Shown here piece by piece: positions 1 through 64,000 of a DNA stretch of 64,000 bases; the first letter of the stretch is position 1; the number at the start of each line of letters is the position of its first letter. The stretch lies in contig NZ_CP011032.1 of NCBI RefSeq assembly GCF_002310815.1, positions 536,001 to 600,000 on the forward strand, given 5' to 3'. This stretch comes from Pseudoalteromonas tunicata (GTDB taxonomy: Bacteria; Pseudomonadota; Gammaproteobacteria; Enterobacterales; Alteromonadaceae). Position numbers and translations under genes: made by a program. A model generated the notes under the pieces. The model worked only from the letters and a program-made list of their open reading frames with translations, was not told where the DNA came from and did not search any database.

Positions 1-1081
1 GCTAGTTTGGTTAGCGGAATATTTAACACAGTACTATTCAGGTTTTAATGTTTTTTCATACCTGACATTCCGCTCTATTTTAGGCATTTTAACTGCCTTA
101 CTTATCTCGTTATATTTTGGTCCTAAAGTCATTCGCTATTTGCAAGATATGCAAATAGGTCAAACGGTTCGCACCGATGGCCCGGAATCCCATTTAGTTA
201 AATCAGGAACTCCTACTATGGGTGGGATCTTGATTTTGGCTTCAATTTTTTCAAGCACCTTGTTATGGGCTGATTTAAGTAACAAATATGTATTGGTGAC
301 TTTATTTGTGATTGGATCGTTAGGCGTAGTTGGTTTTGTTGATGACTATCGCAAAGTAGTGCGTAAAGACAGTAAAGGCCTTATTGCACGGTGGAAATAT
401 TTTTGGCAATCAGTCATTGCGTTAGCAACAGGGATATTTTTATACAGCACTGCAACATTAAGCGCAGAAACATCACTGGTGGTGCCATTTTTTAAAGAGT
501 TACTACCGCAACTGGGTATTTTCTTTATTGTGATGAGTTATTTTGTGATTGTCGGTACCTCAAATGCAGTAAACCTGACCGATGGATTAGATGGTTTAGC
601 AATTGTGCCAACAATTTTAGTAGCGGGAGCATTAGCGTTTATTGCTTATGTCACCGGTAACATTAATTATGCAGCGTATTTACACCTTCCGCATATTCCT
701 CTAGCCAGTGAGCTGGTGATTGTTTGTACCACTATTGTTGGCGCGGGATTGGGTTTCTTATGGTTCAATACTTATCCAGCGCAAGTATTTATGGGTGATG
801 TTGGTTCGCTTGCGCTAGGAGGTGCTTTGGGAATTATTGCTATTTTAGTGCGCCAAGAGTTAGTGCTTATCATCATGGGCGGTGTGTTTGTGATGGAAGC
901 CGTGTCGGTTATTTTACAAGTTGGTTCCTATAAATTAAGGGGGCAACGAATTTTTAGAATGGCTCCGATACATCATCATTATGAATTAAAAGGGTGGCCT
1001 GAACCTCGGGTGATAGTGCGTTTTTGGATTATCTCCGTGGTCTTGGTTTTAGCTGGCTTGGCGACGTTAAAGATAAGATAA
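1..1081 (+). CDS. mraY: Phospho-N-acetylmuramoyl-pentapeptide transferase, 5'-truncated by only its start codon
   Basis: Integral membrane enzyme that transfers phospho-MurNAc-pentapeptide from UDP to undecaprenyl phosphate, making lipid I. The reading frame runs from base 2 (Leu-Val-Trp-Leu-Ala-Glu-Tyr); base 1 is G, so the missing codon is very probably ATG just outside the window, giving 360 residues, the same as the E. coli enzyme. Visible family marks are the DDYRK segment, the [10 protein letters not shown] loop, the [12 protein letters not shown] loop and the APIHHHYE histidine motif near the C-terminus, between about ten hydrophobic segments. An internal ATG at 140 would remove the first membrane segment and is not the start. 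murD begins directly after the stop codon. The upstream dcw genes lie outside the window. Confidence 0.97.
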
Positions 1082-2410
1082 ATGAATTACTTAACGCGGT
1101 TGAAAACAAAAAAAATAATTGTGCTTGGGCTCGGTGTTTCCGGTCTGAGCACAGTGCGTTTTCTGCTAGGTCAAACGATTAATCCGATTGTAGTTGATAG
1201 TCGCGCAAAGCCGCCAGGAGCTGAATGGTTAACCTCCCAGGCTCCTCATTTGGTTTGCTATTTTGGCTCTTTATCGCAAGCACCACTGACAGAGGTTGAT
1301 ATGATCATTATCAGCCCAGGCATTGCTCTTAGTACTCATGAAGTACAACAAGCAATCGCTGCTAATGTCGAAGTGATAGGTGATATTGAGCTGTTTGCGC
1401 GTATAAACGATAAACCAGTTGTTGCAGTAACCGGTTCTAATGGTAAATCAACCGTGGTGACATTGGCTGCTAGGGTCTTGGCTGATGCCGGTTACAACGT
1501 TGGTTTAGCTGGTAATATTGGTATTTCGCCACTGGATTTATTTGCCAGTGAGATTGATGTATTTGTACTTGAACTCTCAAGTTTTCAATTAGAAACCACT
1601 ACTAGTTTGGCTCCTATCAGTGCGACCATCCTTAATTTGTGTGAAGATCACATGGATAGATATGCTGGCATGGATGAGTATTACGCCGCAAAACAGACTA
1701 TTTATCGTAATGCACAATGGGCAGTGTATAACCAAGCTGATTTACTGACGTATCCACATGAGGCTAAAGCCACGTTAAGCTTTGGCGAATCTGGTAGCGA
1801 TTATCACTTAGAACATGATGAGTCAGGCTCATTTTTTGCCTATCAACAGCAAACGATTTTACCTGTAAGCGATTTGACGATTGTTGGCAAACACAACCAG
1901 CTTAATGCCCTTGCTGTGATGGCGTTATTGAAACCGTTTAATATCGATTCATTTGTTTATTCAACTAGTTTTAAGGCTTTTACCGGGCTTGCCCATCGCT
2001 GCCAATTTGTGGCTCAAATTGATGGCGTGAACTTTTACAACGACTCAAAAGCGACCAATGTAGGCGCGTGTATTAGTTCGATAGAAGGTTTATACAGTCC
2101 AAATAAACGTTTGATTTTAATTGTCGGTGGTGACGGTAAAGGTGCCGATTTTAGTCCACTTCAGTATTATTTTGCAGCGCAAGTCACTGAGCTAATTTGT
2201 CTTGGCCGTGATGGGAAAGCATTAGCTGCGCTAAAAGCCGGTTCGCATTTTGTCAGCTCGATGGCTCAAGCGGTGGCGTGTGCCAAAAAACTCGCAGCCT
2301 CAGGTGATAATGTACTGCTGGCACCTGCCTGTGCGAGTTTAGATATGTACAGCAATTACATGGCGCGAGGTGATGATTTTGTCCACTGTGTGACTGAGGA
2401 AGAATTATGA
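1082..2410 (+). CDS. murD: UDP-N-acetylmuramoyl-L-alanine--D-glutamate ligase
   Basis: Cytoplasmic Mur ligase adding D-glutamate to UDP-MurNAc-L-Ala in peptidoglycan precursor synthesis. At 442 residues it has the normal family length. The N-terminal Rossmann-like part begins with GLGVSGLST; the ATP loop GSNGKST is near residue 117; the central domain carries ILNLCEDHMDRY; and the C-terminal domain carries the FYNDSKATN and GGDGKGADF motifs of MurD. ATG follows the mraY stop with no gap, and the stop overlaps ftsW by four bases, so translational coupling in the dcw operon is likely. Confidence 0.97.
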   Translation: MNYLTRLKTKKIIVLGLGVSGLSTVRFLLGQTINPIVVDSRAKPPGAEWLTSQAPHLVCYFGSLSQAPLTEVDMIIISPGIALSTHEVQQAIAANVEVIGDIELFARINDKPVVAVTGSNGKSTVVTLAARVLADAGYNVGLAGNIGISPLDLFASEIDVFVLELSSFQLETTTSLAPISATILNLCEDHMDRYAGMDEYYAAKQTIYRNAQWAVYNQADLLTYPHEAKATLSFGESGSDYHLEHDESGSFFAYQQQTILPVSDLTIVGKHNQLNALAVMALLKPFNIDSFVYSTSFKAFTGLAHRCQFVAQIDGVNFYNDSKATNVGACISSIEGLYSPNKRLILIVGGDGKGADFSPLQYYFAAQVTELICLGRDGKALAALKAGSHFVSSMAQAVACAKKLAASGDNVLLAPACASLDMYSNYMARGDDFVHCVTEEEL

Positions 2411-3579
2411 CCTTAGTTGAGCAAATTCAATCCCGTTTTTTTGCAAAAAAATCAGATAGCTTGTTTGATACAAGTTTGGTGTATTGCGTGCTGCTACTTG
2501 TTGGGATTGGTTTTGTGATGGTTAATAGCGCATCAATGCCTGTTTCTGAGCGCATTTATAATAATCCGTACCACATTACCACTCGTCACTGCATGTTTTT
2601 AGGTATGAGTTTTATCTTATTTTGGTTTAGTACCAGCATCCCAATGACGTGGTGGAAACGCTTTAACATGCCTTTGTTATTCGTAGGCTTGGGTTTATTG
2701 ATTTTAGTCTTAATTGTTGGGCGTGAAGTAAATGGCTCAAAACGGTGGATCCCTATTGGCCCTGTTGGCTTGCAGGCGGCTGAGGTTGCCAAGCTTTGCT
2801 TCTTTAGTTACATCGCTGGTTATTTAGTACGTAAACGTGAAGAGGTGCAAGAAAATATCAAAGGTTTCACTAAGCCTATGATTGTATTTGCGGTATATGC
2901 CTTTTTAATTTTAATGCAGCCTGATTTAGGCACGGTATTAGTGATGTTTGTCACTACCGTGGGTTTGTTGTTTTTAGCTGGCGCAAAAGTATGGCAGTTT
3001 TTAGCCCTAATTATGACTGGTGCAGGCTTAGTGACGCTGCTAATTATTTTTGAACCATACCGTATGGCGCGAGTTGTAAGTTTTTTAGAGCCTTGGGATG
3101 ACCCATTTGGCAAAGGGTATCAGTTAGTTCAGTCCTTAATGGCCTACAGCCGCGGTGGTTGGTTTGGGCAAGGCTTAGGTAATAGTGTGCAAAAGTTACA
3201 ATATTTACCTGAAGCACATAACGATTTTATCTTTGCAGTGATAGGCGAGGAACTTGGTTTTATTGGTGTGGTCAGTATTTTATTAGTGATTGGTACTTTG
3301 GTTTATCGCGCATTTAATATCGGTCAAAAAGCTTTAAAAGCGGGCAAAGAGTACGAAGGTTATTTAGCCTTGGCTATCGGTATTTGGATTGCATTTCAAA
3401 GTGTAGTTAATGTTGGTGCAAGTGCCGGTTTATTGCCAACCAAGGGATTAACGTTACCTTTTGTATCTTATGGTGGGTCGAGTTTAATGGTAATGACGAT
3501 AGCGATAGGTGTGCTGCTTCGCATTGATTTTGAAGTAAATATGGCAACACGCCAAGCGACCGGAGGGCGAAAGAAATGA
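2407..3579 (+). CDS. ftsW: SEDS peptidoglycan glycosyltransferase FtsW
   Basis: Septal SEDS-family glycan polymerase that works with the division transpeptidase FtsI. It is 390 residues with about ten hydrophobic segments. Family motifs are visible: GSKRWI early, QPDLGT in the middle, the LPEAHNDFIFAVIGEELG region, and the C-terminal PFVSYGGSS signature. Placement between murD and murG distinguishes it from the paralogue RodA. It overlaps murD by four bases (ATGA) and murG by four bases. The ftsW 3' end contains a GGAGG Shine-Dalgarno for murG. Confidence 0.96.
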   Translation: MTLVEQIQSRFFAKKSDSLFDTSLVYCVLLLVGIGFVMVNSASMPVSERIYNNPYHITTRHCMFLGMSFILFWFSTSIPMTWWKRFNMPLLFVGLGLLILVLIVGREVNGSKRWIPIGPVGLQAAEVAKLCFFSYIAGYLVRKREEVQENIKGFTKPMIVFAVYAFLILMQPDLGTVLVMFVTTVGLLFLAGAKVWQFLALIMTGAGLVTLLIIFEPYRMARVVSFLEPWDDPFGKGYQLVQSLMAYSRGGWFGQGLGNSVQKLQYLPEAHNDFIFAVIGEELGFIGVVSILLVIGTLVYRAFNIGQKALKAGKEYEGYLALAIGIWIAFQSVVNVGASAGLLPTKGLTLPFVSYGGSSLMVMTIAIGVLLRIDFEVNMATRQATGGRKK

Positions 3580-4634
3580 CCAAAAAGCTAATGGTCGTCG
3601 CAGGTGGTACTGGTGGGCATATCTTCCCAGGTATTGCGGTTGCAGAGTATTTAAAACAGCAAGGTTGGCAAGTGGTTTGGCTTGGCACCGCTGATAGAAT
3701 GGAAGCGCAAGTTGTTCCTAAACACGATATCGCAATCCGTTTTATTGAAGTTAAAGGCGTGCGTGGAAATGGTTTAAAACGCCTATTCGTTGCTCCTTTT
3801 ATGGTGTTAAAAGCAATTTGGCAAGCGCGTAAAGTTATGCAACAAGAGCGCCCAGATGTATTACTAGGCATGGGCGGTTATGTGACAGGTCCTGCTGGTA
3901 TTGCTGCTAAAAGTTTAGGTATCCCGCTGATTGTGCATGAGCAAAATGCAGTCGCCGGTTTAAGTAATAAATTATTAGCCAAAATGGCGAACAAAGTGTG
4001 TGCTGCTTTTCCAAGTGCCTTTGAAGACGGAGTTGCTACTTTGGTTGGCAATCCGGTGAGAAGGAGTGTATCAGCAATTGGTCATCAATTTGAGTCAGAG
4101 CATTGCAAAATTTTAGTGGTAGGTGGCTCTTTAGGTGCCAGTGCGTTGAACGAACAACTGCCTGCAGTATTTGCAGAACTTCAACAAGTAAAACCTTTAT
4201 CAATTTGGCATCAAACCGGTAAAGGCCAGCTTGGTGGGGTAACTGAGCAATATAATAAATTAGCACTGGAAGCCAAAGTGGAGCAGTTTATTGATGATAT
4301 TGACCTTGCTTATGCATGGGCTGATATTGTGGTTTGCCGAGCGGGTGCACTCACTGTGAGTGAAATAGCTGCGGCAGGTAAAATGGCATTATTTATTCCA
4401 TTTCCGCACGCTGTGGATGATCATCAAACTGCAAATGCAGGGTATTTAGTGGATAATCAAGCCGCATTATTATTGCAACAGCGTGATATGGAAACCGGGG
4501 TCTTAGTGAATATGCTCAGACCCTATGTTGAAAATAATGAATTAATTAGTGAAATGGCCGTGCGAGCTAAAGCATTAGCTAAGCTCGATGCAACTGAGCA
4601 AGTTGCGAATTTTTGTCAACAATTGAGCCATTAA
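3576..4634 (+). CDS. murG: UDP-GlcNAc transferase to lipid I (MurG)
   Basis: Peripheral inner-membrane glycosyltransferase (GT28) converting lipid I to lipid II. It is 352 residues. The N-terminal GGTGGHIFPG glycine-rich loop (about residues 10-19), the HEQNAVAG segment and the C-terminal donor-binding stretch VCRAGALTVSE are all present. Its ATGA start overlaps the ftsW stop, preceded by GGAGG within ftsW. An 18-bp gap separates it from murC. Confidence 0.97.
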   Translation: MTKKLMVVAGGTGGHIFPGIAVAEYLKQQGWQVVWLGTADRMEAQVVPKHDIAIRFIEVKGVRGNGLKRLFVAPFMVLKAIWQARKVMQQERPDVLLGMGGYVTGPAGIAAKSLGIPLIVHEQNAVAGLSNKLLAKMANKVCAAFPSAFEDGVATLVGNPVRRSVSAIGHQFESEHCKILVVGGSLGASALNEQLPAVFAELQQVKPLSIWHQTGKGQLGGVTEQYNKLALEAKVEQFIDDIDLAYAWADIVVCRAGALTVSEIAAAGKMALFIPFPHAVDDHQTANAGYLVDNQAALLLQQRDMETGVLVNMLRPYVENNELISEMAVRAKALAKLDATEQVANFCQQLSH

Positions 4635-4652
4635 AAAGAGAAAGAGAATTAA

Positions 4653-6089
4653 GTGAATCAAATAAGTAAATTACCCGCGATGCGACGTGTTGAATCTATC
4701 CATTTTATTGGCATAGGTGGCGCGGGTATGGGTGGGATTGCAGAAGTACTCGCCTATGAAGGCTATAAAATTACCGGCTCAGACATTGCCGATAACGCCA
4801 TGACTAAACGACTAGCCGGCATTGGCGCCAAAATTTTTATTGGTCATCAGGCAAGTAATGTTGATGACGCAAGTGTGGTGGTGGTTTCAAGTGCAATTGA
4901 TCAAAAAAATCCAGAAATAATTGCTGCGCAACATAACCGCACGCCCATTGTACGCCGAGCTGAAATGTTGGCCGAATTAATGCGTTTTCGCCATGGTATT
5001 GCCATCGCGGGCACGCATGGAAAAACAACCACGACCAGTTTGATTGCGAGTGTATTTGCCGAAGCAGAGCTCGATCCTACGTTTGTGATTGGCGGATTAT
5101 TAAATAGCGCTGGCACAAACGCGAAGCTTGGTTCAAGCCGCTTTTTAATTGCTGAAGCCGATGAAAGTGATGCCTCATTTTTACATTTACAGCCAATGGT
5201 ATCAGTTATCACCAATATTGAGGCGGATCATATGGATACGTATCAAGGTGATTTCGAAAATATGAAAGATACCTACATTGAGTTTATCCATAACTTACCT
5301 TTTTATGGCTTAGCTGTAGTGTGCTGTGATGATGAAGTGGTCAAAGAGTTGATCCCGCGTTTTGGTCGAAAGTTTTTAACTTATGGTCAATCGAGCCAAG
5401 CGGATTACCGCATGAGTGACTTTGTTCAATCGGGCAATACAAGTCAGTTTGTGGTGACTGATAAGCAGGGGCATAGCTTAAATGTCAAATTGAATATGCC
5501 CGGTTTACACAATGCGCTTAATGCAACTGCAGCCATAGCAGTTGCTAAAGATGAAGGCATAGCAGACGATGCAATTATTCGTGCATTGGCCAAATTCGAA
5601 GGCATTGGCCGTCGTTTTGAGCATTATGGTAATTTTGCAACCGAGCGTGGAGATATCATGTTGGTTGATGATTATGGCCATCATCCATCGGAAGTTGCTG
5701 CGACTATAAAAGCTGCCCGTCAAGGTTGGCCTGATAAACGTTTAGTGATGGCCTATCAACCTCATCGTTATACTCGCACCCGTGATTTATATGAAGAGTT
5801 TGTGCAGGTTTTAGCTGAAGTTGATTTATTACTGCTGCTTGAAGTTTATCCTGCAGGCGAGCAAGCAATCGCTGGTGCAGACAGTAAAAGTTTGTGTCGT
5901 AGTTTGCGCCAACGTGGCAAAGAGCCTGTGTATATTTCAGGCCCTAGCGAGTTAACATCGGTACTTAGCGAAGTGCTGCAAGGCAATGACTTAGTCCTCA
6001 CTCAAGGAGCGGGGAATATTGGTCAGTTAGTTAAAGTGCTGGCAGAAACACAATTAGATATTGAAAAATTAAAACAGGTGAAGGCATGA
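4653..6089 (+). CDS. murC: UDP-N-acetylmuramate--L-alanine ligase
   Basis: First Mur ligase of the pathway, adding L-alanine to UDP-MurNAc in the cytoplasm. It is 478 residues with a GTG start preceded by AAAGAGAA. Motifs are the N-terminal [12 protein letters not shown] nucleotide loop, the ATP loop GTHGKTTTT near residue 120, the [12 protein letters not shown] central motif and the C-terminal DDYGHHPSE and YQPHRYTR motifs. The stop overlaps ddl by four bases. Confidence 0.97.
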
Positions 6090-7000
6090 ATCCACAACAA
6101 TTTGGCAAAGTAGCAGTACTAATGGGTGGTAGTTCAGCAGAACGCGATGTCTCATTACGTTCGGGCCAAGCTGTATTAAATGCTTTGATATCGCAAGGTG
6201 TTGATGCATTTGCTTTTGATCCTGCAGAGCGCAATTTATTCGATCTTAAGAGTTTACAAACCGACAGGGCCTTTATTGCTTTGCATGGCCGTGGTGGTGA
6301 AGATGGCACCATTCAAGGTGCACTTGAGTTTTTAGGTTTACCTTACACCGGTAGTGGTGTTTTAGGTTCAGCATTAGCAATGGATAAAGTACGTTGCAAA
6401 GAGCTATTTAAAGCCCGCGGTTTAAGCTCGGCTGAGTTTGTTGTAGTTGAGCAAGGTGCGCAGTTTGATAGCCAAGCCATTATTAACGAATTTGGCGCTG
6501 TAATGGTAAAGCCAGCTCATGAAGGATCAAGCATTGGTATGGCAAAGGCAGCAACCGCCAGTGAATTAAATGAAGCCATCAGTAATGCGTTTCGTTTTGA
6601 TGACACTGTGATGCTTGAAAAGTGGATTACCGGGCGCGAATTTACCGTCACTATGATTTCAGGAGTCGCACAACCGATTGTTGAAATGGTGACGCCGCGT
6701 GGTTTTTATGATTATGAAGCAAAATATCAAGCGAACAGTACACAATATTATTGCCCCGCAGAGCTGAGCCAATCAGAAACGGAAAATTTACAGCTGTTAG
6801 CACAGCACGCATTTAAGTTAGTTGGTGCCAGTGGTTGGGGTCGAGTTGATGCAATGCGCGATCAGGCAGGGCAATTTTACCTGCTTGAGGTAAATACGGT
6901 GCCAGGCATGACAGAGAAATCGTTAGTACCTATGGCAGCAAAGGCAAATGGTATGAATTTCAGTCAATTAGTTATAAATATATTGGAGCAAACGCTTTAA
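6086..7000 (+). CDS. ddl: D-alanine--D-alanine ligase (DdlB-type)
   Basis: ATP-grasp ligase making the D-Ala-D-Ala terminus of the stem peptide. It is 304 residues, the usual DdlB length. The N-terminal [15 protein letters not shown], the HGRGGEDG loop, the ATP-binding [11 protein letters not shown] and the C-terminal [13 protein letters not shown] metal/substrate motif are visible. Its position between murC and ftsQ matches ddlB of the E. coli dcw cluster. Start ATGA overlaps murC. Confidence 0.96.
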
Positions 7001-7001
7001 T

Positions 7002-7784
7002 ATGAAACAATTTCTAGAAACCTTAAATCACTTAAAACAGCGCATCGATTGGTCGCTGGTTTTTGGATTGGGTTTCTTTTTGTTTATTGTGATTTTACTT
7101 GCTCAAAGCTTTGTTGCGGTCAGTAACTGGATGGCAAGTGATAAAAATAGTCAGATAAAACAAGTAACTGTATTAGGTTTGCCAGAGCATACATCGGAGC
7201 AACAAATTTTAGCTGCGATCCGAAAAGCAGATTTATCGAGCTTTTTTGAGCTAGATGTGAACGAAGTTCAAAAGCAAGTTGTTGAATTACCTTGGGTTGC
7301 AAGCGCTTCCATTCGTAAACAATGGCCAGATACATTAAAAGTGTACGTGGTAGAACACGTACCTGTGGCAATTTGGAATGATGACCAATTATTAAATAAT
7401 TATGGTGAAGCATTTCAAGCGCCCAAAAGCTCGATAAAAGAAAGTTTACCTAGCTTATTTGGTCCAGAAGGTAGCGAGCAAGAAGCGTGGCAAACGTTTC
7501 AGCAGTTTCATGAACTGTTTTATATCAATAATTTTAAGCTAATCAGTTTAGCGTTGTCTGAGCGTTTCTCATGGCAGCTTTGGTTAGATAACGGCATAAA
7601 GTTAAATTTAGGTCGCGAAGAAAAAGCGCAGCGGGTACAGCGATTTATCGATTTGTATCCCTATATGTTAAAACGCAAGGATGCAGAGGTCGATGTGGTC
7701 GATTTAAGGTATGATACTGGATTGGCAGTGAGCTGGAAGCCATTGTCATCTCAACAATTACAACAACAAAAGAGTAAAGCATGA
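7002..7784 (+). CDS. ftsQ: Cell division protein FtsQ
   Basis: Bitopic divisome protein that joins FtsL/FtsB and bridges early and late division proteins. It is 260 residues: a short cytoplasmic N-terminus, one membrane segment at about residues 18-38, then a periplasmic POTRA domain (from about residue 50, IKQVTVLG) and an FtsQ/DivIB beta domain (LYINNFKLISLALSERFSWQ region split by ordinary sequence). The order ddl-ftsQ-ftsA-ftsZ supports the call strongly. It begins one base after ddl ends and overlaps ftsA by four bases. Confidence 0.94.
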   Translation: MKQFLETLNHLKQRIDWSLVFGLGFFLFIVILLAQSFVAVSNWMASDKNSQIKQVTVLGLPEHTSEQQILAAIRKADLSSFFELDVNEVQKQVVELPWVASASIRKQWPDTLKVYVVEHVPVAIWNDDQLLNNYGEAFQAPKSSIKESLPSLFGPEGSEQEAWQTFQQFHELFYINNFKLISLALSERFSWQLWLDNGIKLNLGREEKAQRVQRFIDLYPYMLKRKDAEVDVVDLRYDTGLAVSWKPLSSQQLQQQKSKA

Positions 7785-9013
7785 CGAAGTCAGCGGAGCG
7801 TAATCTAGTAATTGGACTTGATGTGGGCACATCTAAGGTCGTTGCGACGGTTGGCGAAATTACAGCAGATAACAAAATAAGTATTGTTGGTGTTGGCACA
7901 CAAGTGTCGCACGGTATGGACAAAGGTGGCGTGAATGATTTGAACTTAGTATCAGAATCAATTCAACGTGCAATCGATGCCGCCGAAATTATGGCTGACT
8001 GTCGTATTAGTTCGGTTTATTTAGGTATTTCTGGCAAGCATATTCAGTGTCAAAACGAAAATGGTGTTGTCGCAATAAATAATGCTGAAGTAGGTCCTGA
8101 TGACATCGAAAATGTCATACATATCGCAAAATCAGTACCAATTTCTGCTGAGCGTAAAATGCTGCATGCTTTGCCACAAGAATACAGTATCGATATGCAA
8201 GAAGGTATTAAAAACCCGCTCGGTATGAGTGGTGTACGTATGGAAGCCCGAGCACATATTATTACCTGCTCTAATGATATGGCGAAAAATATTGAGAAAT
8301 GTGTTGAGCGTTGTGGTTTGCAGGTAGACCAACTTATATTTTCGGCTTTGGCATCGGGTTATTCAGTATTAACTGAAGATGAAAAAGAATTAGGGGTTGC
8401 GGTGATTGATATTGGTGGTGGCACCATGGATATCACAATTTATACCAATGGCTCGTTACGTCATTCGGCCGTAATTACTGTTGCTGGAAATCAGGTAACG
8501 GGTGATATCGCAAAGATATTTCGTACCCCAATTTCACACGCAGAAGCAATTAAAGTGCAATATGCATGTGCAAGTAGCCAAAGGGCTAGCACAGAGGATA
8601 CTATAGAAGTCCCAAGTGTGGGTGGGCGACCTGCAAGAATCATGTCGCGTCATACTTTGGCGGAGGTTGTTGAGCCTCGTTTTAGAGAACTATTTGAATT
8701 AGCGATGGAAGAAATCCGCCGCTCAGGCCTAGAAGAACAAATAGCTGCCGGTGTTGTTCTTACTGGTGGTACAGCAAAGATGGCCTATGCGTTGGAAATA
8801 GCAGAAGAAATTTTTCAAATGCCTGCACGTGTCGGTAGTCCAATCGGGATGGTTGGTCTTTCAGACTATGTAAATGATCCGTCATTTGCTACAGCAGTAG
8901 GGCTTTTACAATATGGCCGTACGATGCAAGTAGCCAATGCGCGAAAATCTACAGAAAGTACAAGCGCAAATTGGTGGAACCGTGTCACTAAATGGTTCCA
9001 AGGTGAATTTTAA
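7781..9013 (+). CDS. ftsA: Cell division protein FtsA
   Basis: Actin-like ATPase that tethers FtsZ filaments to the inner membrane and recruits later division proteins. It is 410 residues. The phosphate-1 loop GLDVGTSKVVATVG, phosphate-2 DIGGGTMDI, adenosine motif VVLTGGTAKM and a C-terminal amphipathic helix rich in Trp, Phe and Lys/Arg (WWNRVTKWFQGEF) are visible; the last is the membrane-targeting sequence. Start ATGA overlaps ftsQ. The ftsZ Shine-Dalgarno follows within 10 bp. Confidence 0.97.
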   Translation: MTKSAERNLVIGLDVGTSKVVATVGEITADNKISIVGVGTQVSHGMDKGGVNDLNLVSESIQRAIDAAEIMADCRISSVYLGISGKHIQCQNENGVVAINNAEVGPDDIENVIHIAKSVPISAERKMLHALPQEYSIDMQEGIKNPLGMSGVRMEARAHIITCSNDMAKNIEKCVERCGLQVDQLIFSALASGYSVLTEDEKELGVAVIDIGGGTMDITIYTNGSLRHSAVITVAGNQVTGDIAKIFRTPISHAEAIKVQYACASSQRASTEDTIEVPSVGGRPARIMSRHTLAEVVEPRFRELFELAMEEIRRSGLEEQIAAGVVLTGGTAKMAYALEIAEEIFQMPARVGSPIGMVGLSDYVNDPSFATAVGLLQYGRTMQVANARKSTESTSANWWNRVTKWFQGEF

Positions 9014-9033
9014 ACTCTAGTCGGAGAGTGAAT

Positions 9034-10221
9034 ATGTTTGATTATATGGAACAGCACAGCGAAGAAGCTGTCATTAAAGTCATCGGTGTGGGCGGTGGCG
9101 GTGGTAATGCTGTTGAACACATGGTGAAACGCCAAATTGAAGGCGTGCGTTTTATTACTGCAAATACGGACGCTCAAGCGTTACGTAAATCGTCTGCTGA
9201 TATTACGGTGCAGTTGGGTACTAAAATTACGTCTGGATTAGGAGCGGGCGCCAATCCAAATATAGGTCGCCAATCTGCTGAAGAAGACATTGATACCATT
9301 CGTGCCAGTCTTGAAGGTGCTGACATGGTCTTTATCGCCGCTGGTATGGGCGGTGGTACTGGTACAGGTGCAGCCCCTGTGGTTGCAAGACTTGCAAAAG
9401 AGATGGGGATTTTAACCGTTGCAGTGGTCACTCGCCCATTTGACTTTGAAGGTAAAAAACGTGCAGCCGCCGCAGATCAAGGTATTGCGGAGCTTGCGGA
9501 AGTTGTAGATTCACTTATTACAATTCCTAACAATAAATTGCTTAAGGTTTTGGGCAAAGGTACGACATTATTAGATGCATTCGCAAAAGCGAATGATGTG
9601 CTTTATGGTGCTGTGCAAGGTATTGCAGAACTAATTACCCGCTCAGGTTTAATTAACGTGGATTTCGCCGACGTACGAACTGTTATGTCAGCAATGGGAA
9701 CTGCGATGATGGGAACGGCATCAGCAACAGGTCCTGATCGTGCGCAAGAGGCTGCAGAAGCTGCAATTTCAAGCCCATTATTAGAAGACGTTGATTTAAC
9801 TGGTGCAAAAGGTATTTTAGTTAATATCACAGCGGGTATGAATATCGCGATTGAAGAGTTCGAAACAGTAGGTAATCACGTTAAAGCGCTTGCATCAGAA
9901 AATGCAACGGTTGTAGTGGGTGCTGTTATTGATCCTGAAATGACCGATGAGTTACGTGTAACAGTTGTAGCAACTGGTTTAGGCGGTGATCGTCGACCAC
10001 AATTTGGTATTGTAGAAAGCAGTGCCAAAAAAGTTGCAGGTTCTGATGTCTCTTCAAATCCAGGTATGTTTGTGCCTAGTTTTGCAAGTCAGACCAGTAC
10101 ACAGCAAACTTCAAGTAATGTTGAAGCGCCTGTAGTGAAAGAGCCGACAGCGGCACCTAAAAAGCAAGCTGAAGGCGACTATTTTGATATTCCAGCTTTT
10201 TTACGTAAACAAGCTGATTAA
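9034..10221 (+). CDS. ftsZ: Cell division GTPase FtsZ
   Basis: Tubulin-like GTPase forming the Z ring. The tubulin signature GGGTGTGAAP is near residue 107, the T7 loop region NVDFADVRTVM follows, and the C-terminal tail ends in the conserved DIPAFLRKQAD peptide that binds FtsA and ZipA. I chose ATG at 9034 (395 residues): the Shine-Dalgarno CGGAGAG ends at 9027, leaving normal spacing, whereas GTG at 9028 abuts it. The N-terminus MFDYMEQ then aligns with the E. coli start. It is the last dcw gene; lpxC has its own promoter downstream. Confidence 0.98.
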   Translation: MFDYMEQHSEEAVIKVIGVGGGGGNAVEHMVKRQIEGVRFITANTDAQALRKSSADITVQLGTKITSGLGAGANPNIGRQSAEEDIDTIRASLEGADMVFIAAGMGGGTGTGAAPVVARLAKEMGILTVAVVTRPFDFEGKKRAAAADQGIAELAEVVDSLITIPNNKLLKVLGKGTTLLDAFAKANDVLYGAVQGIAELITRSGLINVDFADVRTVMSAMGTAMMGTASATGPDRAQEAAEAAISSPLLEDVDLTGAKGILVNITAGMNIAIEEFETVGNHVKALASENATVVVGAVIDPEMTDELRVTVVATGLGGDRRPQFGIVESSAKKVAGSDVSSNPGMFVPSFASQTSTQQTSSNVEAPVVKEPTAAPKKQAEGDYFDIPAFLRKQAD

Positions 10222-10237
10222 TAAATAGACAGGGTAA

Positions 10238-10266
10238 TTGTCAGCTGGTCTTAGTTATGCTAAGAT
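10238..10266 (+). promoter_or_regulatory. Sigma-70-type promoter of lpxC
   Basis: A -35 box TTGTCA (10238-10243) and a -10 box TAAGAT (10261-10266) are separated by 17 bp, and TG at 10258-10259 makes an extended -10. It lies in the ftsZ-lpxC gap, where a separate lpxC promoter is also expected from other gammaproteobacteria. Not tested. Confidence 0.65.
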
Positions 10267-10309
10267 CCGCGACCATTTATTTTAAACCATAGAATAAGCG
10301 ATTTAGCCT

Positions 10310-11221
10310 ATGATTAAACAACGTACAATTGGTGAGTTAGTTAGTACCATAGGAGTTGGGCTTCATAAGGGAGAAAAGGTCTCTTTAACTCTCCGACCTG
10401 CCGCAGCGAATACTGGGATTGTATTTCGTCGCGTTGACCTTGATCCGGTTGTGGACTTTTACACGACACCTGAAGCCGTGGGCGATACTCAACTTTGTAC
10501 TTGTTTAATCAATAAAGATGGCGTGCGCTTATCGACTACTGAGCATTTAATTGCTGCGATTGCTGCTTTAGGCATCGACAACCTTGTTGTTGAATTAGAT
10601 AGTCCTGAAGTGCCAATTATGGATGGTAGTGCGCTACCATTCATTTACTTGATCCAAAAAGCGGGTATCAAAGAGCAGGCAGTTGCCAAGCGCTTTATTC
10701 GCATTACTGAGAAAGTACGTGTGGAAGACGGTGACAAATGGGCCGAAATTGAACCTTATGATGGTTTTCACATTGATTTTCAGATTGATTTTAATCACCC
10801 TGCAATTAATGACAGCCGTCAACGTATCGGTTTAGACATTACAGCACAAAGCTTTACCCAAGAGATAAGCCGTGCCCGTACATTCGGCTTTATGAAAGAC
10901 ATTGAATATATGCATGCAAATAACCTCGCATTAGGTGGCAGCATGGATAACGCAGTGGTATTAGATGAGTACAAAGTACTTAATCCAAATGGACTTCGTT
11001 ATGCTGATGAGTTTGTTAAGCATAAAATTTTAGACTGCGTTGGTGACTTATTTATGACAGGTCACAATTTACTTGGCAAAGTAACAGCATTTAAGTCAGG
11101 TCATGATTTAAATAACAAGTTACTACGCAAATTAATGGCAACTGAGTCGGCATGGCAATGGGCGACCTTTGATGAGTCCGTGACTATGCCTGCGCCAGGT
11201 CTTGAATTAGCACACGCATAA
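10310..11221 (+). CDS. lpxC: UDP-3-O-acyl-N-acetylglucosamine deacetylase
   Basis: Zinc deacetylase catalysing the committed step of lipid A synthesis. It is 303 residues, the family length. The zinc-binding STTEHLIAA (His79) and [10 protein letters not shown] (His and Asp ligands) motifs and the SGHDLNNKL active-site histidine region are all present, as is the N-terminal TIGVGLHKG. Start ATG at 10310 matches the E. coli N-terminus MIKQRTL. A Rho-independent terminator follows within 15 bp. Confidence 0.98.
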
Positions 11222-11234
11222 TTCATAGCAATAT

Positions 11235-11265
11235 AAAAAAAGCTGACTTTAGTCAGCTTTTTTTA
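11235..11265. terminator. Bidirectional Rho-independent terminator after lpxC
   Basis: AGCTGAC (11241-11247) pairs with GTCAGCT (11252-11258) across a TTTA loop, flanked by A6 on the left and T7 on the right. The symmetric A/T flanks suit termination of lpxC on plus and of dciA on minus. Confidence 0.85.
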
Positions 11266-11322
11266 TATCTAAATGATAGGTTTATGCCAAGTCAGGTGAG
11301 ATTAACGATTAACTTTGATTAA

Positions 11323-11802
11323 TTAACGCTTGGCTTTATTGGCATGAGCGGCTAGTTTTTCGAGCTTTGCTTTGAGTGATGCTGGGGCATGTTCTGCCAC
11401 TTCGAGTAATGAATCGGCTGTTTGTTGACTTAATACTCTGCTGTTTACCACAGGTTGTGCTTTTTGTTCTTGAGCACGCTGATTGGCAGCGGCATGAGGT
11501 GAGGTTTGAATTTTTATTTGGCTCAGTTCAGGCAAACCATTTTTGCGTAAATCAGATAAGATACTCATCTTCATATAATTTAAGCGCATAGCGACCGCAG
11601 CTGACTGTGCTTCAATTATTAAGATTGAATCTCGATAGTTGCTTATGCGACATTTTTGCGCCATAGTGGCGCCGACACACTGTGTCAGTAGTTCTTGATG
11701 GTGATTAAGCTGTTGGCTTTTACCAATATAAGATGACATTCGGCTCGACATATTTGCCATAAGATCATCCAAGGTTTTTGGTGCATATCTGTCTTTAGCC
11801 AT
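11323..11802 (-). CDS. dciA: DciA-type replicative helicase loader (DUF721)
   Basis: DciA interacts with DnaB and helps load it in bacteria that lack a DnaC or DnaI loader. The 159-residue reading begins at MAKDRYAPKTLDDL; a longer frame starting at 11925 would overlap the divergent peptidase gene and is rejected. The N-terminal two-thirds (ILIIEAQSAAVAMRLNY and MKMSILSDLRKNGLPEL) fit DUF721 as I recall it; the tail is Ala/Lys/Gln-rich and probably flexible. The position between lpxC and the M23-secA genes is common in Alteromonadales and Vibrionales. It is transcribed opposite to its neighbours and shares an intergenic gap of about 20 bp with the M23 gene. Confidence 0.82.
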   Translation of the reverse strand: MAKDRYAPKTLDDLMANMSSRMSSYIGKSQQLNHHQELLTQCVGATMAQKCRISNYRDSILIIEAQSAAVAMRLNYMKMSILSDLRKNGLPELSQIKIQTSPHAAANQRAQEQKAQPVVNSRVLSQQTADSLLEVAEHAPASLKAKLEKLAAHANKAKR

Positions 11803-11821
11803 AGTGAGCAACGTAGTACTT

Positions 11822-12742
11822 ATGAGTTTAATTGAAGTAAAAAAAGCGACTGTGCGTCCCTTTAATCCGATCGCATGGGGATGCGGCTTTGTCTGTGTCT
11901 TGTTAAGTGTCAGTGTAGTCCTCAACGTCTACCAGTGGCAAGCGCAAACGAAAGAGCGAGAGCATGTTGCCGTAAGCCTACAAAAAGTCAAGGCTGAATA
12001 TCAACAGCATAATACTGATGTAGTAAATTTGCGGGCTAAAACCCAAGATCACTTATTGGCGTATCAAATGAAATTGGCTCAATTACAAGGTGAAGTTAAT
12101 CGTCTTGCAGCATTGGGTGAAAAATTAGCTGAGGTTGCGAGTATTCCCGAAAATGAATACGATATGCTGCAATCGGTAGCTCAAGGTGGTCCTGCAACGG
12201 AAGATATTGCGTCTTCACAATGGGTTGCATTGGATGTATTCAAAGAAATTGATCAAATAGACTTGGCGCTAGCCAGTCAAGCGCATAAAATGTCGCTACT
12301 TGAATCTGTGTTAATGAATCACCATATAGAAGAAAGTTCACAAATTTCGGGTAAACCTGTTACACAGGGGTGGTTATCATCTTATTTTGGTGTTCGCAAA
12401 GATCCATTTAGTGGGGAACCTGCGATGCACAAAGGATTGGATTTTGCTGGAATAGAAGGTGATGCTGTCATCACGACAGGTGCAGGAGTGGTCACATGGG
12501 CGAGCGAGCGCAGTGGTTATGGTAATTTAGTTGAAATTGACCATGGCCAAGGAGTCGCAACACGTTATGGCCATAATCGTACCATTTTAGTCAAGGTTGG
12601 TGATGTAGTTGAAAAAGGGCAGGCGATAGCTGAATTGGGTAATACGGGACGTTCGACAGGCGCCCATGTTCATTATGAGTTATTAAATAATGGCGAAGCT
12701 ACCAATCCACTACGTACTGTATATCGCACAAGTGCAAATTAG
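11822..12742 (+). CDS. M23 (LytM-domain) metallopeptidase, membrane-anchored
   Basis: Likely periplasmic peptidoglycan endopeptidase. One membrane segment lies about 15-40 residues from the start, followed by a Gln/Leu/Glu-rich coiled coil and a C-terminal M23 domain beginning at GWLSSYFGVRKDPFSG. The zinc ligands appear intact: HKGLD and HVHYE, with YGNLVEIDHG and RYGHN between. This suggests an active enzyme rather than a degenerate EnvC/NlpD-type activator. The frame is open from GTG at 11804; ATG at 11822 is preferred although neither has a clear Shine-Dalgarno. It precedes secA. Confidence 0.85.
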   Translation: MSLIEVKKATVRPFNPIAWGCGFVCVLLSVSVVLNVYQWQAQTKEREHVAVSLQKVKAEYQQHNTDVVNLRAKTQDHLLAYQMKLAQLQGEVNRLAALGEKLAEVASIPENEYDMLQSVAQGGPATEDIASSQWVALDVFKEIDQIDLALASQAHKMSLLESVLMNHHIEESSQISGKPVTQGWLSSYFGVRKDPFSGEPAMHKGLDFAGIEGDAVITTGAGVVTWASERSGYGNLVEIDHGQGVATRYGHNRTILVKVGDVVEKGQAIAELGNTGRSTGAHVHYELLNNGEATNPLRTVYRTSAN

Positions 12743-12787
12743 GCGTTAGCAGAGGCTGACAAAAACAAGGGTTGTAACGGTTTTATC

Positions 12788-15493
12788 ATGATAGCTAATT
12801 TACTTACCAAAATTTTTGGTAGTCGCAATGATCGCACCATTAAAAATTTAAGAAAAACAGTGGCGCTGATTAATGCACTAGAGTCGCAAATTGAAGCATT
12901 AACAGATGACGAATTAAAAGCAAAAACTGCACAATTCCGCAAGCGTTTTGATGATGGTGAAACGCTTGACGAGATTCTGCCAGAAGCATTTGCTGTTGTC
13001 CGTGAAGCATCAAAACGCGTATTTAATATGCGTCACTTTGATGTGCAAATGATTGGTGGCATGGTATTGCACCAAGGTCGTATCGCAGAAATGCGCACCG
13101 GTGAAGGTAAAACCTTAACCGCATCACTTCCAGCTTACTTACATGGTTTAAGTGGTAAAGGTGTTCATGTTATTACGGTGAATGATTATCTCGCCAAACG
13201 TGATGCCCAAACAAACCGTCCATTGTTTGAGTTTTTAGGCTTAAGTGTTGGTTGTAATGTTCCGGGTATGAACTCATACGAAAAGAAAATCGCTTACCAA
13301 GCTGATATTACCTACGGTACTAACAATGAGTTTGGTTTTGATTACTTACGCGACAATATGGCGTTTTCACCTGAAGAGCGTGTTCAGCGCGCACTCAACT
13401 TCGCTGTTATCGATGAAGTGGATTCAATCTTAATCGACGAAGCACGTACCCCATTAATTATTTCTGGCCCTGCAGAAGATAGCTCAGAGCTTTACATTGA
13501 AATTAATAAAATCGTTCCACTCTTAACTCGTCAAGAAAAAGAAGACGAAGAAGGGGTTGAAGGCGATGGTGATTTCACGATTGATGAAAAGGGTAAGCAA
13601 ATTCATTTGACCGAACGTGGTCAAATTAAAGTTGAAGACTTGTTGCTTGAGCGTGGATTAATGCAAGATGGTGAGTCGCTTTACTCTGCGGCAAACATTA
13701 CCTTGTTAAGCCATGTTTATGCGGCTTTACGCGCTCATAAATTATTCCAAAAAGATGTCGACTATGTGGTAAAAGACAATGAAATTATCATTGTTGATGA
13801 GCACACAGGTCGTACAATGGAAGGGCGTCGTTGGTCTGAAGGTTTACACCAAGCTGTTGAAGCAAAAGAAGGTGTAAAAATTCAAAATGAAAACCAAACA
13901 TTAGCATCAATTACATTCCAAAACTATTTCCGTATTTACAATACACTGTCGGGTATGACGGGTACTGCAGATACTGAAGCGTTTGAGTTCCAATCAATTT
14001 ATGGATTGGACACTGTGGTTATTCCAACTAATAAGCCAATGATCCGTGATGATCGCGCTGACTTAGTCTATTTAACTCAAGAAGAAAAGTACGAAGCAAT
14101 CTTAAAAGATATCATCGATTGTCAAAAACGTGGCCAACCTGTTCTTGTTGGTACTATTTCAATCGAAAGCTCCGAGTACTTGTCACAGTTCTTACGTAAA
14201 GAAAAAATTCAACATAATGTACTAAACGCTAAGTTCCATGCGCAAGAAGCTGATATTGTTGCTGACGCTGGTTTACCAGGTAAAGTAACGATTGCCACTA
14301 ACATGGCGGGTCGTGGTACTGATATCGTGTTAGGTGGTAACTGGCAAGCACAAATTGCTAAGTTAGAAAACCCAACTGACGAGCAAATTGCAAAAATTAA
14401 GCAACAATGGCAAGAAACTCACGATGCAGTAATCGCTGCTGGTGGTTTGCATATTATTGCGACTGAGCGTCATGAATCACGCCGTATCGATAATCAGTTA
14501 CGTGGTCGTTCAGGTCGTCAAGGTGATGCAGGTTCAAGCCGTTTCTACTTATCAATGGAAGATTCATTGATGCGCATCTTTGCTGGTGATCGCATGACTA
14601 ATATGATGCGCAAGTTAGGTATGGAACGTGGTGAAGCGATTGAGCATCCATGGGTGAACCGCGCCATTGAAAACGCCCAGCGTAAAGTAGAAGCGCGTAA
14701 CTTTGATATCCGTAAGCAATTACTTGAATTTGATGATGTTGCCAATGATCAGCGTCGTGTTGTTTATTCACAACGTAACGAATTACTTGATGAAGGTGAT
14801 ATTTCTGAAACGATTGCGGCAATTCGTAAAGACGTATTAAACAATAAGATAGATCTTTATATTCCACCACAGTCATTGGCTGAAATGTGGGATATTAAAG
14901 GCTTAGAAGATTGCTTAAAAGCTGATTTCTTAGTTGATTTACCTGTGCAGCAATGGCTTGATGAAGACAATAAGTTGTTTGAAGAAAAGCTACGCGAACG
15001 CATTGAACAAAGTGTCGAAGCTGCTTATCAACATAAAGAAGAAATGGTGGGAGCTCAAGTACTTCGCCAGTTCGAAAAAGCAATCATGCTGCAAAGCTTA
15101 GATCAACATTGGAAAGATCATTTAGCGGCAATGGATCATTTGCGTCAAGGTATTCACTTACGTGGATACGCGCAAAAAAATCCAAAGCAAGAATATAAAC
15201 GTGAATCGTTTGAATTGTTCACGCAAATGCTTGAAGATCTAAAAATTGATGTTGTTAGCATTTTAAGTAAAGTCCAAGTGCGCGCCGAAGAAGATGTTGA
15301 AGCTGTTGAAGCGCAACGTCGTCGTGCTGAAAATGTTGAGCGTCAGTATCAGCATGAAGAAGCTGAGCAAGTTGGTGGTGAAGCACCACAGGCTCCAAGT
15401 ATGGTTCGCGCTGAACCTAAAGTGGGTCGTAATGATATTTGTCCATGTGGCTCAGGCTTAAAGTACAAGCAATGCCATGGTAAATTGAAATAA
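12788..15493 (+). CDS. secA: Preprotein translocase ATPase SecA
   Basis: Motor ATPase driving secretion through SecYEG. It is 901 residues, near the E. coli length. Landmarks: Walker A region [11 protein letters not shown] (about residue 100), DEAD-like [13 protein letters not shown] (about 207), the [10 protein letters not shown] helicase motif, the [15 protein letters not shown] arginine-finger motif, and a C-terminal zinc motif [13 protein letters not shown] preceded by the acidic/Gln-rich linker. No secM-like gene precedes it; the M23 peptidase gene takes that position. A UUCG-loop terminator follows. Confidence 0.99.
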
Positions 15494-15508
15494 TCATTAC
15501 CATTGTTT

Positions 15509-15535
15509 AAAAAGCGACTTCGGTCGCTTTTTTAT
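15509..15535 (+). terminator. Rho-independent terminator after secA
   Basis: AAAGCGAC (15511-15518) pairs with GTCGCTTT (15523-15530) around a stable TTCG tetraloop, followed by a T tract. It separates secA from mutT. Confidence 0.88.
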
Positions 15536-15560
15536 TGTGAAAAATTAACTAGAGAATGTA

Positions 15561-15977
15561 ATGGAAAGTACAATAAATCCGGATAAAAAAGTGGTTCATG
15601 TTGCGGTTGGAATTATTAAACGTGAACAAGATATATTCATTTGTAAACGGCCTGACGATAAACATCAAGGCGGGAAGTGGGAGTTTCCGGGTGGTAAAGT
15701 TGAAAAAGGCGAAACGGTTACGCAAGCACTGCAACGTGAACTAATTGAAGAAGTTGATATACATGTACAAAGTTCGAGTCCGTTTATGGAAATTCATCAT
15801 GATTATGGTGATAAAGCGGTACAGCTTGATATTCATTTAGTTGAAGATTTTAGTGGTGAGCCAATTGGACTAGAAGGTCAGCAGGGTCAATGGGTAGCGA
15901 TTGATAAACTTGATAACTTTCAATTTCCAGCTGCTAATGTACCAATTTTAGCAAAGCTCATTGAACTGATAAAATAA
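15561..15977 (+). CDS. mutT: 8-oxo-dGTP diphosphatase MutT (Nudix hydrolase)
   Basis: Sanitises oxidised nucleotides by hydrolysing 8-oxo-dGTP, preventing A-T to C-G transversions. It is 138 residues. The Nudix box spans about residues 44-66 (GGKVEKGET, seven residues, then RELIEEVDI). The catalytic Arg and Glu residues are all present, but the usual Gly after EEV is Asp here. Position downstream of secA matches mutT in E. coli and relatives. It sits just after the secA terminator with a modest Shine-Dalgarno, so it probably has its own promoter or depends on readthrough. Confidence 0.9.
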   Translation: MESTINPDKKVVHVAVGIIKREQDIFICKRPDDKHQGGKWEFPGGKVEKGETVTQALQRELIEEVDIHVQSSSPFMEIHHDYGDKAVQLDIHLVEDFSGEPIGLEGQQGQWVAIDKLDNFQFPAANVPILAKLIELIK

Positions 15978-16054
15978 TCATTTTATTTTATCTTTTAGTG
16001 CCATAATAATCTTCTATGCTGCTGATAAATTATATAGGGACACCATAAATAAGC

Positions 16055-16822
16055 ATGAGGCAATTTAATTACGTTATTTTGGCGATGTTATGGCTTAGTT
16101 TGGGTGCATCGGCAATCGCTTCAGAACAACCGATTTTGGATGTCAGCGTTGGTTGGTCAAAGCCTCCTTATGTCATTGAGCAAGATGATAGTGGTTTCGA
16201 AATTGAATTGGTTAAAGCTATTTTTAATCAATTGGGCTATCAGCTTAAATTTATTTATGTACCTTTTGCCCGCTCACCCTATTTACTCAATCAGGGGGAA
16301 ACTGATTTGGCAATGACAATTAACCCTCGTATGGATATCAAAAAGCAGCAGTTAAGTATTCCTTATATCAGCTATCATAATGTGGCGATAAGCCTAAAAG
16401 AACGTCACTTAACTATTAATGTTGTTGCAGATTTGGCTAACTACTCTGTCGTTGCGTTTCAAAATGCTAAGGTAGTTTTAGGGTATGAGTATGGCCGAGC
16501 AGTGAAACAATCACTGTTTTATCAGGAGTTGCCAGACCAAGCGCATCAGGTCGAGATGCTGCTTAAAGGTCGTACCGACGTTGTAGTGATGGATATTAAT
16601 ATTTTTAATTATTTAAGCCGCGCTTATTCAAATCAAAATCAAATGGATAAGGTTAATGTGCATACTTTATTCCCTGTCAGCAAGTATCAGCTAGGTTTTA
16701 AAAACAGTGCGTTAAAAGATTTATTTAACGAGAAACTAAACATTTATAAAGGCTCAGACGCTTATCAGCAGTTGCTTAAAAAGTATGAGTTTTATCAGGT
16801 CGAAAGCCATAACCAGCCTTGA
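16055..16822 (+). CDS. Periplasmic solute-binding-like protein (SBP_bac_3 type)
   Basis: A signal peptide (residues 1-22, ending ASAIAS) precedes a bilobed binding-protein fold similar to the amino-acid-binding family 3: VSVGWSKPPYVIEQ at the first strand, GFEIELVKAIFNQLGYQ, then GETDLAMTINPR and a second-lobe RTDVVVMD. There is no ABC permease or ATPase next to it, and the family in Alteromonadales has many orphan members, so uptake is uncertain; it may be a sensory or scavenging protein. 255 residues. It stands between mutT and an M13 peptidase, both on the same strand with gaps of 75-110 bp. Confidence 0.7.
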   Translation: MRQFNYVILAMLWLSLGASAIASEQPILDVSVGWSKPPYVIEQDDSGFEIELVKAIFNQLGYQLKFIYVPFARSPYLLNQGETDLAMTINPRMDIKKQQLSIPYISYHNVAISLKERHLTINVVADLANYSVVAFQNAKVVLGYEYGRAVKQSLFYQELPDQAHQVEMLLKGRTDVVVMDINIFNYLSRAYSNQNQMDKVNVHTLFPVSKYQLGFKNSALKDLFNEKLNIYKGSDAYQQLLKKYEFYQVESHNQP

Positions 16823-16845
16823 TTTTTTTACAATGTAAAAAAATC
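16821..16845. terminator. Weak terminator-like palindrome after the solute-binding gene
   Basis: Eleven bases at 16821-16831 are exactly complementary to 16835-16845 with a 3-base loop. The arms are nearly all A/T, and the left arm overlaps the stop codon. It could slow or end transcription but lacks a GC-rich core. Confidence 0.35.
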
Positions 16846-16928
16846 GTTTCCAGTGTTGTTATTTCTCTTTATGATGATTTGCTATTAATTGAATGTCGAT
16901 TAATAACTCATTCTAGGATTTTATAATA

Positions 16929-19022
16929 ATGAAAAAAGTTACCTTTTTAGCGACCAGTGTCGCCTTAGCATTAGGTCTTACCGGGTGTGGTGAGCAAGCT
17001 AAAACAGCAACAGCAACAGCAACAGCAACAAAAACAGCGAATACTATGGTTGTTAATGAGGCTAAAGCCGCGCTTGTATCGGGCATTGAGTTAGAAAATA
17101 TTGATCACGCTGTGCGTGCACAAGATGATTTTTACCAGCATGTAAACGGTGTATGGCTGCGTGATACAAAAATTCCAGACGATAAATCTAATTATGGCTC
17201 GTTTACTCAGTTGTATGATAATTCACAAGCAGCACTTAAAAAAGTAATTGAAGCTGCAGCAGCAAATGCCACGGTTAAAGCTGGTAGCGATGAGCAAAAG
17301 CTAGGTGATTTTTATAAAAGCTTTATGGACCAGTCGACAGCGAATAAATTAGGATTCGACCCTTTAAAAGCCGACTTAGCTAATATAGCAGCGCTAACAG
17401 ATAAAAAAGGGCTTGCTGGTTTAATGGCTGAACTGCGAATTAAAGGCAGTAATACCCCATTTGCTTGGTATGTGAATAACGATGAGAAGAAATCAAGCGA
17501 ATATGCGCTATATGTTTTTCAATCGGGTTTAGGATTACCTGATCGTGATTATTATCTTAAAAATGATGAGAAATTCACAAAAATTCGCGAACAATATCAA
17601 ACATATATTACTCAACTGCTTGCGCTAGCTGGCGATGAAAATGCTGCTGATGCTGCAAAAAATATTATTGCACTTGAAGCTAAACTTGCGACTGCACAGT
17701 GGTCTCGAGTTGAAAACCGTGATGCAACCAAAGCATATAACAAGTTAACAACAGCAGAAGTGGATACGCTACTTGGAGATTTTGATTTTGCGGCGTTTTT
17801 AGCGCAATCGAATCTGAATGTAAAAGAGTTGATTGTTAGTCAGCCTAGTTATTTAGCCGCTCTTGCAGGTATTTATGCCGAAACTGACTTAACGGTTTGG
17901 CAAGATTATTTAAGCTTTCACTTTGTAAATACCTATGCAAGTAAGTTGGGTGATGAGTTTGTTGATTTAAATTTTGCATTTTACAGCACAACACTGCGTG
18001 GGGTTGAGCAGCAGCAACCTCGATGGAAAACAGCGGTTGATTCGGCAAATGATGTGCTGGGTGAAATCTTGGGTAAAGTTTATGTAAAAGATAACTTTCC
18101 ACCAGAAGCAAAACAACGTATGGGTGTATTGGTTAATAACTTAATCAAGGCTTACGGGGTTGCGATTGATGAATTAGAGTGGATGAGTGCCGAAACTAAA
18201 GTTGCGGCCAAAGAAAAGCTCAATAAATTCACGCCAAAAATTGGCTATCCTGATAAATGGAAAGACTACTCTGCGCTTGAAATTAAAGCTGGTGATTTAG
18301 TTGGTAATTTTATTCGTCATAGCCAGTGGGCCTATGCCGATATGAGTGGCAAATTAGGTAAACCAGTTGATCGGAGTGAGTGGTTCATGACACCTCAAAC
18401 GGTTAATGCGTATTACAATCCAGTGAATAATGAAATTGTTTTCCCTGCCGCTATTTTACAACCGCCATTTTTTAATTTAGCTGCGGATGATGCGGTTAAC
18501 TATGGTGCAATTGGTGCGGTGATTGGTCATGAGCTTGGTCATGGTTTTGATGATCAAGGTGCAAAATATGATGGCGATGGCAATTTACGCGATTGGTGGA
18601 ATGAAACCGATTTAGCTCAGTTTCAAGAGCGTGGCGCAAAACTGATAGCTCAATATGATGGCTTCAAACCATTTGATGATGCGCATGTAAATGGCTCTTT
18701 AACATTAGGTGAGAACATTGGTGACTTAGGTGGTTTAACTGTTGCTTATAAAGCGTACCAAATGTCACTATCAGGCAATAAAGCGCCTGAAATAGATGGT
18801 TTTACGGGTGAACAACGCTTCTTTATGGGTTGGGCGCAAGTATGGCGTCGTAATTATCGTGATGAAGAACTTCGCAATCGCTTAATGACCGATCCGCATT
18901 CACCAAGCCAATACCGTGTTATTGGTATTTTGTCTAATATGCCTGAGTTTTATCAAGCATTTGCAGTAAAAGCAGAAGATAAAATGTACGTTGCGCCAGA
19001 GCAGCGCGTTAAAATTTGGTAA
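16929..19022 (+). CDS. M13-family zinc metallopeptidase lipoprotein (PepO-like)
   Basis: Neprilysin-type endopeptidase of the cell envelope. The N-terminus is a lipoprotein signal with lipobox LTGC (Cys near residue 20), so it is probably anchored in a membrane facing the periplasm. The M13 N-terminal domain occupies about residues 60-430; the zinc site HELGH is near residue 534 and the third ligand in GENIGDLGG near residue 594; the substrate-binding NAYYNP and the C-terminal end in KIW are family features. 697 residues is typical. A Thr-Ala linker after the lipobox is encoded by a hexanucleotide repeat. A terminator follows 30 bp after the stop. Confidence 0.92.
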   Translation: MKKVTFLATSVALALGLTGCGEQAKTATATATATKTANTMVVNEAKAALVSGIELENIDHAVRAQDDFYQHVNGVWLRDTKIPDDKSNYGSFTQLYDNSQAALKKVIEAAAANATVKAGSDEQKLGDFYKSFMDQSTANKLGFDPLKADLANIAALTDKKGLAGLMAELRIKGSNTPFAWYVNNDEKKSSEYALYVFQSGLGLPDRDYYLKNDEKFTKIREQYQTYITQLLALAGDENAADAAKNIIALEAKLATAQWSRVENRDATKAYNKLTTAEVDTLLGDFDFAAFLAQSNLNVKELIVSQPSYLAALAGIYAETDLTVWQDYLSFHFVNTYASKLGDEFVDLNFAFYSTTLRGVEQQQPRWKTAVDSANDVLGEILGKVYVKDNFPPEAKQRMGVLVNNLIKAYGVAIDELEWMSAETKVAAKEKLNKFTPKIGYPDKWKDYSALEIKAGDLVGNFIRHSQWAYADMSGKLGKPVDRSEWFMTPQTVNAYYNPVNNEIVFPAAILQPPFFNLAADDAVNYGAIGAVIGHELGHGFDDQGAKYDGDGNLRDWWNETDLAQFQERGAKLIAQYDGFKPFDDAHVNGSLTLGENIGDLGGLTVAYKAYQMSLSGNKAPEIDGFTGEQRFFMGWAQVWRRNYRDEELRNRLMTDPHSPSQYRVIGILSNMPEFYQAFAVKAEDKMYVAPEQRVKIW
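17004..17030 (+). repeat. In-frame ACAGCA hexanucleotide repeat
   Basis: Four and a half copies of ACAGCA encode alternating Thr-Ala in the linker between the lipid-modified cysteine and the folded domain of the M13 peptidase. Copy number can change by slippage without breaking the frame. Confidence 0.8.
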
Positions 19023-19052
19023 TCTTTTATTTTTATTATCGATTTAGTTATT

Positions 19053-19077
19053 AGCCCAACGTAAGTTGGGCTTTTTA
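19053..19077 (+). terminator. Rho-independent terminator after the M13 peptidase gene
   Basis: AGCCCAAC (19053-19060) pairs with GTTGGGCT (19065-19072) around GTAA, followed by a T tract. Confidence 0.88.
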
Positions 19078-19080
19078 TTA

Positions 19081-19421
19081 GCAAATAAAAAAGTGGAGAT
19101 GCTCGGTGATATCACAATAATCCACGTCCTACTTTATCTGCTTAATATTCTAAAACTAATTTTAGTCTTGCAGATAAGTTTTAGTTACTTACAAAGGGGA
19201 GATATAAATAGTTAATTTTAAAAAATATTTATTAACTATTTATTTTATAAAGAGTATTTTATTTATCTTCTTTACTGATTCAGAAAAAAATCAGCTTTTA
19301 TTTGCCTTTCAAAGATAGCGCTGTCATTTTGATTTGTTTATGATGAATCAAACCAATAATTATATATCATCTATAGTGACTCTAATTTTAGAGCGCACTA
19401 CACCTTTAGGAGGCTCCATTA
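19081..19421 (+). promoter_or_regulatory. Upstream region of the hexosaminidase gene (341 bp, no gene)
   Basis: No coding frame was seen. The stretch is very AT-rich, contains the LacI-type operator at 19311-19328 listed separately, and ends in a strong Shine-Dalgarno TAGGAGGC before the ATG at 19422. A short self-complementary element lies near 19280 (CTGATT...AATCAG). No convincing -10/-35 pair could be fixed by eye. Confidence 0.5.
19311..19328. promoter_or_regulatory. LacI-family operator, candidate NagR site 1
   Basis: AAAGATAGCGCTGTCATT matches the palindrome AATGACAGC-GCTGTCATT at 16 of 18 positions. The central GATAGCGCTGTCATTTTG also occurs upstream of nagP at 22176. NagR, a LacI-type regulator of GlcNAc genes in Shewanella and other Alteromonadales, is the likely ligand-responsive repressor; that assignment is from recall. 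Confidence 0.7.
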
Positions 19422-22067
19422 ATGCATTTTAAAAAAAGCATTATCGCAAGCTTGTTTGTTTCGGCACCTTTGTTTGCACAAGGTCAATTAAGTCAGCAAG
19501 CATTACAAGAGTTTACTCAAAATACGCAATTTCAATTTGCTGTCGTCGATAATTTTCATAATAAAGATGGCGGTTTTATTGGCCAAATAAGCCTTGCGAA
19601 TGGTTCAAACGTTGCATTACCTAAAGGTGAAAGTGATTGGCAAATTTATATTCACTCAATTCGTAAAATTACTCGAGTGGATAATCCAGGTTTAAAGATA
19701 GAGCATGTTAATGGTGATTTGCACCGTATTGTACCGAACAAACAGTTTGCTGGTTTGGCTAAAGGTGCAACGCTGCGTTTTAACTATGAAGCAGGTGCTT
19801 ATATCGTGTCTTATACCGATTTTATGCCTCGTGCTTTTATGGTTTCGGGTAATAAAACAGAAGTATTTGCCAATACTGATACTGAAGATATGAAAGCGTT
19901 TGTTGCGCCATTTGAGCGTGAAAATCAGCTTAAAAAATTCGACCAGCCAAAAGATCTTTCAGTGATTGCAGATGCTGCCAATCGCTATCAAGCAAATTTA
20001 GTTAATAAAAAATACACTGTGTCACAAGAAGCTGCACTTAAACGCATAATCCCAATGCCCCAGCAAGTTGATTTTAATCGTGGAGAAGTGACTTTAGATA
20101 ATAACTGGCAGATACGTTTTGCAGGGCGTTTGACAGCAGAGGTTGCGGTATTTGTTGAGGATTTAACTAAAAATCATCAACTGACGCTAACGGCGCAACC
20201 AGATCATATAGCAGTCAATAATCACCCTGTAATTGACATTAAAGTTGACGCCAAAGTGAATAAGGGCAAAAGTGAAAGTTATCGTTTAAACCTTGATAAA
20301 GATAAAATTACTATTATTGGCAGTGATAACGCAGGCGCATTTTATGGTTTACAAAGTCTATTAGCACTGATCCCTGCCGATGCTAGCAGCTCAGTGACAC
20401 TGCCCCGTGTTGAGATTCAAGATAGCCCTCGTTATGACTGGCGTGGTATGCATTACGATAATGCGCGTAATTATCATGGCAAAGACGCAATGTTTAAGCT
20501 GGTTGAGCAAATGGCGCGTTATAAGCTTAATAAATTACACTGGCACTTTTCTGAAGATGAAGGTTGGCGCTTAGAAATCCCAGGCTTGCCTGAGCTAACT
20601 GAAATTGGCGCATATCGTTGTTTTGATTTGGCTGAAAACGAATGTTTGTTAACACAACTTGGCACTGGGCCACATAAATCAGGGTCTGGAAATGGTTATT
20701 TAACCCGCGCTGAATTTGTTGAATTACTTAAATTTGCAGCTGCCCGTCATGTCAATATTATTCCTGAAATTGAAGGGCCTGGACATGCTCGTGCTTCAAT
20801 TAAAGCGATGGAAGCGCGTTATCGTAAATTGTTAAAACAAGAAAAAGAATTACGAGTGGGTTCAATTAAAGCAACTGCAACTGATGCCGAAGGCGGGGTA
20901 TTACAGTCATCAGCAGCAACTGCTTATTTGTTAAGTGATCCAGCCGATACTTCTATTTATGAAACTGTACAGCTATACAAAGATAATTCGGTAAATGTGT
21001 GTTTAGATTCGAGCTATCAATTTTTTGATAAAGTGACTTATGAATTACAGCAAATGTACCGTGAAGCAGGTGTGCGTTTAACGAATCTACATTTTGGTGG
21101 CGATGAAGTCGGTGCTGGATCTTGGACTGGATCACCTGCGTGTCAGGCTATTTTTGCTGATCCAAACAATGGTGTATCGGGAGTTGCTGACTTAAAACCT
21201 TATTTTACCCAGCGAATAGCTAAAATGCTTTACAAGCGTGGTATTGCACCCGGCGCATGGGAAGATGGTTTAATGTATGACCGCACTAATCCATTTAATC
21301 GTGATGAAATGCCAAATCCTGTGTTTACCGCTAACGTATGGGATAACATTTGGGAATGGGGGGTTGCAGATCGGGCTTATCGTTTAGCAAATGCGGGTTA
21401 CCAAGTTGTGATGTCACACGGCACGCATTTATATTTTGATCACCCTTATGAAGCGCACCCTGAAGAGCGCGGTTATTACTGGGCAACGCGCGCCACAAAT
21501 ACAGAAAAAGCATTTGGTTACATGCCTGATGATGTTTACGCGAATGCGGATTTTACTCGCACAGGTGAAAAAATAGAGAATTTAGAGGCGTTAGTGGGCC
21601 GCCCTATGCCTAAGTTGGAGAAACCTGAAAATATTTTAGGGATCCAAGGGCAAGTTTGGTCTGAAACAATTCGTACTGAAGACCAAGTATTAGCAATGAT
21701 TTTCCCTCGTTTATTGTCAGTGGCAGAGCGTGCTTGGCATAAAGCCGATTGGGAAGGTCAAAAACCTGATTCGATTGCGCGCAGTAAAGACTTTGCTGAA
21801 TTTTCTGCCGCACTTGCAGTAAAAGAATTAACAAAAATGGCTAAAGGTGGGGTGAAACCTAATCTACCTGTACCTGGTGGCGTGATTGAGCAGGGGAAAC
21901 TGAAGGCCAATGCTGCATTTGATTATTTGGCAATTGAATATAGTTTAGACAATGGGGCTTCTTGGAATTTATACACTGCTCCGATCAGTGTTAAAGAGCA
22001 ACAAAAAGTAGCGCTAAGAAGCCGCTTGAATGATGAAGTTGTTAGTCGAATTACCTTTGTAAATTAA
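19422..22067 (+). CDS. Beta-N-acetylhexosaminidase (GH20), exported
   Basis: Hydrolyses terminal GlcNAc (or GalNAc) from chitooligosaccharides, probably in the periplasm or outer membrane. Signal peptide at residues 1-20 (ends LFAQG). Domains in order: CHB_HEX N-terminal carbohydrate-binding domain (about 25-170), GH20b alpha/beta domain (about 195-335), the GH20 TIM barrel (about 340-770) starting at YDWRGMHYDNARN, and a C-terminal chitobiase-type beta domain (SLDNGASWNLY). The catalytic Asp-Glu pair is in HFGGDEVG near residue 560. 881 residues matches bacterial chitobiases. Preceded by a strong Shine-Dalgarno and a putative NagR operator shared with nagP, so co-regulated GlcNAc release and uptake is likely. 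Confidence 0.93.
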   Translation: MHFKKSIIASLFVSAPLFAQGQLSQQALQEFTQNTQFQFAVVDNFHNKDGGFIGQISLANGSNVALPKGESDWQIYIHSIRKITRVDNPGLKIEHVNGDLHRIVPNKQFAGLAKGATLRFNYEAGAYIVSYTDFMPRAFMVSGNKTEVFANTDTEDMKAFVAPFERENQLKKFDQPKDLSVIADAANRYQANLVNKKYTVSQEAALKRIIPMPQQVDFNRGEVTLDNNWQIRFAGRLTAEVAVFVEDLTKNHQLTLTAQPDHIAVNNHPVIDIKVDAKVNKGKSESYRLNLDKDKITIIGSDNAGAFYGLQSLLALIPADASSSVTLPRVEIQDSPRYDWRGMHYDNARNYHGKDAMFKLVEQMARYKLNKLHWHFSEDEGWRLEIPGLPELTEIGAYRCFDLAENECLLTQLGTGPHKSGSGNGYLTRAEFVELLKFAAARHVNIIPEIEGPGHARASIKAMEARYRKLLKQEKELRVGSIKATATDAEGGVLQSSAATAYLLSDPADTSIYETVQLYKDNSVNVCLDSSYQFFDKVTYELQQMYREAGVRLTNLHFGGDEVGAGSWTGSPACQAIFADPNNGVSGVADLKPYFTQRIAKMLYKRGIAPGAWEDGLMYDRTNPFNRDEMPNPVFTANVWDNIWEWGVADRAYRLANAGYQVVMSHGTHLYFDHPYEAHPEERGYYWATRATNTEKAFGYMPDDVYANADFTRTGEKIENLEALVGRPMPKLEKPENILGIQGQVWSETIRTEDQVLAMIFPRLLSVAERAWHKADWEGQKPDSIARSKDFAEFSAALAVKELTKMAKGGVKPNLPVPGGVIEQGKLKANAAFDYLAIEYSLDNGASWNLYTAPISVKEQQKVALRSRLNDEVVSRITFVN

Positions 22068-22093
22068 TATGTTAATTCAATGCTAATAAATTA

Positions 22094-22116
22094 AGGGGCA
22101 CATTGCCCCTTTTTCT
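22094..22116 (+). terminator. Rho-independent terminator after the hexosaminidase gene
   Basis: AGGGGCA (22094-22100) pairs with TGCCCCT (22104-22110) around CAT, followed by TTTTC. Confidence 0.82.
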
Positions 22117-22172
22117 TGGCGAATAATTATTCATCTTAAGCTAGTAAAACAACATTTTTTCACGTAAAGTTT

Positions 22173-22190
22173 TATGATAGCGCTGTCATT
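22173..22190. promoter_or_regulatory. LacI-family operator, candidate NagR site 2
   Basis: TATGATAGCGCTGTCATT matches the same 18-bp palindrome at 16 of 18 positions. It lies immediately 5' of a possible promoter (TTGTGT at 22191, TATGAA at 22214, 17-bp spacer), placing it where a bound repressor would block RNA polymerase at nagP. Confidence 0.7.
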
Positions 22191-22330
22191 TTGTGTTAAT
22201 ACTGTGATTCTTTTATGAATTAAGTAATTTTATAAAATGGCTAAAACACTTTAACGGCAATCAAATTTAAAATTTTCTCTAGATTTTAAGTTAATTGTTT
22301 TAAACTCAAATGTTAAATAAGAAGAAGTTT

Positions 22331-23671
22331 ATGGAAGCGACAGTGGATACTCAAATCAATTCAAAAAGCAATGCCATTCCGATGGTCATTGTAGCGGGAT
22401 TATTCTTTATACTTGGTTTTGTTACTTGGATGAATGGCTCTTTAATGCCTTATTTAAAACAAGTATTACAATTAAGTCCGTTTCAAGCTTCATTAATACT
22501 ATTCTCTTTTTATATTGCAGTTACATTTACTGCGTTACCTTCATCTGCAATTATTCGAAAAGTAGGTTACAAAAAAGGCATGGCGTTAGGTTTAGCAACC
22601 ATGATGTTTGCGTGTTTCTTGTTTATTCCTGCTGCTAAAACCCAAATGTTTGCATTGTTTCTTGTTGCTCAACTGGTAATGGGCGCAGGCCAAACATTAC
22701 TGCAGACCGCTGTAAATCCTTATATTGTAAAATGTGGGCCAGAAGAATCAGCGGCTGTGCGAGTCAGTATTTGTGGTATTTTAAATAAAGGTGCAGGTGT
22801 TGTTGCTCCTATCGTATTTAGCGCTTTAATTTTGAGTGGCTTTTCTGGTTTAGTAGGTACTGAGTTATCACAAGAGCAAATTGATGGCATGGCTAATAGT
22901 TTAATTACGCCATACATTGGTTTAGGTTTATTTATTGGTGTGCTTGCTTTTTCTGTAACGAAGTCGCCATTACCTGAGCTTGAGTCTGAAGCGGGTAGTG
23001 ATGGTATCAATCAAACAGGTCTAATTAAAGCCGCATTAAAAGTACCAAGCTTAACACTTGGTGTAATCGCATTGTTTTTCTATGTGGCAGTAGAGGTAAT
23101 CGCTGGTGATACTATTGGTGCATTCGCCCTATCGCTAGGAGTGCAAAACTATGCGGTAATGACCTCATATACCATGGCGTGTATGGTATTGGGTTATATC
23201 TTAGGTATTCTTTTAATCCCTCGTGTAATTTCACAGCAAACAGCTTTATCGTCTTCTGCTGTATTGGGGTTGATTTTAACTTTTGCAATTGTATTTGGTG
23301 ATAATCAATCTTATGCCATAGCGAATACTTTATTAGTGCCATTCGGTGGTGCAAAACTACCTGATCCATTACTACTCATCGCAGTTTTAGGCTTAGCAAA
23401 TGCGATTGTTTGGCCTGCGATTTGGCCTTTGGCACTATCAGGATTGGGTAAATTAACTGCAACTGGTTCAGCTTTATTGGTAATGGGTATAGCTGGTGGT
23501 GCTTTTGGGCCTTTATTTGTTGGCTTAGCAAGCACAGTGCCTGCAGATCAAATTAGTCAGCCTGGTGCTGCAGCCCTTGCTCAGCAAGGTGGTTATATTG
23601 TGATGCTACCGTGTTATCTATTTATTCTATTTTATGCTTTAAAAGGGCATAAAATGAAAAGCTGGAAATAA
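22331..23671 (+). CDS. nagP: N-acetylglucosamine transporter NagP (MFS, FHS family)
   Basis: Inner-membrane proton or sodium symporter of the fucose-galactose-like FHS group, taking up GlcNAc. About 12 hydrophobic segments are seen in roughly 446 residues; GFVTWMNGSLMPYLK in the first helix, GAGQTLLQTAVNPYI and the GPEESAAVRVSICGILNKG stretch (read in parts) are typical. I prefer ATG at 22331, which has AAGAAGAAG three bases upstream; an in-frame ATG at 22310 has no Shine-Dalgarno. The operator shared with the hexosaminidase gene supports GlcNAc rather than fucose as substrate. No nagA, nagB or kinase gene is nearby, so the pathway is dispersed. Confidence 0.87.
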   Translation: MEATVDTQINSKSNAIPMVIVAGLFFILGFVTWMNGSLMPYLKQVLQLSPFQASLILFSFYIAVTFTALPSSAIIRKVGYKKGMALGLATMMFACFLFIPAAKTQMFALFLVAQLVMGAGQTLLQTAVNPYIVKCGPEESAAVRVSICGILNKGAGVVAPIVFSALILSGFSGLVGTELSQEQIDGMANSLITPYIGLGLFIGVLAFSVTKSPLPELESEAGSDGINQTGLIKAALKVPSLTLGVIALFFYVAVEVIAGDTIGAFALSLGVQNYAVMTSYTMACMVLGYILGILLIPRVISQQTALSSSAVLGLILTFAIVFGDNQSYAIANTLLVPFGGAKLPDPLLLIAVLGLANAIVWPAIWPLALSGLGKLTATGSALLVMGIAGGAFGPLFVGLASTVPADQISQPGAAALAQQGGYIVMLPCYLFILFYALKGHKMKSWK

Positions 23672-23704
23672 CAAATTCTCAACGCATTGAGATACTCCCG
23701 TGTG

Positions 23705-23735
23705 ATGCCAGTCTTATGACTGGCATTTTTATTTT
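23705..23735 (+). terminator. Rho-independent terminator after nagP
   Basis: ATGCCAGTC (23705-23713) pairs with GACTGGCAT (23718-23726) around TTAT, followed by TTTTTATTTT. It ends at the 3' end of the convergent BLUF gene. Confidence 0.88.
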
Positions 23736-24156
23736 ATTCAATTAACGGGACGTAATCTTTTAAGGCGAGCATAAGTTGATAAGCACTTGGCCCACTCATG
23801 TCATGAGGGGTAAATAGATCATTATCGGAATATTTTAGGTTGATAGGATTTGTTAATCTTGTTTCTGGAATATAACCCATTGTCCAACAATCAAATTCGC
23901 GCACATAAATCTCTTGATACTCCAGCATTAAAATATTGGTATGGCGGGTATCATTTAAAATCCGTTGATAGGTTTCATTAACAGCTTGGCGAGAGCCTTC
24001 AATACATTGTAAAAAATACTTTCGATTAAAACACAGCATGCCGGTAATGTGGTTTTTCTTATTATTTTTTTTTGATTTATCTAGAATGGACTTAATATCA
24101 GATTGCTCAAATTCCTCACTAATTTTACTGGTGTAAATCAATCGACTTAAATACAT
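23734..24156 (-). CDS. Stand-alone BLUF-domain blue-light photoreceptor
   Basis: Short flavin-binding light sensor of 140 residues. The BLUF core runs from residue 2 to about 95: LIYTS with the flavin-contacting Tyr8, Asn31/32 before the HITGML strand, FLQCIEG with Gln50, the DTRHTNIL segment and the CWTMG motif with Trp90 and Met92. These positions nearly coincide with cyanobacterial PixD (Tyr8, Asn32, Gln50, Trp91). There is no fused EAL or cyclase domain; the 45-residue tail is probably two helices that contact a partner protein. A chemoreceptor gene lies directly upstream on the same strand but a terminator separates them. Output is unknown. Confidence 0.88.
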   Translation of the reverse strand: MYLSRLIYTSKISEEFEQSDIKSILDKSKKNNKKNHITGMLCFNRKYFLQCIEGSRQAVNETYQRILNDTRHTNILMLEYQEIYVREFDCWTMGYIPETRLTNPINLKYSDNDLFTPHDMSGPSAYQLMLALKDYVPLIE

Positions 24157-24240
24157 GCTCTATCTCAAAGTACGTTAATGTGCTTAAAGTGTAGTGGAGC
24201 AATAGCACAATTCAAATTAAGGGTACTATTTAGGATTAAT

Positions 24241-24266
24241 AAAAAAGAGCGAAAGCGCTCTTTTTT
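24241..24266. terminator. Rho-independent terminator between the chemoreceptor and BLUF genes
   Basis: AAAAAAGAGCG (24241-24251) pairs with CGCTCTTTTTT (24256-24266) around AAAG. It lies 13 bases past the stop of the minus-strand chemoreceptor gene. Confidence 0.85.
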
Positions 24267-24279
24267 ATTGTTGGGTATT

Positions 24280-26319
24280 TTAAAGTTTAAATTGGCTGAC
24301 GCTTGCGGTAAGGCTGTTAGATAAGCTATTGAGTTCTTTTGCTTCAGTCGCTAATTCATACGCATGTTCGGCGGTATTATTAACCAGCTGATTAATGGCA
24401 TTTAAGCTGCTGTTAATGTCTTCAGCAACCATGGTTTGTTGCTCAGTTGCGGTCGCGATTTGGTGGCTTTGATCTTCAACAAGCATAACAGAGTCAGAAA
24501 TAGCCTTTAATGCATCGAGCACGTTTTGGGTTTGTATTACAGAGCCTTCTGCTTGATCCTTGCCTTGTTGCATCATGGCTGAAGCTTGCTGCGCAATATG
24601 TTGTAAGCGGGTGATCATGGTGCGAATATTTTCGGTCGATTCTTGGGTGCGACTTGCAAGTGTTCTTACTTCGTCAGCCACAACGGCAAAACCACGACCT
24701 TGCTCACCAGCACGTGCTGCTTCGATTGCTGCATTTAATGCCAGCAAGTTGGTCTGCTCTGCAATCGAATTGATTACATCAACCACAGCCCCAATATTGC
24801 TTGATTCTTGGGCAAGGCCAGCAACAACGGTCGAAGCTTCACTAATGTGCGCCGATAACGTCGTCATGGTATTTTGTGCCGCGGTTGAAATTTCAGTGCC
24901 CTTATTTGTTAATTTCTGTACCGCTTCGGCCGCTTTATTGGTCTGTTGAGCATTTTGTGAAATCTCCATCACGGTGGCTGCCATCTCGGTGACTGCCGCA
25001 CTGACACTATCGACTTGTTGTTTTTCTTGTTGGATTTCAGAATTAGTTGCGTTTGATACACGGCTTAAATGTGTTGCTGCAACGCCTACTTTTATCGCCT
25101 GATCTGAAGTTTCGAGCATTAAGGTACGTAATTTATCGATAAAGGTATTCATATGATTCGCCAATTGGCCCACTTCATCTTGGCTATCAATGGCGATTTT
25201 TTTCGTTAAATCGCCATCCCCAGAGGCTATATCGTGCATTGTGGCGGTGAGCTCGAGCATAGGTTTAGTGATCATTTGGCTTGCGATAACGATCATCACC
25301 ATAATGATTAATAAAATCGCGCCTACAGCAAGTGTTGTAGTGAGGACGGCATCGGCAACGGGTTCATCAATCATGCTAGTTGGAATTAATATTCCGACAT
25401 ACCAATCAAGCATTGGCTTATCTAACTCTAAGCGTTGATAAGTAACGTAGTATTCTTTACCTTTTAAAGTAACAAGTTGATTGCCCGATTTAGTATTTTT
25501 CATCGCCTGATTAAGTTCAACAAAACCTGTGGTATCAGGCATTTGCATTTCAAGCGCTTCTAAACCTTCTTTACCGCGTTTACTGCAATCACCTTCATCG
25601 GTAATACACAGTTTATGGCCTGTTTTATTCGACAATTGCACCACTTTTTGTTGGTTGTCGAGTAAAAAACCATAACCTTGATTATGAAAACGAATATCTT
25701 CAATAAGTTGATTAATTTTTTTCAGTTCAAGATCAACGCCACCAATTCCGACTAATTTGCGCGCATCATTATAAATAGTTTGTTGGATAACCGCTGAAAC
25801 CGTGCCAGTTGATAAATCAACCGAAAGAGGGCCAACATATAATTTATTGATGTTAGCTGCTTCTTGCCACCAACCACGTTTATATGCGTAATAAGCTTCA
25901 CCTGTTTTAGCATTAATAACGGTGCGTCCATTTTCTTTAAAATATTCACCAGTTTGTGCTGAGGCAAAGAATGCTGAGAGAATAAAATCATCTTGGCTTA
26001 AGCGGACTAAATCCGCGTTCACATTGTTAAATCCATCTGATTGTTTTAAATCTCCCTCGCGTGTTGTCCAATTGTTTAACCAATTGACCAAATGGGGGTT
26101 TTGCGCAAAGGTCTCAACTACACGGCCATATTGCGCAAAAAAGGACTCAATATTGAGTTTTTCAGAGGTAATGTAACTGGCTGCTTCTTGCTCAATTGAA
26201 TCACGAGATAATTTGGCTATGTGATTTACTAAAAAAATAGATGCGATGATTAATAAGGCAGAAATAGTACCGCCGATGAGCAATAAGGTTTTATTGCGCA
26301 ATGAGATATTTTTTAACAT
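24280..26319 (-). CDS. Methyl-accepting chemotaxis protein with dCache sensor
   Basis: Transmembrane chemoreceptor of 679 residues. Membrane segment 1 at about 11-33, a periplasmic double-Cache domain to about 325, membrane segment 2 at about 328-350, HAMP (about 350-403) and a cytoplasmic signalling domain whose hairpin tip [19 protein letters not shown] is fully conserved. In the distal Cache pocket the motif [11 protein letters not shown] resembles the amino-acid-binding motif Y-x4-R-x-W-Y, with Trp in place of the last Tyr, and VDLSTG and GGVDLEL provide the aspartates; an amino-acid ligand is possible but not certain. No CheR-tethering pentapeptide is seen at the C-terminus. Monocistronic with its own terminator. 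Confidence 0.92.
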
Positions 26320-26391
26320 TGTTATTCTCTACAGCTGTTGAAGCGGTAATATAACCACATCTAAAAATTGAGTGCTAGTGTGTGATTTAAA

Positions 26392-27201
26392 ATGTTAATG
26401 AAAAATACTGAGAAAAAATGTGTCATTTTAGGACATGGATGGCTAGGTCAGGACTTAAAACAGCAATTGATAGGTAAAAAGTATGGGGTTGATGCTACGG
26501 TGCGAGATCCCGAAAAAGCAGAACAATTAGGATTACAGTACTTTTCATTATCCAATGAGGTTTTAAATCACAATATTGAGTGTAAAGATGCTTACTGGGT
26601 GTGTTGTATTCCTCCAGGATTTCGCCGTGAAGAATCAAATTATTTAACTGTGCTTGCTGCTGCATTAAAATTGGCGCAATCGCAAGCGATGAAGGGGTTT
26701 TTACTCTGTTCATCAACAGGGATATATCCAAGTCAAGCAGGCCTTTTTCATGAGCAATCATCTTTGAATGATTTAAACCTCAAACAGCAAGGTTTACTTG
26801 AAGCTGAACAATTGGTACTGAGTTCAGGATTAGGTAAAGTAGTGCGACTCGCTGGTCTAATGGGGCCAAAGCGCCACCCTGGCCGTTTTGTTGCGGGTAA
26901 GCAATTGGCATCAAGCGCGAATGAATCCGTAAACATGGTACATCAACGTGATGCGAGTAATGCGATAGTGCATATTTTAGAAAATTGGTCAGGTGCTGAG
27001 CCAATTTATAATTTGGTGATGGCTGATCACAGTTGCAAAGCGGATTTTTATCAACAGGCTTGTAAGCAATTAGGTACAGCTTCACCTACTTTTGAAACAG
27101 ATCATCAAGTTGAGCGGATCATTGATGGTTCGGCTATTGAACAGCTAGGATTTAGGTATCAGTTTAGTCGCTTGGCTGATGCGCTTGAGTATTGCCAGTA
27201 G
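26392..27201 (+). CDS. NAD(P)-binding epimerase-like protein (YeeZ-like SDR)
   Basis: A Rossmann-fold protein of 269 residues with dinucleotide loop GHGWLGQDL near residue 14 and an SDR-like mid-region (LCSSTGIYPSQAG) in which Tyr-x3-Lys is not obvious. VVRLAGLMGPKRHPGRF and an HQRDASNAIVHILE stretch follow the pattern of sugar-epimerase-like proteins such as E. coli YeeZ. The substrate is unknown. Two in-frame ATGs (26392 and 26398) lie close together without a clear Shine-Dalgarno. It is divergent from the chemoreceptor gene and convergent with hutC. Confidence 0.7.
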   Translation: MLMKNTEKKCVILGHGWLGQDLKQQLIGKKYGVDATVRDPEKAEQLGLQYFSLSNEVLNHNIECKDAYWVCCIPPGFRREESNYLTVLAAALKLAQSQAMKGFLLCSSTGIYPSQAGLFHEQSSLNDLNLKQQGLLEAEQLVLSSGLGKVVRLAGLMGPKRHPGRFVAGKQLASSANESVNMVHQRDASNAIVHILENWSGAEPIYNLVMADHSCKADFYQQACKQLGTASPTFETDHQVERIIDGSAIEQLGFRYQFSRLADALEYCQ

Positions 27202-27229
27202 TGGCATTATTTTGCCTTAATTACATCGC

Positions 27230-27964
27230 TTATTTTTTATGTTTAAACGTTAAATGACCGCCTAAACGATATTTACTGCCTGGTGAAACTAAGCGGGTAA
27301 AACTCACTATGTCATTTGCCGACCAAGTTCGGCGAATGACTTGTAAGCAAGGTTCTTCATTATAAAGTGCAAGCCAATTACACATTTCGGCATTGGGGCT
27401 AACCGCTTCAACAGTATGACGCGCTTCGGTTAAAGGTGCGACTTGGCATAAATACTCATGTGGGGTGATTAATTCAAAGTTTTGCTGTAAATATGCAGGC
27501 GCAAATTTAGGGTTAACAAAGCGCTCTTCGACTTGTAGCGGATTTTCATTTTCTAGATGAACCAGCACTGAGTGATAGACAATGCTATCGACCTCTACGC
27601 CAAGTGCTATGGCGATTGGCGCAATAGCGTTAATTGATTCTAACAATACCGGATTGCAACTATACATTCCGCCACGTTCTTTAACTTCATCTGCAATATT
27701 TCGAATTTCTAATAAGGAAGATTGAGACTTAAAGCTGGCGACAAATGTCCCAATACCTTGATTACGCGTTAAAACTCCCGCTTCGCTTAATTCAGTTACG
27801 GCGCGCCGCGCAGTCATGCGACTTACAGCAAATTGTTCTGCCAATTCATTCTCAGAGGGGATACGGCTATGTTCGGCCCATTCGGTAGACTTGATTTTAC
27901 CAATAATATGTTGTTTTATTTGGGCAAATTTAGGTTTTAGCATCGATTCCACTTTGTTTTGCAT
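27230..27964 (-). CDS. hutC: Histidine utilisation repressor HutC (GntR family)
   Basis: DNA-binding repressor whose usual inducer is urocanate. It has an N-terminal winged helix (about residues 8-78, with IPSENELAEQFAVSRMTAR and the wing GIGTFV) and a C-terminal UTRA ligand-binding domain (about 95-240, with VEERFVNPKFAPAYLQ). 244 residues. An internal Met at 27943 has a better Shine-Dalgarno (GTGGAA) and may be the true start. It is divergent from hutI, and the intergenic region carries a TTGTATATACAA palindrome matching HutC sites as known in pseudomonads, so it probably represses hutI and itself. Confidence 0.9.
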   Translation of the reverse strand: MQNKVESMLKPKFAQIKQHIIGKIKSTEWAEHSRIPSENELAEQFAVSRMTARRAVTELSEAGVLTRNQGIGTFVASFKSQSSLLEIRNIADEVKERGGMYSCNPVLLESINAIAPIAIALGVEVDSIVYHSVLVHLENENPLQVEERFVNPKFAPAYLQQNFELITPHEYLCQVAPLTEARHTVEAVSPNAEMCNWLALYNEEPCLQVIRRTWSANDIVSFTRLVSPGSKYRLGGHLTFKHKK

Positions 27965-28008
27965 TACAATGTTGCCAACATAGATTAAAAGTTATTAACA
28001 AAGATGGC

Positions 28009-28030
28009 ATACAAGTATTGTATATACAAG
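28009..28030. promoter_or_regulatory. HutC operator between hutC and hutI
   Basis: A perfect 12-bp palindrome TTGTATATACAA (28018-28029) overlaps a second inverted repeat ATACAA-GTA-TTGTAT (28009-28023). Known HutC sites in Pseudomonas are built on the same TGTATATACA core. The overlap could allow two repressor dimers to compete or cooperate. Confidence 0.78.
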
Positions 28031-28081
28031 CCGCGTTGGTAGACTTAATTTATAATCTTATTTTGACCGTTTGGATGAAAA

Positions 28082-29311
28082 ATGCGCTACTTTGACCAAG
28101 TTATTATTGATGTAAATCTTGCTACAATGGATCCTGCGCAACCCGCAGCGTATGGTGCTATTTATGATGCTGCAGTGGCATTACTTGATGGCAACATCGC
28201 GTGGTTAGGCCCTAAAAATGAATTACCCGAATTTGATACTCTAGCGACTCCCGTTATTTCTGGTAAAGGTAAGTGGCTAACGCCTGGGTTAATCGATTGT
28301 CACACCCATTTGGTATTTGGTGGCTCACGCGCTAAAGAATTTGAAATGAGACTTCAAGGTGTATCGTATCAAGAAATTGCAGCGCAAGGCGGCGGTATTG
28401 TTTCAACAGTCAAAGCTACAAGAGCCGCAGACCGAGAAAGCTTATTTGTTGCGGCCAACAAGCGTTTAACAGCCTTGTTTAATGAGGGGGTGACAACGCT
28501 TGAAATTAAATCGGGTTATGGCCTTGATCTTGAAAGCGAAATTAAAATGCTTGAAGTGGCTAAGCTGCTCGATAAACATCACCCTATTACGATAAAAACG
28601 ACTTTTTTAGGCGCCCATGCTGTACCGCCTGAATATAAAGGTGATGCTGATGGTTACATCGATTTAGTCTGTGAGCAAATGTTGCCAAAAATAGCTGAAC
28701 TAGGGTTGGCTGATGCGGTCGATGCGTTTTGTGAAGGCGTTGGTTTTAGCAATGCACAAACTCGTCGCGTATTTGAAAAAGCGAAGGCTTTGGGCTTGCC
28801 GGTGAAGCTTCATGCAGAGCAATTATCTAATTTAGCTGGGGCACAACTTGTTGCTGAATTTAATGGTTTATCAGCCGATCACATTGAATTTCTCGATGAA
28901 GCTGGTGTTAAAGCAATGGCTGCGGCAGGTACCGTAGCAGTATTATTACCTGGGGCGTTTTATGTATTACGTGAAACACAACTCCCACCAATTGAATTAT
29001 TAAAACAATACCAAGTACCGATTGCTATCTCTACCGATTTTAATCCGGGCACCTCGCCAATTTGTTCTCTCAAATTAATGCTGAATATGGCCTGCACTTT
29101 ATTTAGGATGACGCCAGAGGAAGCATTAGCGGGCGTTACGGTGCATGCTGCAAAAGCGCTTGGTTGTGTTGACCGTGGTATGCTTGCGGTTGGAAAACGT
29201 GCTGATTTAGCGCTTTGGGATATTGAACATCCGGCAGAGTTGGCGTATCAATTTGGCGTTAATCCGTTAACACAATTGTGGATTAACGGAAAAACATCTA
29301 TAACACGTTGA
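28082..29311 (+). CDS. hutI: Imidazolonepropionase
   Basis: Third enzyme of histidine degradation, opening 4-imidazolone-5-propanoate to N-formimino-L-glutamate in the cytoplasm. It is 409 residues of the amidohydrolase superfamily. Metal and substrate motifs: [19 protein letters not shown] (HxH near residue 75), [30 protein letters not shown] and [11 protein letters not shown]. hutH and hutU are not in the window, so the pathway is split in this genome. Divergent from hutC across a clear operator. A GGDEF-EAL gene follows 48 bp downstream on the same strand with no terminator seen, so cotranscription is possible. Confidence 0.95.
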
Positions 29312-29359
29312 TATCAAGTTAATTGATAGCGTTAATTAGATTTTATAGGACACAATATA

Positions 29360-31180
29360 ATGTGCAGATGGGCTTTATCACTGGCTTTTAGTTTGGCTGC
29401 ATTCAATCTATCTGCTGCTGAGGTTGATATGATGTTTAATCCAACAAGCTTTTTAGCTGGAATGTTGTTGATAGCTTGGTTGCTTTGTATGCAATTGCGG
29501 CAAAATACGATCACTCGAATTTTAAATCTCAATGTTGGTTTAGCTACCCTTGCTTTTTTGAGCTTTCAAGAGCCGCTTGTATTTTTGTTAGTGATATTCG
29601 CAATACTGGTGCAGTTATTTTTTGAACTTAAAGATAATCAACGCTATAGCCGTACAGCAGTTGCAAGTTACAGCGCATTAGTTTGTGCTGCAATTGTGTT
29701 TGTTGTACTACAAATTACCACTGTTAGCCCTAACTTCTTAGCATTAGCGAGTATCGTTTATTTGCTCATTCAAAACTTGCTGGCTGAATTAAATGGCTCT
29801 CCAGAGCCTGTAAATCAGATGCAATTACCTGGTGCAACAACCGAGATCACAAATGCTAAACAAGGCTACCCAGATCGTGCCATGTTTAAAGCTCAGTTTA
29901 ACCAGTGGCAACAAGATGCCACTGAGACTGGTCATTTAGTTGTGTTTAAATTTGACGGTTTTAGTGAAATAAATCAAAAGCTAGGCCATGACTTTGGCGA
30001 CTTATTATTAGTGCAATTAACGTCAAGAATTAATAGTGTTTTACAAGGACAAGCGTTACTCGAAATTGGTCGGGATGCGTTGAAACCATTTTATTTTTGC
30101 CATTTAAATAGCGTGGAATATGCATTTTTGATCACCCAAAGTGAGCAAAAGCATTTATACGAGCAATTAATAGGGCAGTTGATTCAAATTTCCAATCAAC
30201 CTATTAGTATTAAAGGCTGCTTGATGCAAACAGCATTACGCGCCGCGATGGTTGAAGTATCACCACAACAAGCTCTTTCATTTGAAGAGCAGCTAAAATG
30301 TGCATATTTGGCACTGGATGTTGGCCTTAAAAAAAATGAGGTTGTGAGTAAATACACTCCAGCCATGTCGGAGTTACGAAATGAGCAATTAGATAAAATT
30401 AGTTTGTTAGATCAAGTTGATTATGAAAAGGATTTTGAGCTTTATTTTCATCCGGTGGTTAATTTAAAAACCAATGAAATTATTTTTATTGAATTGTTAC
30501 TACGCTGGAATCACCCAACAAAAGGTTTGTTAGATGCAAGTGCTTTTGTAAATGAAATTAAGATTGCAGGGCTGTCGTATAGCGTCACTAAATGGGTATT
30601 AGAAAAAGCAGCTGAAATAGCGCTCATGCTTAAAGTGGCTGATTTTAAAGTGCCAGTTAGTATTAATTTGTTTGGCTCAGAGTTATTTAATGATGAAATG
30701 ATAGAGCATCTGACTCACTTAATTGCTGAGCATCAGCTGAATCCTAAATATTTAATTATTGAATGCCCAGCTAATGTATTACTGAACTTAGAAGATAAAG
30801 GCGCGGCTATTTTAAAACGTTTAAAAGCGATGGATGTGCCAGTCTGTTTAGATGATTTAGGGGTCAGCCCATTACTCTTAACACAACTACCAAAATTAAC
30901 CTTGCAGTACGTCAAATTGGATGATGGCCTTATTACGGAGTTGAGCCAAAATTCCAATACACGCAATTTACTCAGAGGGATTATCAACATGTGCTCTAAC
31001 CTCGAGAGTAAAGTGATAGCTGAGGGTGTTGCATCAAGTGCGTTATTAGAATTTGTCGAAGGGTTACAATGTGATGCGGCGCAGGGGTATTTATTTACTC
31101 GACCACTCAGTATTGTAGGTGTCACTGCATGGCTTGCTCAGTGGCAGCAAAAACTTGACCATCAACAACGGCCTTACTAA
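29360..31180 (+). CDS. Membrane protein with degenerate GGDEF and EAL domains
   Basis: 606 residues. An N-terminal signal-like segment and four or five membrane helices (to about residue 145) precede a GGDEF-like domain (about 170-320) and an EAL-like domain (about 345-600). Catalytic motifs are broken: the GGDEF loop reads NSVEY, EAL reads ELL, the metal-binding Glu of the usual TES motif is Ala (ECPAN), and the DDFGTGYSS loop reads DDLGVSPLL. Asn, Lys, Glu and Gln positions elsewhere are kept (SINLFG, VKLDD, AEGV, AQGYLF). It probably neither makes nor degrades c-di-GMP; it may bind it or a protein partner, as known for degenerate relatives such as CsrD. Start ATG has Shine-Dalgarno TAGGA. 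It lies between hutI and convergent hutG. Confidence 0.85.
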   Translation: MCRWALSLAFSLAAFNLSAAEVDMMFNPTSFLAGMLLIAWLLCMQLRQNTITRILNLNVGLATLAFLSFQEPLVFLLVIFAILVQLFFELKDNQRYSRTAVASYSALVCAAIVFVVLQITTVSPNFLALASIVYLLIQNLLAELNGSPEPVNQMQLPGATTEITNAKQGYPDRAMFKAQFNQWQQDATETGHLVVFKFDGFSEINQKLGHDFGDLLLVQLTSRINSVLQGQALLEIGRDALKPFYFCHLNSVEYAFLITQSEQKHLYEQLIGQLIQISNQPISIKGCLMQTALRAAMVEVSPQQALSFEEQLKCAYLALDVGLKKNEVVSKYTPAMSELRNEQLDKISLLDQVDYEKDFELYFHPVVNLKTNEIIFIELLLRWNHPTKGLLDASAFVNEIKIAGLSYSVTKWVLEKAAEIALMLKVADFKVPVSINLFGSELFNDEMIEHLTHLIAEHQLNPKYLIIECPANVLLNLEDKGAAILKRLKAMDVPVCLDDLGVSPLLLTQLPKLTLQYVKLDDGLITELSQNSNTRNLLRGIINMCSNLESKVIAEGVASSALLEFVEGLQCDAAQGYLFTRPLSIVGVTAWLAQWQQKLDHQQRPY

Positions 31181-31188
31181 TAAATATG

Positions 31189-31225
31189 TGCTTACTTAAT
31201 GGCTGTACGAGCCATTAAGTAAGCA
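31189..31225. repeat. Perfect 16-bp inverted repeat at the convergent gene ends
   Basis: 31189-31204 is exactly complementary to 31210-31225 with a 5-base loop. It covers the last seven codons and stop of hutG and begins 9 bases after the stop of the GGDEF-EAL gene. There is no T tract on either strand, so it may act as a 3' stem that blocks exonucleases or as a bidirectional pause site rather than a classical terminator. Confidence 0.75.
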
Positions 31226-32250
31226 TAAACTAACGCACATAGTGTTTGGCCTGCTTCATTAAGGCCTTGTGATAAACCAGCGGCATGTTGTTGTGGCGCT
31301 GCTTCACATAAATGAAGATATCGAGTGTCTTTGAGTGACGCCATGTTAAAGACAAATTGCTCAGCTTCACTGACAGAAAAACTACAGTTAGTAAATGCAC
31401 TGACTGGCATATAAGAAATACTGTCAACATCGACTTCAATACCTACCGGCAACAGGCTTTGCTCAAATTTTTGTCTGACATTAAAACATGCTTTATTCAG
31501 AGTTATTTGTTGGCGAACTTTAATCTTTTGATAAGAATCGTAACTAAAACCTGCTTGCTCAAGTGCGCAATAAATAGCTTCGTTATTTTTTAATTCGTGC
31601 AAACCAATCACATGGTAATTGGCTAAAAATTGATTTTGATAAGCGTAATGAAAGCCATTGCCGCTATGGCGCCCTTCAATAGCACGAAAATCGGCATGAG
31701 GGTCAAGATTTACCGCACTTATTTTATTTTGACTGCTAGTCGAGAGAGCTTTGATTATCGGGAAACAATTATTGTGGCCGCCGCCAATAATTATGGGTTC
31801 TAAACCGGCATTAAAAATCGCACGTATAACAGGCTCAACCGCATCATCAACTTGCGAGCAGAGCTCACGTAATGCAATAAGGTCAGATGGAATGTTTGGA
31901 CTTAAGGAGTCAGCTTGTTTTTGTAAATCGGTTAAATCTATTTCACCAAGCAATAAGACTTGTTCTGCTGGGAAATGGCGGTTTGATTGCAAATTAGCGA
32001 AACGACTTAAAAAAGCCTGCCAACCAAGTTGCGCACCACCTTGACCACAATTGGCTTTTGGACCTATGTCTTCGGGAATACCGAGCAGTACGTACTTGAT
32101 GCCAAAGTGGCTGGCATCAAGTAATGCTTGGTCAAAGTCTACTTGAGTATTAATAAAAAAAAGCGCCTCGCCAATACGTTTCTCACCGGTACGAGAACTT
32201 AAATAGGGAGCTAAATCTTGCTCTGTATAGACATTTAACCGGTAGCTCAT
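31192..32250 (-). CDS. hutG: Formimidoylglutamase (arginase/ureohydrolase family), probable HutG
   Basis: Likely hydrolyses N-formimino-L-glutamate to glutamate and formamide, the last step of the hut pathway. 352 residues. Binuclear manganese motifs of the ureohydrolase fold are recognisable: [15 protein letters not shown] and EVDVDSIS, corresponding to GGDHS, DAHxD and DxD. The N-terminal 60 residues ([12 protein letters not shown] and [19 protein letters not shown]) fit formimidoylglutamases rather than agmatinases. hutI and hutC nearby support the role. Its start overlaps the rraA stop by four bases, indicating translational coupling to rraA. The 3' end forms a perfect hairpin. Confidence 0.82.
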
Positions 32251-32780
32251 TGTACTTCAGAATCCTCAAAGTCATCTTCTACTAGTTCTTCGCTATCATT
32301 GCCTTCTAAATCTTCAGGAGCAATGATGATACCTGTACTATCGGCATATAAAAAATCGTCATCATAAAATGAAACACCAGCGAAATTAACTGGTACACCC
32401 GCTTCGCCGTTGTTATTGTCATCAGCAGCAACAGGAATTGATGCGATTGCTTGAATACCAAGGTCAAGTTCGTCTAGTTCATCAACATGACGCACCGCAC
32501 CATAAACCACGATTCCTTCCCAGTTATTTTCAAGCGCTAACTCTGCCAGTTCAATATCAATTAATGCGCGACGTGTAGAACCACCACCATCAATTAACAG
32601 TACAAGCCCAGTGCCATCTTTTTCTAGGGTGGTGCGAATAAGTTGATTACTTTCGAAACACTTTATGGTTTTGATTTGGCCGCCAAATGATGTTCTGCCA
32701 CCAAAGTTAACGAACATAGGTTCGAGTACATCGATTAAATCGGCAAATTGGTCACATAACTCTGAAGTATTGTATTGCAT
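32247..32780 (-). CDS. rraA: Ribonuclease E activity regulator RraA
   Basis: RraA binds the C-terminal scaffold of RNase E and lowers its activity. 177 residues; the core ([20 protein letters not shown], then [17 protein letters not shown] and the [19 protein letters not shown] strand) is standard, and the C-terminus is strongly acidic (Asp/Glu-rich from about 158), longer than in E. coli by about 15 residues. A Shine-Dalgarno AAGGAT precedes the start. The stop overlaps hutG. Usual gammaproteobacterial context is after menA near hslVU, so location next to hutG is a rearrangement compared with E. coli. Confidence 0.93.
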
Positions 32781-32956
32781 GAGTTGATCCTTTTGGTGGT
32801 CACATAAAACACATATTTAAAGTCCAGTATACATTTACACCACTGCAATACAATCAATTATATGCACAATTTAGATAGAAATATTAATGTCTTGAAATCT
32901 TCATGTAATTGTTACCTCCAGGTTCTAGGCTTAACCAAAACGAGGAGGGAAATCTT

Positions 32957-33481
32957 ATGTTACTGGTTAAAATTACACAGTTAGATCATGCGATTTTTAA
33001 AGGATTATTTAAGCCCAATGCACCTAAATGGTGGCAACATTTATTTGTGAATCTCTCCCGTACGGGTGATGGTGTCGTTTATTTAATTTTTGCCAGTTGG
33101 CTGCTTTATCAAAATGACAATAACTCATTGTTAATGCTAAATGTATTGCTGCTCGGCTTTGCGATTGAACGACCACTTTATTACCTATTTAAAAACCTGT
33201 TTAAACGGACTCGGCCTTGTAATTGGCAAGGTGGTTTTTCGTATATCAAACCAAGCGACCAATTTAGCTTGCCATCGGGTCACAGTGCTGCAGCATGGTT
33301 ATTTGCTACTGTACTGGGATTCTTTTACCCGCAATTGTGGCCATTGCTAATGTTATGGGCTTCAAGTGTTGCTGTCTCTCGGGTGATGTTAGGAGTGCAT
33401 TATCCAGTTGATATCATTTTAGGTTCAATTATGGGGTACGGTTGTGCCCACTTAAGTCTACAAATAACAGGAGCCTTATGA
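32957..33481 (+). CDS. PAP2-family membrane phosphatase
   Basis: Polytopic phosphatidic-acid-phosphatase-type enzyme, possibly acting on lipid phosphates or undecaprenyl diphosphate. The three-part PAP2 signature is complete: KNLFKRTRP, PSGHSA and SRVMLGVHYPVD. Start ATG 32957 follows a strong GAGGAGGGA and gives 174 residues; an upstream TTG at 32909 in the same frame is rejected. The stop overlaps the next gene (ATGA), so the pair is cotranslated. The linked glycosyltransferase suggests a role in a lipid-linked sugar pathway; the substrate cannot be read from sequence. Confidence 0.88.
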   Translation: MLLVKITQLDHAIFKGLFKPNAPKWWQHLFVNLSRTGDGVVYLIFASWLLYQNDNNSLLMLNVLLLGFAIERPLYYLFKNLFKRTRPCNWQGGFSYIKPSDQFSLPSGHSAAAWLFATVLGFFYPQLWPLLMLWASSVAVSRVMLGVHYPVDIILGSIMGYGCAHLSLQITGAL

Positions 33482-34515
33482 AAATTTTATACGGCATACA
33501 AGGGACTGGAAATGGCCATACCACACGTGCAAGGGTTATGGCTAAAGCGTTTAAAAAATATGATATTGAAGTAGATTATTTATTTTCAGGACGTGAGCCT
33601 GAACAATATTTTGATATGGAAGAGTTTGGTCAGTATCGAACTCGTACAGGTCTTACTTTTGTAACGCACAATGGCAAAGTGAATAGTTGGCAAACGTTAC
33701 GCCAAGCCAAAGTAGGTCAATTTATTAAAGACGTTAAAAGTCTTGATTTAACTGGTTACGATTTAGTATTTAATGATTTTGAGCCTATTTCAGCGTGGGC
33801 AGCCAAACGTCAACGTATTCCAGTGATTGGAATGAGCCATCAGGCGGCTTTTTTATCGCCCAAGGTACCAATTATTGGTAGCAATATTTTGACTCGAAGT
33901 ATGATCCGTAAGTTTGCTCCTGCAGATGTTTATTTAGGAGTGCATTGGCAATCATTTGCATCTAATATTATTCCGCCTTTTATTTGCACGGAACAACAAA
34001 AAAGTACGGATTTGGCTATTAGTAATAAAGTATTGGTATATTTACCATTTGAAGCTTTAAATAAGGTCATTGAATTATTAAAAGGATTTCCACACTTTGA
34101 GTTTTATTGTTATCACCCTGATGCAAAAGATGAATCTTTAACTCACATTCATCTTCGAAAACCAAGCAGAAATCTATTTTTAGCCGACTTAGCAAGCTCT
34201 GTTGGAGTGATAGCAAATGCTGGCTTTGAGCTTTCAAGTGAAGCACTTTGGTTTGGTAAAAAGCTATTACTAAAACCACTCGAAGGGCAGTTTGAACAAA
34301 GCTCAAATGCATTCATGCTGAGTAATTTAGGTTTAGCAAAAGTAATGCAATACCTAGATGCTGATGCGCTCGGTGATTGGCTAAGTGTGCCTGAAATTGC
34401 ACAAGTTAATTTTCCCTCTGATCCAAAACCGTTAATAGATTGGTTGCAAGCTAAGCAATGGCACGATACCACAGCGCTAAATCAGCAGCTATGGCAAGGA
34501 ATTAATTTAATTTAG
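33478..34515 (+). CDS. Glycosyltransferase-like protein (MJ1255/VC2487 family)
   Basis: 345 residues with a GT-B-like layout: the N-terminal loop GIQGTGNGHTTRARVMA resembles the MurG-type glycine loop, and the C-terminal half has GVIANAGFELSSEALWFGKK and the nearby PLEGQFEQSSNA, typical of the donor nucleotide site in family GT28-like enzymes. I recall this family as the uncharacterised MJ1255/VC2487 group. ATG at 33478 overlaps the PAP2 stop by four bases; the frame open from 33442 lies inside PAP2 and is not used. Probably acts with the PAP2 enzyme on a lipid-linked substrate; this is inference. Confidence 0.78.
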   Translation: MKILYGIQGTGNGHTTRARVMAKAFKKYDIEVDYLFSGREPEQYFDMEEFGQYRTRTGLTFVTHNGKVNSWQTLRQAKVGQFIKDVKSLDLTGYDLVFNDFEPISAWAAKRQRIPVIGMSHQAAFLSPKVPIIGSNILTRSMIRKFAPADVYLGVHWQSFASNIIPPFICTEQQKSTDLAISNKVLVYLPFEALNKVIELLKGFPHFEFYCYHPDAKDESLTHIHLRKPSRNLFLADLASSVGVIANAGFELSSEALWFGKKLLLKPLEGQFEQSSNAFMLSNLGLAKVMQYLDADALGDWLSVPEIAQVNFPSDPKPLIDWLQAKQWHDTTALNQQLWQGINLI

Positions 34516-34582
34516 TTCCTTTTTAGCAGTTTCATAAATACTTTCTATACTTTAACAACTTATATATTTTATTGAGGCTAGT

Positions 34583-36463
34583 ATGGATTTATTGCAACGC
34601 TTATCGATTAAAGCTCGGTTACAAATAAATGCGGGAATTATAGCCGTCGCAATGTTGATTTTACTGTTCGTATTACTTTCAGAGATAAGTAATATGAGTC
34701 AGCTTAATAAAACCATACAAACGACAGAAGAATTAAGCATTTTACAGCTAGAGATGCGAAAGTATGAAAAGAACTTTTTAGCGTATAAACAAGAGGATGA
34801 TTTAGCGCAATTTGCTACTCAATCGCAGAAAATGCAGATTAAAATCGTTTTGTTAGAACAGCTTTTTGATAATATTGGCTTTGATAAATCTCAAGTAAAA
34901 CAGCTTAAAAATTTAGTAAATGTATATGAAACTAAATTTGAAAACGTTGTTAATTTACAAAAAGAAATAGGTCTGCACCCCAAAGATGCTTTATATGGTC
35001 AATTGCGAACTGCAGTGCATGAGGTAGAGACGGTTTTAAAAGGGCAAAAGAATTATCAGTTGTTAAGCAGTATGTTGCAGCTGCGCCGTGATGAAAAAGA
35101 TTTTATGTTGCGCCTTGATGAAAAATATTTGCAAAAATTCGACGAAACAATCGCCTCTTTTAGCGAGGCTGTAAATCAAAGTGATTTACCTAGCAGTGAA
35201 AAATCAGCTTTATTAACGCAGTTGAAACAGTATCAACAGAAGTTCAGTGCATTAGTAAATGCTCAGAAAAAACTTGGCTTAACATTAAAAAGCGCAGCAT
35301 TGGGTGAATTAGCTATCAGTGCAACTGAAAATGATCAATTTATCCAACTACTGGTAAAGGAAACCGAAGAGCAAATTATCCAAAGTCAGGCTCAAGTTAA
35401 AATTATTAGCTTTACTATTTTTGGAGTTGCAATCTCTATTGTAATGTTTTTAGTTTACCTAACTAGTCGCTCAATTATTGCTCCTATCAATAAAGTGTGT
35501 GGTGTGATTAAAGAGATCCGTGGTCAAAATAATTTAACACTTAGTGTGCGCTCTCAAGGAATGGATGAGGTCTCGGCTTTAACGCAAGATTTTGATAGTT
35601 TAATCAATGACTTTAAAAATCTGATCTTTGAGGTTAATTCTGCTCTTTCTAACTTAGGGATTGCGACAGATAATTTAGCGCAAACGACCGCAGCAACGAG
35701 CGATGGGATGCGAGAGCAGCTCCATGAAGCCGATATGGTCGCTACAGCTGCCACGCAAATGCAGGCAACAATTCAAGATATTTCGTTTAATACCGAAGCT
35801 GCAGCAAAAAAAGCAGAAGCGACCAATGAAAGTGCGCGTGTTGGTAAGAGTGAGGTTGATTCAACGGTGGCAATTATTTCACAGTTAAGTGATTCTTTAG
35901 GGGGCGCCGCTTCTGTTGTAGCCGAACTAGAAAAAGATGGCGAAACGATAGGCTCAGTACTTGATGTGATCAGAGCAATAGCAGAGCAAACGAATCTATT
36001 GGCACTTAATGCTGCTATTGAGGCTGCAAGAGCAGGTGAGCAAGGCCGTGGTTTTGCAGTTGTGGCAGATGAGGTTCGCTCTTTGGCGCAAAGAACTCAA
36101 GATTCGACTAAAGAGATTGAAGGTATTATTACCGGGTTGCAGGGTCGTACACGTGAAGTGGTTAGTCTAATGAATAAATGCCGAATCCAAGGTGATGATA
36201 GTGCTAATCAAGCGCGTAAAGCAGGTGAGTTATTGGTTTTTATTACTGAAAATGTTCAGACCATTATGGATATGAGTACGCAAATTGCGACAGCGATTGA
36301 TGAGCAAAACACGGTTGCCTCTGAAGTAAATCAGAATGTGGTTCGGATCCGCGATATTGCTGAACAAGCTTCAGCTCATGCGCAAACTAATGCCCACACC
36401 AGTGAGGAGGTGTCTGAACAAGCGCGGGTTTTACATCGGGCGATTGCAAAATTTAAAGTGTAA
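34583..36463 (+). CDS. Methyl-accepting chemotaxis protein with helical bimodular (HBM) sensor
   Basis: 626-residue chemoreceptor: membrane segment at about 15-37, an all-helical periplasmic domain (about 38-270), membrane segment at about 272-292, HAMP, then a signalling domain with the hairpin [20 protein letters not shown]. The sensor shows internal duplication: [17 protein letters not shown] and [17 protein letters not shown] are matching helices in the two modules, as are [13 protein letters not shown] and [13 protein letters not shown]. This is the HBM pattern described for McpS of Pseudomonas, which binds TCA-cycle acids; the ligand here is not established. Shine-Dalgarno GAGGC precedes the start. 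Separate gene. Confidence 0.88.
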
Positions 36464-36472
36464 GGTGCAGCC

Positions 36473-36844
36473 TTAAACCATTTTTATGTTAATCAGTGGC
36501 TCTCGAGTGGCTTTGCTGCTTGAGAGTTTATCTAAATATTGCTGCCAAAGGGTTTCTTGGGTCGTTGCCAGTTGGTGTAGATATTGCCAGCTATACAGGC
36601 CGGAATTGTGGCCATCATCAAAGACTAAACGAACCGCATAATGTCCCACAGGATTAATCTTACTAATCGATACGGCTTTTTTATTGGTTACTAATTTAGC
36701 TGTATTAGGGCCATGACCTCTGACTTCTGCTGAAGGTGAGTAAACGCGAAGAAACTCTGCACTTAACGTGGTGTGAAAATCATTTTCAAAAAAAATGTCG
36801 AGCAGTTTTGATTTTTGATGATAATGTACTTTTTTAACCAGCAT
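36473..36844 (-). CDS. DUF971 protein (gamma-butyrobetaine hydroxylase-like N-terminal domain)
   Basis: Small cytoplasmic protein, 123 residues from the Met at 36844, which has GGAG seven bases upstream; the longer frame to 36889 lacks a Shine-Dalgarno. Core motifs: KLLDIFFENDFHTTLSAEFLRVYSPSAEVRGHG, read in two parts, and the C-terminal DDGHNSGLYSWQYLHQLA. DUF971 proteins resemble the zinc-binding N-terminal domain of gamma-butyrobetaine hydroxylase; their role is unknown, though some have been linked to Fe-S metabolism. It follows hslU closely, a linkage also seen in Vibrio and Shewanella as I recall. Confidence 0.8.
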   Translation of the reverse strand: MLVKKVHYHQKSKLLDIFFENDFHTTLSAEFLRVYSPSAEVRGHGPNTAKLVTNKKAVSISKINPVGHYAVRLVFDDGHNSGLYSWQYLHQLATTQETLWQQYLDKLSSSKATREPLINIKMV

Positions 36845-36901
36845 GTATTGCTCCAGCGTAAAAAATGCTGAGCCAAATTGGCCCAGCAAGTCTAAAATAA
36901 C

Positions 36902-38227
36902 TTATAAAATAAAGCGGCTTAAGTCTTCATCTTCTACTAAAGTGCCTAAATATTTAGTAACAAACGCCGCATCAATCACAATATGATCACCTGATTTTTC
37001 TGAGGCATCATAAGAAATTTCTTCCATCAGTTTTTCCATCACGGTGTGTAAGCGACGTGCACCGATATTTTCAGTTTTTTCATTTACGCGCCAAGCAGCT
37101 TCTGCAATTTTTTCAATTGCTTCTTCATTAAACTCAACTTTTACACCTTCAGTTCCCATCAAGGCTTGGTATTGTTCAGTGAGTGATGCATTTGGCTCAG
37201 TTAGAATTCGTTTAAAGTCGTGTGCAGTCAGTGGGCTTAGTTCTACTCGAATAGGTAAACGACCTTGTAATTCTGGAATGAGATCAGACGGTTTTGACAT
37301 CTGAAATGCACCCGACGCAACAAACAAGATGTGATCTGTTTTGATCATACCGTGTTTTGTGCTCACTGTAGTACCTTCAACGAGTGGTAATAAATCACGT
37401 TGTACACCTTCACGGCTTACATCTGGGCCTGATGAGTCACCTCGTTTACAGATCTTATCAATCTCATCGATAAATACGATACCATTTTGTTCAACAGCAT
37501 GAATTGCTTGCTCTTTTAGTTCTTCAGGGTTAACTAGTTTGCTGGCTTCTTCTTCAATTAATAATTTGATTGCATCTTTAATTTTTAACTTACGTTTAGT
37601 GCGTTTTTCATTACCTAAATTTTGAAACATGCTTTGCAATTGATTCGTCATGTCTTCCATGCCTGGAGGTGCCATGATTTCAACCCCCATTTGCGCTTGG
37701 GCTAAATCAATTTCAATTTCTTTATCATCGAGCTGGCCTTCACGTAGCTTTTTACGAAACGTTTGGCGAGTTGAGCTATCTTTGGTTTCTGCTTCACCCC
37801 AAGTATCTTTTGCACTCGGTAATAGTGCTTCTAAAATACGTTCTTCAGCCGCTTCTTCTGCACGGTGACGCACTTTTTTAGTCTGTTGTTCGCGAACCAT
37901 TTTGATTGCAATATCAGCTAAATCACGAATGATGGTATCCACTTCTTTACCAACATAACCTACTTCGGTAAATTTAGTGGCTTCAACTTTAATAAATGGT
38001 GCATTAGCAAGTTTGGCTAAACGACGTGCAATTTCAGTTTTACCAACACCGGTTGGGCCAATCATTAAAATATTTTTTGGGGTGACTTCTGCGCGTAAAT
38101 CTTCTGGTAACTGCATTCTGCGCCAGCGGTTACGAAGTGCAATTGCAACCGCTTTTTTTGCATTAGCTTGACCAATAATGTGCTGATCTAACTCGTGTAC
38201 AATTTCTCTTGGAGTCATAGCTGACAT
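36902..38227 (-). CDS. hslU: ATP-dependent protease ATPase subunit HslU
   Basis: AAA+ unfoldase (ClpY) that feeds substrates into the HslV protease in the cytoplasm. 441 residues. Walker [16 protein letters not shown] is near residue 55-69, the pore motif GYVGKEV follows, the I domain spans about 110-240, Walker B is [10 protein letters not shown], and sensor/arginine motifs ([15 protein letters not shown]) and the C-terminal LSRFIL tail that inserts into HslV are present. 12 bp downstream of hslV and cotranscribed from the sigma-32-type promoter. Confidence 0.98.
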
Positions 38228-38239
38228 AATATATTCCTT

Positions 38240-38758
38240 TTAAAGCTCTTCAATTGTTTGGAAGTGGTTGGTAAATACACAGATGTTTCCAGCAATTGTT
38301 AAGCTTTTTTCTGCAATTTCACGAGCACTTAGCTCTGTATTTTCTAATAAGGCTGTTGCTGCCGATTGCGCAAACGCGCCGCCGCTACCAATCGCAATAA
38401 GATCGTTTTCAGGCTGAACAACATCACCATTACCCGTGATAATAAATGAAGCAGTATGATCAGCCACAGCCAGTAATGCTTCAAGTTTGCGCAGTGCTCT
38501 GTCACTACGCCAATCTTTAGCCATTTCAACAGCGGCTTTAGTTAAATGGCCTTGGTGCATTTCGAGCTTGCTTTCAAAGCGCTCAAATAATGTGAATGCA
38601 TCGGCGGTGCCGCCTGCAAAACCTGCGAGTACTTTTCCGTTATAAAGGCGGCGAACTTTTTTTGCATTGCCTTTCATTACTGTATTGCCGAGTGAAACTT
38701 GGCCATCACCCGCAATTACCACTTTGCCATCACGGCGCACAGACACAATCGTAGTCAT
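38240..38758 (-). CDS. hslV: ATP-dependent protease proteolytic subunit HslV
   Basis: Proteasome-like threonine protease (ClpQ), 172 residues. The catalytic Thr follows the initiator Met ([20 protein letters not shown], the family N-terminus), with [31 protein letters not shown] and the [13 protein letters not shown] loop. Shine-Dalgarno AAAGGAA is well placed. Upstream lie a stem-loop in the leader and a near-consensus heat-shock promoter inside the end of ftsN, so heat-shock induction is expected. Confidence 0.98.
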
Positions 38759-38775
38759 AGTTATTCCTTTGTAAG

Positions 38776-38794
38776 CGAGTGGCTAAGCCACTCG
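38776..38794 (-). ncRNA. Stem-loop in the hslV 5' untranslated region
   Basis: CGAGTGGC (38776-38783) pairs exactly with GCCACTCG (38787-38794) around a 3-base loop. It lies between the predicted heat-shock transcription start and the hslV Shine-Dalgarno. In E. coli a 5' leader inverted repeat stabilises hslVU mRNA (established knowledge from recall); a similar function here is inference. No T tract follows, so it is not a terminator of ftsN. Confidence 0.6.
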
Positions 38795-38816
38795 TTTAGA
38801 TATGATATGAAGCAAT

Positions 38817-38844
38817 TAATGGGGGTGATTTGTGGAATTTCAAG
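38817..38844 (-). promoter_or_regulatory. Sigma-32 heat-shock promoter of hslVU
   Basis: On the minus strand CTTGAAA (38844-38838) and CCCCATTA (38824-38817) are separated by 13 bp, matching the sigma-32 consensus CTTGAAA-N11-15-CCCCATnT at nearly every position. It overlaps the last codons of ftsN and leaves a leader of about 50 nt before hslV. Confidence 0.85.
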
Positions 38845-39346
38845 ACCAGTTGATGATGTTACAGCGGGCAGCATTGGCACGTTTGAGTTTATTTTTCTCG
38901 CTTTCGGCTATCCGTTTGGTGCTATACGGGCCTAATCGAACTTGATAATAGCCATTTTTACTTTGTCGTACTTCTGATGTGATCCCTTCAAACGCTATAA
39001 TAGCTTTTTGGCTTTGTGCGCGTTCGTCGGTTTTAAATGAACCACAGATCAGTGCATAAGGGCCTTTTTGCTCCTGCTCTTTGACTTCAACTTGTACTTC
39101 GTGTTGCTTGATTTCTTCAATAAACTTAGGTGGTTGTGGCTTTGGCTCAACAGGTTTTGTCACTGTTTTTTTGGCATTAACACCGGGAGTCGGTGCTGGT
39201 TGATGATTACTAATATACCAAAGCCCATAAGCAAGGCCCGAAACTAATAACACTGCCAGTAAAATAAGGCCTATCGGTAGCTTCTTTTTGACAGGAGCTT
39301 GTTTTTTACTGGGACGTTTTTTGTTAATAAAATCTTGTTGTGACAT
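38840..39346 (-). CDS. ftsN: Short FtsN-like SPOR-domain division protein
   Basis: Bitopic inner-membrane protein, 168 residues: a basic cytoplasmic N-terminus, one membrane segment at about 25-47, a Pro/Lys/Glu-rich periplasmic linker and a C-terminal SPOR domain (about 92-166; PYALICGSFKTDERAQ and YYQVRLGPYSTK) that binds denuded septal glycan. The order priA-ftsN-hslV-hslU matches E. coli apart from missing cytR, which supports FtsN identity, but it is only about half the length of E. coli FtsN, mainly by a shorter linker. Confidence 0.85.
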   Translation of the reverse strand: MSQQDFINKKRPSKKQAPVKKKLPIGLILLAVLLVSGLAYGLWYISNHQPAPTPGVNAKKTVTKPVEPKPQPPKFIEEIKQHEVQVEVKEQEQKGPYALICGSFKTDERAQSQKAIIAFEGITSEVRQSKNGYYQVRLGPYSTKRIAESEKNKLKRANAARCNIINWS

Positions 39347-39659
39347 AGGTATTAAATACTTTTATTTTAAGCAAGAAGAAGATAAATCTGGGCGCTATTC
39401 TAATACATTTTAATGCGGATGTATTACTGCTTTGCGTTGAATCTTGTGAAGCATCAGATAATAAAAAATTGGCTTAGATTAACCAAAGGGCATATTGATT
39501 TCTGAAGTATAATTTTTGTGCGTATTCAAAGCCTTTAATACGCACATTGAGCAATGTAGCATAATGTTTTATGTAAACTGACAATAAAAACTTTGCAGCT
39601 TTTGCTTGCCTTGATATTCAATTTGCCGTTGCAAAAGTTAACAAAAATGGTTATGCGCC
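39347..39659. other. Intergenic region between priA and ftsN (313 bp, no gene)
   Basis: No coding frame was seen. It holds an inverted repeat of 9 bp (39518-39526 and 39537-39545, GTGCGTATT/AATACGCAC, 10-base loop). No T tract follows on either strand, so it is not a clear terminator; it could be a regulator site or a leader structure for ftsN. Confidence 0.5.
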
Positions 39660-41837
39660 CTAATTCATATCAATAGGATCAACATCTATATGCCAGCGTA
39701 CTTTTGCCGCGAGTTTACTAGAATTAAGGTACTCAACTAATTGAACTAAATATTGATGTAGTTGGCTTCTATTTTGTGCTTGTAAGTGGAGTTGATAGCG
39801 ATATTGCCCTGCTATTTTTTCAAGCGGTGCAGGAAGAGGGCCAAGCAATTCAATACCTGCAATCGGTGTTTTTGGGATTAAATCATTTAAAAAGGCTTGC
39901 ACTAGCTTAGCATCATGAGCTTGGGCCCGAATTAATGCAAGTTGACTAAAAGGCGGAAACGATGTGAGTTGTCGCTCAGTTAAAGCAAATCGCGCAAAAT
40001 CTTGATATCCATTGTTTATGAGATCTTGCAATAAGGGGTGTTCAGGAAAATGAGTTTGTAATAAAACCACCCCAGCTTCACCACTTCGTCCGGCTCTGCC
40101 CGAAACTTGTGTGATCAATTGTGCTAAATGCTCTGTGGCTCGAAAATCAAAAGAATAAAGTCCTGAATCAACATCGAGTATTACTACTAGGGATACATCA
40201 GGAAAATGATGGCCTTTGGCCAGCATTTGAGTGCCAATTAAAATGCGTGCACCTGGGGTGTTAATTTCTTCGAGCGCTTCTTCTAAGCTGCCTTTACGGC
40301 GAGTGGTATCACGATCGATACGATTGATAGGGATATCGGTAAACTGTTCAGTTAAAAAATCCTCAACTTGTTCGGTGCCTTTTCCTGCCGGGAATATTTG
40401 TGTACTACCGCAGTCTGGACATTGCATCGGCGGACGTTCGTGTTCACCACAGTGATGGCAAATTAAGCTGCGGATCCCTTTATGATAGGTTGCACTGGTG
40501 CTGCAACGTTTACAATTGCTGAGCCAGCCGCATTCATGGCAAATTAAAGTCGGTGAAAAGCCTCGGCGATTTAAAAAAATCATCACTTGCTTTTGTTTTG
40601 CTAGATGCTGCTTGATTACGGCTAAGCTAGCTTGTGCAATACCGGCTTGTTCTTGTTGGCCGCGCATATCAATTAAGCAATATTGATTATTGGTCGCCGT
40701 TTGCGCCCTTTGGTTTAAGGTCAGTAACTGGTATTTACCGTTCAGCGCTTTATGCAGCGTTTCAAGAGCTGGCGTTGCAGTGCCTAAAATTAAAGGGATT
40801 TTGGCTTGATGAGCTCGATATACCGCCAAATCACGGGCGTGGTAGCGCAAGCTATCTTGCTGTTTAAAGGAGCTATCGTGCTCCTCATCAACAATAATCA
40901 TACCTAGCTGGGCAAAAGGAGTAAAAATAGCCGAGCGTGTTCCAATCACAATTGCGCAGCTTCCTTGTTCGCAATAACGCCATGTTTGTAGTCGTTCGCT
41001 ATCAGTAAGGGCCGAGTGCCAAAGCATGATTGGAGTATTTGGAAAGCGACGCCTAAAGCGATTAACTGTTTGAGGCGTTAAGCCAATTTCAGGCACTAAT
41101 ACGAGCGCTTGTTTACCTTTCGCTAATACGTCGGCCAGTGCTTGCAGGTACACTTCAGTTTTACCACTGCCGGTGATGCCTTCAAGTAAATACGTTTGGT
41201 ATCCTTTGTTTTGTTTTATAGCAGCGCAAGCAATGGCTTGCTCAGGATTAAGCTTTAAGGCTTTGTTTATTGTAAGCTCAGCCGTTTGCCAGCAGTTATC
41301 ATGTTCAACAAATTCATGAATTAACTGCTGTTTTAGTAGTGCTTTAATTGTTGCAGAGGCAAAACCGAGCGCTTTTATTTCTGTAAGTGGCGTTTTACCT
41401 GATGCTTGCAGTTGTTTAACTAATGCGAGTTGTTTTGCGCCTCTAAGAGTTGTAATTGCTTGACCATCGCGGGTTAGGTCTAAATATACCACGCTGGTTT
41501 TATCTGGGCTTTTGCCTTGTCGCAGTAACGTAGGCAGTGCTAATTGCAAGGTTTCACCTAGAGGAAAACAGTAATATTGACTGGCGAACTTTAATAGGTT
41601 GAGAATATCGTTTTGAAAAACTGGAGTAGTATCGAGAAGCGTTGTTATAGGTTTTAGCTTTTCAATGGCAAAATCCGAGTGATCTTTAACTCCTAATACA
41701 ATGCCTATTTTTTTTTGATTGGCAAAGTTGACTTCAACTCTCATTCCTGAACAAATAGTCGTGCAGAGTGCTTCAGGCACGAGATAATCAAACGTTCTGT
41801 TTAAAGGCACTTTTATCGCGACTTCGACAATTTTCAT
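39660..41837 (-). CDS. priA: Primosomal replication-restart helicase PriA
   Basis: 3'-to-5' DNA helicase that reloads the replisome at stalled forks. 725 residues. N-terminal 3'-DNA-binding domain (about 1-105), Walker A GITGSGKTEVYLQ, DEEHDSSFKQQDSLRYHARD helicase motif II region, four zinc-binding CxxC pairs between about 430 and 475 (CHECGWLSNCKRC and CHHCGEHERPPMQCPDCG), and GTQMLAKGHHFPDV plus QVSGRAGR as late helicase motifs. Divergent from rpmE, as in E. coli. Confidence 0.97.
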   Translation of the reverse strand: MKIVEVAIKVPLNRTFDYLVPEALCTTICSGMRVEVNFANQKKIGIVLGVKDHSDFAIEKLKPITTLLDTTPVFQNDILNLLKFASQYYCFPLGETLQLALPTLLRQGKSPDKTSVVYLDLTRDGQAITTLRGAKQLALVKQLQASGKTPLTEIKALGFASATIKALLKQQLIHEFVEHDNCWQTAELTINKALKLNPEQAIACAAIKQNKGYQTYLLEGITGSGKTEVYLQALADVLAKGKQALVLVPEIGLTPQTVNRFRRRFPNTPIMLWHSALTDSERLQTWRYCEQGSCAIVIGTRSAIFTPFAQLGMIIVDEEHDSSFKQQDSLRYHARDLAVYRAHQAKIPLILGTATPALETLHKALNGKYQLLTLNQRAQTATNNQYCLIDMRGQQEQAGIAQASLAVIKQHLAKQKQVMIFLNRRGFSPTLICHECGWLSNCKRCSTSATYHKGIRSLICHHCGEHERPPMQCPDCGSTQIFPAGKGTEQVEDFLTEQFTDIPINRIDRDTTRRKGSLEEALEEINTPGARILIGTQMLAKGHHFPDVSLVVILDVDSGLYSFDFRATEHLAQLITQVSGRAGRSGEAGVVLLQTHFPEHPLLQDLINNGYQDFARFALTERQLTSFPPFSQLALIRAQAHDAKLVQAFLNDLIPKTPIAGIELLGPLPAPLEKIAGQYRYQLHLQAQNRSQLHQYLVQLVEYLNSSKLAAKVRWHIDVDPIDMN

Positions 41838-41977
41838 TAAATAATTTTAATCCTGCCAATCAGTTAACATCGATTATAACCATAACTGCTGTTAAAGGGC
41901 GAGTAGCTAAACAGCTTTGCTTATCCACAGCTCTATTTATTTGATGATAGTTTTTAACTTGACTTAAGATATAAATC

Positions 41978-42006
41978 TTGTGAAGTGCGTCGGATTTGTC
42001 TAATAT
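41978..42006 (+). promoter_or_regulatory. Sigma-70-type promoter of rpmE
   Basis: TTGTGA (41978-41983) and TAATAT (42001-42006) with a 17-bp spacer. The predicted start near 42013 gives a leader of about 78 nt. Confidence 0.6.
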
Positions 42007-42034
42007 ACGCGCCCTAACTACATTTGTTTAACAA

Positions 42035-42084
42035 CGTATGGTGCCAGACTTCGGGTTTGGAGAGCGATACGGCCTTAACTGAGG
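42035..42084 (+). ncRNA. Structured leader of rpmE, candidate L31 autoregulatory element
   Basis: An outer stem CGTAT (42035-42039)/ATACG (42067-42071) encloses an inner stem CCAGAC (42044-42049)/GTTTGG (42055-42060). The Shine-Dalgarno GAGG lies at 42081-42084. E. coli rpmE is known to be repressed by L31 through its leader; similarity of the fold is my reading only. Confidence 0.55.
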
Positions 42085-42090
42085 TTTGCT

Positions 42091-42306
42091 ATGAAAAAAG
42101 ATATCCATCCTAAGTACGAAGTAATTTCTGCATCTTGTTCATGTGGTAATAAATTCGAAACTCGTTCTACTTTGTGTAAAGACATTCACTTAGACGTATG
42201 TTCTGAGTGTCACCCGTTCTACACAGGTAAGCAAAAAATTCTTGATACAGGTGGTCGTGTTGATCGCTTCAACAAGCGTTTTGGCGCACTTAGCAGCAAA
42301 AAATAA
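42091..42306 (+). CDS. rpmE: 50S ribosomal protein L31, zinc-binding form
   Basis: Component of the large ribosomal subunit and the intersubunit bridge. 71 residues beginning [10 protein letters not shown]. The four cysteines (SCSCGNKF and CSECHPF) mark the zinc-containing form, which can be exchanged for a zinc-free paralogue under zinc limitation. [12 protein letters not shown] at the C-terminus is typical. Structured leader and promoter upstream, strong terminator downstream, so monocistronic. Confidence 0.98.
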
Positions 42307-42322
42307 TTTGTTGTAAATGTCC

Positions 42323-42352
42323 AAAAAAAAGCACCTAAGGGTGCTTTTTTTG
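42323..42352 (+). terminator. Rho-independent terminator after rpmE
   Basis: GCACC (42331-42335) pairs with GGTGC (42340-42344), extended by A/T pairs, followed by T7. Confidence 0.85.
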
Positions 42353-42371
42353 TATCTATTAAAGTCAAATA

Positions 42372-42887
42372 TTAACCCAGTTGAAATAAAATCCCCGCTG
42401 ACTCAATAAAAAAGTCGTCATCTATTTGCTGTGCTATTTCAGCCCATTGATAATACGTGGTGCGATTAATTTTAGCCAACAGTCCATGGTGGAGTTGTAT
42501 GTAGGGTAAAGCTTGCGACCTTGTGGGTTTTAATATTAATGGATGTGCTTGGTTGAGCAAAAATGTACGCTCTAAATTATCAACACAGCAAATCACGGTG
42601 CCTTGCTCTGTATCACTCTGATACCAATCAATAATCACAAATGGAGCGTCATCTACTTGAATTTTGATTTTTTCTACTGGAGTTTTCAAAAAGTAATTGT
42701 TTTGTTCTTTAACAAGCACTTTGGCAAATAGCTTAACCAAAGCTAAACGCGAGATAGGGCTACCTAAATAGTGCCAACTACCATCTGCTTTAATAACTAT
42801 ATCAATTTCACCACAATAAGGTGGATCCCATGTATCTAGAGGCGGGATCGCACCTTCAAGTTGTTGGCTAAGCGCCGACAAATCCAT
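42372..42887 (-). CDS. DUF1285 family protein
   Basis: Cytoplasmic protein of 171 residues with no known function. The family pattern is clear: PPLDTWDPPYCGEIDIVIKADG (read in parts), WHYLGSPISRLALVKLFAKVL and TPVEKIKIQVDDAPF. It follows the yceI-like gene with a 2-bp gap on the same strand and is probably cotranscribed with it. No signal peptide or membrane segment. Confidence 0.85.
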   Translation of the reverse strand: MDLSALSQQLEGAIPPLDTWDPPYCGEIDIVIKADGSWHYLGSPISRLALVKLFAKVLVKEQNNYFLKTPVEKIKIQVDDAPFVIIDWYQSDTEQGTVICCVDNLERTFLLNQAHPLILKPTRSQALPYIQLHHGLLAKINRTTYYQWAEIAQQIDDDFFIESAGILFQLG

Positions 42888-42889
42888 CG

Positions 42890-43462
42890 TTAGTGTTTTT
42901 CAAGTGTTAATACAAAAGAGACTGGTACAGCTTGTGCGATAGAAGGCAAACCAGCTAATTCTTGAAGTTTATCAAGGCCAGCACTTAAACCAAAATCAGC
43001 AGCATTAACAATAACAGGCATTAAAGAAGCAACAGTTAATTCACCGGTTACACGGTGTGTGAGTAATACTTCGGTTTTAATTGCTTTACTTACGCCATGC
43101 AAATTAATAGTTGCGTCAATATTAAAGATTGCCGATTGGCCTTTTTTCGTTTTCGCTAATACATCTTTTAAATCGGCGCTGAGTTTTAGGCTCGGAAATT
43201 GTTTTGTTTGAAACAAAAACTCTTGCATACGATCATTACGAATAGGAATTAAGCTTTCAACGCTGGTTAAATCAATATCCATCTCAAATAGACCATCGTC
43301 TTCTATTTCACCAGATACTTTTTTAAATGAATGTACTTCTGCAATGGTATTTTTTTTAACTGATACAAAATTGACACGACTAAGGCTGTTATCTATTTGC
43401 CAATGTGCAAGTAATGGCATGCTAGAAAGACAAAGGGCTGAGCAGAGTAAGGCTTTTAACAT
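42890..43462 (-). CDS. YceI-family periplasmic lipid-binding-like protein
   Basis: 190 residues with a signal peptide (cleavage probably after MPLLA). The YceI lipocalin-like beta barrel is seen from WQIDNSLSRVNFVSVKK through the FPSLKLSADL and INLHGVSKAIKTEVLL strands to PVSFVLTLE. Relatives bind isoprenoid or fatty-acid ligands; substrate and role are unknown here. Forms an operon with the DUF1285 gene. Confidence 0.88.
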   Translation of the reverse strand: MLKALLCSALCLSSMPLLAHWQIDNSLSRVNFVSVKKNTIAEVHSFKKVSGEIEDDGLFEMDIDLTSVESLIPIRNDRMQEFLFQTKQFPSLKLSADLKDVLAKTKKGQSAIFNIDATINLHGVSKAIKTEVLLTHRVTGELTVASLMPVIVNAADFGLSAGLDKLQELAGLPSIAQAVPVSFVLTLEKH

Positions 43463-43576
43463 GATGCTAGTAATCCAAAATTAAAATTTCGGCACAGTCT
43501 ATCATTTATTTGTTGGTTAAAGAATAAATCGGTAAGGAAAATAAGTAACTAAGATTTGAAGCTAGAAGGAAATTAA

Positions 43577-43653
43577 TGGGGCGATTGACGGGGATCGAAC
43601 CCGCGACAACCGGAATCACAATCCGGGGCTCTACCAACTGAGCTACAACCGCC
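43577..43653 (-). tRNA. tRNA-His (anticodon GTG), CCA encoded
   Basis: The minus strand reads a complete cloverleaf of 77 nt: G at -1 as required for tRNA-His, a 7-bp acceptor with one G-T pair, D arm TAGCTCAGTTGGTAGAGC, anticodon loop TTGTGAT with GTG, T loop GGTTCGATCC and an encoded CCA at 43577-43579. It stands alone rather than in the argX-hisR-leuT-proM cluster of E. coli. Confidence 0.96.
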
Positions 43654-43744
43654 ACTAACACCGTTTGGTGTGGCGCGCATAATACATAAAACGATTGAGC
43701 TTGTGAAGACCTATGCTAGTATTTTTTGAAATTTTTTTAAGTTA

Positions 43745-44122
43745 ATGGCTGTTTTGATGGTTAAATATACATTCTGGGGTGTTTTAGGCATGCTTTTTGT
43801 GGCTTTAGGCTTATTTGGTGTCTTTTTACCTTTATTACCAACCACGCCTTTTATGTTATTAGCAGCTTATTGTTTTTCAAAAGGGTCACCAAGGTTACAC
43901 AATTGGTTATTAGCACATCCTATTTTTGGTGAGTTAATTATCAATTGGCAACAATATGGGGTCATAGCCAAAAGAGCAAAGTGGTTTGCTTGTATTGCAA
44001 TGTTATTTTGTATGTTGGGAATACAATTTTTAACTATTCATCTTGGGTTAAAGATAGTGGTGTTTATTATTATGGTTTGTGTAATGGGATTTATACTTAG
44101 TCGGCCAAGTAGTAAAAAATAA
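43745..44122 (+). CDS. YbaN-like DUF454 inner-membrane protein
   Basis: 125 residues with three or four hydrophobic segments. The family signature is visible: GLFGVFLPLLPTTPFMLLAAYCFSKGSPR followed by WLLAHPIFG (read in parts). E. coli YbaN belongs to the same family; function unknown. Monocistronic by spacing (83 bp to the next gene). Confidence 0.82.
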   Translation: MAVLMVKYTFWGVLGMLFVALGLFGVFLPLLPTTPFMLLAAYCFSKGSPRLHNWLLAHPIFGELIINWQQYGVIAKRAKWFACIAMLFCMLGIQFLTIHLGLKIVVFIIMVCVMGFILSRPSSKK

Positions 44123-44205
44123 AATTAATTAATATTTAATAACTGTATAAATAAAGTTCAGATATAATTAACAGCTAAATTTTCGATACAAACAGGAATA
44201 TCAAA

Positions 44206-45024
44206 ATGGATAAAGCGTTAGAATGGTTGAAAAATAACTCTGATTTGTTGATTCACTATGGGATCCAAACAATATTAGCGATCGTTATTTTTATTGTTGG
44301 TAATAAAATCGCTAAGTTTGTCGGTAAATTGACAGCCAAAGGATTAGAAAAACGTAAAGTTGACAAAGCCGTTGCTAGTTTCTTATCGAGTATTGTCCAT
44401 GCGTTAGTTTTTGCTGCTGTTATTTTAATGGCATTGTCACAACTTGGTATTCAAACAACCTCATTCGTTGCCATTTTAGGTGCTGCTGGTTTAGCTATCG
44501 GTTTGGCATTACAAGGTTCACTTTCAAATTTCGCATCTGGCGTGCTTATTATTATTTTACGCCCATTTAAAGCGGGTGATTATGTTGAGGCTGGTGGCAA
44601 AGCTGGTAGCGTGCAAAAAATTGAAATATTTTCAACAGAATTACGTACACCTGATAACAAAGTTATCATCATGCCAAATTCGGCCATTATGGGTGGTCCA
44701 ATCACCAATTTTTCTCGTGAAGCAACACGTCGCATCGATTTAGTAATTGGCGTAAGTTATAGCGCTGATTTAAAGCAAACCAAAGAAGTGCTTGAAAGTG
44801 TATTAAATGCCGAAAGCCGTATTTTAAAAGACCCTGCTTACACAGTTGCGGTGTTAGAACTTGCCAGTTCAAGTGTTAATTTTGTAGTACGCCCTTGGGT
44901 AAACAGTGGTGATTACTGGCCAACGTATTTTGCATTAATGGAAAACATTAAGATTGCATTGGATGATGCAAATATAGCGATCCCATTCCCACAAATGGAT
45001 GTGCATTTACACAAAGACGCATAA
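44206..45024 (+). CDS. Small-conductance mechanosensitive channel (MscS family)
   Basis: Inner-membrane channel that opens under osmotic downshock. 272 residues, close to E. coli MscS. Three membrane helices at about 13-32, 62-80 and 86-115; the pore helix GAAGLAIGLALQGSLSNFASG has the Ala/Gly packing pattern of MscS TM3, followed by the beta domain signature RPFKAGDYVE and IMPNSAIMGGPITN. Shine-Dalgarno CAGGAA. A DUF481 gene follows after 33 bp and may share the transcript. Confidence 0.94.
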   Translation: MDKALEWLKNNSDLLIHYGIQTILAIVIFIVGNKIAKFVGKLTAKGLEKRKVDKAVASFLSSIVHALVFAAVILMALSQLGIQTTSFVAILGAAGLAIGLALQGSLSNFASGVLIIILRPFKAGDYVEAGGKAGSVQKIEIFSTELRTPDNKVIIMPNSAIMGGPITNFSREATRRIDLVIGVSYSADLKQTKEVLESVLNAESRILKDPAYTVAVLELASSSVNFVVRPWVNSGDYWPTYFALMENIKIALDDANIAIPFPQMDVHLHKDA

Positions 45025-45057
45025 TTTAAATATTGTATATGAAGTAAAGGTTTTTGA

Positions 45058-45837
45058 ATGAAAAAAATATTATTAGCAACCATTGTTTTAGCTGCCTTAC
45101 ATGGGCAAGCAAATGCCACTGAAGAGAATAAAAACTGGCAAGTATCGAGTGAGTTAGGTTTAATTCTGACCAGTGGTAATACTAAAACAAATACATTCAA
45201 AGGTGCGATAACAGCCCAACATACATTAGAAAGTTGGGTTAACGAATATAAGCTTGATGGTTTGTATAAAGAAGATGAAGTAAGCCTTGAAGATGGTTCA
45301 AAATCGACGCAGCGTACTAATGAAAAGTACTCCGCGTCGGCTAAAGGTAGTTACAACATTACCGAAAAACATTCACATCTATTCCTATATGGCTCGCATG
45401 TATCTGATTATTTTGGTGCTTATCGCAATGAAACGGTAGCATCACTTGGTTATGGTTCGCGCTTTTATGAGAATTCAGCCATGACGCTCGATGCTGAAGT
45501 GGGTCCTGGTTATAAGTATTTCCGATATTCAGATACTAGCAGCGAAAAAGATTCAAATGGAAACTCACTTGCTGGTGATACCGATGGTGAAGTAATTGCA
45601 CTTGGTATGGTTAACTTTAAATGGCAAATTAGTGAAGGCGCCCGTTTTACTCAGTTAGTACAAGTTGAGTACGGTGGCACTAATACTAAAACCAAATCAG
45701 AAACTGCGTTATTAACTAAAATTAATGGCTCAATGCAAATGAAAGTTGGTTTTAATGTGACTCACAATAGTGATGTTGCTGACGATAAAGAAAATACTGA
45801 TACAGAAACAGTATTAACTTTGGTTTACAACTTTTAA
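45058..45837 (+). CDS. DUF481 outer-membrane beta-barrel protein
   Basis: 259 residues with a signal peptide (1-20, ending GQANA). The mature part is a run of alternating amphipathic strands typical of the YdiY-like DUF481 barrel: SSELGLILTSGNTKTNTF, VASLGYGSRFYENSAM, VGPGYKYFRYSD and a final LTLVYNF with C-terminal Phe, the outer-membrane insertion signal. Function unknown in general. It lies behind the mscS gene and ends at a strong terminator. Confidence 0.86.
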   Translation: MKKILLATIVLAALHGQANATEENKNWQVSSELGLILTSGNTKTNTFKGAITAQHTLESWVNEYKLDGLYKEDEVSLEDGSKSTQRTNEKYSASAKGSYNITEKHSHLFLYGSHVSDYFGAYRNETVASLGYGSRFYENSAMTLDAEVGPGYKYFRYSDTSSEKDSNGNSLAGDTDGEVIALGMVNFKWQISEGARFTQLVQVEYGGTNTKTKSETALLTKINGSMQMKVGFNVTHNSDVADDKENTDTETVLTLVYNF

Positions 45838-45860
45838 GCATTGAAATTGTTATTATTTGT

Positions 45861-45889
45861 AAAGGGAGCATCAGCTCCCTTTTTTTTTA
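45861..45889 (+). terminator. Rho-independent terminator after the DUF481 gene
   Basis: AAAGGGAGC (45861-45869) pairs with GCTCCCTTT (45874-45882) around ATCA, followed by a further T7. Confidence 0.9.
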
Positions 45890-45951
45890 TAGGCAAAGTC
45901 AGGTAGAATGTCGCTCTTTGTTTTCATTTTAACTTTTTAGAAGGGATTTGC

Positions 45952-48612
45952 GTGAAATTTTTAAGCTTGATATTTTCCGTGCTGATGTTATTTGGTATGG
46001 CTGAGGCTTCTGCCGCAACTCCAACCCCTCAGCAGCTAGAGCAATTTAAAAAATTACCAAAAGCGCAACAAGAAGCGTTAGCAAAACAATACGGTATCGA
46101 TCTTAGTACATTAAATAAAAAAACGAAAAAAGGGAGCGATGCGAGCAATGTTGATGAAATCTCAGTTTTTCCTCGCAAAGAAGAAGCTCTTTCTGAAGAA
46201 GATAAATTAGAAGAAAAATTTAAACCAAAAGTGCAAGAGCTTAAACCTTTTGGCTATGACTTGTTTGCTGGCGAACCTATGTCATTTATGCCAAGTGAAA
46301 TATCAGCGATACCCGATAGTTATATTGTCGGACGAGGTGATGAGTTTCAAATTAATTTATATGGCAAAGAAAATCAGCTTTATGATGTCGAGGTTGACCG
46401 TGAGGGTCGTCTTGCAATTCCAGATCTTTCACCAGTGTTAGTTGCAGGCCTTAGTTTTTCTGAAGTAAAAGAGCTTATTACTGCCAAAATATCGCAAGAA
46501 ATTATTGGGGTAAAAGCGTTTGTCTCTTTAGGTCGGTTACGTTCAATGCGTGTCATGGTATTAGGTGAAGTATTTAAACCTGGAGCTTATACGGTATCGT
46601 CATTATCTTCATTAAGCCACGCTCTGTTTATTGCAGGAGGGATCAGTGAAATTGGTTCACTGCGCAATATCCAATTAAAACGAGCTGGTCAGACAATAAC
46701 GACACTCGATTATTATGATTTGCTTATCCATGGGGATAATCGTAATGACGTGATGTTAAAGCCGGGAGATGTGGTTTTTGTCCCTGCAGTTGGTAAGCAA
46801 GTATCAATTTCTGGTTTAGTTAAACGCCCTGCAATTTTTGAATTAAAACAAAATGAAACAGCTGAAGATTTAATTAAAATGGCTGGTGGCTTTAAGGCTG
46901 AAGCATTTCCACAAAAAACAATTGTTGAGCGCTATTCTAACAATAGCTTTAAAACCGTATTAACGCTCGATTTCACGCAAAAACCACTTGATTACTCACC
47001 GCAAGATGGTGACGCTGTTAATGTTCAAGCTTCTTCAAAAGAGTTAGAGAATGCAGTGACACTGATGGGGGCAGTCTCTCATCCTGGTAATTATGCTTGG
47101 CAAAAAGGAGATAAAATCTCAACCCTTATTTCTTCATTAAAAACCGATGTATTACCCATTGCTGATTTTGATTATTCACTCATTATTCGTGAAAAAAATA
47201 TTCGAGGTGAAATTGAAGTTTTACAGTTTTCGTTGGTCGATGTATTAAGTCATGTTGATAAGGACTTAATCTTGCAGCCAAGAGATGTAGTGATAGTTTT
47301 TAGCCGTTTTGAAGAAAAAGTTGATGAAAAGCGTGTACTATCAAAAATGGCGTTTACTGAAGATGAAATAGCCTTACAAGATAAGGTTGAGCTTTGGCAA
47401 GAGTATGAAAATAGAAAGTTTCAAGAATATATCGGTATCTTTGAAGAAAAAGAAGAGTTAAAAGAAAAAGATGTAGATAGTTTAACTCAGCTACTTAAAG
47501 GCGAAAAAGAAGAATTAAAAGAAGAAGAATATTCGCTATTTAGTAGAAGAGCGTTGTTAAAGCCAGTTATTTTAAAGTTACAACAACAAGCTTCATCAGG
47601 TGATGAAGCTCAGTTGCTGGCAATTAATGGTAAAGTGCGTTATCCGGGAGTATATCCACTAGTTAAAAATGCTCATTTTGCCAAAGCATTGGCCGCAGCG
47701 GGTGGTTTGTTAGAGTCAGCTTATTTAGAAAAGGCTGAGGTCACTCGCCTTTCTCAAGATAGCGCAGAGAAAGTTGAGCACATCACTTTTAATATTGAAT
47801 CAGCTCTTCAAAATCAAAATGACCAAAAGTACCAATTAAAAAGTAAAGACTCAATTAACATTTTTGCAGTACCAAATTGGCAAGAAGAGGTTTCTGTTCA
47901 GTTAATTGGTGAGGTGCAATTCCCTGGTACATATTCAATTAAGCGCGGTGAAACCCTTGAAAGTGTGCTTGCTCGTGCAGGTGGTTTTACTGAGTTCTCA
48001 GCGCCTGAGGGAGCCATCTTTACCCGTGAGTCAATTCGTGTCAAAGAACGCGCACAATTGAAAAAGCTTTCAGATGATTTACGTCGTGAAATCGCCTCGC
48101 GTAGCTTTCAAAACTCAGTAACGGATTCATCGCTCAGTTATGATGATACTAATAAACTATTAGATGACTTGGCTAAAGTTGAAGCCTTGGGTCGTTTGGT
48201 TATTGATGTTAATGATATTTATAATGGTAGCCAAACTTTAGAGTTAGAAAACGGTGATGCGCTTTACATTCCAGCTGTACAAAATACCGTCAGTGTTATT
48301 GGTGAAGTTAACCTTGCAACCTCACACTTGTTTAATAAAGAAATGACGCTCGAAGCTTATATTGCTGCCAGTGGTGGTTATAAACAACGTGCAGATGAAG
48401 AGCGTATTTATATTATTAAAGCCAATGGTTCAGTACAACTCCCTAATGAAAGTAGTTGGTTCTCAGTAAATAGCGGTACATATTTAGCACCAGGCGATAC
48501 TATCGTTGTGCCGCTTGATGCAGAACATATGGACAAGTTGACTCTTTGGAGTACTGCAACTCAGATTATTTATCAGTTAGGTTTAGCTGCTGCAGCTATC
48601 TCAGCATTGTAA
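45952..48612 (+). CDS. Very large SLBB/Poly_export polysaccharide export protein
   Basis: 886 residues, more than twice Wza. GTG start. A Sec signal peptide (about 1-21, ASAAT) without a lipobox Cys is followed by a Gln/Lys-rich helix, the Poly_export domain (about 120-195; YIVGRGDEFQINLYG and VDREGRLAIPD), and at least five SLBB-type repeats, recognisable by recurring GEVxxPGxY or GxVxxPGxY turns (VLGEVFKPGAYTV, LMGAVSHPGNYAW, INGKVRYPGVYPL, LIGEVQFPGTYSI, VIGEVNLATSHLF). A charged Glu/Lys-rich insert lies at about 455-530. It probably forms the outer-membrane or periplasmic conduit of an exopolysaccharide or capsule. wzz and wecA follow. Confidence 0.86.
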   Translation: MKFLSLIFSVLMLFGMAEASAATPTPQQLEQFKKLPKAQQEALAKQYGIDLSTLNKKTKKGSDASNVDEISVFPRKEEALSEEDKLEEKFKPKVQELKPFGYDLFAGEPMSFMPSEISAIPDSYIVGRGDEFQINLYGKENQLYDVEVDREGRLAIPDLSPVLVAGLSFSEVKELITAKISQEIIGVKAFVSLGRLRSMRVMVLGEVFKPGAYTVSSLSSLSHALFIAGGISEIGSLRNIQLKRAGQTITTLDYYDLLIHGDNRNDVMLKPGDVVFVPAVGKQVSISGLVKRPAIFELKQNETAEDLIKMAGGFKAEAFPQKTIVERYSNNSFKTVLTLDFTQKPLDYSPQDGDAVNVQASSKELENAVTLMGAVSHPGNYAWQKGDKISTLISSLKTDVLPIADFDYSLIIREKNIRGEIEVLQFSLVDVLSHVDKDLILQPRDVVIVFSRFEEKVDEKRVLSKMAFTEDEIALQDKVELWQEYENRKFQEYIGIFEEKEELKEKDVDSLTQLLKGEKEELKEEEYSLFSRRALLKPVILKLQQQASSGDEAQLLAINGKVRYPGVYPLVKNAHFAKALAAAGGLLESAYLEKAEVTRLSQDSAEKVEHITFNIESALQNQNDQKYQLKSKDSINIFAVPNWQEEVSVQLIGEVQFPGTYSIKRGETLESVLARAGGFTEFSAPEGAIFTRESIRVKERAQLKKLSDDLRREIASRSFQNSVTDSSLSYDDTNKLLDDLAKVEALGRLVIDVNDIYNGSQTLELENGDALYIPAVQNTVSVIGEVNLATSHLFNKEMTLEAYIAASGGYKQRADEERIYIIKANGSVQLPNESSWFSVNSGTYLAPGDTIVVPLDAEHMDKLTLWSTATQIIYQLGLAAAAISAL

Positions 48613-48627
48613 TAAATCGTGTTTAAT

Positions 48628-48657
48628 AAGCTTTGCAGATTTACATCTGCAAAGCTT
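48628..48657. repeat. Perfect 13-bp hairpin between the export gene and wzz
   Basis: 48628-48640 is exactly complementary to 48645-48657 with loop TTAC. No T tract follows, so a processing or partial attenuation signal is more likely than full termination. Confidence 0.7.
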
Positions 48658-48693
48658 TGACGCTCAATATTTAAGATATGGAATAAAAAATTA

Positions 48694-49620
48694 ATGCAAT
48701 CAGTTGCAAATAAACTCAATGATGAGATTGAATTAACTCAGTTAATCTCTGCGCTCTGGCAAGGGAAAATCTTAATTGTAGGATTGGTGATTCTGTGTTC
48801 GGCTTGCAGTGTATTTTATGCGTTATCGTTACCAAATATATATAAATCAACAGTACTACTGACCGCAGCTGATGAAAGCCAAAATTCTGGCATGTCTAAA
48901 TTAAACTCTCAATTTGGGGGGTTGGCAGCCATGGCTGGTGTAAAGCTTGGTTCTTCCGGTGTTGATAAATCAGCGCTTGCGCTTGAAATTATAAAAAGCC
49001 ATGCCTTTATAGCTGAATTTATTGATAAAAATAACTTGAAGCCTCTGATTATGGCTGCGGATAATTGGGATTTAGGTACTAATAAAGTATCCTATAAACC
49101 ATCTGTATATAATGCAGAGTCAAAAGTTTGGGTTCGTGAAGCTAAAATTCCTCGCTTACCTGAACCTAGCTCTCAAGAAGTGCACGAAAAATTTATTAAA
49201 GAGCACTTATCTATTAATTCAGATAAAAAGTCGAATTTAGTTTCAATTTCTATCTTTCATGTTTCGCCCTACGTAGCAAAAGATATTGCAGACAAGCTTG
49301 TAGTCGCTATCAATGCAAAAATTAAGAAAGATGACATTGATGAAGCAAATAAAAGTATTGCATATCTTACGTCCGCATTGGGGCAGACCGCTGTCGCTGA
49401 TATGCAAAAAATATTTTATGAGCTCATTGAGCAACAAGAACAAACAAAAATGTTAGCTAATGCTCGAGATCAATATGTATTTAAGGTGATTGATCCCGCG
49501 GTCGTTGCGGAATTAAAAGATAGCCCTAAAAGAGCCATTATTTGTATTTTTGGTAGTGTGCTTGGATTTTTACTTGGTTGCGGCTTTGTTTTAATTCGTT
49601 ATTTTTTGAAAAAGAGTTAA
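48694..49620 (+). CDS. wzz: Wzz-type polysaccharide chain-length determinant
   Basis: Polysaccharide co-polymerase of 308 residues. A membrane helix at about 28-50 (ILIVGLVILCSACSVFYALSL), the Wzz N-terminal domain (YKSTVLLTAADES), a long helical periplasmic region, and a second membrane helix at about 280-302 preceded by the Pro-containing DSPKRA motif (family: P-x2-P-x4-P/A). It lacks a BY-kinase domain. It controls sugar chain length for O-antigen or exopolysaccharide. A hairpin with GTTTTTA follows. Confidence 0.9.
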   Translation: MQSVANKLNDEIELTQLISALWQGKILIVGLVILCSACSVFYALSLPNIYKSTVLLTAADESQNSGMSKLNSQFGGLAAMAGVKLGSSGVDKSALALEIIKSHAFIAEFIDKNNLKPLIMAADNWDLGTNKVSYKPSVYNAESKVWVREAKIPRLPEPSSQEVHEKFIKEHLSINSDKKSNLVSISIFHVSPYVAKDIADKLVVAINAKIKKDDIDEANKSIAYLTSALGQTAVADMQKIFYELIEQQEQTKMLANARDQYVFKVIDPAVVAELKDSPKRAIICIFGSVLGFLLGCGFVLIRYFLKKS

Positions 49621-49694
49621 TTTTAAAACTGAATTTAACTTAGTTTTTTTGCAAGTTAAAAGCTTCAAGTGCAATTAAACTCAGATAATTATAT

Positions 49695-49737
49695 AGCATC
49701 TTAGTTTCTATTTTGGTTATCTAAGGTGCTGTTTTTA
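49695..49737 (+). terminator. Probable terminator after wzz
   Basis: AGCATCTTAG (49695-49704) pairs with CTAAGGTGCT (49721-49730) with one G-T pair, a 16-base loop and then GTTTTTA. The loop is large, so efficiency is uncertain. Confidence 0.5.
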
Positions 49738-49820
49738 CGATTTATATTTATGCCATTAAATTTGTTTTTTTTATGGCCTGTATTACAATATTCACCACAA
49801 TTGGAATTGTATTTAAAATC

Positions 49821-50882
49821 ATGTTTACTGAAACATTAACGATATTTTTTGCTTTTTTTGCATCTTATTTTGCAATCCTTACAATTAAACCTCTAGCTAT
49901 AAAGGTGGGTTTAGTTGATGTGCCTTCAGGGCGAAAAAAGCATATTGGAGCAATTCCTCTTATTGGCGGCTTGTCTATCTTTGTAGCTGTGCTGATGTCT
50001 GTACTGATGTTTTTCCCATTAGATAAATCATTAGTAAGCTATTTGGTGTGTGCAGGAGCAATTGTTGTTTTAGGGGTGATAGATGATTATCGCCAATTAG
50101 GAGTAAAAATAAGACTCTGCATTCAAACCTTAGTTGCATTAGTAATGATGTGGGGTTCAGAAGTTTATATCCATAATTTGGGTGATTTATTTTCCTTTGG
50201 GGTAATTGATTTAGCTTGGTTAGGTATTCCTTTTACTATTGTTTGTGTTATTGCTGCGATTAATGCATTTAATATGATTGATGGTATCGACGGTCTTGCT
50301 GGTTCGCTTAGTATTACCACCCTTGTATCAGTGTTTCTTCTGATGATGTTCAGCGGCAATTTTTCTTTGGCTGCCTTACCGTTAATCATTATCGCCACGA
50401 TAGTGCCTTATCTAGCGTTTAATTTGGGCGTTAAAGGGCATCGAAATCGTAAAATCTTTATGGGTGATGCAGGTTCAATGTTCATCGGTTTAAGTATTGT
50501 TTGGTTTTTAATGGTGGGTACGCAAGGTGAAAATTCTGCATTTCGCCCTGTGACTGCTTTATGGATAATCGCAATCCCATTAATGGATATGCTTGCAATT
50601 ATTATTCGTCGAGTTAAAAAGGGACAATCTCCTTTTATGGCAGACCGTGACCATCTACATCATGTATTTATGCGTATCGGGTTTAGTCCTCGTCGTGCAC
50701 TTTCAGTTATTGTCGTTTTTTCTATGGTAATGAGTGGGATTGGGATTTTAGGGGAATTCTTAGCTGTACCTGATGTCATAATGTTGGTGTTATTTGTTGC
50801 TGTGTTTATGGGTTATTCAACGTGTATTCAACATTGTTGGAAGGTTGCACGGTTTTTAAGGCGTCGTAAGAAAAAAGCTTAA
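49821..50882 (+). CDS. wecA: Undecaprenyl-phosphate GlcNAc-1-phosphate transferase (WecA)
   Basis: Starts assembly of O-antigen or related lipid-linked glycans by making Und-PP-GlcNAc. About 353 residues and 10-11 membrane helices. Motifs: GLVDVPSGRKKHIGAIPLIGG, VIDDYRQLG, NAFNMIDGIDGLAG, KIFMGDAGSMF and the DRDHLHHVF histidines. The frame is open from 49773, but ATG 49821 aligns with the E. coli start; neither has a clear Shine-Dalgarno. It completes a three-gene polysaccharide block with wzz and the SLBB export gene; further glycan genes are absent because the T2S-like operon follows. Confidence 0.92.
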   Translation: MFTETLTIFFAFFASYFAILTIKPLAIKVGLVDVPSGRKKHIGAIPLIGGLSIFVAVLMSVLMFFPLDKSLVSYLVCAGAIVVLGVIDDYRQLGVKIRLCIQTLVALVMMWGSEVYIHNLGDLFSFGVIDLAWLGIPFTIVCVIAAINAFNMIDGIDGLAGSLSITTLVSVFLLMMFSGNFSLAALPLIIIATIVPYLAFNLGVKGHRNRKIFMGDAGSMFIGLSIVWFLMVGTQGENSAFRPVTALWIIAIPLMDMLAIIIRRVKKGQSPFMADRDHLHHVFMRIGFSPRRALSVIVVFSMVMSGIGILGEFLAVPDVIMLVLFVAVFMGYSTCIQHCWKVARFLRRRKKKA

Positions 50883-50894
50883 TTACCCATTTAG

Positions 50895-50930
50895 CCAAGC
50901 CTTAAATTTTTTATCAGGGCTTGGTTATTC
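50895..50930 (+). terminator. Weak terminator-like hairpin after wecA
   Basis: CCAAGCC (50895-50901) pairs with GGCTTGG (50918-50924), followed by TTATTCTT. The loop of 16 is long. Confidence 0.4.
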
Positions 50931-51049
50931 TTCATATTTAAAATCGTAAAAAAGTATTTCAATCAATCTTCTTCCATCGACAGTCCTTCGCAATATTGTT
51001 AGTATCGACACCCATATTACATCCGTTAAGCATAGAAATTGTAAAAATT

Positions 51050-51460
51050 ATGAAGCAAAGAAATTCAGCTCCTCAATCTGGTTTTACTATGATGGAACTA
51101 CTGATTGTAATCGTTATTTTAGGCTTACTAATGTCTCTTGTAGCACCTAAATTTTTTAACAAATTAAGTACGGCAGAGCGTGGCATTGCAGCTACTCAAA
51201 TGTCTGCATTTGAAACTGCATTAGATACTTATCGATTAGACTTAGGTAAATACCCACAAAAGCTAGAAGACTTACGAGCGGGCACCGAACCTCGTTGGGA
51301 TGGTCCATATTTACCAAAAGATATCCCACTTGACCCTTGGGGTAATCCTTATATCTATAAAGTTCCAGGTGAAGATGGTCGTCCTTACAGCATAATGTCT
51401 TATGGTGCCGATGGTAAGCTTGGCGGTGAAGACAGCAACGCAGATATAGTTCACAATTGA
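51050..51460 (+). CDS. gspG: Type II secretion-like major pseudopilin GspG
   Basis: 136 residues. Prepilin cleavage site SG/FTMMELLIVIVILG with Glu5, a hydrophobic N-terminal helix, and the GspG C-terminal signature: WDGPYLPKDIPLDPWGNPYIYK, DGRPYSIMSYGADGKLGG and EDSNADI (read in parts), the calcium-binding loop. ATG at 51050 is chosen; an open frame reaches 50996 but would put too many residues before the cleavage site. First gene of the operon; gspE starts in the TGATG of its stop. Function: main subunit of the pseudopilus that pushes substrates through the secretin. Confidence 0.93.
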   Translation: MKQRNSAPQSGFTMMELLIVIVILGLLMSLVAPKFFNKLSTAERGIAATQMSAFETALDTYRLDLGKYPQKLEDLRAGTEPRWDGPYLPKDIPLDPWGNPYIYKVPGEDGRPYSIMSYGADGKLGGEDSNADIVHN

Positions 51461-53112
51461 TGGATATGTCACAATTATTGCGTGATGAATTTTTTATCAC
51501 GCAAACAGACCTTGAGCGCGCTCTTAGTTTTCAACAGCGCTTTGGTGGTCGTTTAGAGCAAATATTGGTTAATATGGGCAGCTTGCCTGATGACCAAGTA
51601 CCTCATTTCTTATCTCGCTATTTAGCTATTCCCTTATTCGACTTGTTTTTTTGGCAAGAACAAGTGTTGCCAAAAATTACCGACGAAGACTTTAAACTAC
51701 TGTTATCTAAAAATTGGTTACCGTTAAAAGTTGATGGTAATAACTGGCAGTTTGCGTGTGTTTTTCCTTTAGAATTAACCATTAACGAATGGTTAAGCAA
51801 AAAAAATATTAATGCTGAATTATTCATTGCAACCGAATCTGATATTCAAAGCTTACTGAGCCAATATGAGCAACATACGGTAGAAGAGGATAACTCTGAG
51901 TTTATAGGTGATGAAGATGATAGGCTACGTGAGCTTGCAACCGAAGCACCCACAGTTAACCTACTTAACTCTTTAATATCGCGTGCTTTGCGCCAAGGCG
52001 CATCAGATATGCATCTTGAGCCTTATCAGGGGCGTTACCGCGTACGTTATCGTGTTGATGGGGTATTGCATGAGGTTGAGCGTTTAGCACCAAAAATGCA
52101 GCTACCAATCGTCACGCGTTTAAAGATTTTATCGGGTATGGACATCGCTGAAAAGCGCCGTCCACAAGATGGAAAAATTGAGATGAAAATCTCAAATCAA
52201 GAAATCGATATTCGAGTATCTGCACTGCCTCTAAACGATGGCGAATCAGTGGTAATGCGTTTTTTACGTAAAGATAATGTGCAATATGCGATGTCAGTAC
52301 TCGGTTTATCGGCTGATATCGAAGCCATGATCCAGCGAGATATTCGAACCACAGCGGGTGTAGTATTATTAACCGGTCCGACCGGTTCAGGTAAAACCAC
52401 CACACTGTATACTTTTTTAAATGCACTCAATAATGATGATGTAAAAATCATCACACTTGAAGATCCGGTAGAATATCAGTTGCCAGGCATTAACCAAGTG
52501 CAAGTTAACAGCGACATCGGTTTTGACTTCTCAGCTGGTCTTAGAAGTATTGTACGTCAAGATCCTGATATCATTATGCTGGGTGAAATTCGAGATAAAG
52601 AAACTGCACAAATCGCGTTGCAATCTGCGTTAACGGGTCACTTAGTATTTTCAACCGTACATACCAACGATGCTGCCAGTGCTTATACTCGCTTACTCGA
52701 TTTAGGGGTAGAAGAGTTTTTACTTAATGCTGCGTTAGTCTCGATAGTCGCACAGCGTTTGGCGCGTAAAATTTGTAGCCAGTGCAGCGAACCACACCCA
52801 CAAGCACAGCAGCTGATCGAAAAATATCACTTAACCGCATTTGCAGATAAATTTGAGTTAGGTGAAATTAATTTACGCAAAGGGGCAGGTTGTGATCATT
52901 GTTCTAATACCGGTTACAAAGGCCGTATGGCAGTAACTGAGTACTTAGGTTGTGATGATGCTATTAAAGCGATGCCAAAAGATGCTGACTTTATCAACAA
53001 AGCCAAAGCGCATAACCAATCGTTAAATCGTCGTACCTTGCTTGAAGATGGTTTATACAAAGCAGTGCAAGGGTTAACGACCATTGACGAAGTATTGCGA
53101 GTTGCGGGTTAA
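51460..53112 (+). CDS. gspE: Type II secretion-like ATPase GspE
   Basis: Cytoplasmic hexameric ATPase powering the pseudopilus. 550 residues: N-terminal domain (about 1-150) that binds GspL, then the catalytic core with Walker A GPTGSGKTTTLYT near residue 305, the Asp and His boxes (ITLEDPVEYQ, GHLVFSTVHTNDA), Walker B DPDIIMLGEIRDKETA and the C-terminal four-cysteine zinc module (CSQC and CDHC). ATG 51460 overlaps the gspG stop by one base. The zinc module is typical of GspE and PilB, not of PilT. Confidence 0.94.
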   Translation: MDMSQLLRDEFFITQTDLERALSFQQRFGGRLEQILVNMGSLPDDQVPHFLSRYLAIPLFDLFFWQEQVLPKITDEDFKLLLSKNWLPLKVDGNNWQFACVFPLELTINEWLSKKNINAELFIATESDIQSLLSQYEQHTVEEDNSEFIGDEDDRLRELATEAPTVNLLNSLISRALRQGASDMHLEPYQGRYRVRYRVDGVLHEVERLAPKMQLPIVTRLKILSGMDIAEKRRPQDGKIEMKISNQEIDIRVSALPLNDGESVVMRFLRKDNVQYAMSVLGLSADIEAMIQRDIRTTAGVVLLTGPTGSGKTTTLYTFLNALNNDDVKIITLEDPVEYQLPGINQVQVNSDIGFDFSAGLRSIVRQDPDIIMLGEIRDKETAQIALQSALTGHLVFSTVHTNDAASAYTRLLDLGVEEFLLNAALVSIVAQRLARKICSQCSEPHPQAQQLIEKYHLTAFADKFELGEINLRKGAGCDHCSNTGYKGRMAVTEYLGCDDAIKAMPKDADFINKAKAHNQSLNRRTLLEDGLYKAVQGLTTIDEVLRVAG

Positions 53113-54314
53113 TGGCATTATTTAATTACAAAGCTTACGATAGTTCAGGCGCTAAAACCGATGGCCAGATTGAGGCCACCGACCAAGCTCATGCCCTAGA
53201 GTTACTGAAAAAGCAGGGTTTACTGCCCTCAGAAATTAAACTCTATCAAGAGCCTGGTAAAAGCGTATTAAGTTTTGGTGATAAAGTAAATCTGGCCGAT
53301 TTAGAGTTTTTAACCGCAGAGCTGAGTTTGTTATTAGAATCGGGCGTTAAAATTGACCGCGGTATCGATATCATTCGTAAAACCAAAGCAAAACCTGCAT
53401 TGGCTAAGTTACTCAATGAGCTCAATCAGAGCATCAAAAAAGGCAATAACTTGTCTGATGCGTGCCGCGAGCACCCCGAAGTATTTGATGAACTCTATTG
53501 CAACCTGATTGAACTGGGTGAAGCGTCGGGTAATTTAAGTGAAATTTTTGCTGATTTAGCCAAAGATTTAAAATTTAAACGCGACTTACGCAGCAAAATA
53601 ATTAGCTCGCTCACGTACCCAAGCGTTATTTTCTTTGTCTGTATTTTAAGCATTGTCTTCATTTTTAATTTTATTATTCCAAAAATGTCGAGCATGTTTG
53701 CCGATGCAAAAGACTTACCCTGGTACACCCAAATGATGCTTAGCAGTAGCGAGTGGATGATGCAGTACCAAGGCCTGCTGTTAATTGGCTTAATCGCCAG
53801 TGTATTTGGCATTATTGCCGCTGCTAAACGCCCTAAGTTTTTAGCGTGGTGGCAAAATACGTCACTCAAACTGCCTGTAATCAAAACCGCGATTGTAACC
53901 ATTGAGAGAATTCGTTTTAACAGCGGTTTAGCTATGATGGTAAAAGCCGGTGTACCCATTGATAAAGCATTAGGCCTCTCAGCTGGTAACATTAAAAACC
54001 ATCAACTGCGCCGCGAAATGGAAATCGTAAAACAAAAAGTAAAACGTGGCAGTGCACTTACTCCTTCATTAAAACAGACCTCACTTTATCCTGATTTTTT
54101 TATCTCACTCCTTGAGGTTGGTGAAGAGTCGGGTAATTTAGAGCGAGTATTTAATGAAGTTGCAAACCGCTCGCGTCAAGAATTTGAAAGCTGGACCACA
54201 AAAATGACCACACTAATCGAACCGTTAATGATTTTATTTATGGGTGGATTTGTGGGTAGTGTGGTAGTTGTCATGCTACTTAGTATGGTTTCTTTAAATG
54301 ATGTCGGTTTTTAA
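53112..54314 (+). CDS. gspF: Type II secretion-like inner-membrane platform GspF
   Basis: 400 residues, the standard length. Begins MALFNYKAYDSSGAK, typical of the family; two repeated T2SF cytoplasmic domains (about 65-190 and 270-392; SLLLESGVKIDRGIDII and AMMVKAGVPIDKALGL) and three membrane helices (about 165-190, 220-240, 370-395). The second domain ends PLMILFMGGFVGSVVVVMLL. Start overlaps gspE by one base (TAATG). It holds the ATPase and pseudopilus at the inner membrane. Confidence 0.94.
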   Translation: MALFNYKAYDSSGAKTDGQIEATDQAHALELLKKQGLLPSEIKLYQEPGKSVLSFGDKVNLADLEFLTAELSLLLESGVKIDRGIDIIRKTKAKPALAKLLNELNQSIKKGNNLSDACREHPEVFDELYCNLIELGEASGNLSEIFADLAKDLKFKRDLRSKIISSLTYPSVIFFVCILSIVFIFNFIIPKMSSMFADAKDLPWYTQMMLSSSEWMMQYQGLLLIGLIASVFGIIAAAKRPKFLAWWQNTSLKLPVIKTAIVTIERIRFNSGLAMMVKAGVPIDKALGLSAGNIKNHQLRREMEIVKQKVKRGSALTPSLKQTSLYPDFFISLLEVGEESGNLERVFNEVANRSRQEFESWTTKMTTLIEPLMILFMGGFVGSVVVVMLLSMVSLNDVGF

Positions 54315-54317
54315 GTT

Positions 54318-54767
54318 ATGTTTACTGGATCATTGTCTCAGGCTAATTTATTGCATCACTCAAAGGGCTTTACCTTAATTGAGTTAATGATTGTTATGGG
54401 AGTTGTCGCGTTATTAATGGGATTGGTTGGTCCTTTAACAATGCAACAATTAGATAAAAATGAATCGCATGCCGAACTGTTAACTTTAAAAAGAGAGTTT
54501 AGCTATTTAAGTAAGGTTGCATATATTACTGGTCAAAGTTTTCAAATTAATATTGATGGGAAACAGCTTGAGATTATAAATCTCAACAATGGAAAGGTTG
54601 AATCCGTAAAAGAATATAAACAGCTTTTTTTTGATAAAAAAAGAGTTGTTATCAATAAGTCTGGTTTTACTAATGATATCGATATAGTTGTCAACTTCAT
54701 GAGTAAAAAAGACGTAATTTCATTGAATGATTTAATCAATAAGCCTTATACCGATGCTAAAAAATAA
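54318..54767 (+). CDS. gspH: Minor pseudopilin, GspH-like
   Basis: 149 residues. Prepilin motif KG/FTLIELMIVMGVVALLMG at about 17-34 with Glu5; the rest is short and AT-rich in DNA, without strong identity to known GspH, so the letter is assigned by position (after F, before I). Overlaps gspI by 14 bases. Likely part of the pseudopilus tip complex. Confidence 0.75.
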   Translation: MFTGSLSQANLLHHSKGFTLIELMIVMGVVALLMGLVGPLTMQQLDKNESHAELLTLKREFSYLSKVAYITGQSFQINIDGKQLEIINLNNGKVESVKEYKQLFFDKKRVVINKSGFTNDIDIVVNFMSKKDVISLNDLINKPYTDAKK

Positions 54768-55197
54768 TCGCAAAAAAAATCAAAGAGCAGGTTTTACTTT
54801 GATTGAAGTGATGATTGCGAGTGTTATTCTTTTTAGCTCAATCTCAGTGTTGGCTTTAATTTATAAAGGTGTTGTAGTCTCAACTATAAAGGCTGAAGAG
54901 CATGTTAGTATCAGTTTTGCTGTACCATTTATTCAAAAAGAGATTAGAAAAAATATTTTATCTAATACAAAACCAGATAGTGAATCAATGTCAGGGCAAG
55001 GTAATATTTTAAATGCTAAATATAAGTGGTCAGCTAATGTTACTCTTTATGAATCTCCACCTAAAAGCTATGATCCAGAAACTGGTGCGTTAGTTACTCA
55101 CCCGAAAAAATATAAAAAATGGTTAGTTGATCTATCAATTTCAGTTAACTCAACAAATCAAAGCTATCAGTATGGTGAAGTTTCTTGGCATGAATAA
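54754..55197 (+). CDS. gspI: Minor pseudopilin, GspI-like
   Basis: 147 residues. Prepilin motif AG/FTLIEVMIASVILFSSI, whose EVMIA pattern is typical of GspI (usually EVLVA). The C-terminal region is Lys/Tyr-rich. Assigned by motif and order. Overlaps gspH and gspJ. Confidence 0.75.
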   Translation: MLKNNRKKNQRAGFTLIEVMIASVILFSSISVLALIYKGVVVSTIKAEEHVSISFAVPFIQKEIRKNILSNTKPDSESMSGQGNILNAKYKWSANVTLYESPPKSYDPETGALVTHPKKYKKWLVDLSISVNSTNQSYQYGEVSWHE

Positions 55198-55876
55198 AAA
55201 TGGTTTCACATTGATAGAGTTGTTAATAACAACCACTATTTTAAGTCTTTTGCTATTTTTAGGATCATTCAGTTATCAATTACTTGCTAATCGATGGGAT
55301 AAACAGCTAGGTACTTTCGATCGTACTTTAGAGTTAACTAGAAATATAGAGTTACTCGAAAATGTTATATCAGGGATCGAACCTGCTGTAATTAACGATG
55401 AAAAACAGGGCACAGTTAATTATGGCTTTTTTTTTATTGGTACTGAAAGTCGTTTACTCTCAATTACTGAAAAAGGTTTGTTTTCTAAAAAATACCCCGA
55501 AATTTTTTTATTGTCACTCGAAAGTGCTGAAAATGAAACGTTCAATCTAGTCTATCAAAGCGTAAGTACCGAAAATGTATTGCTTTTATCTGCACAGCAA
55601 GAAATCGTTTTTGATCATCGCTATTTACTGCTCGGCAATATTAAAAGTTTCAAACTCAGTTATTTAGGTTGGGATAACATCATTGCAAAATCAGAAAGTA
55701 GTCAAACAGGTGTATTGTCAACGTGGAGAGATGACTTTTCGGGACTAGACTCTCAAGCATTGCCAAATGAAATAGAGGTTTTTATCGATAGTGAGCGCTT
55801 CTCCTTTTCATTTTCTTCAGACATTGAAAAGAACTCATTACGTTATTTAACACCTTACTTAGAAGGTTCCCAATGA
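55190..55876 (+). CDS. gspJ: Minor pseudopilin, GspJ-like
   Basis: 228 residues from the ATG at 55190, which overlaps the end of gspI; the frame open from 55127 lies inside gspI and would bury the cleavage site. Prepilin motif NG/FTLIELLITTTILSLLLF, then a larger globular domain (LELTRNIELLENVISGI and FKLSYLGWDN) that fits GspJ in size and in the GspI-J-K order. Stop overlaps gspK by four bases. Confidence 0.78.
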   Translation: MNKNGFTLIELLITTTILSLLLFLGSFSYQLLANRWDKQLGTFDRTLELTRNIELLENVISGIEPAVINDEKQGTVNYGFFFIGTESRLLSITEKGLFSKKYPEIFLLSLESAENETFNLVYQSVSTENVLLLSAQQEIVFDHRYLLLGNIKSFKLSYLGWDNIIAKSESSQTGVLSTWRDDFSGLDSQALPNEIEVFIDSERFSFSFSSDIEKNSLRYLTPYLEGSQ

Positions 55877-56766
55877 TTTACAGAAAAGGGATAGCCTTAA
55901 TTCAGGTATTAATTATAACTGCTATTTTGAGTGTTTTTGCGCTTTATTTGAATCAAACAGCTAAACAGCAAATTCATTTGGCAAGTTTGGCTCAAAAGAG
56001 AGCTGAAGCTGAAGCATTATTGTATTCAGCCCACTCAAAGTTATTATTTGAATTACTTACCACGGATAAGCTGCTGTATAACTCAGAGCAACCAATAGAC
56101 ACTTCTTCAAACAAGGCGAGCCATAGATGGAACTTTCATGGTCAGCCTTTTAATATAAATGATTTTGTGACTATAAAAATTCAGGATCAAGCTGGCTTGT
56201 TAAATCTCCATAAACCCAATATTGATTTACTCGAACAGTTTTTGATTAGCAATAATATAGGCTTAACAAGAGCTCGTATCATCATTGATAGTTTGTTAGA
56301 CTGGCAGGATAAAGATAGTATTAGCAGAGAGTTTGGTAGAGATTCAGTAGACTTAAATAGTGTCAGAAATGGACCTCTAAATGATCTAGAAGAGCTAGAA
56401 AAAGTTGTACTTCTGAGTGATGAAGAAAAAAAGCTTTTATTTGATAATACAACAGTCAGTTTTATTGGTCACTTTAATCCTATGAGTGCATCAAAAGAGC
56501 TGATTAAAAGTATTACAAAAAATGTTGGCTCAGAACGAATAATTGAAAGACTTCGAAATGAGAATGCATTATCAAGAGGTAAATTTGAAGATATAACAGG
56601 TATTCATGATAATGATAATACTTGGCTCACTGTCTCAAACACACTAAGAATAACTTATCAAGTTGAATACGATAGCATTAATTTAAAGAAAGAGTTCGTA
56701 ATAAAATTTAAGCCTTATGCTACAGGTAAGGTTTCTCCATATACTATTCTGTCAGAACGAAATTAA
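55873..56766 (+). CDS. gspK: Minor pseudopilin, GspK-like
   Basis: 297 residues. N-terminus KG/IALIQVLIITAILS: position 5 is Gln, not Glu, as is usual for GspK, the tip pseudopilin. The middle carries the helical saposin-like region with the GspK pattern DQAGLLNLH and ARIIIDSLLDWQDKDS. This is the clearest of the minor pseudopilins and fixes the cluster as type II secretion-like rather than type IV pilus. Confidence 0.85.
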   Translation: MIYRKGIALIQVLIITAILSVFALYLNQTAKQQIHLASLAQKRAEAEALLYSAHSKLLFELLTTDKLLYNSEQPIDTSSNKASHRWNFHGQPFNINDFVTIKIQDQAGLLNLHKPNIDLLEQFLISNNIGLTRARIIIDSLLDWQDKDSISREFGRDSVDLNSVRNGPLNDLEELEKVVLLSDEEKKLLFDNTTVSFIGHFNPMSASKELIKSITKNVGSERIIERLRNENALSRGKFEDITGIHDNDNTWLTVSNTLRITYQVEYDSINLKKEFVIKFKPYATGKVSPYTILSERN

Positions 56767-56771
56767 ATAGC

Positions 56772-57896
56772 ATGCAACAAAATTTAAGTGTTTTAAAAAA
56801 AATAAAAAATTATATATTTAGCTTTTTTTTATCAAAAGTTGGCTATTACAATGGAACGTTATACCAGATTAATTATATTAAAAAAAAGCTTGAGGTAGTT
56901 GATGATTTCACTCCCATCTTTCTAATTGTTGCTAATGAATATTATCATGAGGAATCAATAAAGCTTCCTGTAGCAGAATCATCTGAAATCGCAAAACTGA
57001 TCAAATTAGAAAAAAATGACACTAATGCGCTTCTTATTGCGAGTAAATTACCTGATGCGACATTTGTTAATAAGTGGTCTTTTTCTTTTATACCTGTAAA
57101 GTCTTTATTTTATATCCCTGAGTCTTTTGTCTTTGCGAAGTTAGTTTCAAATAATCATATTATAAAGATAGTGAGTGGCCCTGAACGTGATTTTTTTGTT
57201 ACCCGCTTGCGAAATAATATTATTACAAGTGCTAGAAAGCACGGTTGGATTGATAGCTTTGAACGATTTTCTATGTCCATCGGGGTGATAAACCAAAGAA
57301 CTGAAGATATAACCGCTGAAAATTTAGCTGTACCTTTAATTTCAGGTATCAAAGGAATAAAATTTTTAGAGCTATTTCCATTTTTAAAAATTAATCGAAA
57401 TATTGATTTTTTATCTGTAATTAAAAATTTATTATTACCAGGTTTCTTACTATTTACATGCTTTTTAATGATCAGTTCATTGTTAATTTTTTCTCGTGGT
57501 ATTTATTTAGAACAGCAAGTTAATCAAATGAAGAATGAATTAAGTTACATGCTTGTCAATAATGATGAATTTGAAATAGAACGAACAAAGTATGAATCGC
57601 TATATTCTATTTTTAGTAATAAAAATAATCATTTAGCTTTGTATATTACGCTTGCTCCTGTTTTTGATATCGCCACTCTAAGCAGTGTACGTTTTGAACT
57701 TGGCCGATATATAATTCAAGGTGAAACCGAGCAAGCTTCAGACTTATTAGAGCTTATTTCAAGTCAAGTAAATGTTGTTAATGCAAAATTTGATTTACCA
57801 GTAACTAAAAATGGAGCTCGAGAGCGCTTTACAATGAGTTTTTTGGTAAATCCAAATCAAATAAAAATCCCTTTGGTTGAAAGTAAAAATGAGTGA
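56772..57896 (+). CDS. gspL: Assembly-platform protein, GspL-like
   Basis: 374 residues. A cytoplasmic part of about 220 residues, weakly similar to the actin-like domain of GspL, one membrane helix at about 222-247 and a periplasmic ferredoxin-like part (about 290-365; VRFELGRYIIQGETEQASDLLELI). The N-terminal half is divergent and very AT-rich in DNA. Assigned by order, topology and the downstream GspM-like partner. Confidence 0.7.
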   Translation: MQQNLSVLKKIKNYIFSFFLSKVGYYNGTLYQINYIKKKLEVVDDFTPIFLIVANEYYHEESIKLPVAESSEIAKLIKLEKNDTNALLIASKLPDATFVNKWSFSFIPVKSLFYIPESFVFAKLVSNNHIIKIVSGPERDFFVTRLRNNIITSARKHGWIDSFERFSMSIGVINQRTEDITAENLAVPLISGIKGIKFLELFPFLKINRNIDFLSVIKNLLLPGFLLFTCFLMISSLLIFSRGIYLEQQVNQMKNELSYMLVNNDEFEIERTKYESLYSIFSNKNNHLALYITLAPVFDIATLSSVRFELGRYIIQGETEQASDLLELISSQVNVVNAKFDLPVTKNGARERFTMSFLVNPNQIKIPLVESKNE

Positions 57897-58449
57897 ACTT
57901 AAAAAGCATGCGCCCTTATTAGCAATAGCTTTATTTTTGGTAATTCTTAAATTTTTTTTCGTACCTGTATTTGAGTGGCAGGAACGAGAGTTAAGTGAGC
58001 AAAAGCTCACATTGAGAAAAATTGAAAAATCAAATTCTCTATTAGAAAATAAAGAGCAATTGATTGAATTAAAAGGAAAGCTTCAGGCTGAGCTAAGTGA
58101 AATATCAACTTTTTTCTACCCTTATATGGAAGAGAGTAGATTTAAGTTAGAGCAACAAAAAATAATAGAAGCTCAATTAAATCAATATCAATTAACAAGT
58201 AAGCGATTGGGTTGGTTGGTCAATTATGAAGAGACAAATCCTGCAATAATAAAATTAGACCTTGAATATAGTTTTGAAGGTGAGGGTAGTCAGGTATTTA
58301 GTTATTTATTGCAATTAAGTGCCGATCCTAAAGTACATGTGATTAGTAAATTAAATCTAGGATTTAGAGGGCAAAGGCCAGGGAACTTAGGGATAGTTAC
58401 GGTATTCATGGCAAAAAGTTATTACATGCATAATGATAAAGGTCAGTAG
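57889..58449 (+). CDS. gspM: Assembly-platform protein, GspM/PilO-like
   Basis: 186 residues from ATG 57889, which overlaps the gspL stop. A short cytoplasmic N-terminus, one membrane helix at about 10-28, a coiled coil and a periplasmic ferredoxin-like domain (KLDLEYSFEGEGSQVFSYLLQL). In PilO/GspM fashion it probably pairs with the GspL-like protein. Confidence 0.7.
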   Translation: MSELKKHAPLLAIALFLVILKFFFVPVFEWQERELSEQKLTLRKIEKSNSLLENKEQLIELKGKLQAELSEISTFFYPYMEESRFKLEQQKIIEAQLNQYQLTSKRLGWLVNYEETNPAIIKLDLEYSFEGEGSQVFSYLLQLSADPKVHVISKLNLGFRGQRPGNLGIVTVFMAKSYYMHNDKGQ

Positions 58450-59028
58450 ATGAATTTACAGTCAGTAGTGTGTTATATGAAAAGACTAGATGTTAAATTT
58501 AGTTTGTTTATTGCTATTATTTATTGTTCTTATTACTCATTAACTGTTTTTAACTTTCAGGGGAATATAAACTCCCAGCAGAGCGAGGTTGTTGAAATTG
58601 TCGATTTTGTCGACGATACAATCTCAGCTGAAAGTGCAAAAAGCCTAGTCAAACTTTACGAGCGTTTTGTTGTAAAAGATGAGTTAGACCCAATCGTTGA
58701 CACCGTAGTTAAAAAGCTAACCCTTGAAGAGCAGTTGAAGCAATCTGGCGATTTAAATGAGCTCTTTATTGATGATTACAAATTGACACTAAAAGCTGTT
58801 ATTCGAGATAATTTTACAAAGCTTACTTATGCTTTAGTTTTAGTTGATAATATGCAAACCGGTATTTCTGAATTGAAACGAGTTGATGAATCATCAGATT
58901 TATATGGGTACAGAGTTTCAATTATTAGTAATAAATCAATTAAGTTAGATATTGACAGATCGGGTTCTCTCCAAAGTATAAATCTAACAATGTTTAAAAA
59001 TTTAAAGCCATTAGATACAGAATTATGA
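58450..59028 (+). CDS. GspC/XpsN-like secretin-docking protein
   Basis: 192 residues: one membrane helix at about 17-35, an acidic linker and a homology-region-like beta domain (LTLKAVIRDNFTKLTYALVLVDNM, YGYRVSIISNKSIKLDI; read in parts) similar to the HR domain of GspC and to PilP. There is no PDZ or coiled-coil C-terminus. Position immediately before gspD matches xpsN of the Xanthomonas Xps system, where a GspC-like protein stands at that place. It probably contacts the secretin N0 domain. Confidence 0.68.
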   Translation: MNLQSVVCYMKRLDVKFSLFIAIIYCSYYSLTVFNFQGNINSQQSEVVEIVDFVDDTISAESAKSLVKLYERFVVKDELDPIVDTVVKKLTLEEQLKQSGDLNELFIDDYKLTLKAVIRDNFTKLTYALVLVDNMQTGISELKRVDESSDLYGYRVSIISNKSIKLDIDRSGSLQSINLTMFKNLKPLDTEL

Positions 59029-59039
59029 AAGGCGTTTTA

Positions 59040-61082
59040 ATGAATAAAATTAATGCTATCTCAATTACTATTGTTGGGTTGTTTGTATTAAATGGTTGTA
59101 GTGCAACGCAGAATAAATCTTTTTCACCGCAGCCATCTTATTTACATTCAAATATATCTGTTGTCGCCGATGGCGATGAGGCAGCTGTAAATGAAAAAAA
59201 TGAAGCATCCCAAAATAACGAACCAGATAAAAAAGTAGAGTATTTAACTCCTTTTCAAGTCATACAGCAGCAGGCACAAATAACCAATGACGTTATAGAC
59301 CGTTTTAGTGAACAAAAAACGATCGAAATGAGTGCAGAAACGCTGCCATTACAAGACTTTTTACATTTAGTTTTAGGTGAAAGATTAAAAGTAAGCTACG
59401 TCTTATCTGATGAAATAAAGGCAGATAGCCAATCGGTTACATTAAATATTCAAAATGCAGTCACTGAGCGTAAGTTGTTTCTTTTAACCGAAGAACTGAT
59501 AGATGAGCGTGGTTATACCATTCGATTTAATGATAATATTTTTTATGTCCATAAAAAAAATTCAGAGCAAGGCCAAACAGATTTAACTTATGGCTATGGT
59601 AAAAGTATCAACGATGTGCCACAAACAAGTGGTGATATTGTGCAAATGGTACCGTTTGAATATGGCATGCAACTCTCGATGTCAAATACTTTACGGCAAA
59701 TGATTGGTGTTAAATCAACGTCAGATCCTGCTCGTAATACCATTAATATCTTTGGTAAGCGACAAGATATTTTAAGGGCCCTAGAATTAATTGATATTTT
59801 TGACCGACCCGCAATTGCTAATAGACATATTGGAGTTTACAAATCCACCTTTGTTAATGGTACTGAATTATTAACCAAGTTAAAGGAACTGTTGACCCAA
59901 GAAGGGATTAAATTAGGCGATGGAATTGATACCAGCAGTACAATTACCGTCGTCAACATGGAAAAGCAAAATCGTTTAATCTTTTTTGCGGTTAAACAAG
60001 ATGTAATTGAGCGAGCAATTTTTTGGGCAAATCAAATAGATAAGCCAATTGATACAGCTGAGAAGCAATACTTTATTTACCAGCCGCAATATTCAAGAGC
60101 TGTTGATATGGGCGAAAGTTTAGAAGCGTTAATTGGTGAGGTAAGCTCATTAACAACAAGTACCTCGGCAGCTCAAGAAAATAGCAGAAAGCGTGGCGCA
60201 GTAACCGCAAGCTCAGAAGATTTAAAGATGGTAATTGATGAGCGTTCAAATTCGGTTATTTTTTTTACTACGGGTGAAAAGTACCAGCAAATTTTACCGC
60301 TTGTTAAACGGTTAGATATTTTGCCTAAACAAATTATGCTCGAAGTCATTATAGCTGAGGTGTCTTTAACTAATGAGTTTAAACAAGGCGTCGAATTTGC
60401 TTTCAAAAATGGAAATTATGGAACATCAACCGAAAAAGCATTTATGGGTGACGGTTTTGGTGGCTTATCTTATTTGCTGCAAGGAACACAAGGTAAACTG
60501 ATTGTTAATTTGTTACAAACTAACTCATTGGTTAATATTTTGTCACGCCCATCGTTAGTTGTTCGTGATGGTGTTAATGCAACCATTAATGTTGGAACTG
60601 ATATTCCAATTGTGGGAGAAACCGCATCTGACCCAATCAATGGTGACAGACAAACCACAAAAATTGAATACCGTAAAACAGGGGTTGAACTCGCGGTTAC
60701 GCCAACTGTCAATGCTCAAGGCATTGTCTTGATGGAAATAAAACAGAAAATATCTAATCAGGTTGAGTCGGGCTCTACCGTTTCGGGTAATCCTAGTGTA
60801 TTTGAGCGTACAATTAATACCGAAGTCGTGGCTGAAAGTGGCCAAACAATTATTTTAGGTGGTTTAATTAGCGAAAATAAAAGTACAAAAGCATCTCGTG
60901 TTCCCTTCTTTTCAGGTATCCCTATTTTAGGCAATTTATTTCGCGCCGACACTGAAAGTGGTGATAAAACTGAGTTGGTTATCTTAGTGACACCTAGAGT
61001 AATTGAGTCATCGAGTGAATGGGATGATGTTAAAAAACTGTTTGATAATGCGTTTGAAAATTTAAAGCTACCGCAAAAATAG
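59040..61082 (+). CDS. gspD: Type II secretion-like secretin GspD, lipoprotein form
   Basis: Outer-membrane secretin pore, 680 residues. A lipoprotein signal (LNGCSAT) replaces the usual Sec signal. N0 (about 95-165), N1-N3 domains (from about 205; NTLRQMIGVKSTSDPARN, then GVYKSTFVNGTELL) and a complete secretin core with VPFFSGIPILGNLF and ELVILVTPRVIE. ATG 59040 has AAAGG seven bases upstream; ATG 59025 overlaps the preceding stop and is possible. Self-lipidated secretins do not always need a pilotin; that is family knowledge, and whether it applies here is inference. Confidence 0.93.
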   Translation: MNKINAISITIVGLFVLNGCSATQNKSFSPQPSYLHSNISVVADGDEAAVNEKNEASQNNEPDKKVEYLTPFQVIQQQAQITNDVIDRFSEQKTIEMSAETLPLQDFLHLVLGERLKVSYVLSDEIKADSQSVTLNIQNAVTERKLFLLTEELIDERGYTIRFNDNIFYVHKKNSEQGQTDLTYGYGKSINDVPQTSGDIVQMVPFEYGMQLSMSNTLRQMIGVKSTSDPARNTINIFGKRQDILRALELIDIFDRPAIANRHIGVYKSTFVNGTELLTKLKELLTQEGIKLGDGIDTSSTITVVNMEKQNRLIFFAVKQDVIERAIFWANQIDKPIDTAEKQYFIYQPQYSRAVDMGESLEALIGEVSSLTTSTSAAQENSRKRGAVTASSEDLKMVIDERSNSVIFFTTGEKYQQILPLVKRLDILPKQIMLEVIIAEVSLTNEFKQGVEFAFKNGNYGTSTEKAFMGDGFGGLSYLLQGTQGKLIVNLLQTNSLVNILSRPSLVVRDGVNATINVGTDIPIVGETASDPINGDRQTTKIEYRKTGVELAVTPTVNAQGIVLMEIKQKISNQVESGSTVSGNPSVFERTINTEVVAESGQTIILGGLISENKSTKASRVPFFSGIPILGNLFRADTESGDKTELVILVTPRVIESSSEWDDVKKLFDNAFENLKLPQK

Positions 61083-61180
61083 TAATGTAAACAAGTGTAA
61101 AACGGTGAGAGTTAGCATTAAAGGTTTAGTTAACCGCAGTTATGGATAAAAGATTTACCAACAAATAAAAGTAAATAAAT

Positions 61181-61213
61181 ACCTAGGTTATTATCTCTAG
61201 CCATAGGTTTTTA
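61181..61213 (+). terminator. Probable terminator of the type II secretion-like operon
   Basis: ACCTAGGTTA (61181-61190) pairs with TAGCC-A-TAGGT (61198-61208) through ten pairs and one bulged A, loop of 7, followed by TTTTTAAA. It means the downstream surface-protein gene is transcribed separately. Confidence 0.55.
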
Positions 61214-61234
61214 AAGGTAATAAGGCGGATTTTT

Positions 61235-61269
61235 ACGTTAATGGCTCGTTAATTCAACGCCATTAACGT
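61235..61269. repeat. 11-bp perfect inverted repeat upstream of the surface-protein gene
   Basis: ACGTTAATGGC (61235-61245) and GCCATTAACGT (61259-61269) with a 13-base loop; no T tract on either strand. Possibly a protein-binding site. A related ACGTTAA...TTAACGT repeat occurs at 63791-63814 on the other side of the gene. Confidence 0.6.
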
Positions 61270-61308
61270 TGAAAACAGCAGCCTAAAATAGATTTATTAT
61301 TCTGTTTC

Positions 61309-61328
61309 GAGCTTAAGTGAGCTTAAGT
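61309..61328 (+). repeat. Tandem 10-bp repeat
   Basis: GAGCTTAAGT occurs twice head to tail. Each copy contains the palindrome CTTAAG. Confidence 0.7.
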
Positions 61329-61733
61329 TAAGTTTAACTAATAGTATACGTAAGGTTTTGATTAACGGGTGGTTAGCTAGTTCAAACTGTGAGGTGATGA
61401 GGTATTGCTTTTGATTAGCTAATCTCGATGAAGAGTATAAGCTAAGCCTCAGTATGATATTTAGACTCTTGGTTAATAAATCTCTAGCAGTAATAGTGAG
61501 AATAAAGTATTAAGCGACTGGTCAATTATGCGAAAATGTAACAATAAAGTTATTGATTATTCGTTGATAAGTTGAAAAAAGTTGAGTAGACTCGGTGTTC
61601 GTTATAGCTTATTTTTAAATTTATTCTAAACTGAATACCCTGTAACGAATGTATTGGCGCAGTAAAACACGATAAAAGCAGAACGCTTCGTATTTTATTA
61701 CGCTAATATGATTAAATTCAGTAAGGTAAAATG

Positions 61734-61763
61734 TTGACAGTTTGTTGTCGGCAGGCTTAAACT
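61734..61763 (+). promoter_or_regulatory. Strong-looking promoter of the surface-protein gene
   Basis: A consensus -35 TTGACA (61734-61739) is followed by TAAACT (61758-61763) with an 18-bp spacer (TTAAAC with 17 bp is the alternative). The predicted leader is about 105 nt. Confidence 0.6.
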
Positions 61764-61781
61764 TGCTGCGTTTGGTTGTTG

Positions 61782-61799
61782 CTTAGGTGACGGCCTAAG
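61782..61799 (+). ncRNA. 5' leader hairpin of the surface-protein mRNA
   Basis: CTTAGG (61782-61787) pairs with CCTAAG (61794-61799) soon after the predicted transcription start. Long structured leaders that raise mRNA lifetime are known for several S-layer genes; that role here is inference. Confidence 0.5.
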
Positions 61800-61874
61800 T
61801 ACAATAAAAAAAGTATGTGAAATAATAGACTAATACTATTGTTTCAGTTTCATGAAACTTGGAGAATGGAAATT

Positions 61875-63605
61875 ATGTTCAAGAAAACTCTACTAGCACT
61901 AGCAATTACTGGTGTTTCTGTAGCAGCTAATGCAGCTGTGGTAAAAACAAGCGTAACAGCAACTACTGCTGTTTTACAACAAACAGCAATTGGTACTGCT
62001 AAAGCTCACGCTAAAGGTACTGCTCTAGGTGCTTCTGGTGTGTTCGGTACAGCTGCAGATGCAACAAATTCAGCTAACTGTAAAGCATTAGCTGCTTTTT
62101 ATGGTGTTTCATTAACTAAAGCTGATGGTACAGCTGCTCACGCTGTTGCTGCTGATGGTTCAGGTGGCGACGTAGCTACTTTTGCTGATGGTTCAGGTCG
62201 TGAATTAACAACAGTACACACTACAGCTGCTAATGCTTGTCTTGCAACTGTTAAACCAGTTCTTTCTACTACCGCTGCTAAAGATGGTCTTGAGTACACT
62301 CAAGCTACAGCACTTGAAATTAAACCAGTTATTGTTGCTGGTATCGGTGGTTACAAAGCTGAAGATACGTTAACGTTCCAATTCTCTGGCGCTAAATTAG
62401 ATTTAACTAAAACAACTGCTCCATCTATTACTGTTGCAGCAGCTGGTCAAGCTGGTGCTGGTGTGACATTTGATATCCTTGATATCACTGATTCACAAAT
62501 TCGTTTCACCGTTAAAGCAACTACTCCAGCGAATGATTTTGTTCGTGGTAACGGTATTTTAGAATTAAGCAACATCTTCCTAGATTCTACAGGTCTTGCT
62601 GCTACTACTTCTGTAATGGTTAATTCTTTTGGTACTAATACATCAGGTACTAAATTTGATGAATCAACAGCTGCAACGATTGTATCTTTACTTCCACAAT
62701 ACACTACAGAAGTAACTACGTTACTTGATGCAGATATCGATGTAGGTAAAGATCGTCAACAATTTGCTAACAACTTAACAGCTGATGTTTTAGCTGTTAA
62801 ACACACTAAAAACCCAACATCTGCTAACGTATTAGTTCCTGCTAATACAACTTATGTTGTTACTGGTGATTTCTCTTGGGCTTATGCGCCAAGCGTAGAT
62901 ACAAACAAAGATGGCAAATTATCTTCAGCTGAGTTAATGGCTGCGAATGTTGCTGTTTTAGCTGGTGGTGATGATACAGTTAAGTCTTTAGCTCTTAATG
63001 CTACAAACACTGAATTAACAATTGTTACTAATATTGTTGGTGCTGCATTAGATGCAACTAACACTATTACATTCAATGTTCCAGGCTATGATTCAGGTAA
63101 AGGCACTAACCCAATGATTTCTGTTCAAGATTTCACGGTTAAAGTTGATACTATGTCTGATAAATCAGTTGGTAGCAAAGCTGTAAACATGCCATCACTT
63201 GCTAAAACAGCAGCTGGTACATGGAAATTAAATGGTTCTGTTGTTGTTGTTCCTTATGTTCCATTTGGTCCAGCTACACAACCAATTTTACGCCACACTA
63301 ATGCTGGTACACAAACTGGTGATATCACAGTTCGTTACATGGTTGAAGGTGTTCACACTGCATGGCAATCACTTGCAGCAGCTGGCATCAAAGATGCAAA
63401 ACCTGGCGTACGTGATATGTTAGGCCTAGTAACTGACGCACTTAAAGGTGAAGGTTATGACTCTACAACTACTGGCTTCAAAGTAGCTTTAGAAGTTGTA
63501 ACTAACGTTCCTTCAAAAGACGTGTTCGTATACGGCGGCGCTAAAATCACTGCTGAAGGTCAAGATCGTATCCATTTAGGTACTTTCAAAACTAACGTAA
63601 ACTAA
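61875..63605 (+). CDS. Secreted S-layer-type surface protein (Slr4-like)
   Basis: 576 residues from the ATG at 61875, which follows GGAGAATGGA; the frame open from 61839 is longer but places 12 residues before a clean signal peptide (FKKTLLALAITGVSVAANA). The mature protein is very rich in Ala, Thr, Val, Gly and Asp, with few aromatic residues and two Cys near the N-terminus (NCKAL, ACLAT) that could form a disulfide. A perfect EF-hand loop DTNKDGKLSSAE lies near residue 342, suggesting calcium binding. Codon choice looks like a highly expressed gene (GCT, ACT, GGT, CGT favoured). Composition, size and location fit the Slr4 S-layer family described in Pseudoalteromonas tunicata; this is from recall and unverified. 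Confidence 0.75.
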   Translation: MFKKTLLALAITGVSVAANAAVVKTSVTATTAVLQQTAIGTAKAHAKGTALGASGVFGTAADATNSANCKALAAFYGVSLTKADGTAAHAVAADGSGGDVATFADGSGRELTTVHTTAANACLATVKPVLSTTAAKDGLEYTQATALEIKPVIVAGIGGYKAEDTLTFQFSGAKLDLTKTTAPSITVAAAGQAGAGVTFDILDITDSQIRFTVKATTPANDFVRGNGILELSNIFLDSTGLAATTSVMVNSFGTNTSGTKFDESTAATIVSLLPQYTTEVTTLLDADIDVGKDRQQFANNLTADVLAVKHTKNPTSANVLVPANTTYVVTGDFSWAYAPSVDTNKDGKLSSAELMAANVAVLAGGDDTVKSLALNATNTELTIVTNIVGAALDATNTITFNVPGYDSGKGTNPMISVQDFTVKVDTMSDKSVGSKAVNMPSLAKTAAGTWKLNGSVVVVPYVPFGPATQPILRHTNAGTQTGDITVRYMVEGVHTAWQSLAAAGIKDAKPGVRDMLGLVTDALKGEGYDSTTTGFKVALEVVTNVPSKDVFVYGGAKITAEGQDRIHLGTFKTNVN

Positions 63606-63628
63606 GCAACCGCTAAGTTTAAGTAGTT

Positions 63629-63660
63629 AAAAAGCGAGCTTCGGCTCGCTTTTTTATTTT
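63629..63660 (+). terminator. Strong Rho-independent terminator after the surface-protein gene
   Basis: AAAGCGAGC (63631-63639) pairs with GCTCGCTTT (63644-63652) around a TTCG loop, followed by a long T tract. It resembles the secA terminator in design. Confidence 0.9.
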
Positions 63661-64000
63661 ATATCGTTTGGTTATTTATTTAATCGCGCGTTAACTCGTT
63701 TGAACCCGCCAATAAGGTTAAACTCCTTGTCGTAGTTCTGTAAGTAAGCTATATACTGGAATACAAAGCTATCTCAGACAGCTATTTACAACGTTAACTG
63801 CATTGGATTAACGTGCCATAGCCGAGCTATTGACGCGACAATTGGCCTTTTTATCCTTGTAAAATTCTGACTAGAAAAGAATAGCTAAGAAATCAAACTT
63901 TAATTATATGTTGGCAAATCTCTTATCCAGAACTCAGGTTAAGTAAGGTGTCATTTCTTAATCCAATGCGGGCTCTCTGCCTTAAATAAAATCATGGTTC
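63661..64000. other. Terminal 340 bp, no gene recognised
   Basis: No convincing coding frame on either strand. One inverted repeat ACGTTAA (63791-63797)/TTAACGT (63808-63814) is present. A 14-codon minus-strand frame near 63996-63952 is too short to call. The region may be the leader or promoter region of a gene beyond the window. Confidence 0.4.

Follow-up and report, generated by a model that had tools for sequence, protein, structure and literature searches.

A type II secretion operon beside slr4 in Pseudoalteromonas tunicata, a probable dedicated exporter of the S-layer protein

The window, a 64,000-nucleotide stretch of DNA from Pseudoalteromonas tunicata, carries eleven type II secretion system (T2SS) genes upstream of slr4, and this operon is very probably a secretion system with Slr4, encoded directly downstream, as its main or only cargo. 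The pairing of slr4 with an adjoining T2SS is already known from Ali et al. 2020 (PMC7821379), and a T2SS dedicated to Slr4 has been proposed in the consulted parts of PMC7821379 and PMC11094555 (AnnoView 2024). What is added here is the co-occurrence of the two and their near-strict pairing across many genomes. The original prediction of a dedicated S-layer exporter is supported by the presence of Slr4 in 78 of the 80 genomes with the window's type of GspD, by a separate general T2SS in the same genome and by the position of GspE apart from it; neighbourhood and co-occurrence fall short of proof of transport.

Gene content of the locus and properties of the products

The operon consists of eleven open reading frames (51050–61082), overlapping or near-contiguous on the plus strand, in the order gspG-E-F-H-I-J-K-L-M-(C-like)-D. 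Upstream on the same strand and outside the T2SS lie genes for a Wza-like polysaccharide export protein with SLBB repeats (45952–48612; Pfam Poly_export and SLBB), a Wzz-like chain-length regulator (48694–49620; Wzz and GNVR) and a sugar-phosphate transferase, by reading of WecA type (49773–50882; Glycos_transf_4). The gene order, with gspG in front as noted, is identical in 65 of 66 related loci; in the exception (L084) an additional ORF weakly matches GspD. Of the 80 loci, 71 were fetched, and five of these were dropped since gspG or gspD was not called. Genes resembling wza or wecA were found upstream in 45 of the 66 loci, the upstream stretch in view varying from locus to locus.

The major pseudopilin GspG (51050–51460; Pfam T2SSG) scores above the cut-off of the T2SS model TIGR01710 (132.7 vs 88.85 bits). 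The secretion ATPase GspE (51460–53112) has the Walker A motif GPTGSGKT and two CxxC pairs; Pfam T2SSE is matched above cut-off (419 bits), and the best match, the T2SS equivalog TIGR02533, is below cut-off (522.5 vs 630.25 bits). The inner-membrane platform protein GspF (53112–54314; T2SSF above cut-off, TIGR02120 best at 320.7 bits, cut-off 424) and the secretin GspD (59025–61082; Secretin at 154.5 bits and Secretin_N above cut-off, TIGR02517 best at 290.3 bits, cut-off 351.35) show the same pattern. The minor pseudopilin-like products GspH (54318–54767), GspI (54754–55197) and GspJ (55172–55876) match N_methyl above cut-off and the T2SS-specific models weakly and below cut-off: gspH is the best match of the first at 44.2 bits, and the other two are named by position together with weak matches, to XpsI and gspI in the case of GspI. 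GspK (55873–56766) reaches 42.9 bits with T2SS_GspK (cut-off 130) and 22.4 bits, E 2e-4, with T2SSK_1st (cut-off 26.2), and the NCBIfam XpsF and XpsI matches in the operon are far below cut-off. The family models searched gave no match for GspL (56772–57896) and GspM (57877–58449), so their names rest on place and synteny.

The gspC-like product (58450–59028) had been described as reduced to a transmembrane segment and an HR-like domain without PDZ, and the structure model agrees: it predicts a helix at residues 13–41 and an HR-type domain at about 100–180, which leaves no space for a PDZ domain. The N-terminus of GspD (...VLNGC) is lipoprotein-like, as proposed; among 71 relatives a strict lipobox pattern fits GspD in 65, and the remaining six, the window's included, have Gly-Cys close to the N-terminus. 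No prepilin peptidase gene was found within the operon, which had also been anticipated, and the genome has a single one (C1:740919–741623). The MshEN domain of GspE scores just over the cut-off of NCBIfam NF053729 (39.4 vs 38), and control by c-di-GMP was considered. The second MshEN motif has a role in c-di-GMP binding; its site is Glu in 99% of 70 relatives and Gly in the genome's MshE-like ATPase. With Glu in place of Gly, binding would be unlikely.

The gap between gspD and slr4 is about 780 bases, and the two genes need not share a transcript. The claim that the operon is ended by a terminator was not confirmed: neither scanning nor folding revealed a good site after gspD. The scan of the gap gave one weak site (61749–61768, 7 pairs, poor tail). 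A hairpin with an 11-base stem (61235–61269, plus strand) has no T run, and the stretch that contains it folds slightly better than shuffled sequences (z −1.55; 16 of 200 shuffles do as well). A clear terminator-like site is located 3' of slr4 (63629–63654, plus strand); such sites occur in the region at chance level (9 found, 10.3 expected). The promoter-like element TTGACA-18-TAAACT 5' of slr4 was left out of the evidence, because promoter-like sites numbered 37, against 54.6 in shuffles.

The product of slr4 (61866–63605, plus strand; 579 residues) has a signal peptide followed by beta-rich domains, and a match to Pfam Slr4 (PF19526) of 247.8 bits against a cut-off of 25 confirms that an S-layer-type gene follows the operon. 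It is the only Slr4 match in the genome, and a search for relatives returned 65 proteins, itself included. According to the consulted text of PMC7821379, Slr4 of P. tunicata is a proven S-layer protein with a predicted Sec signal peptide, is strongly expressed and forms a square lattice on the cells. Threading in that work gave a beta-helix, whereas the model obtained here predicts Ig-like beta-sandwich domains (mean pLDDT 91). RsaA was absent among the structural matches listed for the model. In PDB sequence searches no relative came up, either for the C-terminal domain (best E 0.23) or for Slr4 (none at E ≤ 1).

Co-occurrence of the operon and the coat gene

The window's GspD type, delimited at 34% identity after a gap between 34% and 32% was visible, is present in 80 of 395 genomes of the family. 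Slr4 was found in 78 of these 80 and lies directly downstream on the same strand in 76; most of the genomes compared come from one family, and the rows are not independent. The operon is thus not commonly found without an S-layer-type gene. In one genome without an Slr4 match (G656), the protein in the expected place has the Slr4 C-terminal domain (E 5.9e-8). Another (G469, 93% complete) has the operon and no Slr4 in the 2.4 kb of contig past gspD, an exception that may be real or only apparent. In a further genome (G448, locus L067) one deletion from gspF into slr4 took parts of both. Seen from the coat gene, seven of 85 Slr4 genomes are without the window's GspD type: four have the second T2SS branch described below, and three look degraded or end at a contig edge.

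Within the window's genus, Slr4 and this GspD type are found in exactly the same 10 genomes. The 20 listed genus genomes without Slr4 all lack this GspD type; 17 have no GspD match at the threshold, and three (G590, G614, G744) have the second branch. In an order-wide sample, each of 17 Slr4 loci (8 from the same family, 9 from others) adjoins the T2SS genes G, E, F and D. Among the nine loci of other families, one belongs to another T2SS lineage (L044) and two have a changed arrangement (L038, L039).

Relation to the general T2SS and to published systems

A separate general T2SS cluster is present in the genome (C1 3514.7–3525.9 kb, L006). Its proteins resemble those of the window's operon at 41% (E), 28% (F), 35% (G) and, over 409 residues, 27% (D) identity. 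Its order is read as gspC-D-E-F-G-H-I-J-K-L-M-N, whereas in the window gspG comes first and gspD last; moreover, it includes GspN, and its GspC has a T2SSC domain and matches PDZ below cut-off (23.3 vs 27 bits). In the Xps operon of Xanthomonas a GspC-like gene precedes gspD at the operon end, a likeness to the window in gene order. The genome also has a LodA_C match, which fits AlpP of P. tunicata.

A lineage separate from the general T2SS is supported by GspE, and GspD does not decide the matter. In the GspE tree a single branch sets the S-layer-linked systems apart (29 rows vs 13; support 100/100, recovered in 100% of 200 bootstrap trees); the GspD tree did not recover a single S-layer clade (4% of bootstrap trees). 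The careful GspE tree places the second branch inside the S-layer clade and one locus (L045) apart from it. On a quick GspE tree of 108 rows, the window's GspD group needs 5 changes and the second branch 2.

The T2SS cluster of P. tunicata D2 was described as lying just downstream of Poly_export, Wzz and MscS genes (Thomas et al. 2008, PMC2536512). The published D2 Slr4 locus and the window have the same gene pair in the same place with the same neighbours (MscS, Poly_export, Wzz), and the two slr4 genes agree in coding length (1737 bp), product mass (about 59 kDa, mature about 57 kDa) and signal cleavage site (23/24); no difference was found in the features comparable from the published sections. 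The window is therefore probably the published locus. The literature consulted on the locus yielded no mutant of this operon's gspD or gspE. Similar arrangements have been described elsewhere. NpdA of Beta- and Gammaproteobacteria is, like Slr4, an S-layer protein that carries a Sec-type signal and is encoded next to a T2SS cluster; the cluster upstream of npdA differs from the window's in having 12 gsp genes (consulted part of PMC10765051). The vapA locus of Aeromonas salmonicida, cited there, is likewise similar by description, the S-layer gene adjoining T2SS genes that are needed for the S-layer. The names SpsD and ApsE, on which the original prediction drew, were not found in the consulted part of the review PMC3658858.

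Export of Slr4 and a wider family of coat-linked systems

From these data we infer the following route, its exclusiveness and its order of events. Slr4 would cross the inner membrane via Sec, lose its signal peptide and fold in the periplasm, where the short GspC-like protein and the GspD channel would collect it. The pseudopilus, driven by GspE, would then push it out, and Slr4 would assemble on the cell surface. The pseudopilins would be matured by the genome's one prepilin peptidase, which the general T2SS and the pili would use as well.

A T2SS usually has many cargoes, and in G469 the operon stands without Slr4 in the expected place; both would suit a second general T2SS handling several enzymes or adhesins, with Slr4 just the most abundant cargo. 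We consider this unlikely in view of the near-strict pairing with Slr4 (78/80), the Slr4 relatives beside the second branch and the general T2SS cluster that the genome already has. Alternatively, Slr4 could leave by that general system, the operon forming a pilus-like appendage or having another role, and the linkage would reflect co-regulation of surface structures. The frequent vicinity of surface polysaccharide genes (45 of 66 loci) points in this direction. Against it, the operon encodes several minor pseudopilins along with GspG, GspD and a GspC-like protein, and its link with the coat gene (76 of 80) is closer than that with polysaccharide genes, which makes this alternative very improbable. 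Finally, with most genomes drawn from one marine bacterial family, the linkage might mirror shared descent and nothing more. This is hardly credible when, genus-wide, the same 10 genomes hold both and the 20 listed without Slr4 lack the GspD type, and when the nine Slr4 loci in other families, including the L044 lineage and the changed L038 and L039, adjoin T2SS genes. A T2SS with Slr4 as main or only cargo thus remains the favoured reading.

A second branch of related T2SSs, outside the window, lies beside a little-known secreted family of about 600 residues at the edge of Slr4, which has its C-terminal domain (63204–63602 in slr4, plus strand) in common with Slr4 and with more distant T2SS-linked proteins. 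An Slr4 relative accompanies this branch in 14 of 16 loci. Searching with the ~600-residue relative alone led to 15 named loci, all of which carry the operon; the two sets overlap. A DsbA-like thioredoxin is encoded in 12 of the 16 second-branch loci and in none of 71 window-type loci. Among 369 genomes of the class, seven matched the C-terminal domain profile, five of them outside the order. Four of eight domain-bearing loci have T2SS-like genes in the fetched stretch (L169, L171 at about 12 kb, L172, L174) and four do not (L170, L173, L175, L176), L176 having one weak GspG-like ORF. The distant proteins in other orders may be kin of NpdA.

We tentatively suggest that the window's T2SS is one branch of a wider T2SS set that co-evolved with coat proteins sharing a C-terminal beta-domain, namely Slr4, the ~600-residue family, usually with a DsbA-like helper, and proteins beside distant T2SSs. 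The domain might be an address tag recognised by the machines, or a surface anchor, and the N-terminal domains would build the lattice; the ~600-residue family might be a second S-layer set in Pseudoalteromonas, Shewanella, Colwellia, Rheinheimera and some Vibrio. The C-terminal domain was singled out solely because it is detectable across families. It did not prove to be a slow-evolving part of Slr4 (median pairwise identity 0.254 vs 0.236 for the rest, 72 proteins), which counts against the address tag. Cargo recognition by T2SSs has long been an open question: the many unrelated proteins that general T2SSs carry show no obvious common signal. If the suggestion is true, machines for one coat each, with a C-terminal domain shared among the cargoes, would make recognition directly testable, and the second branch's own thioredoxin would predict which coats need disulfide bonds.

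The operon and the published Slr4 locus

Eleven genes on the same strand (51050–61082) make up the type II secretion system (T2SS) of the window in the order gspG-E-F-H-I-J-K-L-M-(C-like)-D, and the gene for a secreted protein of 579 residues begins about 780 bases past gspD. GspG scores above the T2SS equivalog cut-off; GspE, GspF and GspD match T2SS families best, with scores under the equivalog cut-offs, and GspH, GspI, GspJ and GspK give weak family matches. GspL and GspM had no match in the family profile search and are named from position and synteny. The downstream protein matches Pfam Slr4 with 247.8 bits (cut-off 25). The predicted eleven-gene T2SS-like operon with an S-layer-type gene is thus real, both gene order and Slr4 match having been found. 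The terminator that had been placed after gspD was not recovered: scanning and folding yielded no good candidate there, and the clear terminator-like site lies 3' of slr4. Apart from this terminator, the original prediction read the locus well. A hairpin of 35 bases (61235–61269; 11-base stem, no T run) is present between gspD and slr4.

The second MshEN-type motif of GspE (51460–51620), a motif that we take to have a role in c-di-GMP binding, carries Glu in 99% of 70 sequences and Gly in the MshE-like ATPase of the same genome. Since Glu replaces Gly, c-di-GMP binding may have been lost in the GspE of the window.

Passages of Ali et al. 2020 (PMC7821379) name Slr4 as the protein that forms the square S-layer lattice in Pseudoalteromonas tunicata, report that deletion of slr4 abolished the lattice, place T2SS genes directly upstream of slr4, also at homologous loci, and propose a dedicated T2SS for Slr4; a passage of AnnoView 2024 (PMC11094555) restates the same account. 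The published slr4 has 1,737 bp and encodes a protein of about 59 kDa (about 57 kDa when mature), with signal cleavage at 23–24 (PMC7821379). For P. tunicata, Thomas et al. 2008 (PMC2536512) note two genes, with Poly_export and Wzz domains, that lie just 5' of a T2SS cluster and 3' of an MscS-family gene. The window agrees in slr4 length (1737 coding bases without the stop codon), masses (59.2 kDa, or 56.9 kDa if cut at 23/24), cleavage site and upstream neighbours, the order being MscS (44206), a DUF481 gene, Poly_export (45952), Wzz (48694), a sugar-phosphate transferase gene and then the T2SS. The locus is therefore probably the published one, in P. tunicata or a very near strain, and the T2SS–S-layer pairing is already in print; the present analysis adds a counted pairing and a second cassette.

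Pairing of the operon with Slr4

Among 395 family genomes, evenly drawn from a larger group, Slr4 was found in 85 at E ≤ 0.001 (83 of them exceeding the Pfam cut-off) and a GspD match in 106 at E ≤ 1e-70. The GspD matches split into 80 genomes at ≥34% identity, referred to as the window's type, and 26 at 27–32%, the 34% line being set after the gap was seen. The check for co-occurrence of operon and coat, run across the family, found Slr4 in 78 of the 80 genomes with the window's type, on the same strand and downstream in 76/80; the rows of these counts are not independent. The median gap between the matched stretches of GspD and Slr4 was 600 bases (77 pairs, one from the lower-identity group), and in G713 and G444 Slr4 is on a separate contig. 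The two genomes without a Slr4 match are G656 and G469. G656 encodes, in the expected place, a protein of 572 residues that shares the C-terminal domain of Slr4, i.e. the last ~130 residues of Slr4 (E 5.9e-8, among 2093 ORFs); in G469, the operon is present and no coat gene was found in the 2.4 kb of contig past gspD.

Slr4 was matched in seven genomes that lack the window's GspD type. Four (G565, G598, G555 and G657) come from the group of 26 with lower-identity GspD, and the contig of G706 is only 4 kb long. G448 carries a deletion from gspF into slr4 (L067:6644–10669), which takes out everything from gspH through gspD as well as the 5' end of slr4; machine and coat were here lost together naturally. 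G518 encodes a protein of 153 residues (L069:13420–13881) in which a signal peptide is followed by nothing but the C-terminal domain of Slr4. A repeat protein of 1601 residues is encoded next to it, and no T2SS match was found in 20 kb. Genomes of genus g17 (e.g. G465, G628, G638, G660) are ~2.6 Mb in size and have three or four clustered Slr4 matches. In an order-wide sample, Slr4 was found in 18/394 genomes; leaving aside that of the window, matches to G, E, F and D stood beside Slr4 at 17/17 loci, the T2SS of L044 being of another lineage.

Of the 80 loci, 71 were fetched (G604, G680, G649, G660, G628, G711, G449, G550 and G462 were left out), and calls for both gspG and gspD were obtained in 66. 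The operon order is kept in 65/66, and a C-like ORF was likewise found in 65/66. At the order-level loci L038 and L039 (G075, G150), the Slr4 gene lies ahead of gspG on the opposite strand, and in L038 gspD is placed after gspH. A wza- or wecA-like gene was seen upstream in 45/66 loci, the stretch in view being of uneven length. Past the right end of the window lie a flippase gene and, by reading, putative glycosyltransferase and rfbB/rfbA-like genes. The cassette is often found among surface-polysaccharide genes, as would suit a coat held on the cell by surface sugars, and is tied more tightly to the coat gene than to the polysaccharide genes.

A second branch and further relatives

Sixteen of the 26 lower-identity genomes form a second T2SS branch (loA), whose called genes run G-E-F-H-I-J-K-L-M-N-D; at L070 the operon is visible only in part. 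Loci of this second cassette are L046–L057, L059, L071 and L137–L151. Trees of GspE and GspD were built to see whether the S-layer-linked systems stand apart from the general T2SS, the separate gspC-to-gspN cluster of the same genome. The GspE tree (42 rows, hand-chosen to span the groups: 39 of 105 GspE and three other ATPases encoded by that genome) separates them, the S-layer-linked GspE forming one side of a branch (100/100; 100% of 200 bootstrap trees) and the general GspE, the three ATPases, eight third-group loci and L044 the other. The GspD tree (42 rows) does not, the split appearing in 4% of bootstrap trees and deep branches being without support. In the GspE tree, nine of ten loA rows group together (100/99) within the S-layer clade, with L045 placed apart.

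At one end of the operon or the other, 14/16 loA loci have an immediately adjacent gene for a secreted protein of 571–653 residues. L045 has a different protein (663 residues; weak C-terminal domain match, E 4.5e-4), and at L070 no such secreted protein was found in 8 kb. By sequence comparison, the 14 proteins stand at the edge of Pfam Slr4. The genome search gave weak matches within three (37.2, 36 and 20.6 bits, two above the cut-off; G598, G555, G657), and the proteins of L050, L054 and L059, scanned singly, gave none; among 178 homologues, Slr4 was present in 4 of the 120 listed. In a profile comparison of the loA family with Slr4, the last 109 columns align (probability 75%, E 2.6e-5). 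A profile built from 57 Slr4 C-termini detects 14/14 loA proteins (E 7.5e-14 to 1.3e-4), the first match outside coat-like proteins being at 0.19. When named genomes were scanned with the ~600-residue family alone, the operon adjoined in 15/15 loci found; this set overlaps loA, several genomes being common to both.

A DsbA-like thioredoxin is encoded in 12/16 loA loci and 13/15 of the scanned loci, and was absent in the other groups (0/71, 0/9 and 0/10 loci). The 14 loA proteins have 4–6 Cys each and the Slr4 of the window has 2; the proteins behind gspD in loci of the window's type and at order level are without Cys in 34/73 (a total that includes L042, a mispicked ORF). We read the loA proteins as a putative second coat family that would need disulfides, usually with its own oxidoreductase. 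None of the papers listed in the literature searches deals with this family. Some members may already be in the list of Ali et al. (PMC7821379), since the homologues reported there reach down to 13% identity.

At ten more distant loci (loB) the genes run E-F-G, and L-M-N-D mostly lie on the opposite strand; a C-terminal domain protein was found in seven at E ≤ 3e-4, two gave weak matches (0.068 and 0.86) and one gave none. A third T2SS group is seen at L060, L061, L063, L064, L072, L074 and L075, where the gene order differs and a secreted C-terminal-domain protein is encoded, and in L061, L063, L072 and L074 a second, similar gene adjoins that of this protein. A broadened domain profile matched 7/369 class genomes, and T2SS-like genes were within the fetched stretch at 4/8 class-level loci.

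Probable export of the coat protein

The C-terminal domain evolves hardly slower than the rest of Slr4; as a proposal only, it could serve as an address tag or anchor. Overall, the coat protein is very probably exported by the T2SS of the window, as a dedicated or near-dedicated system.
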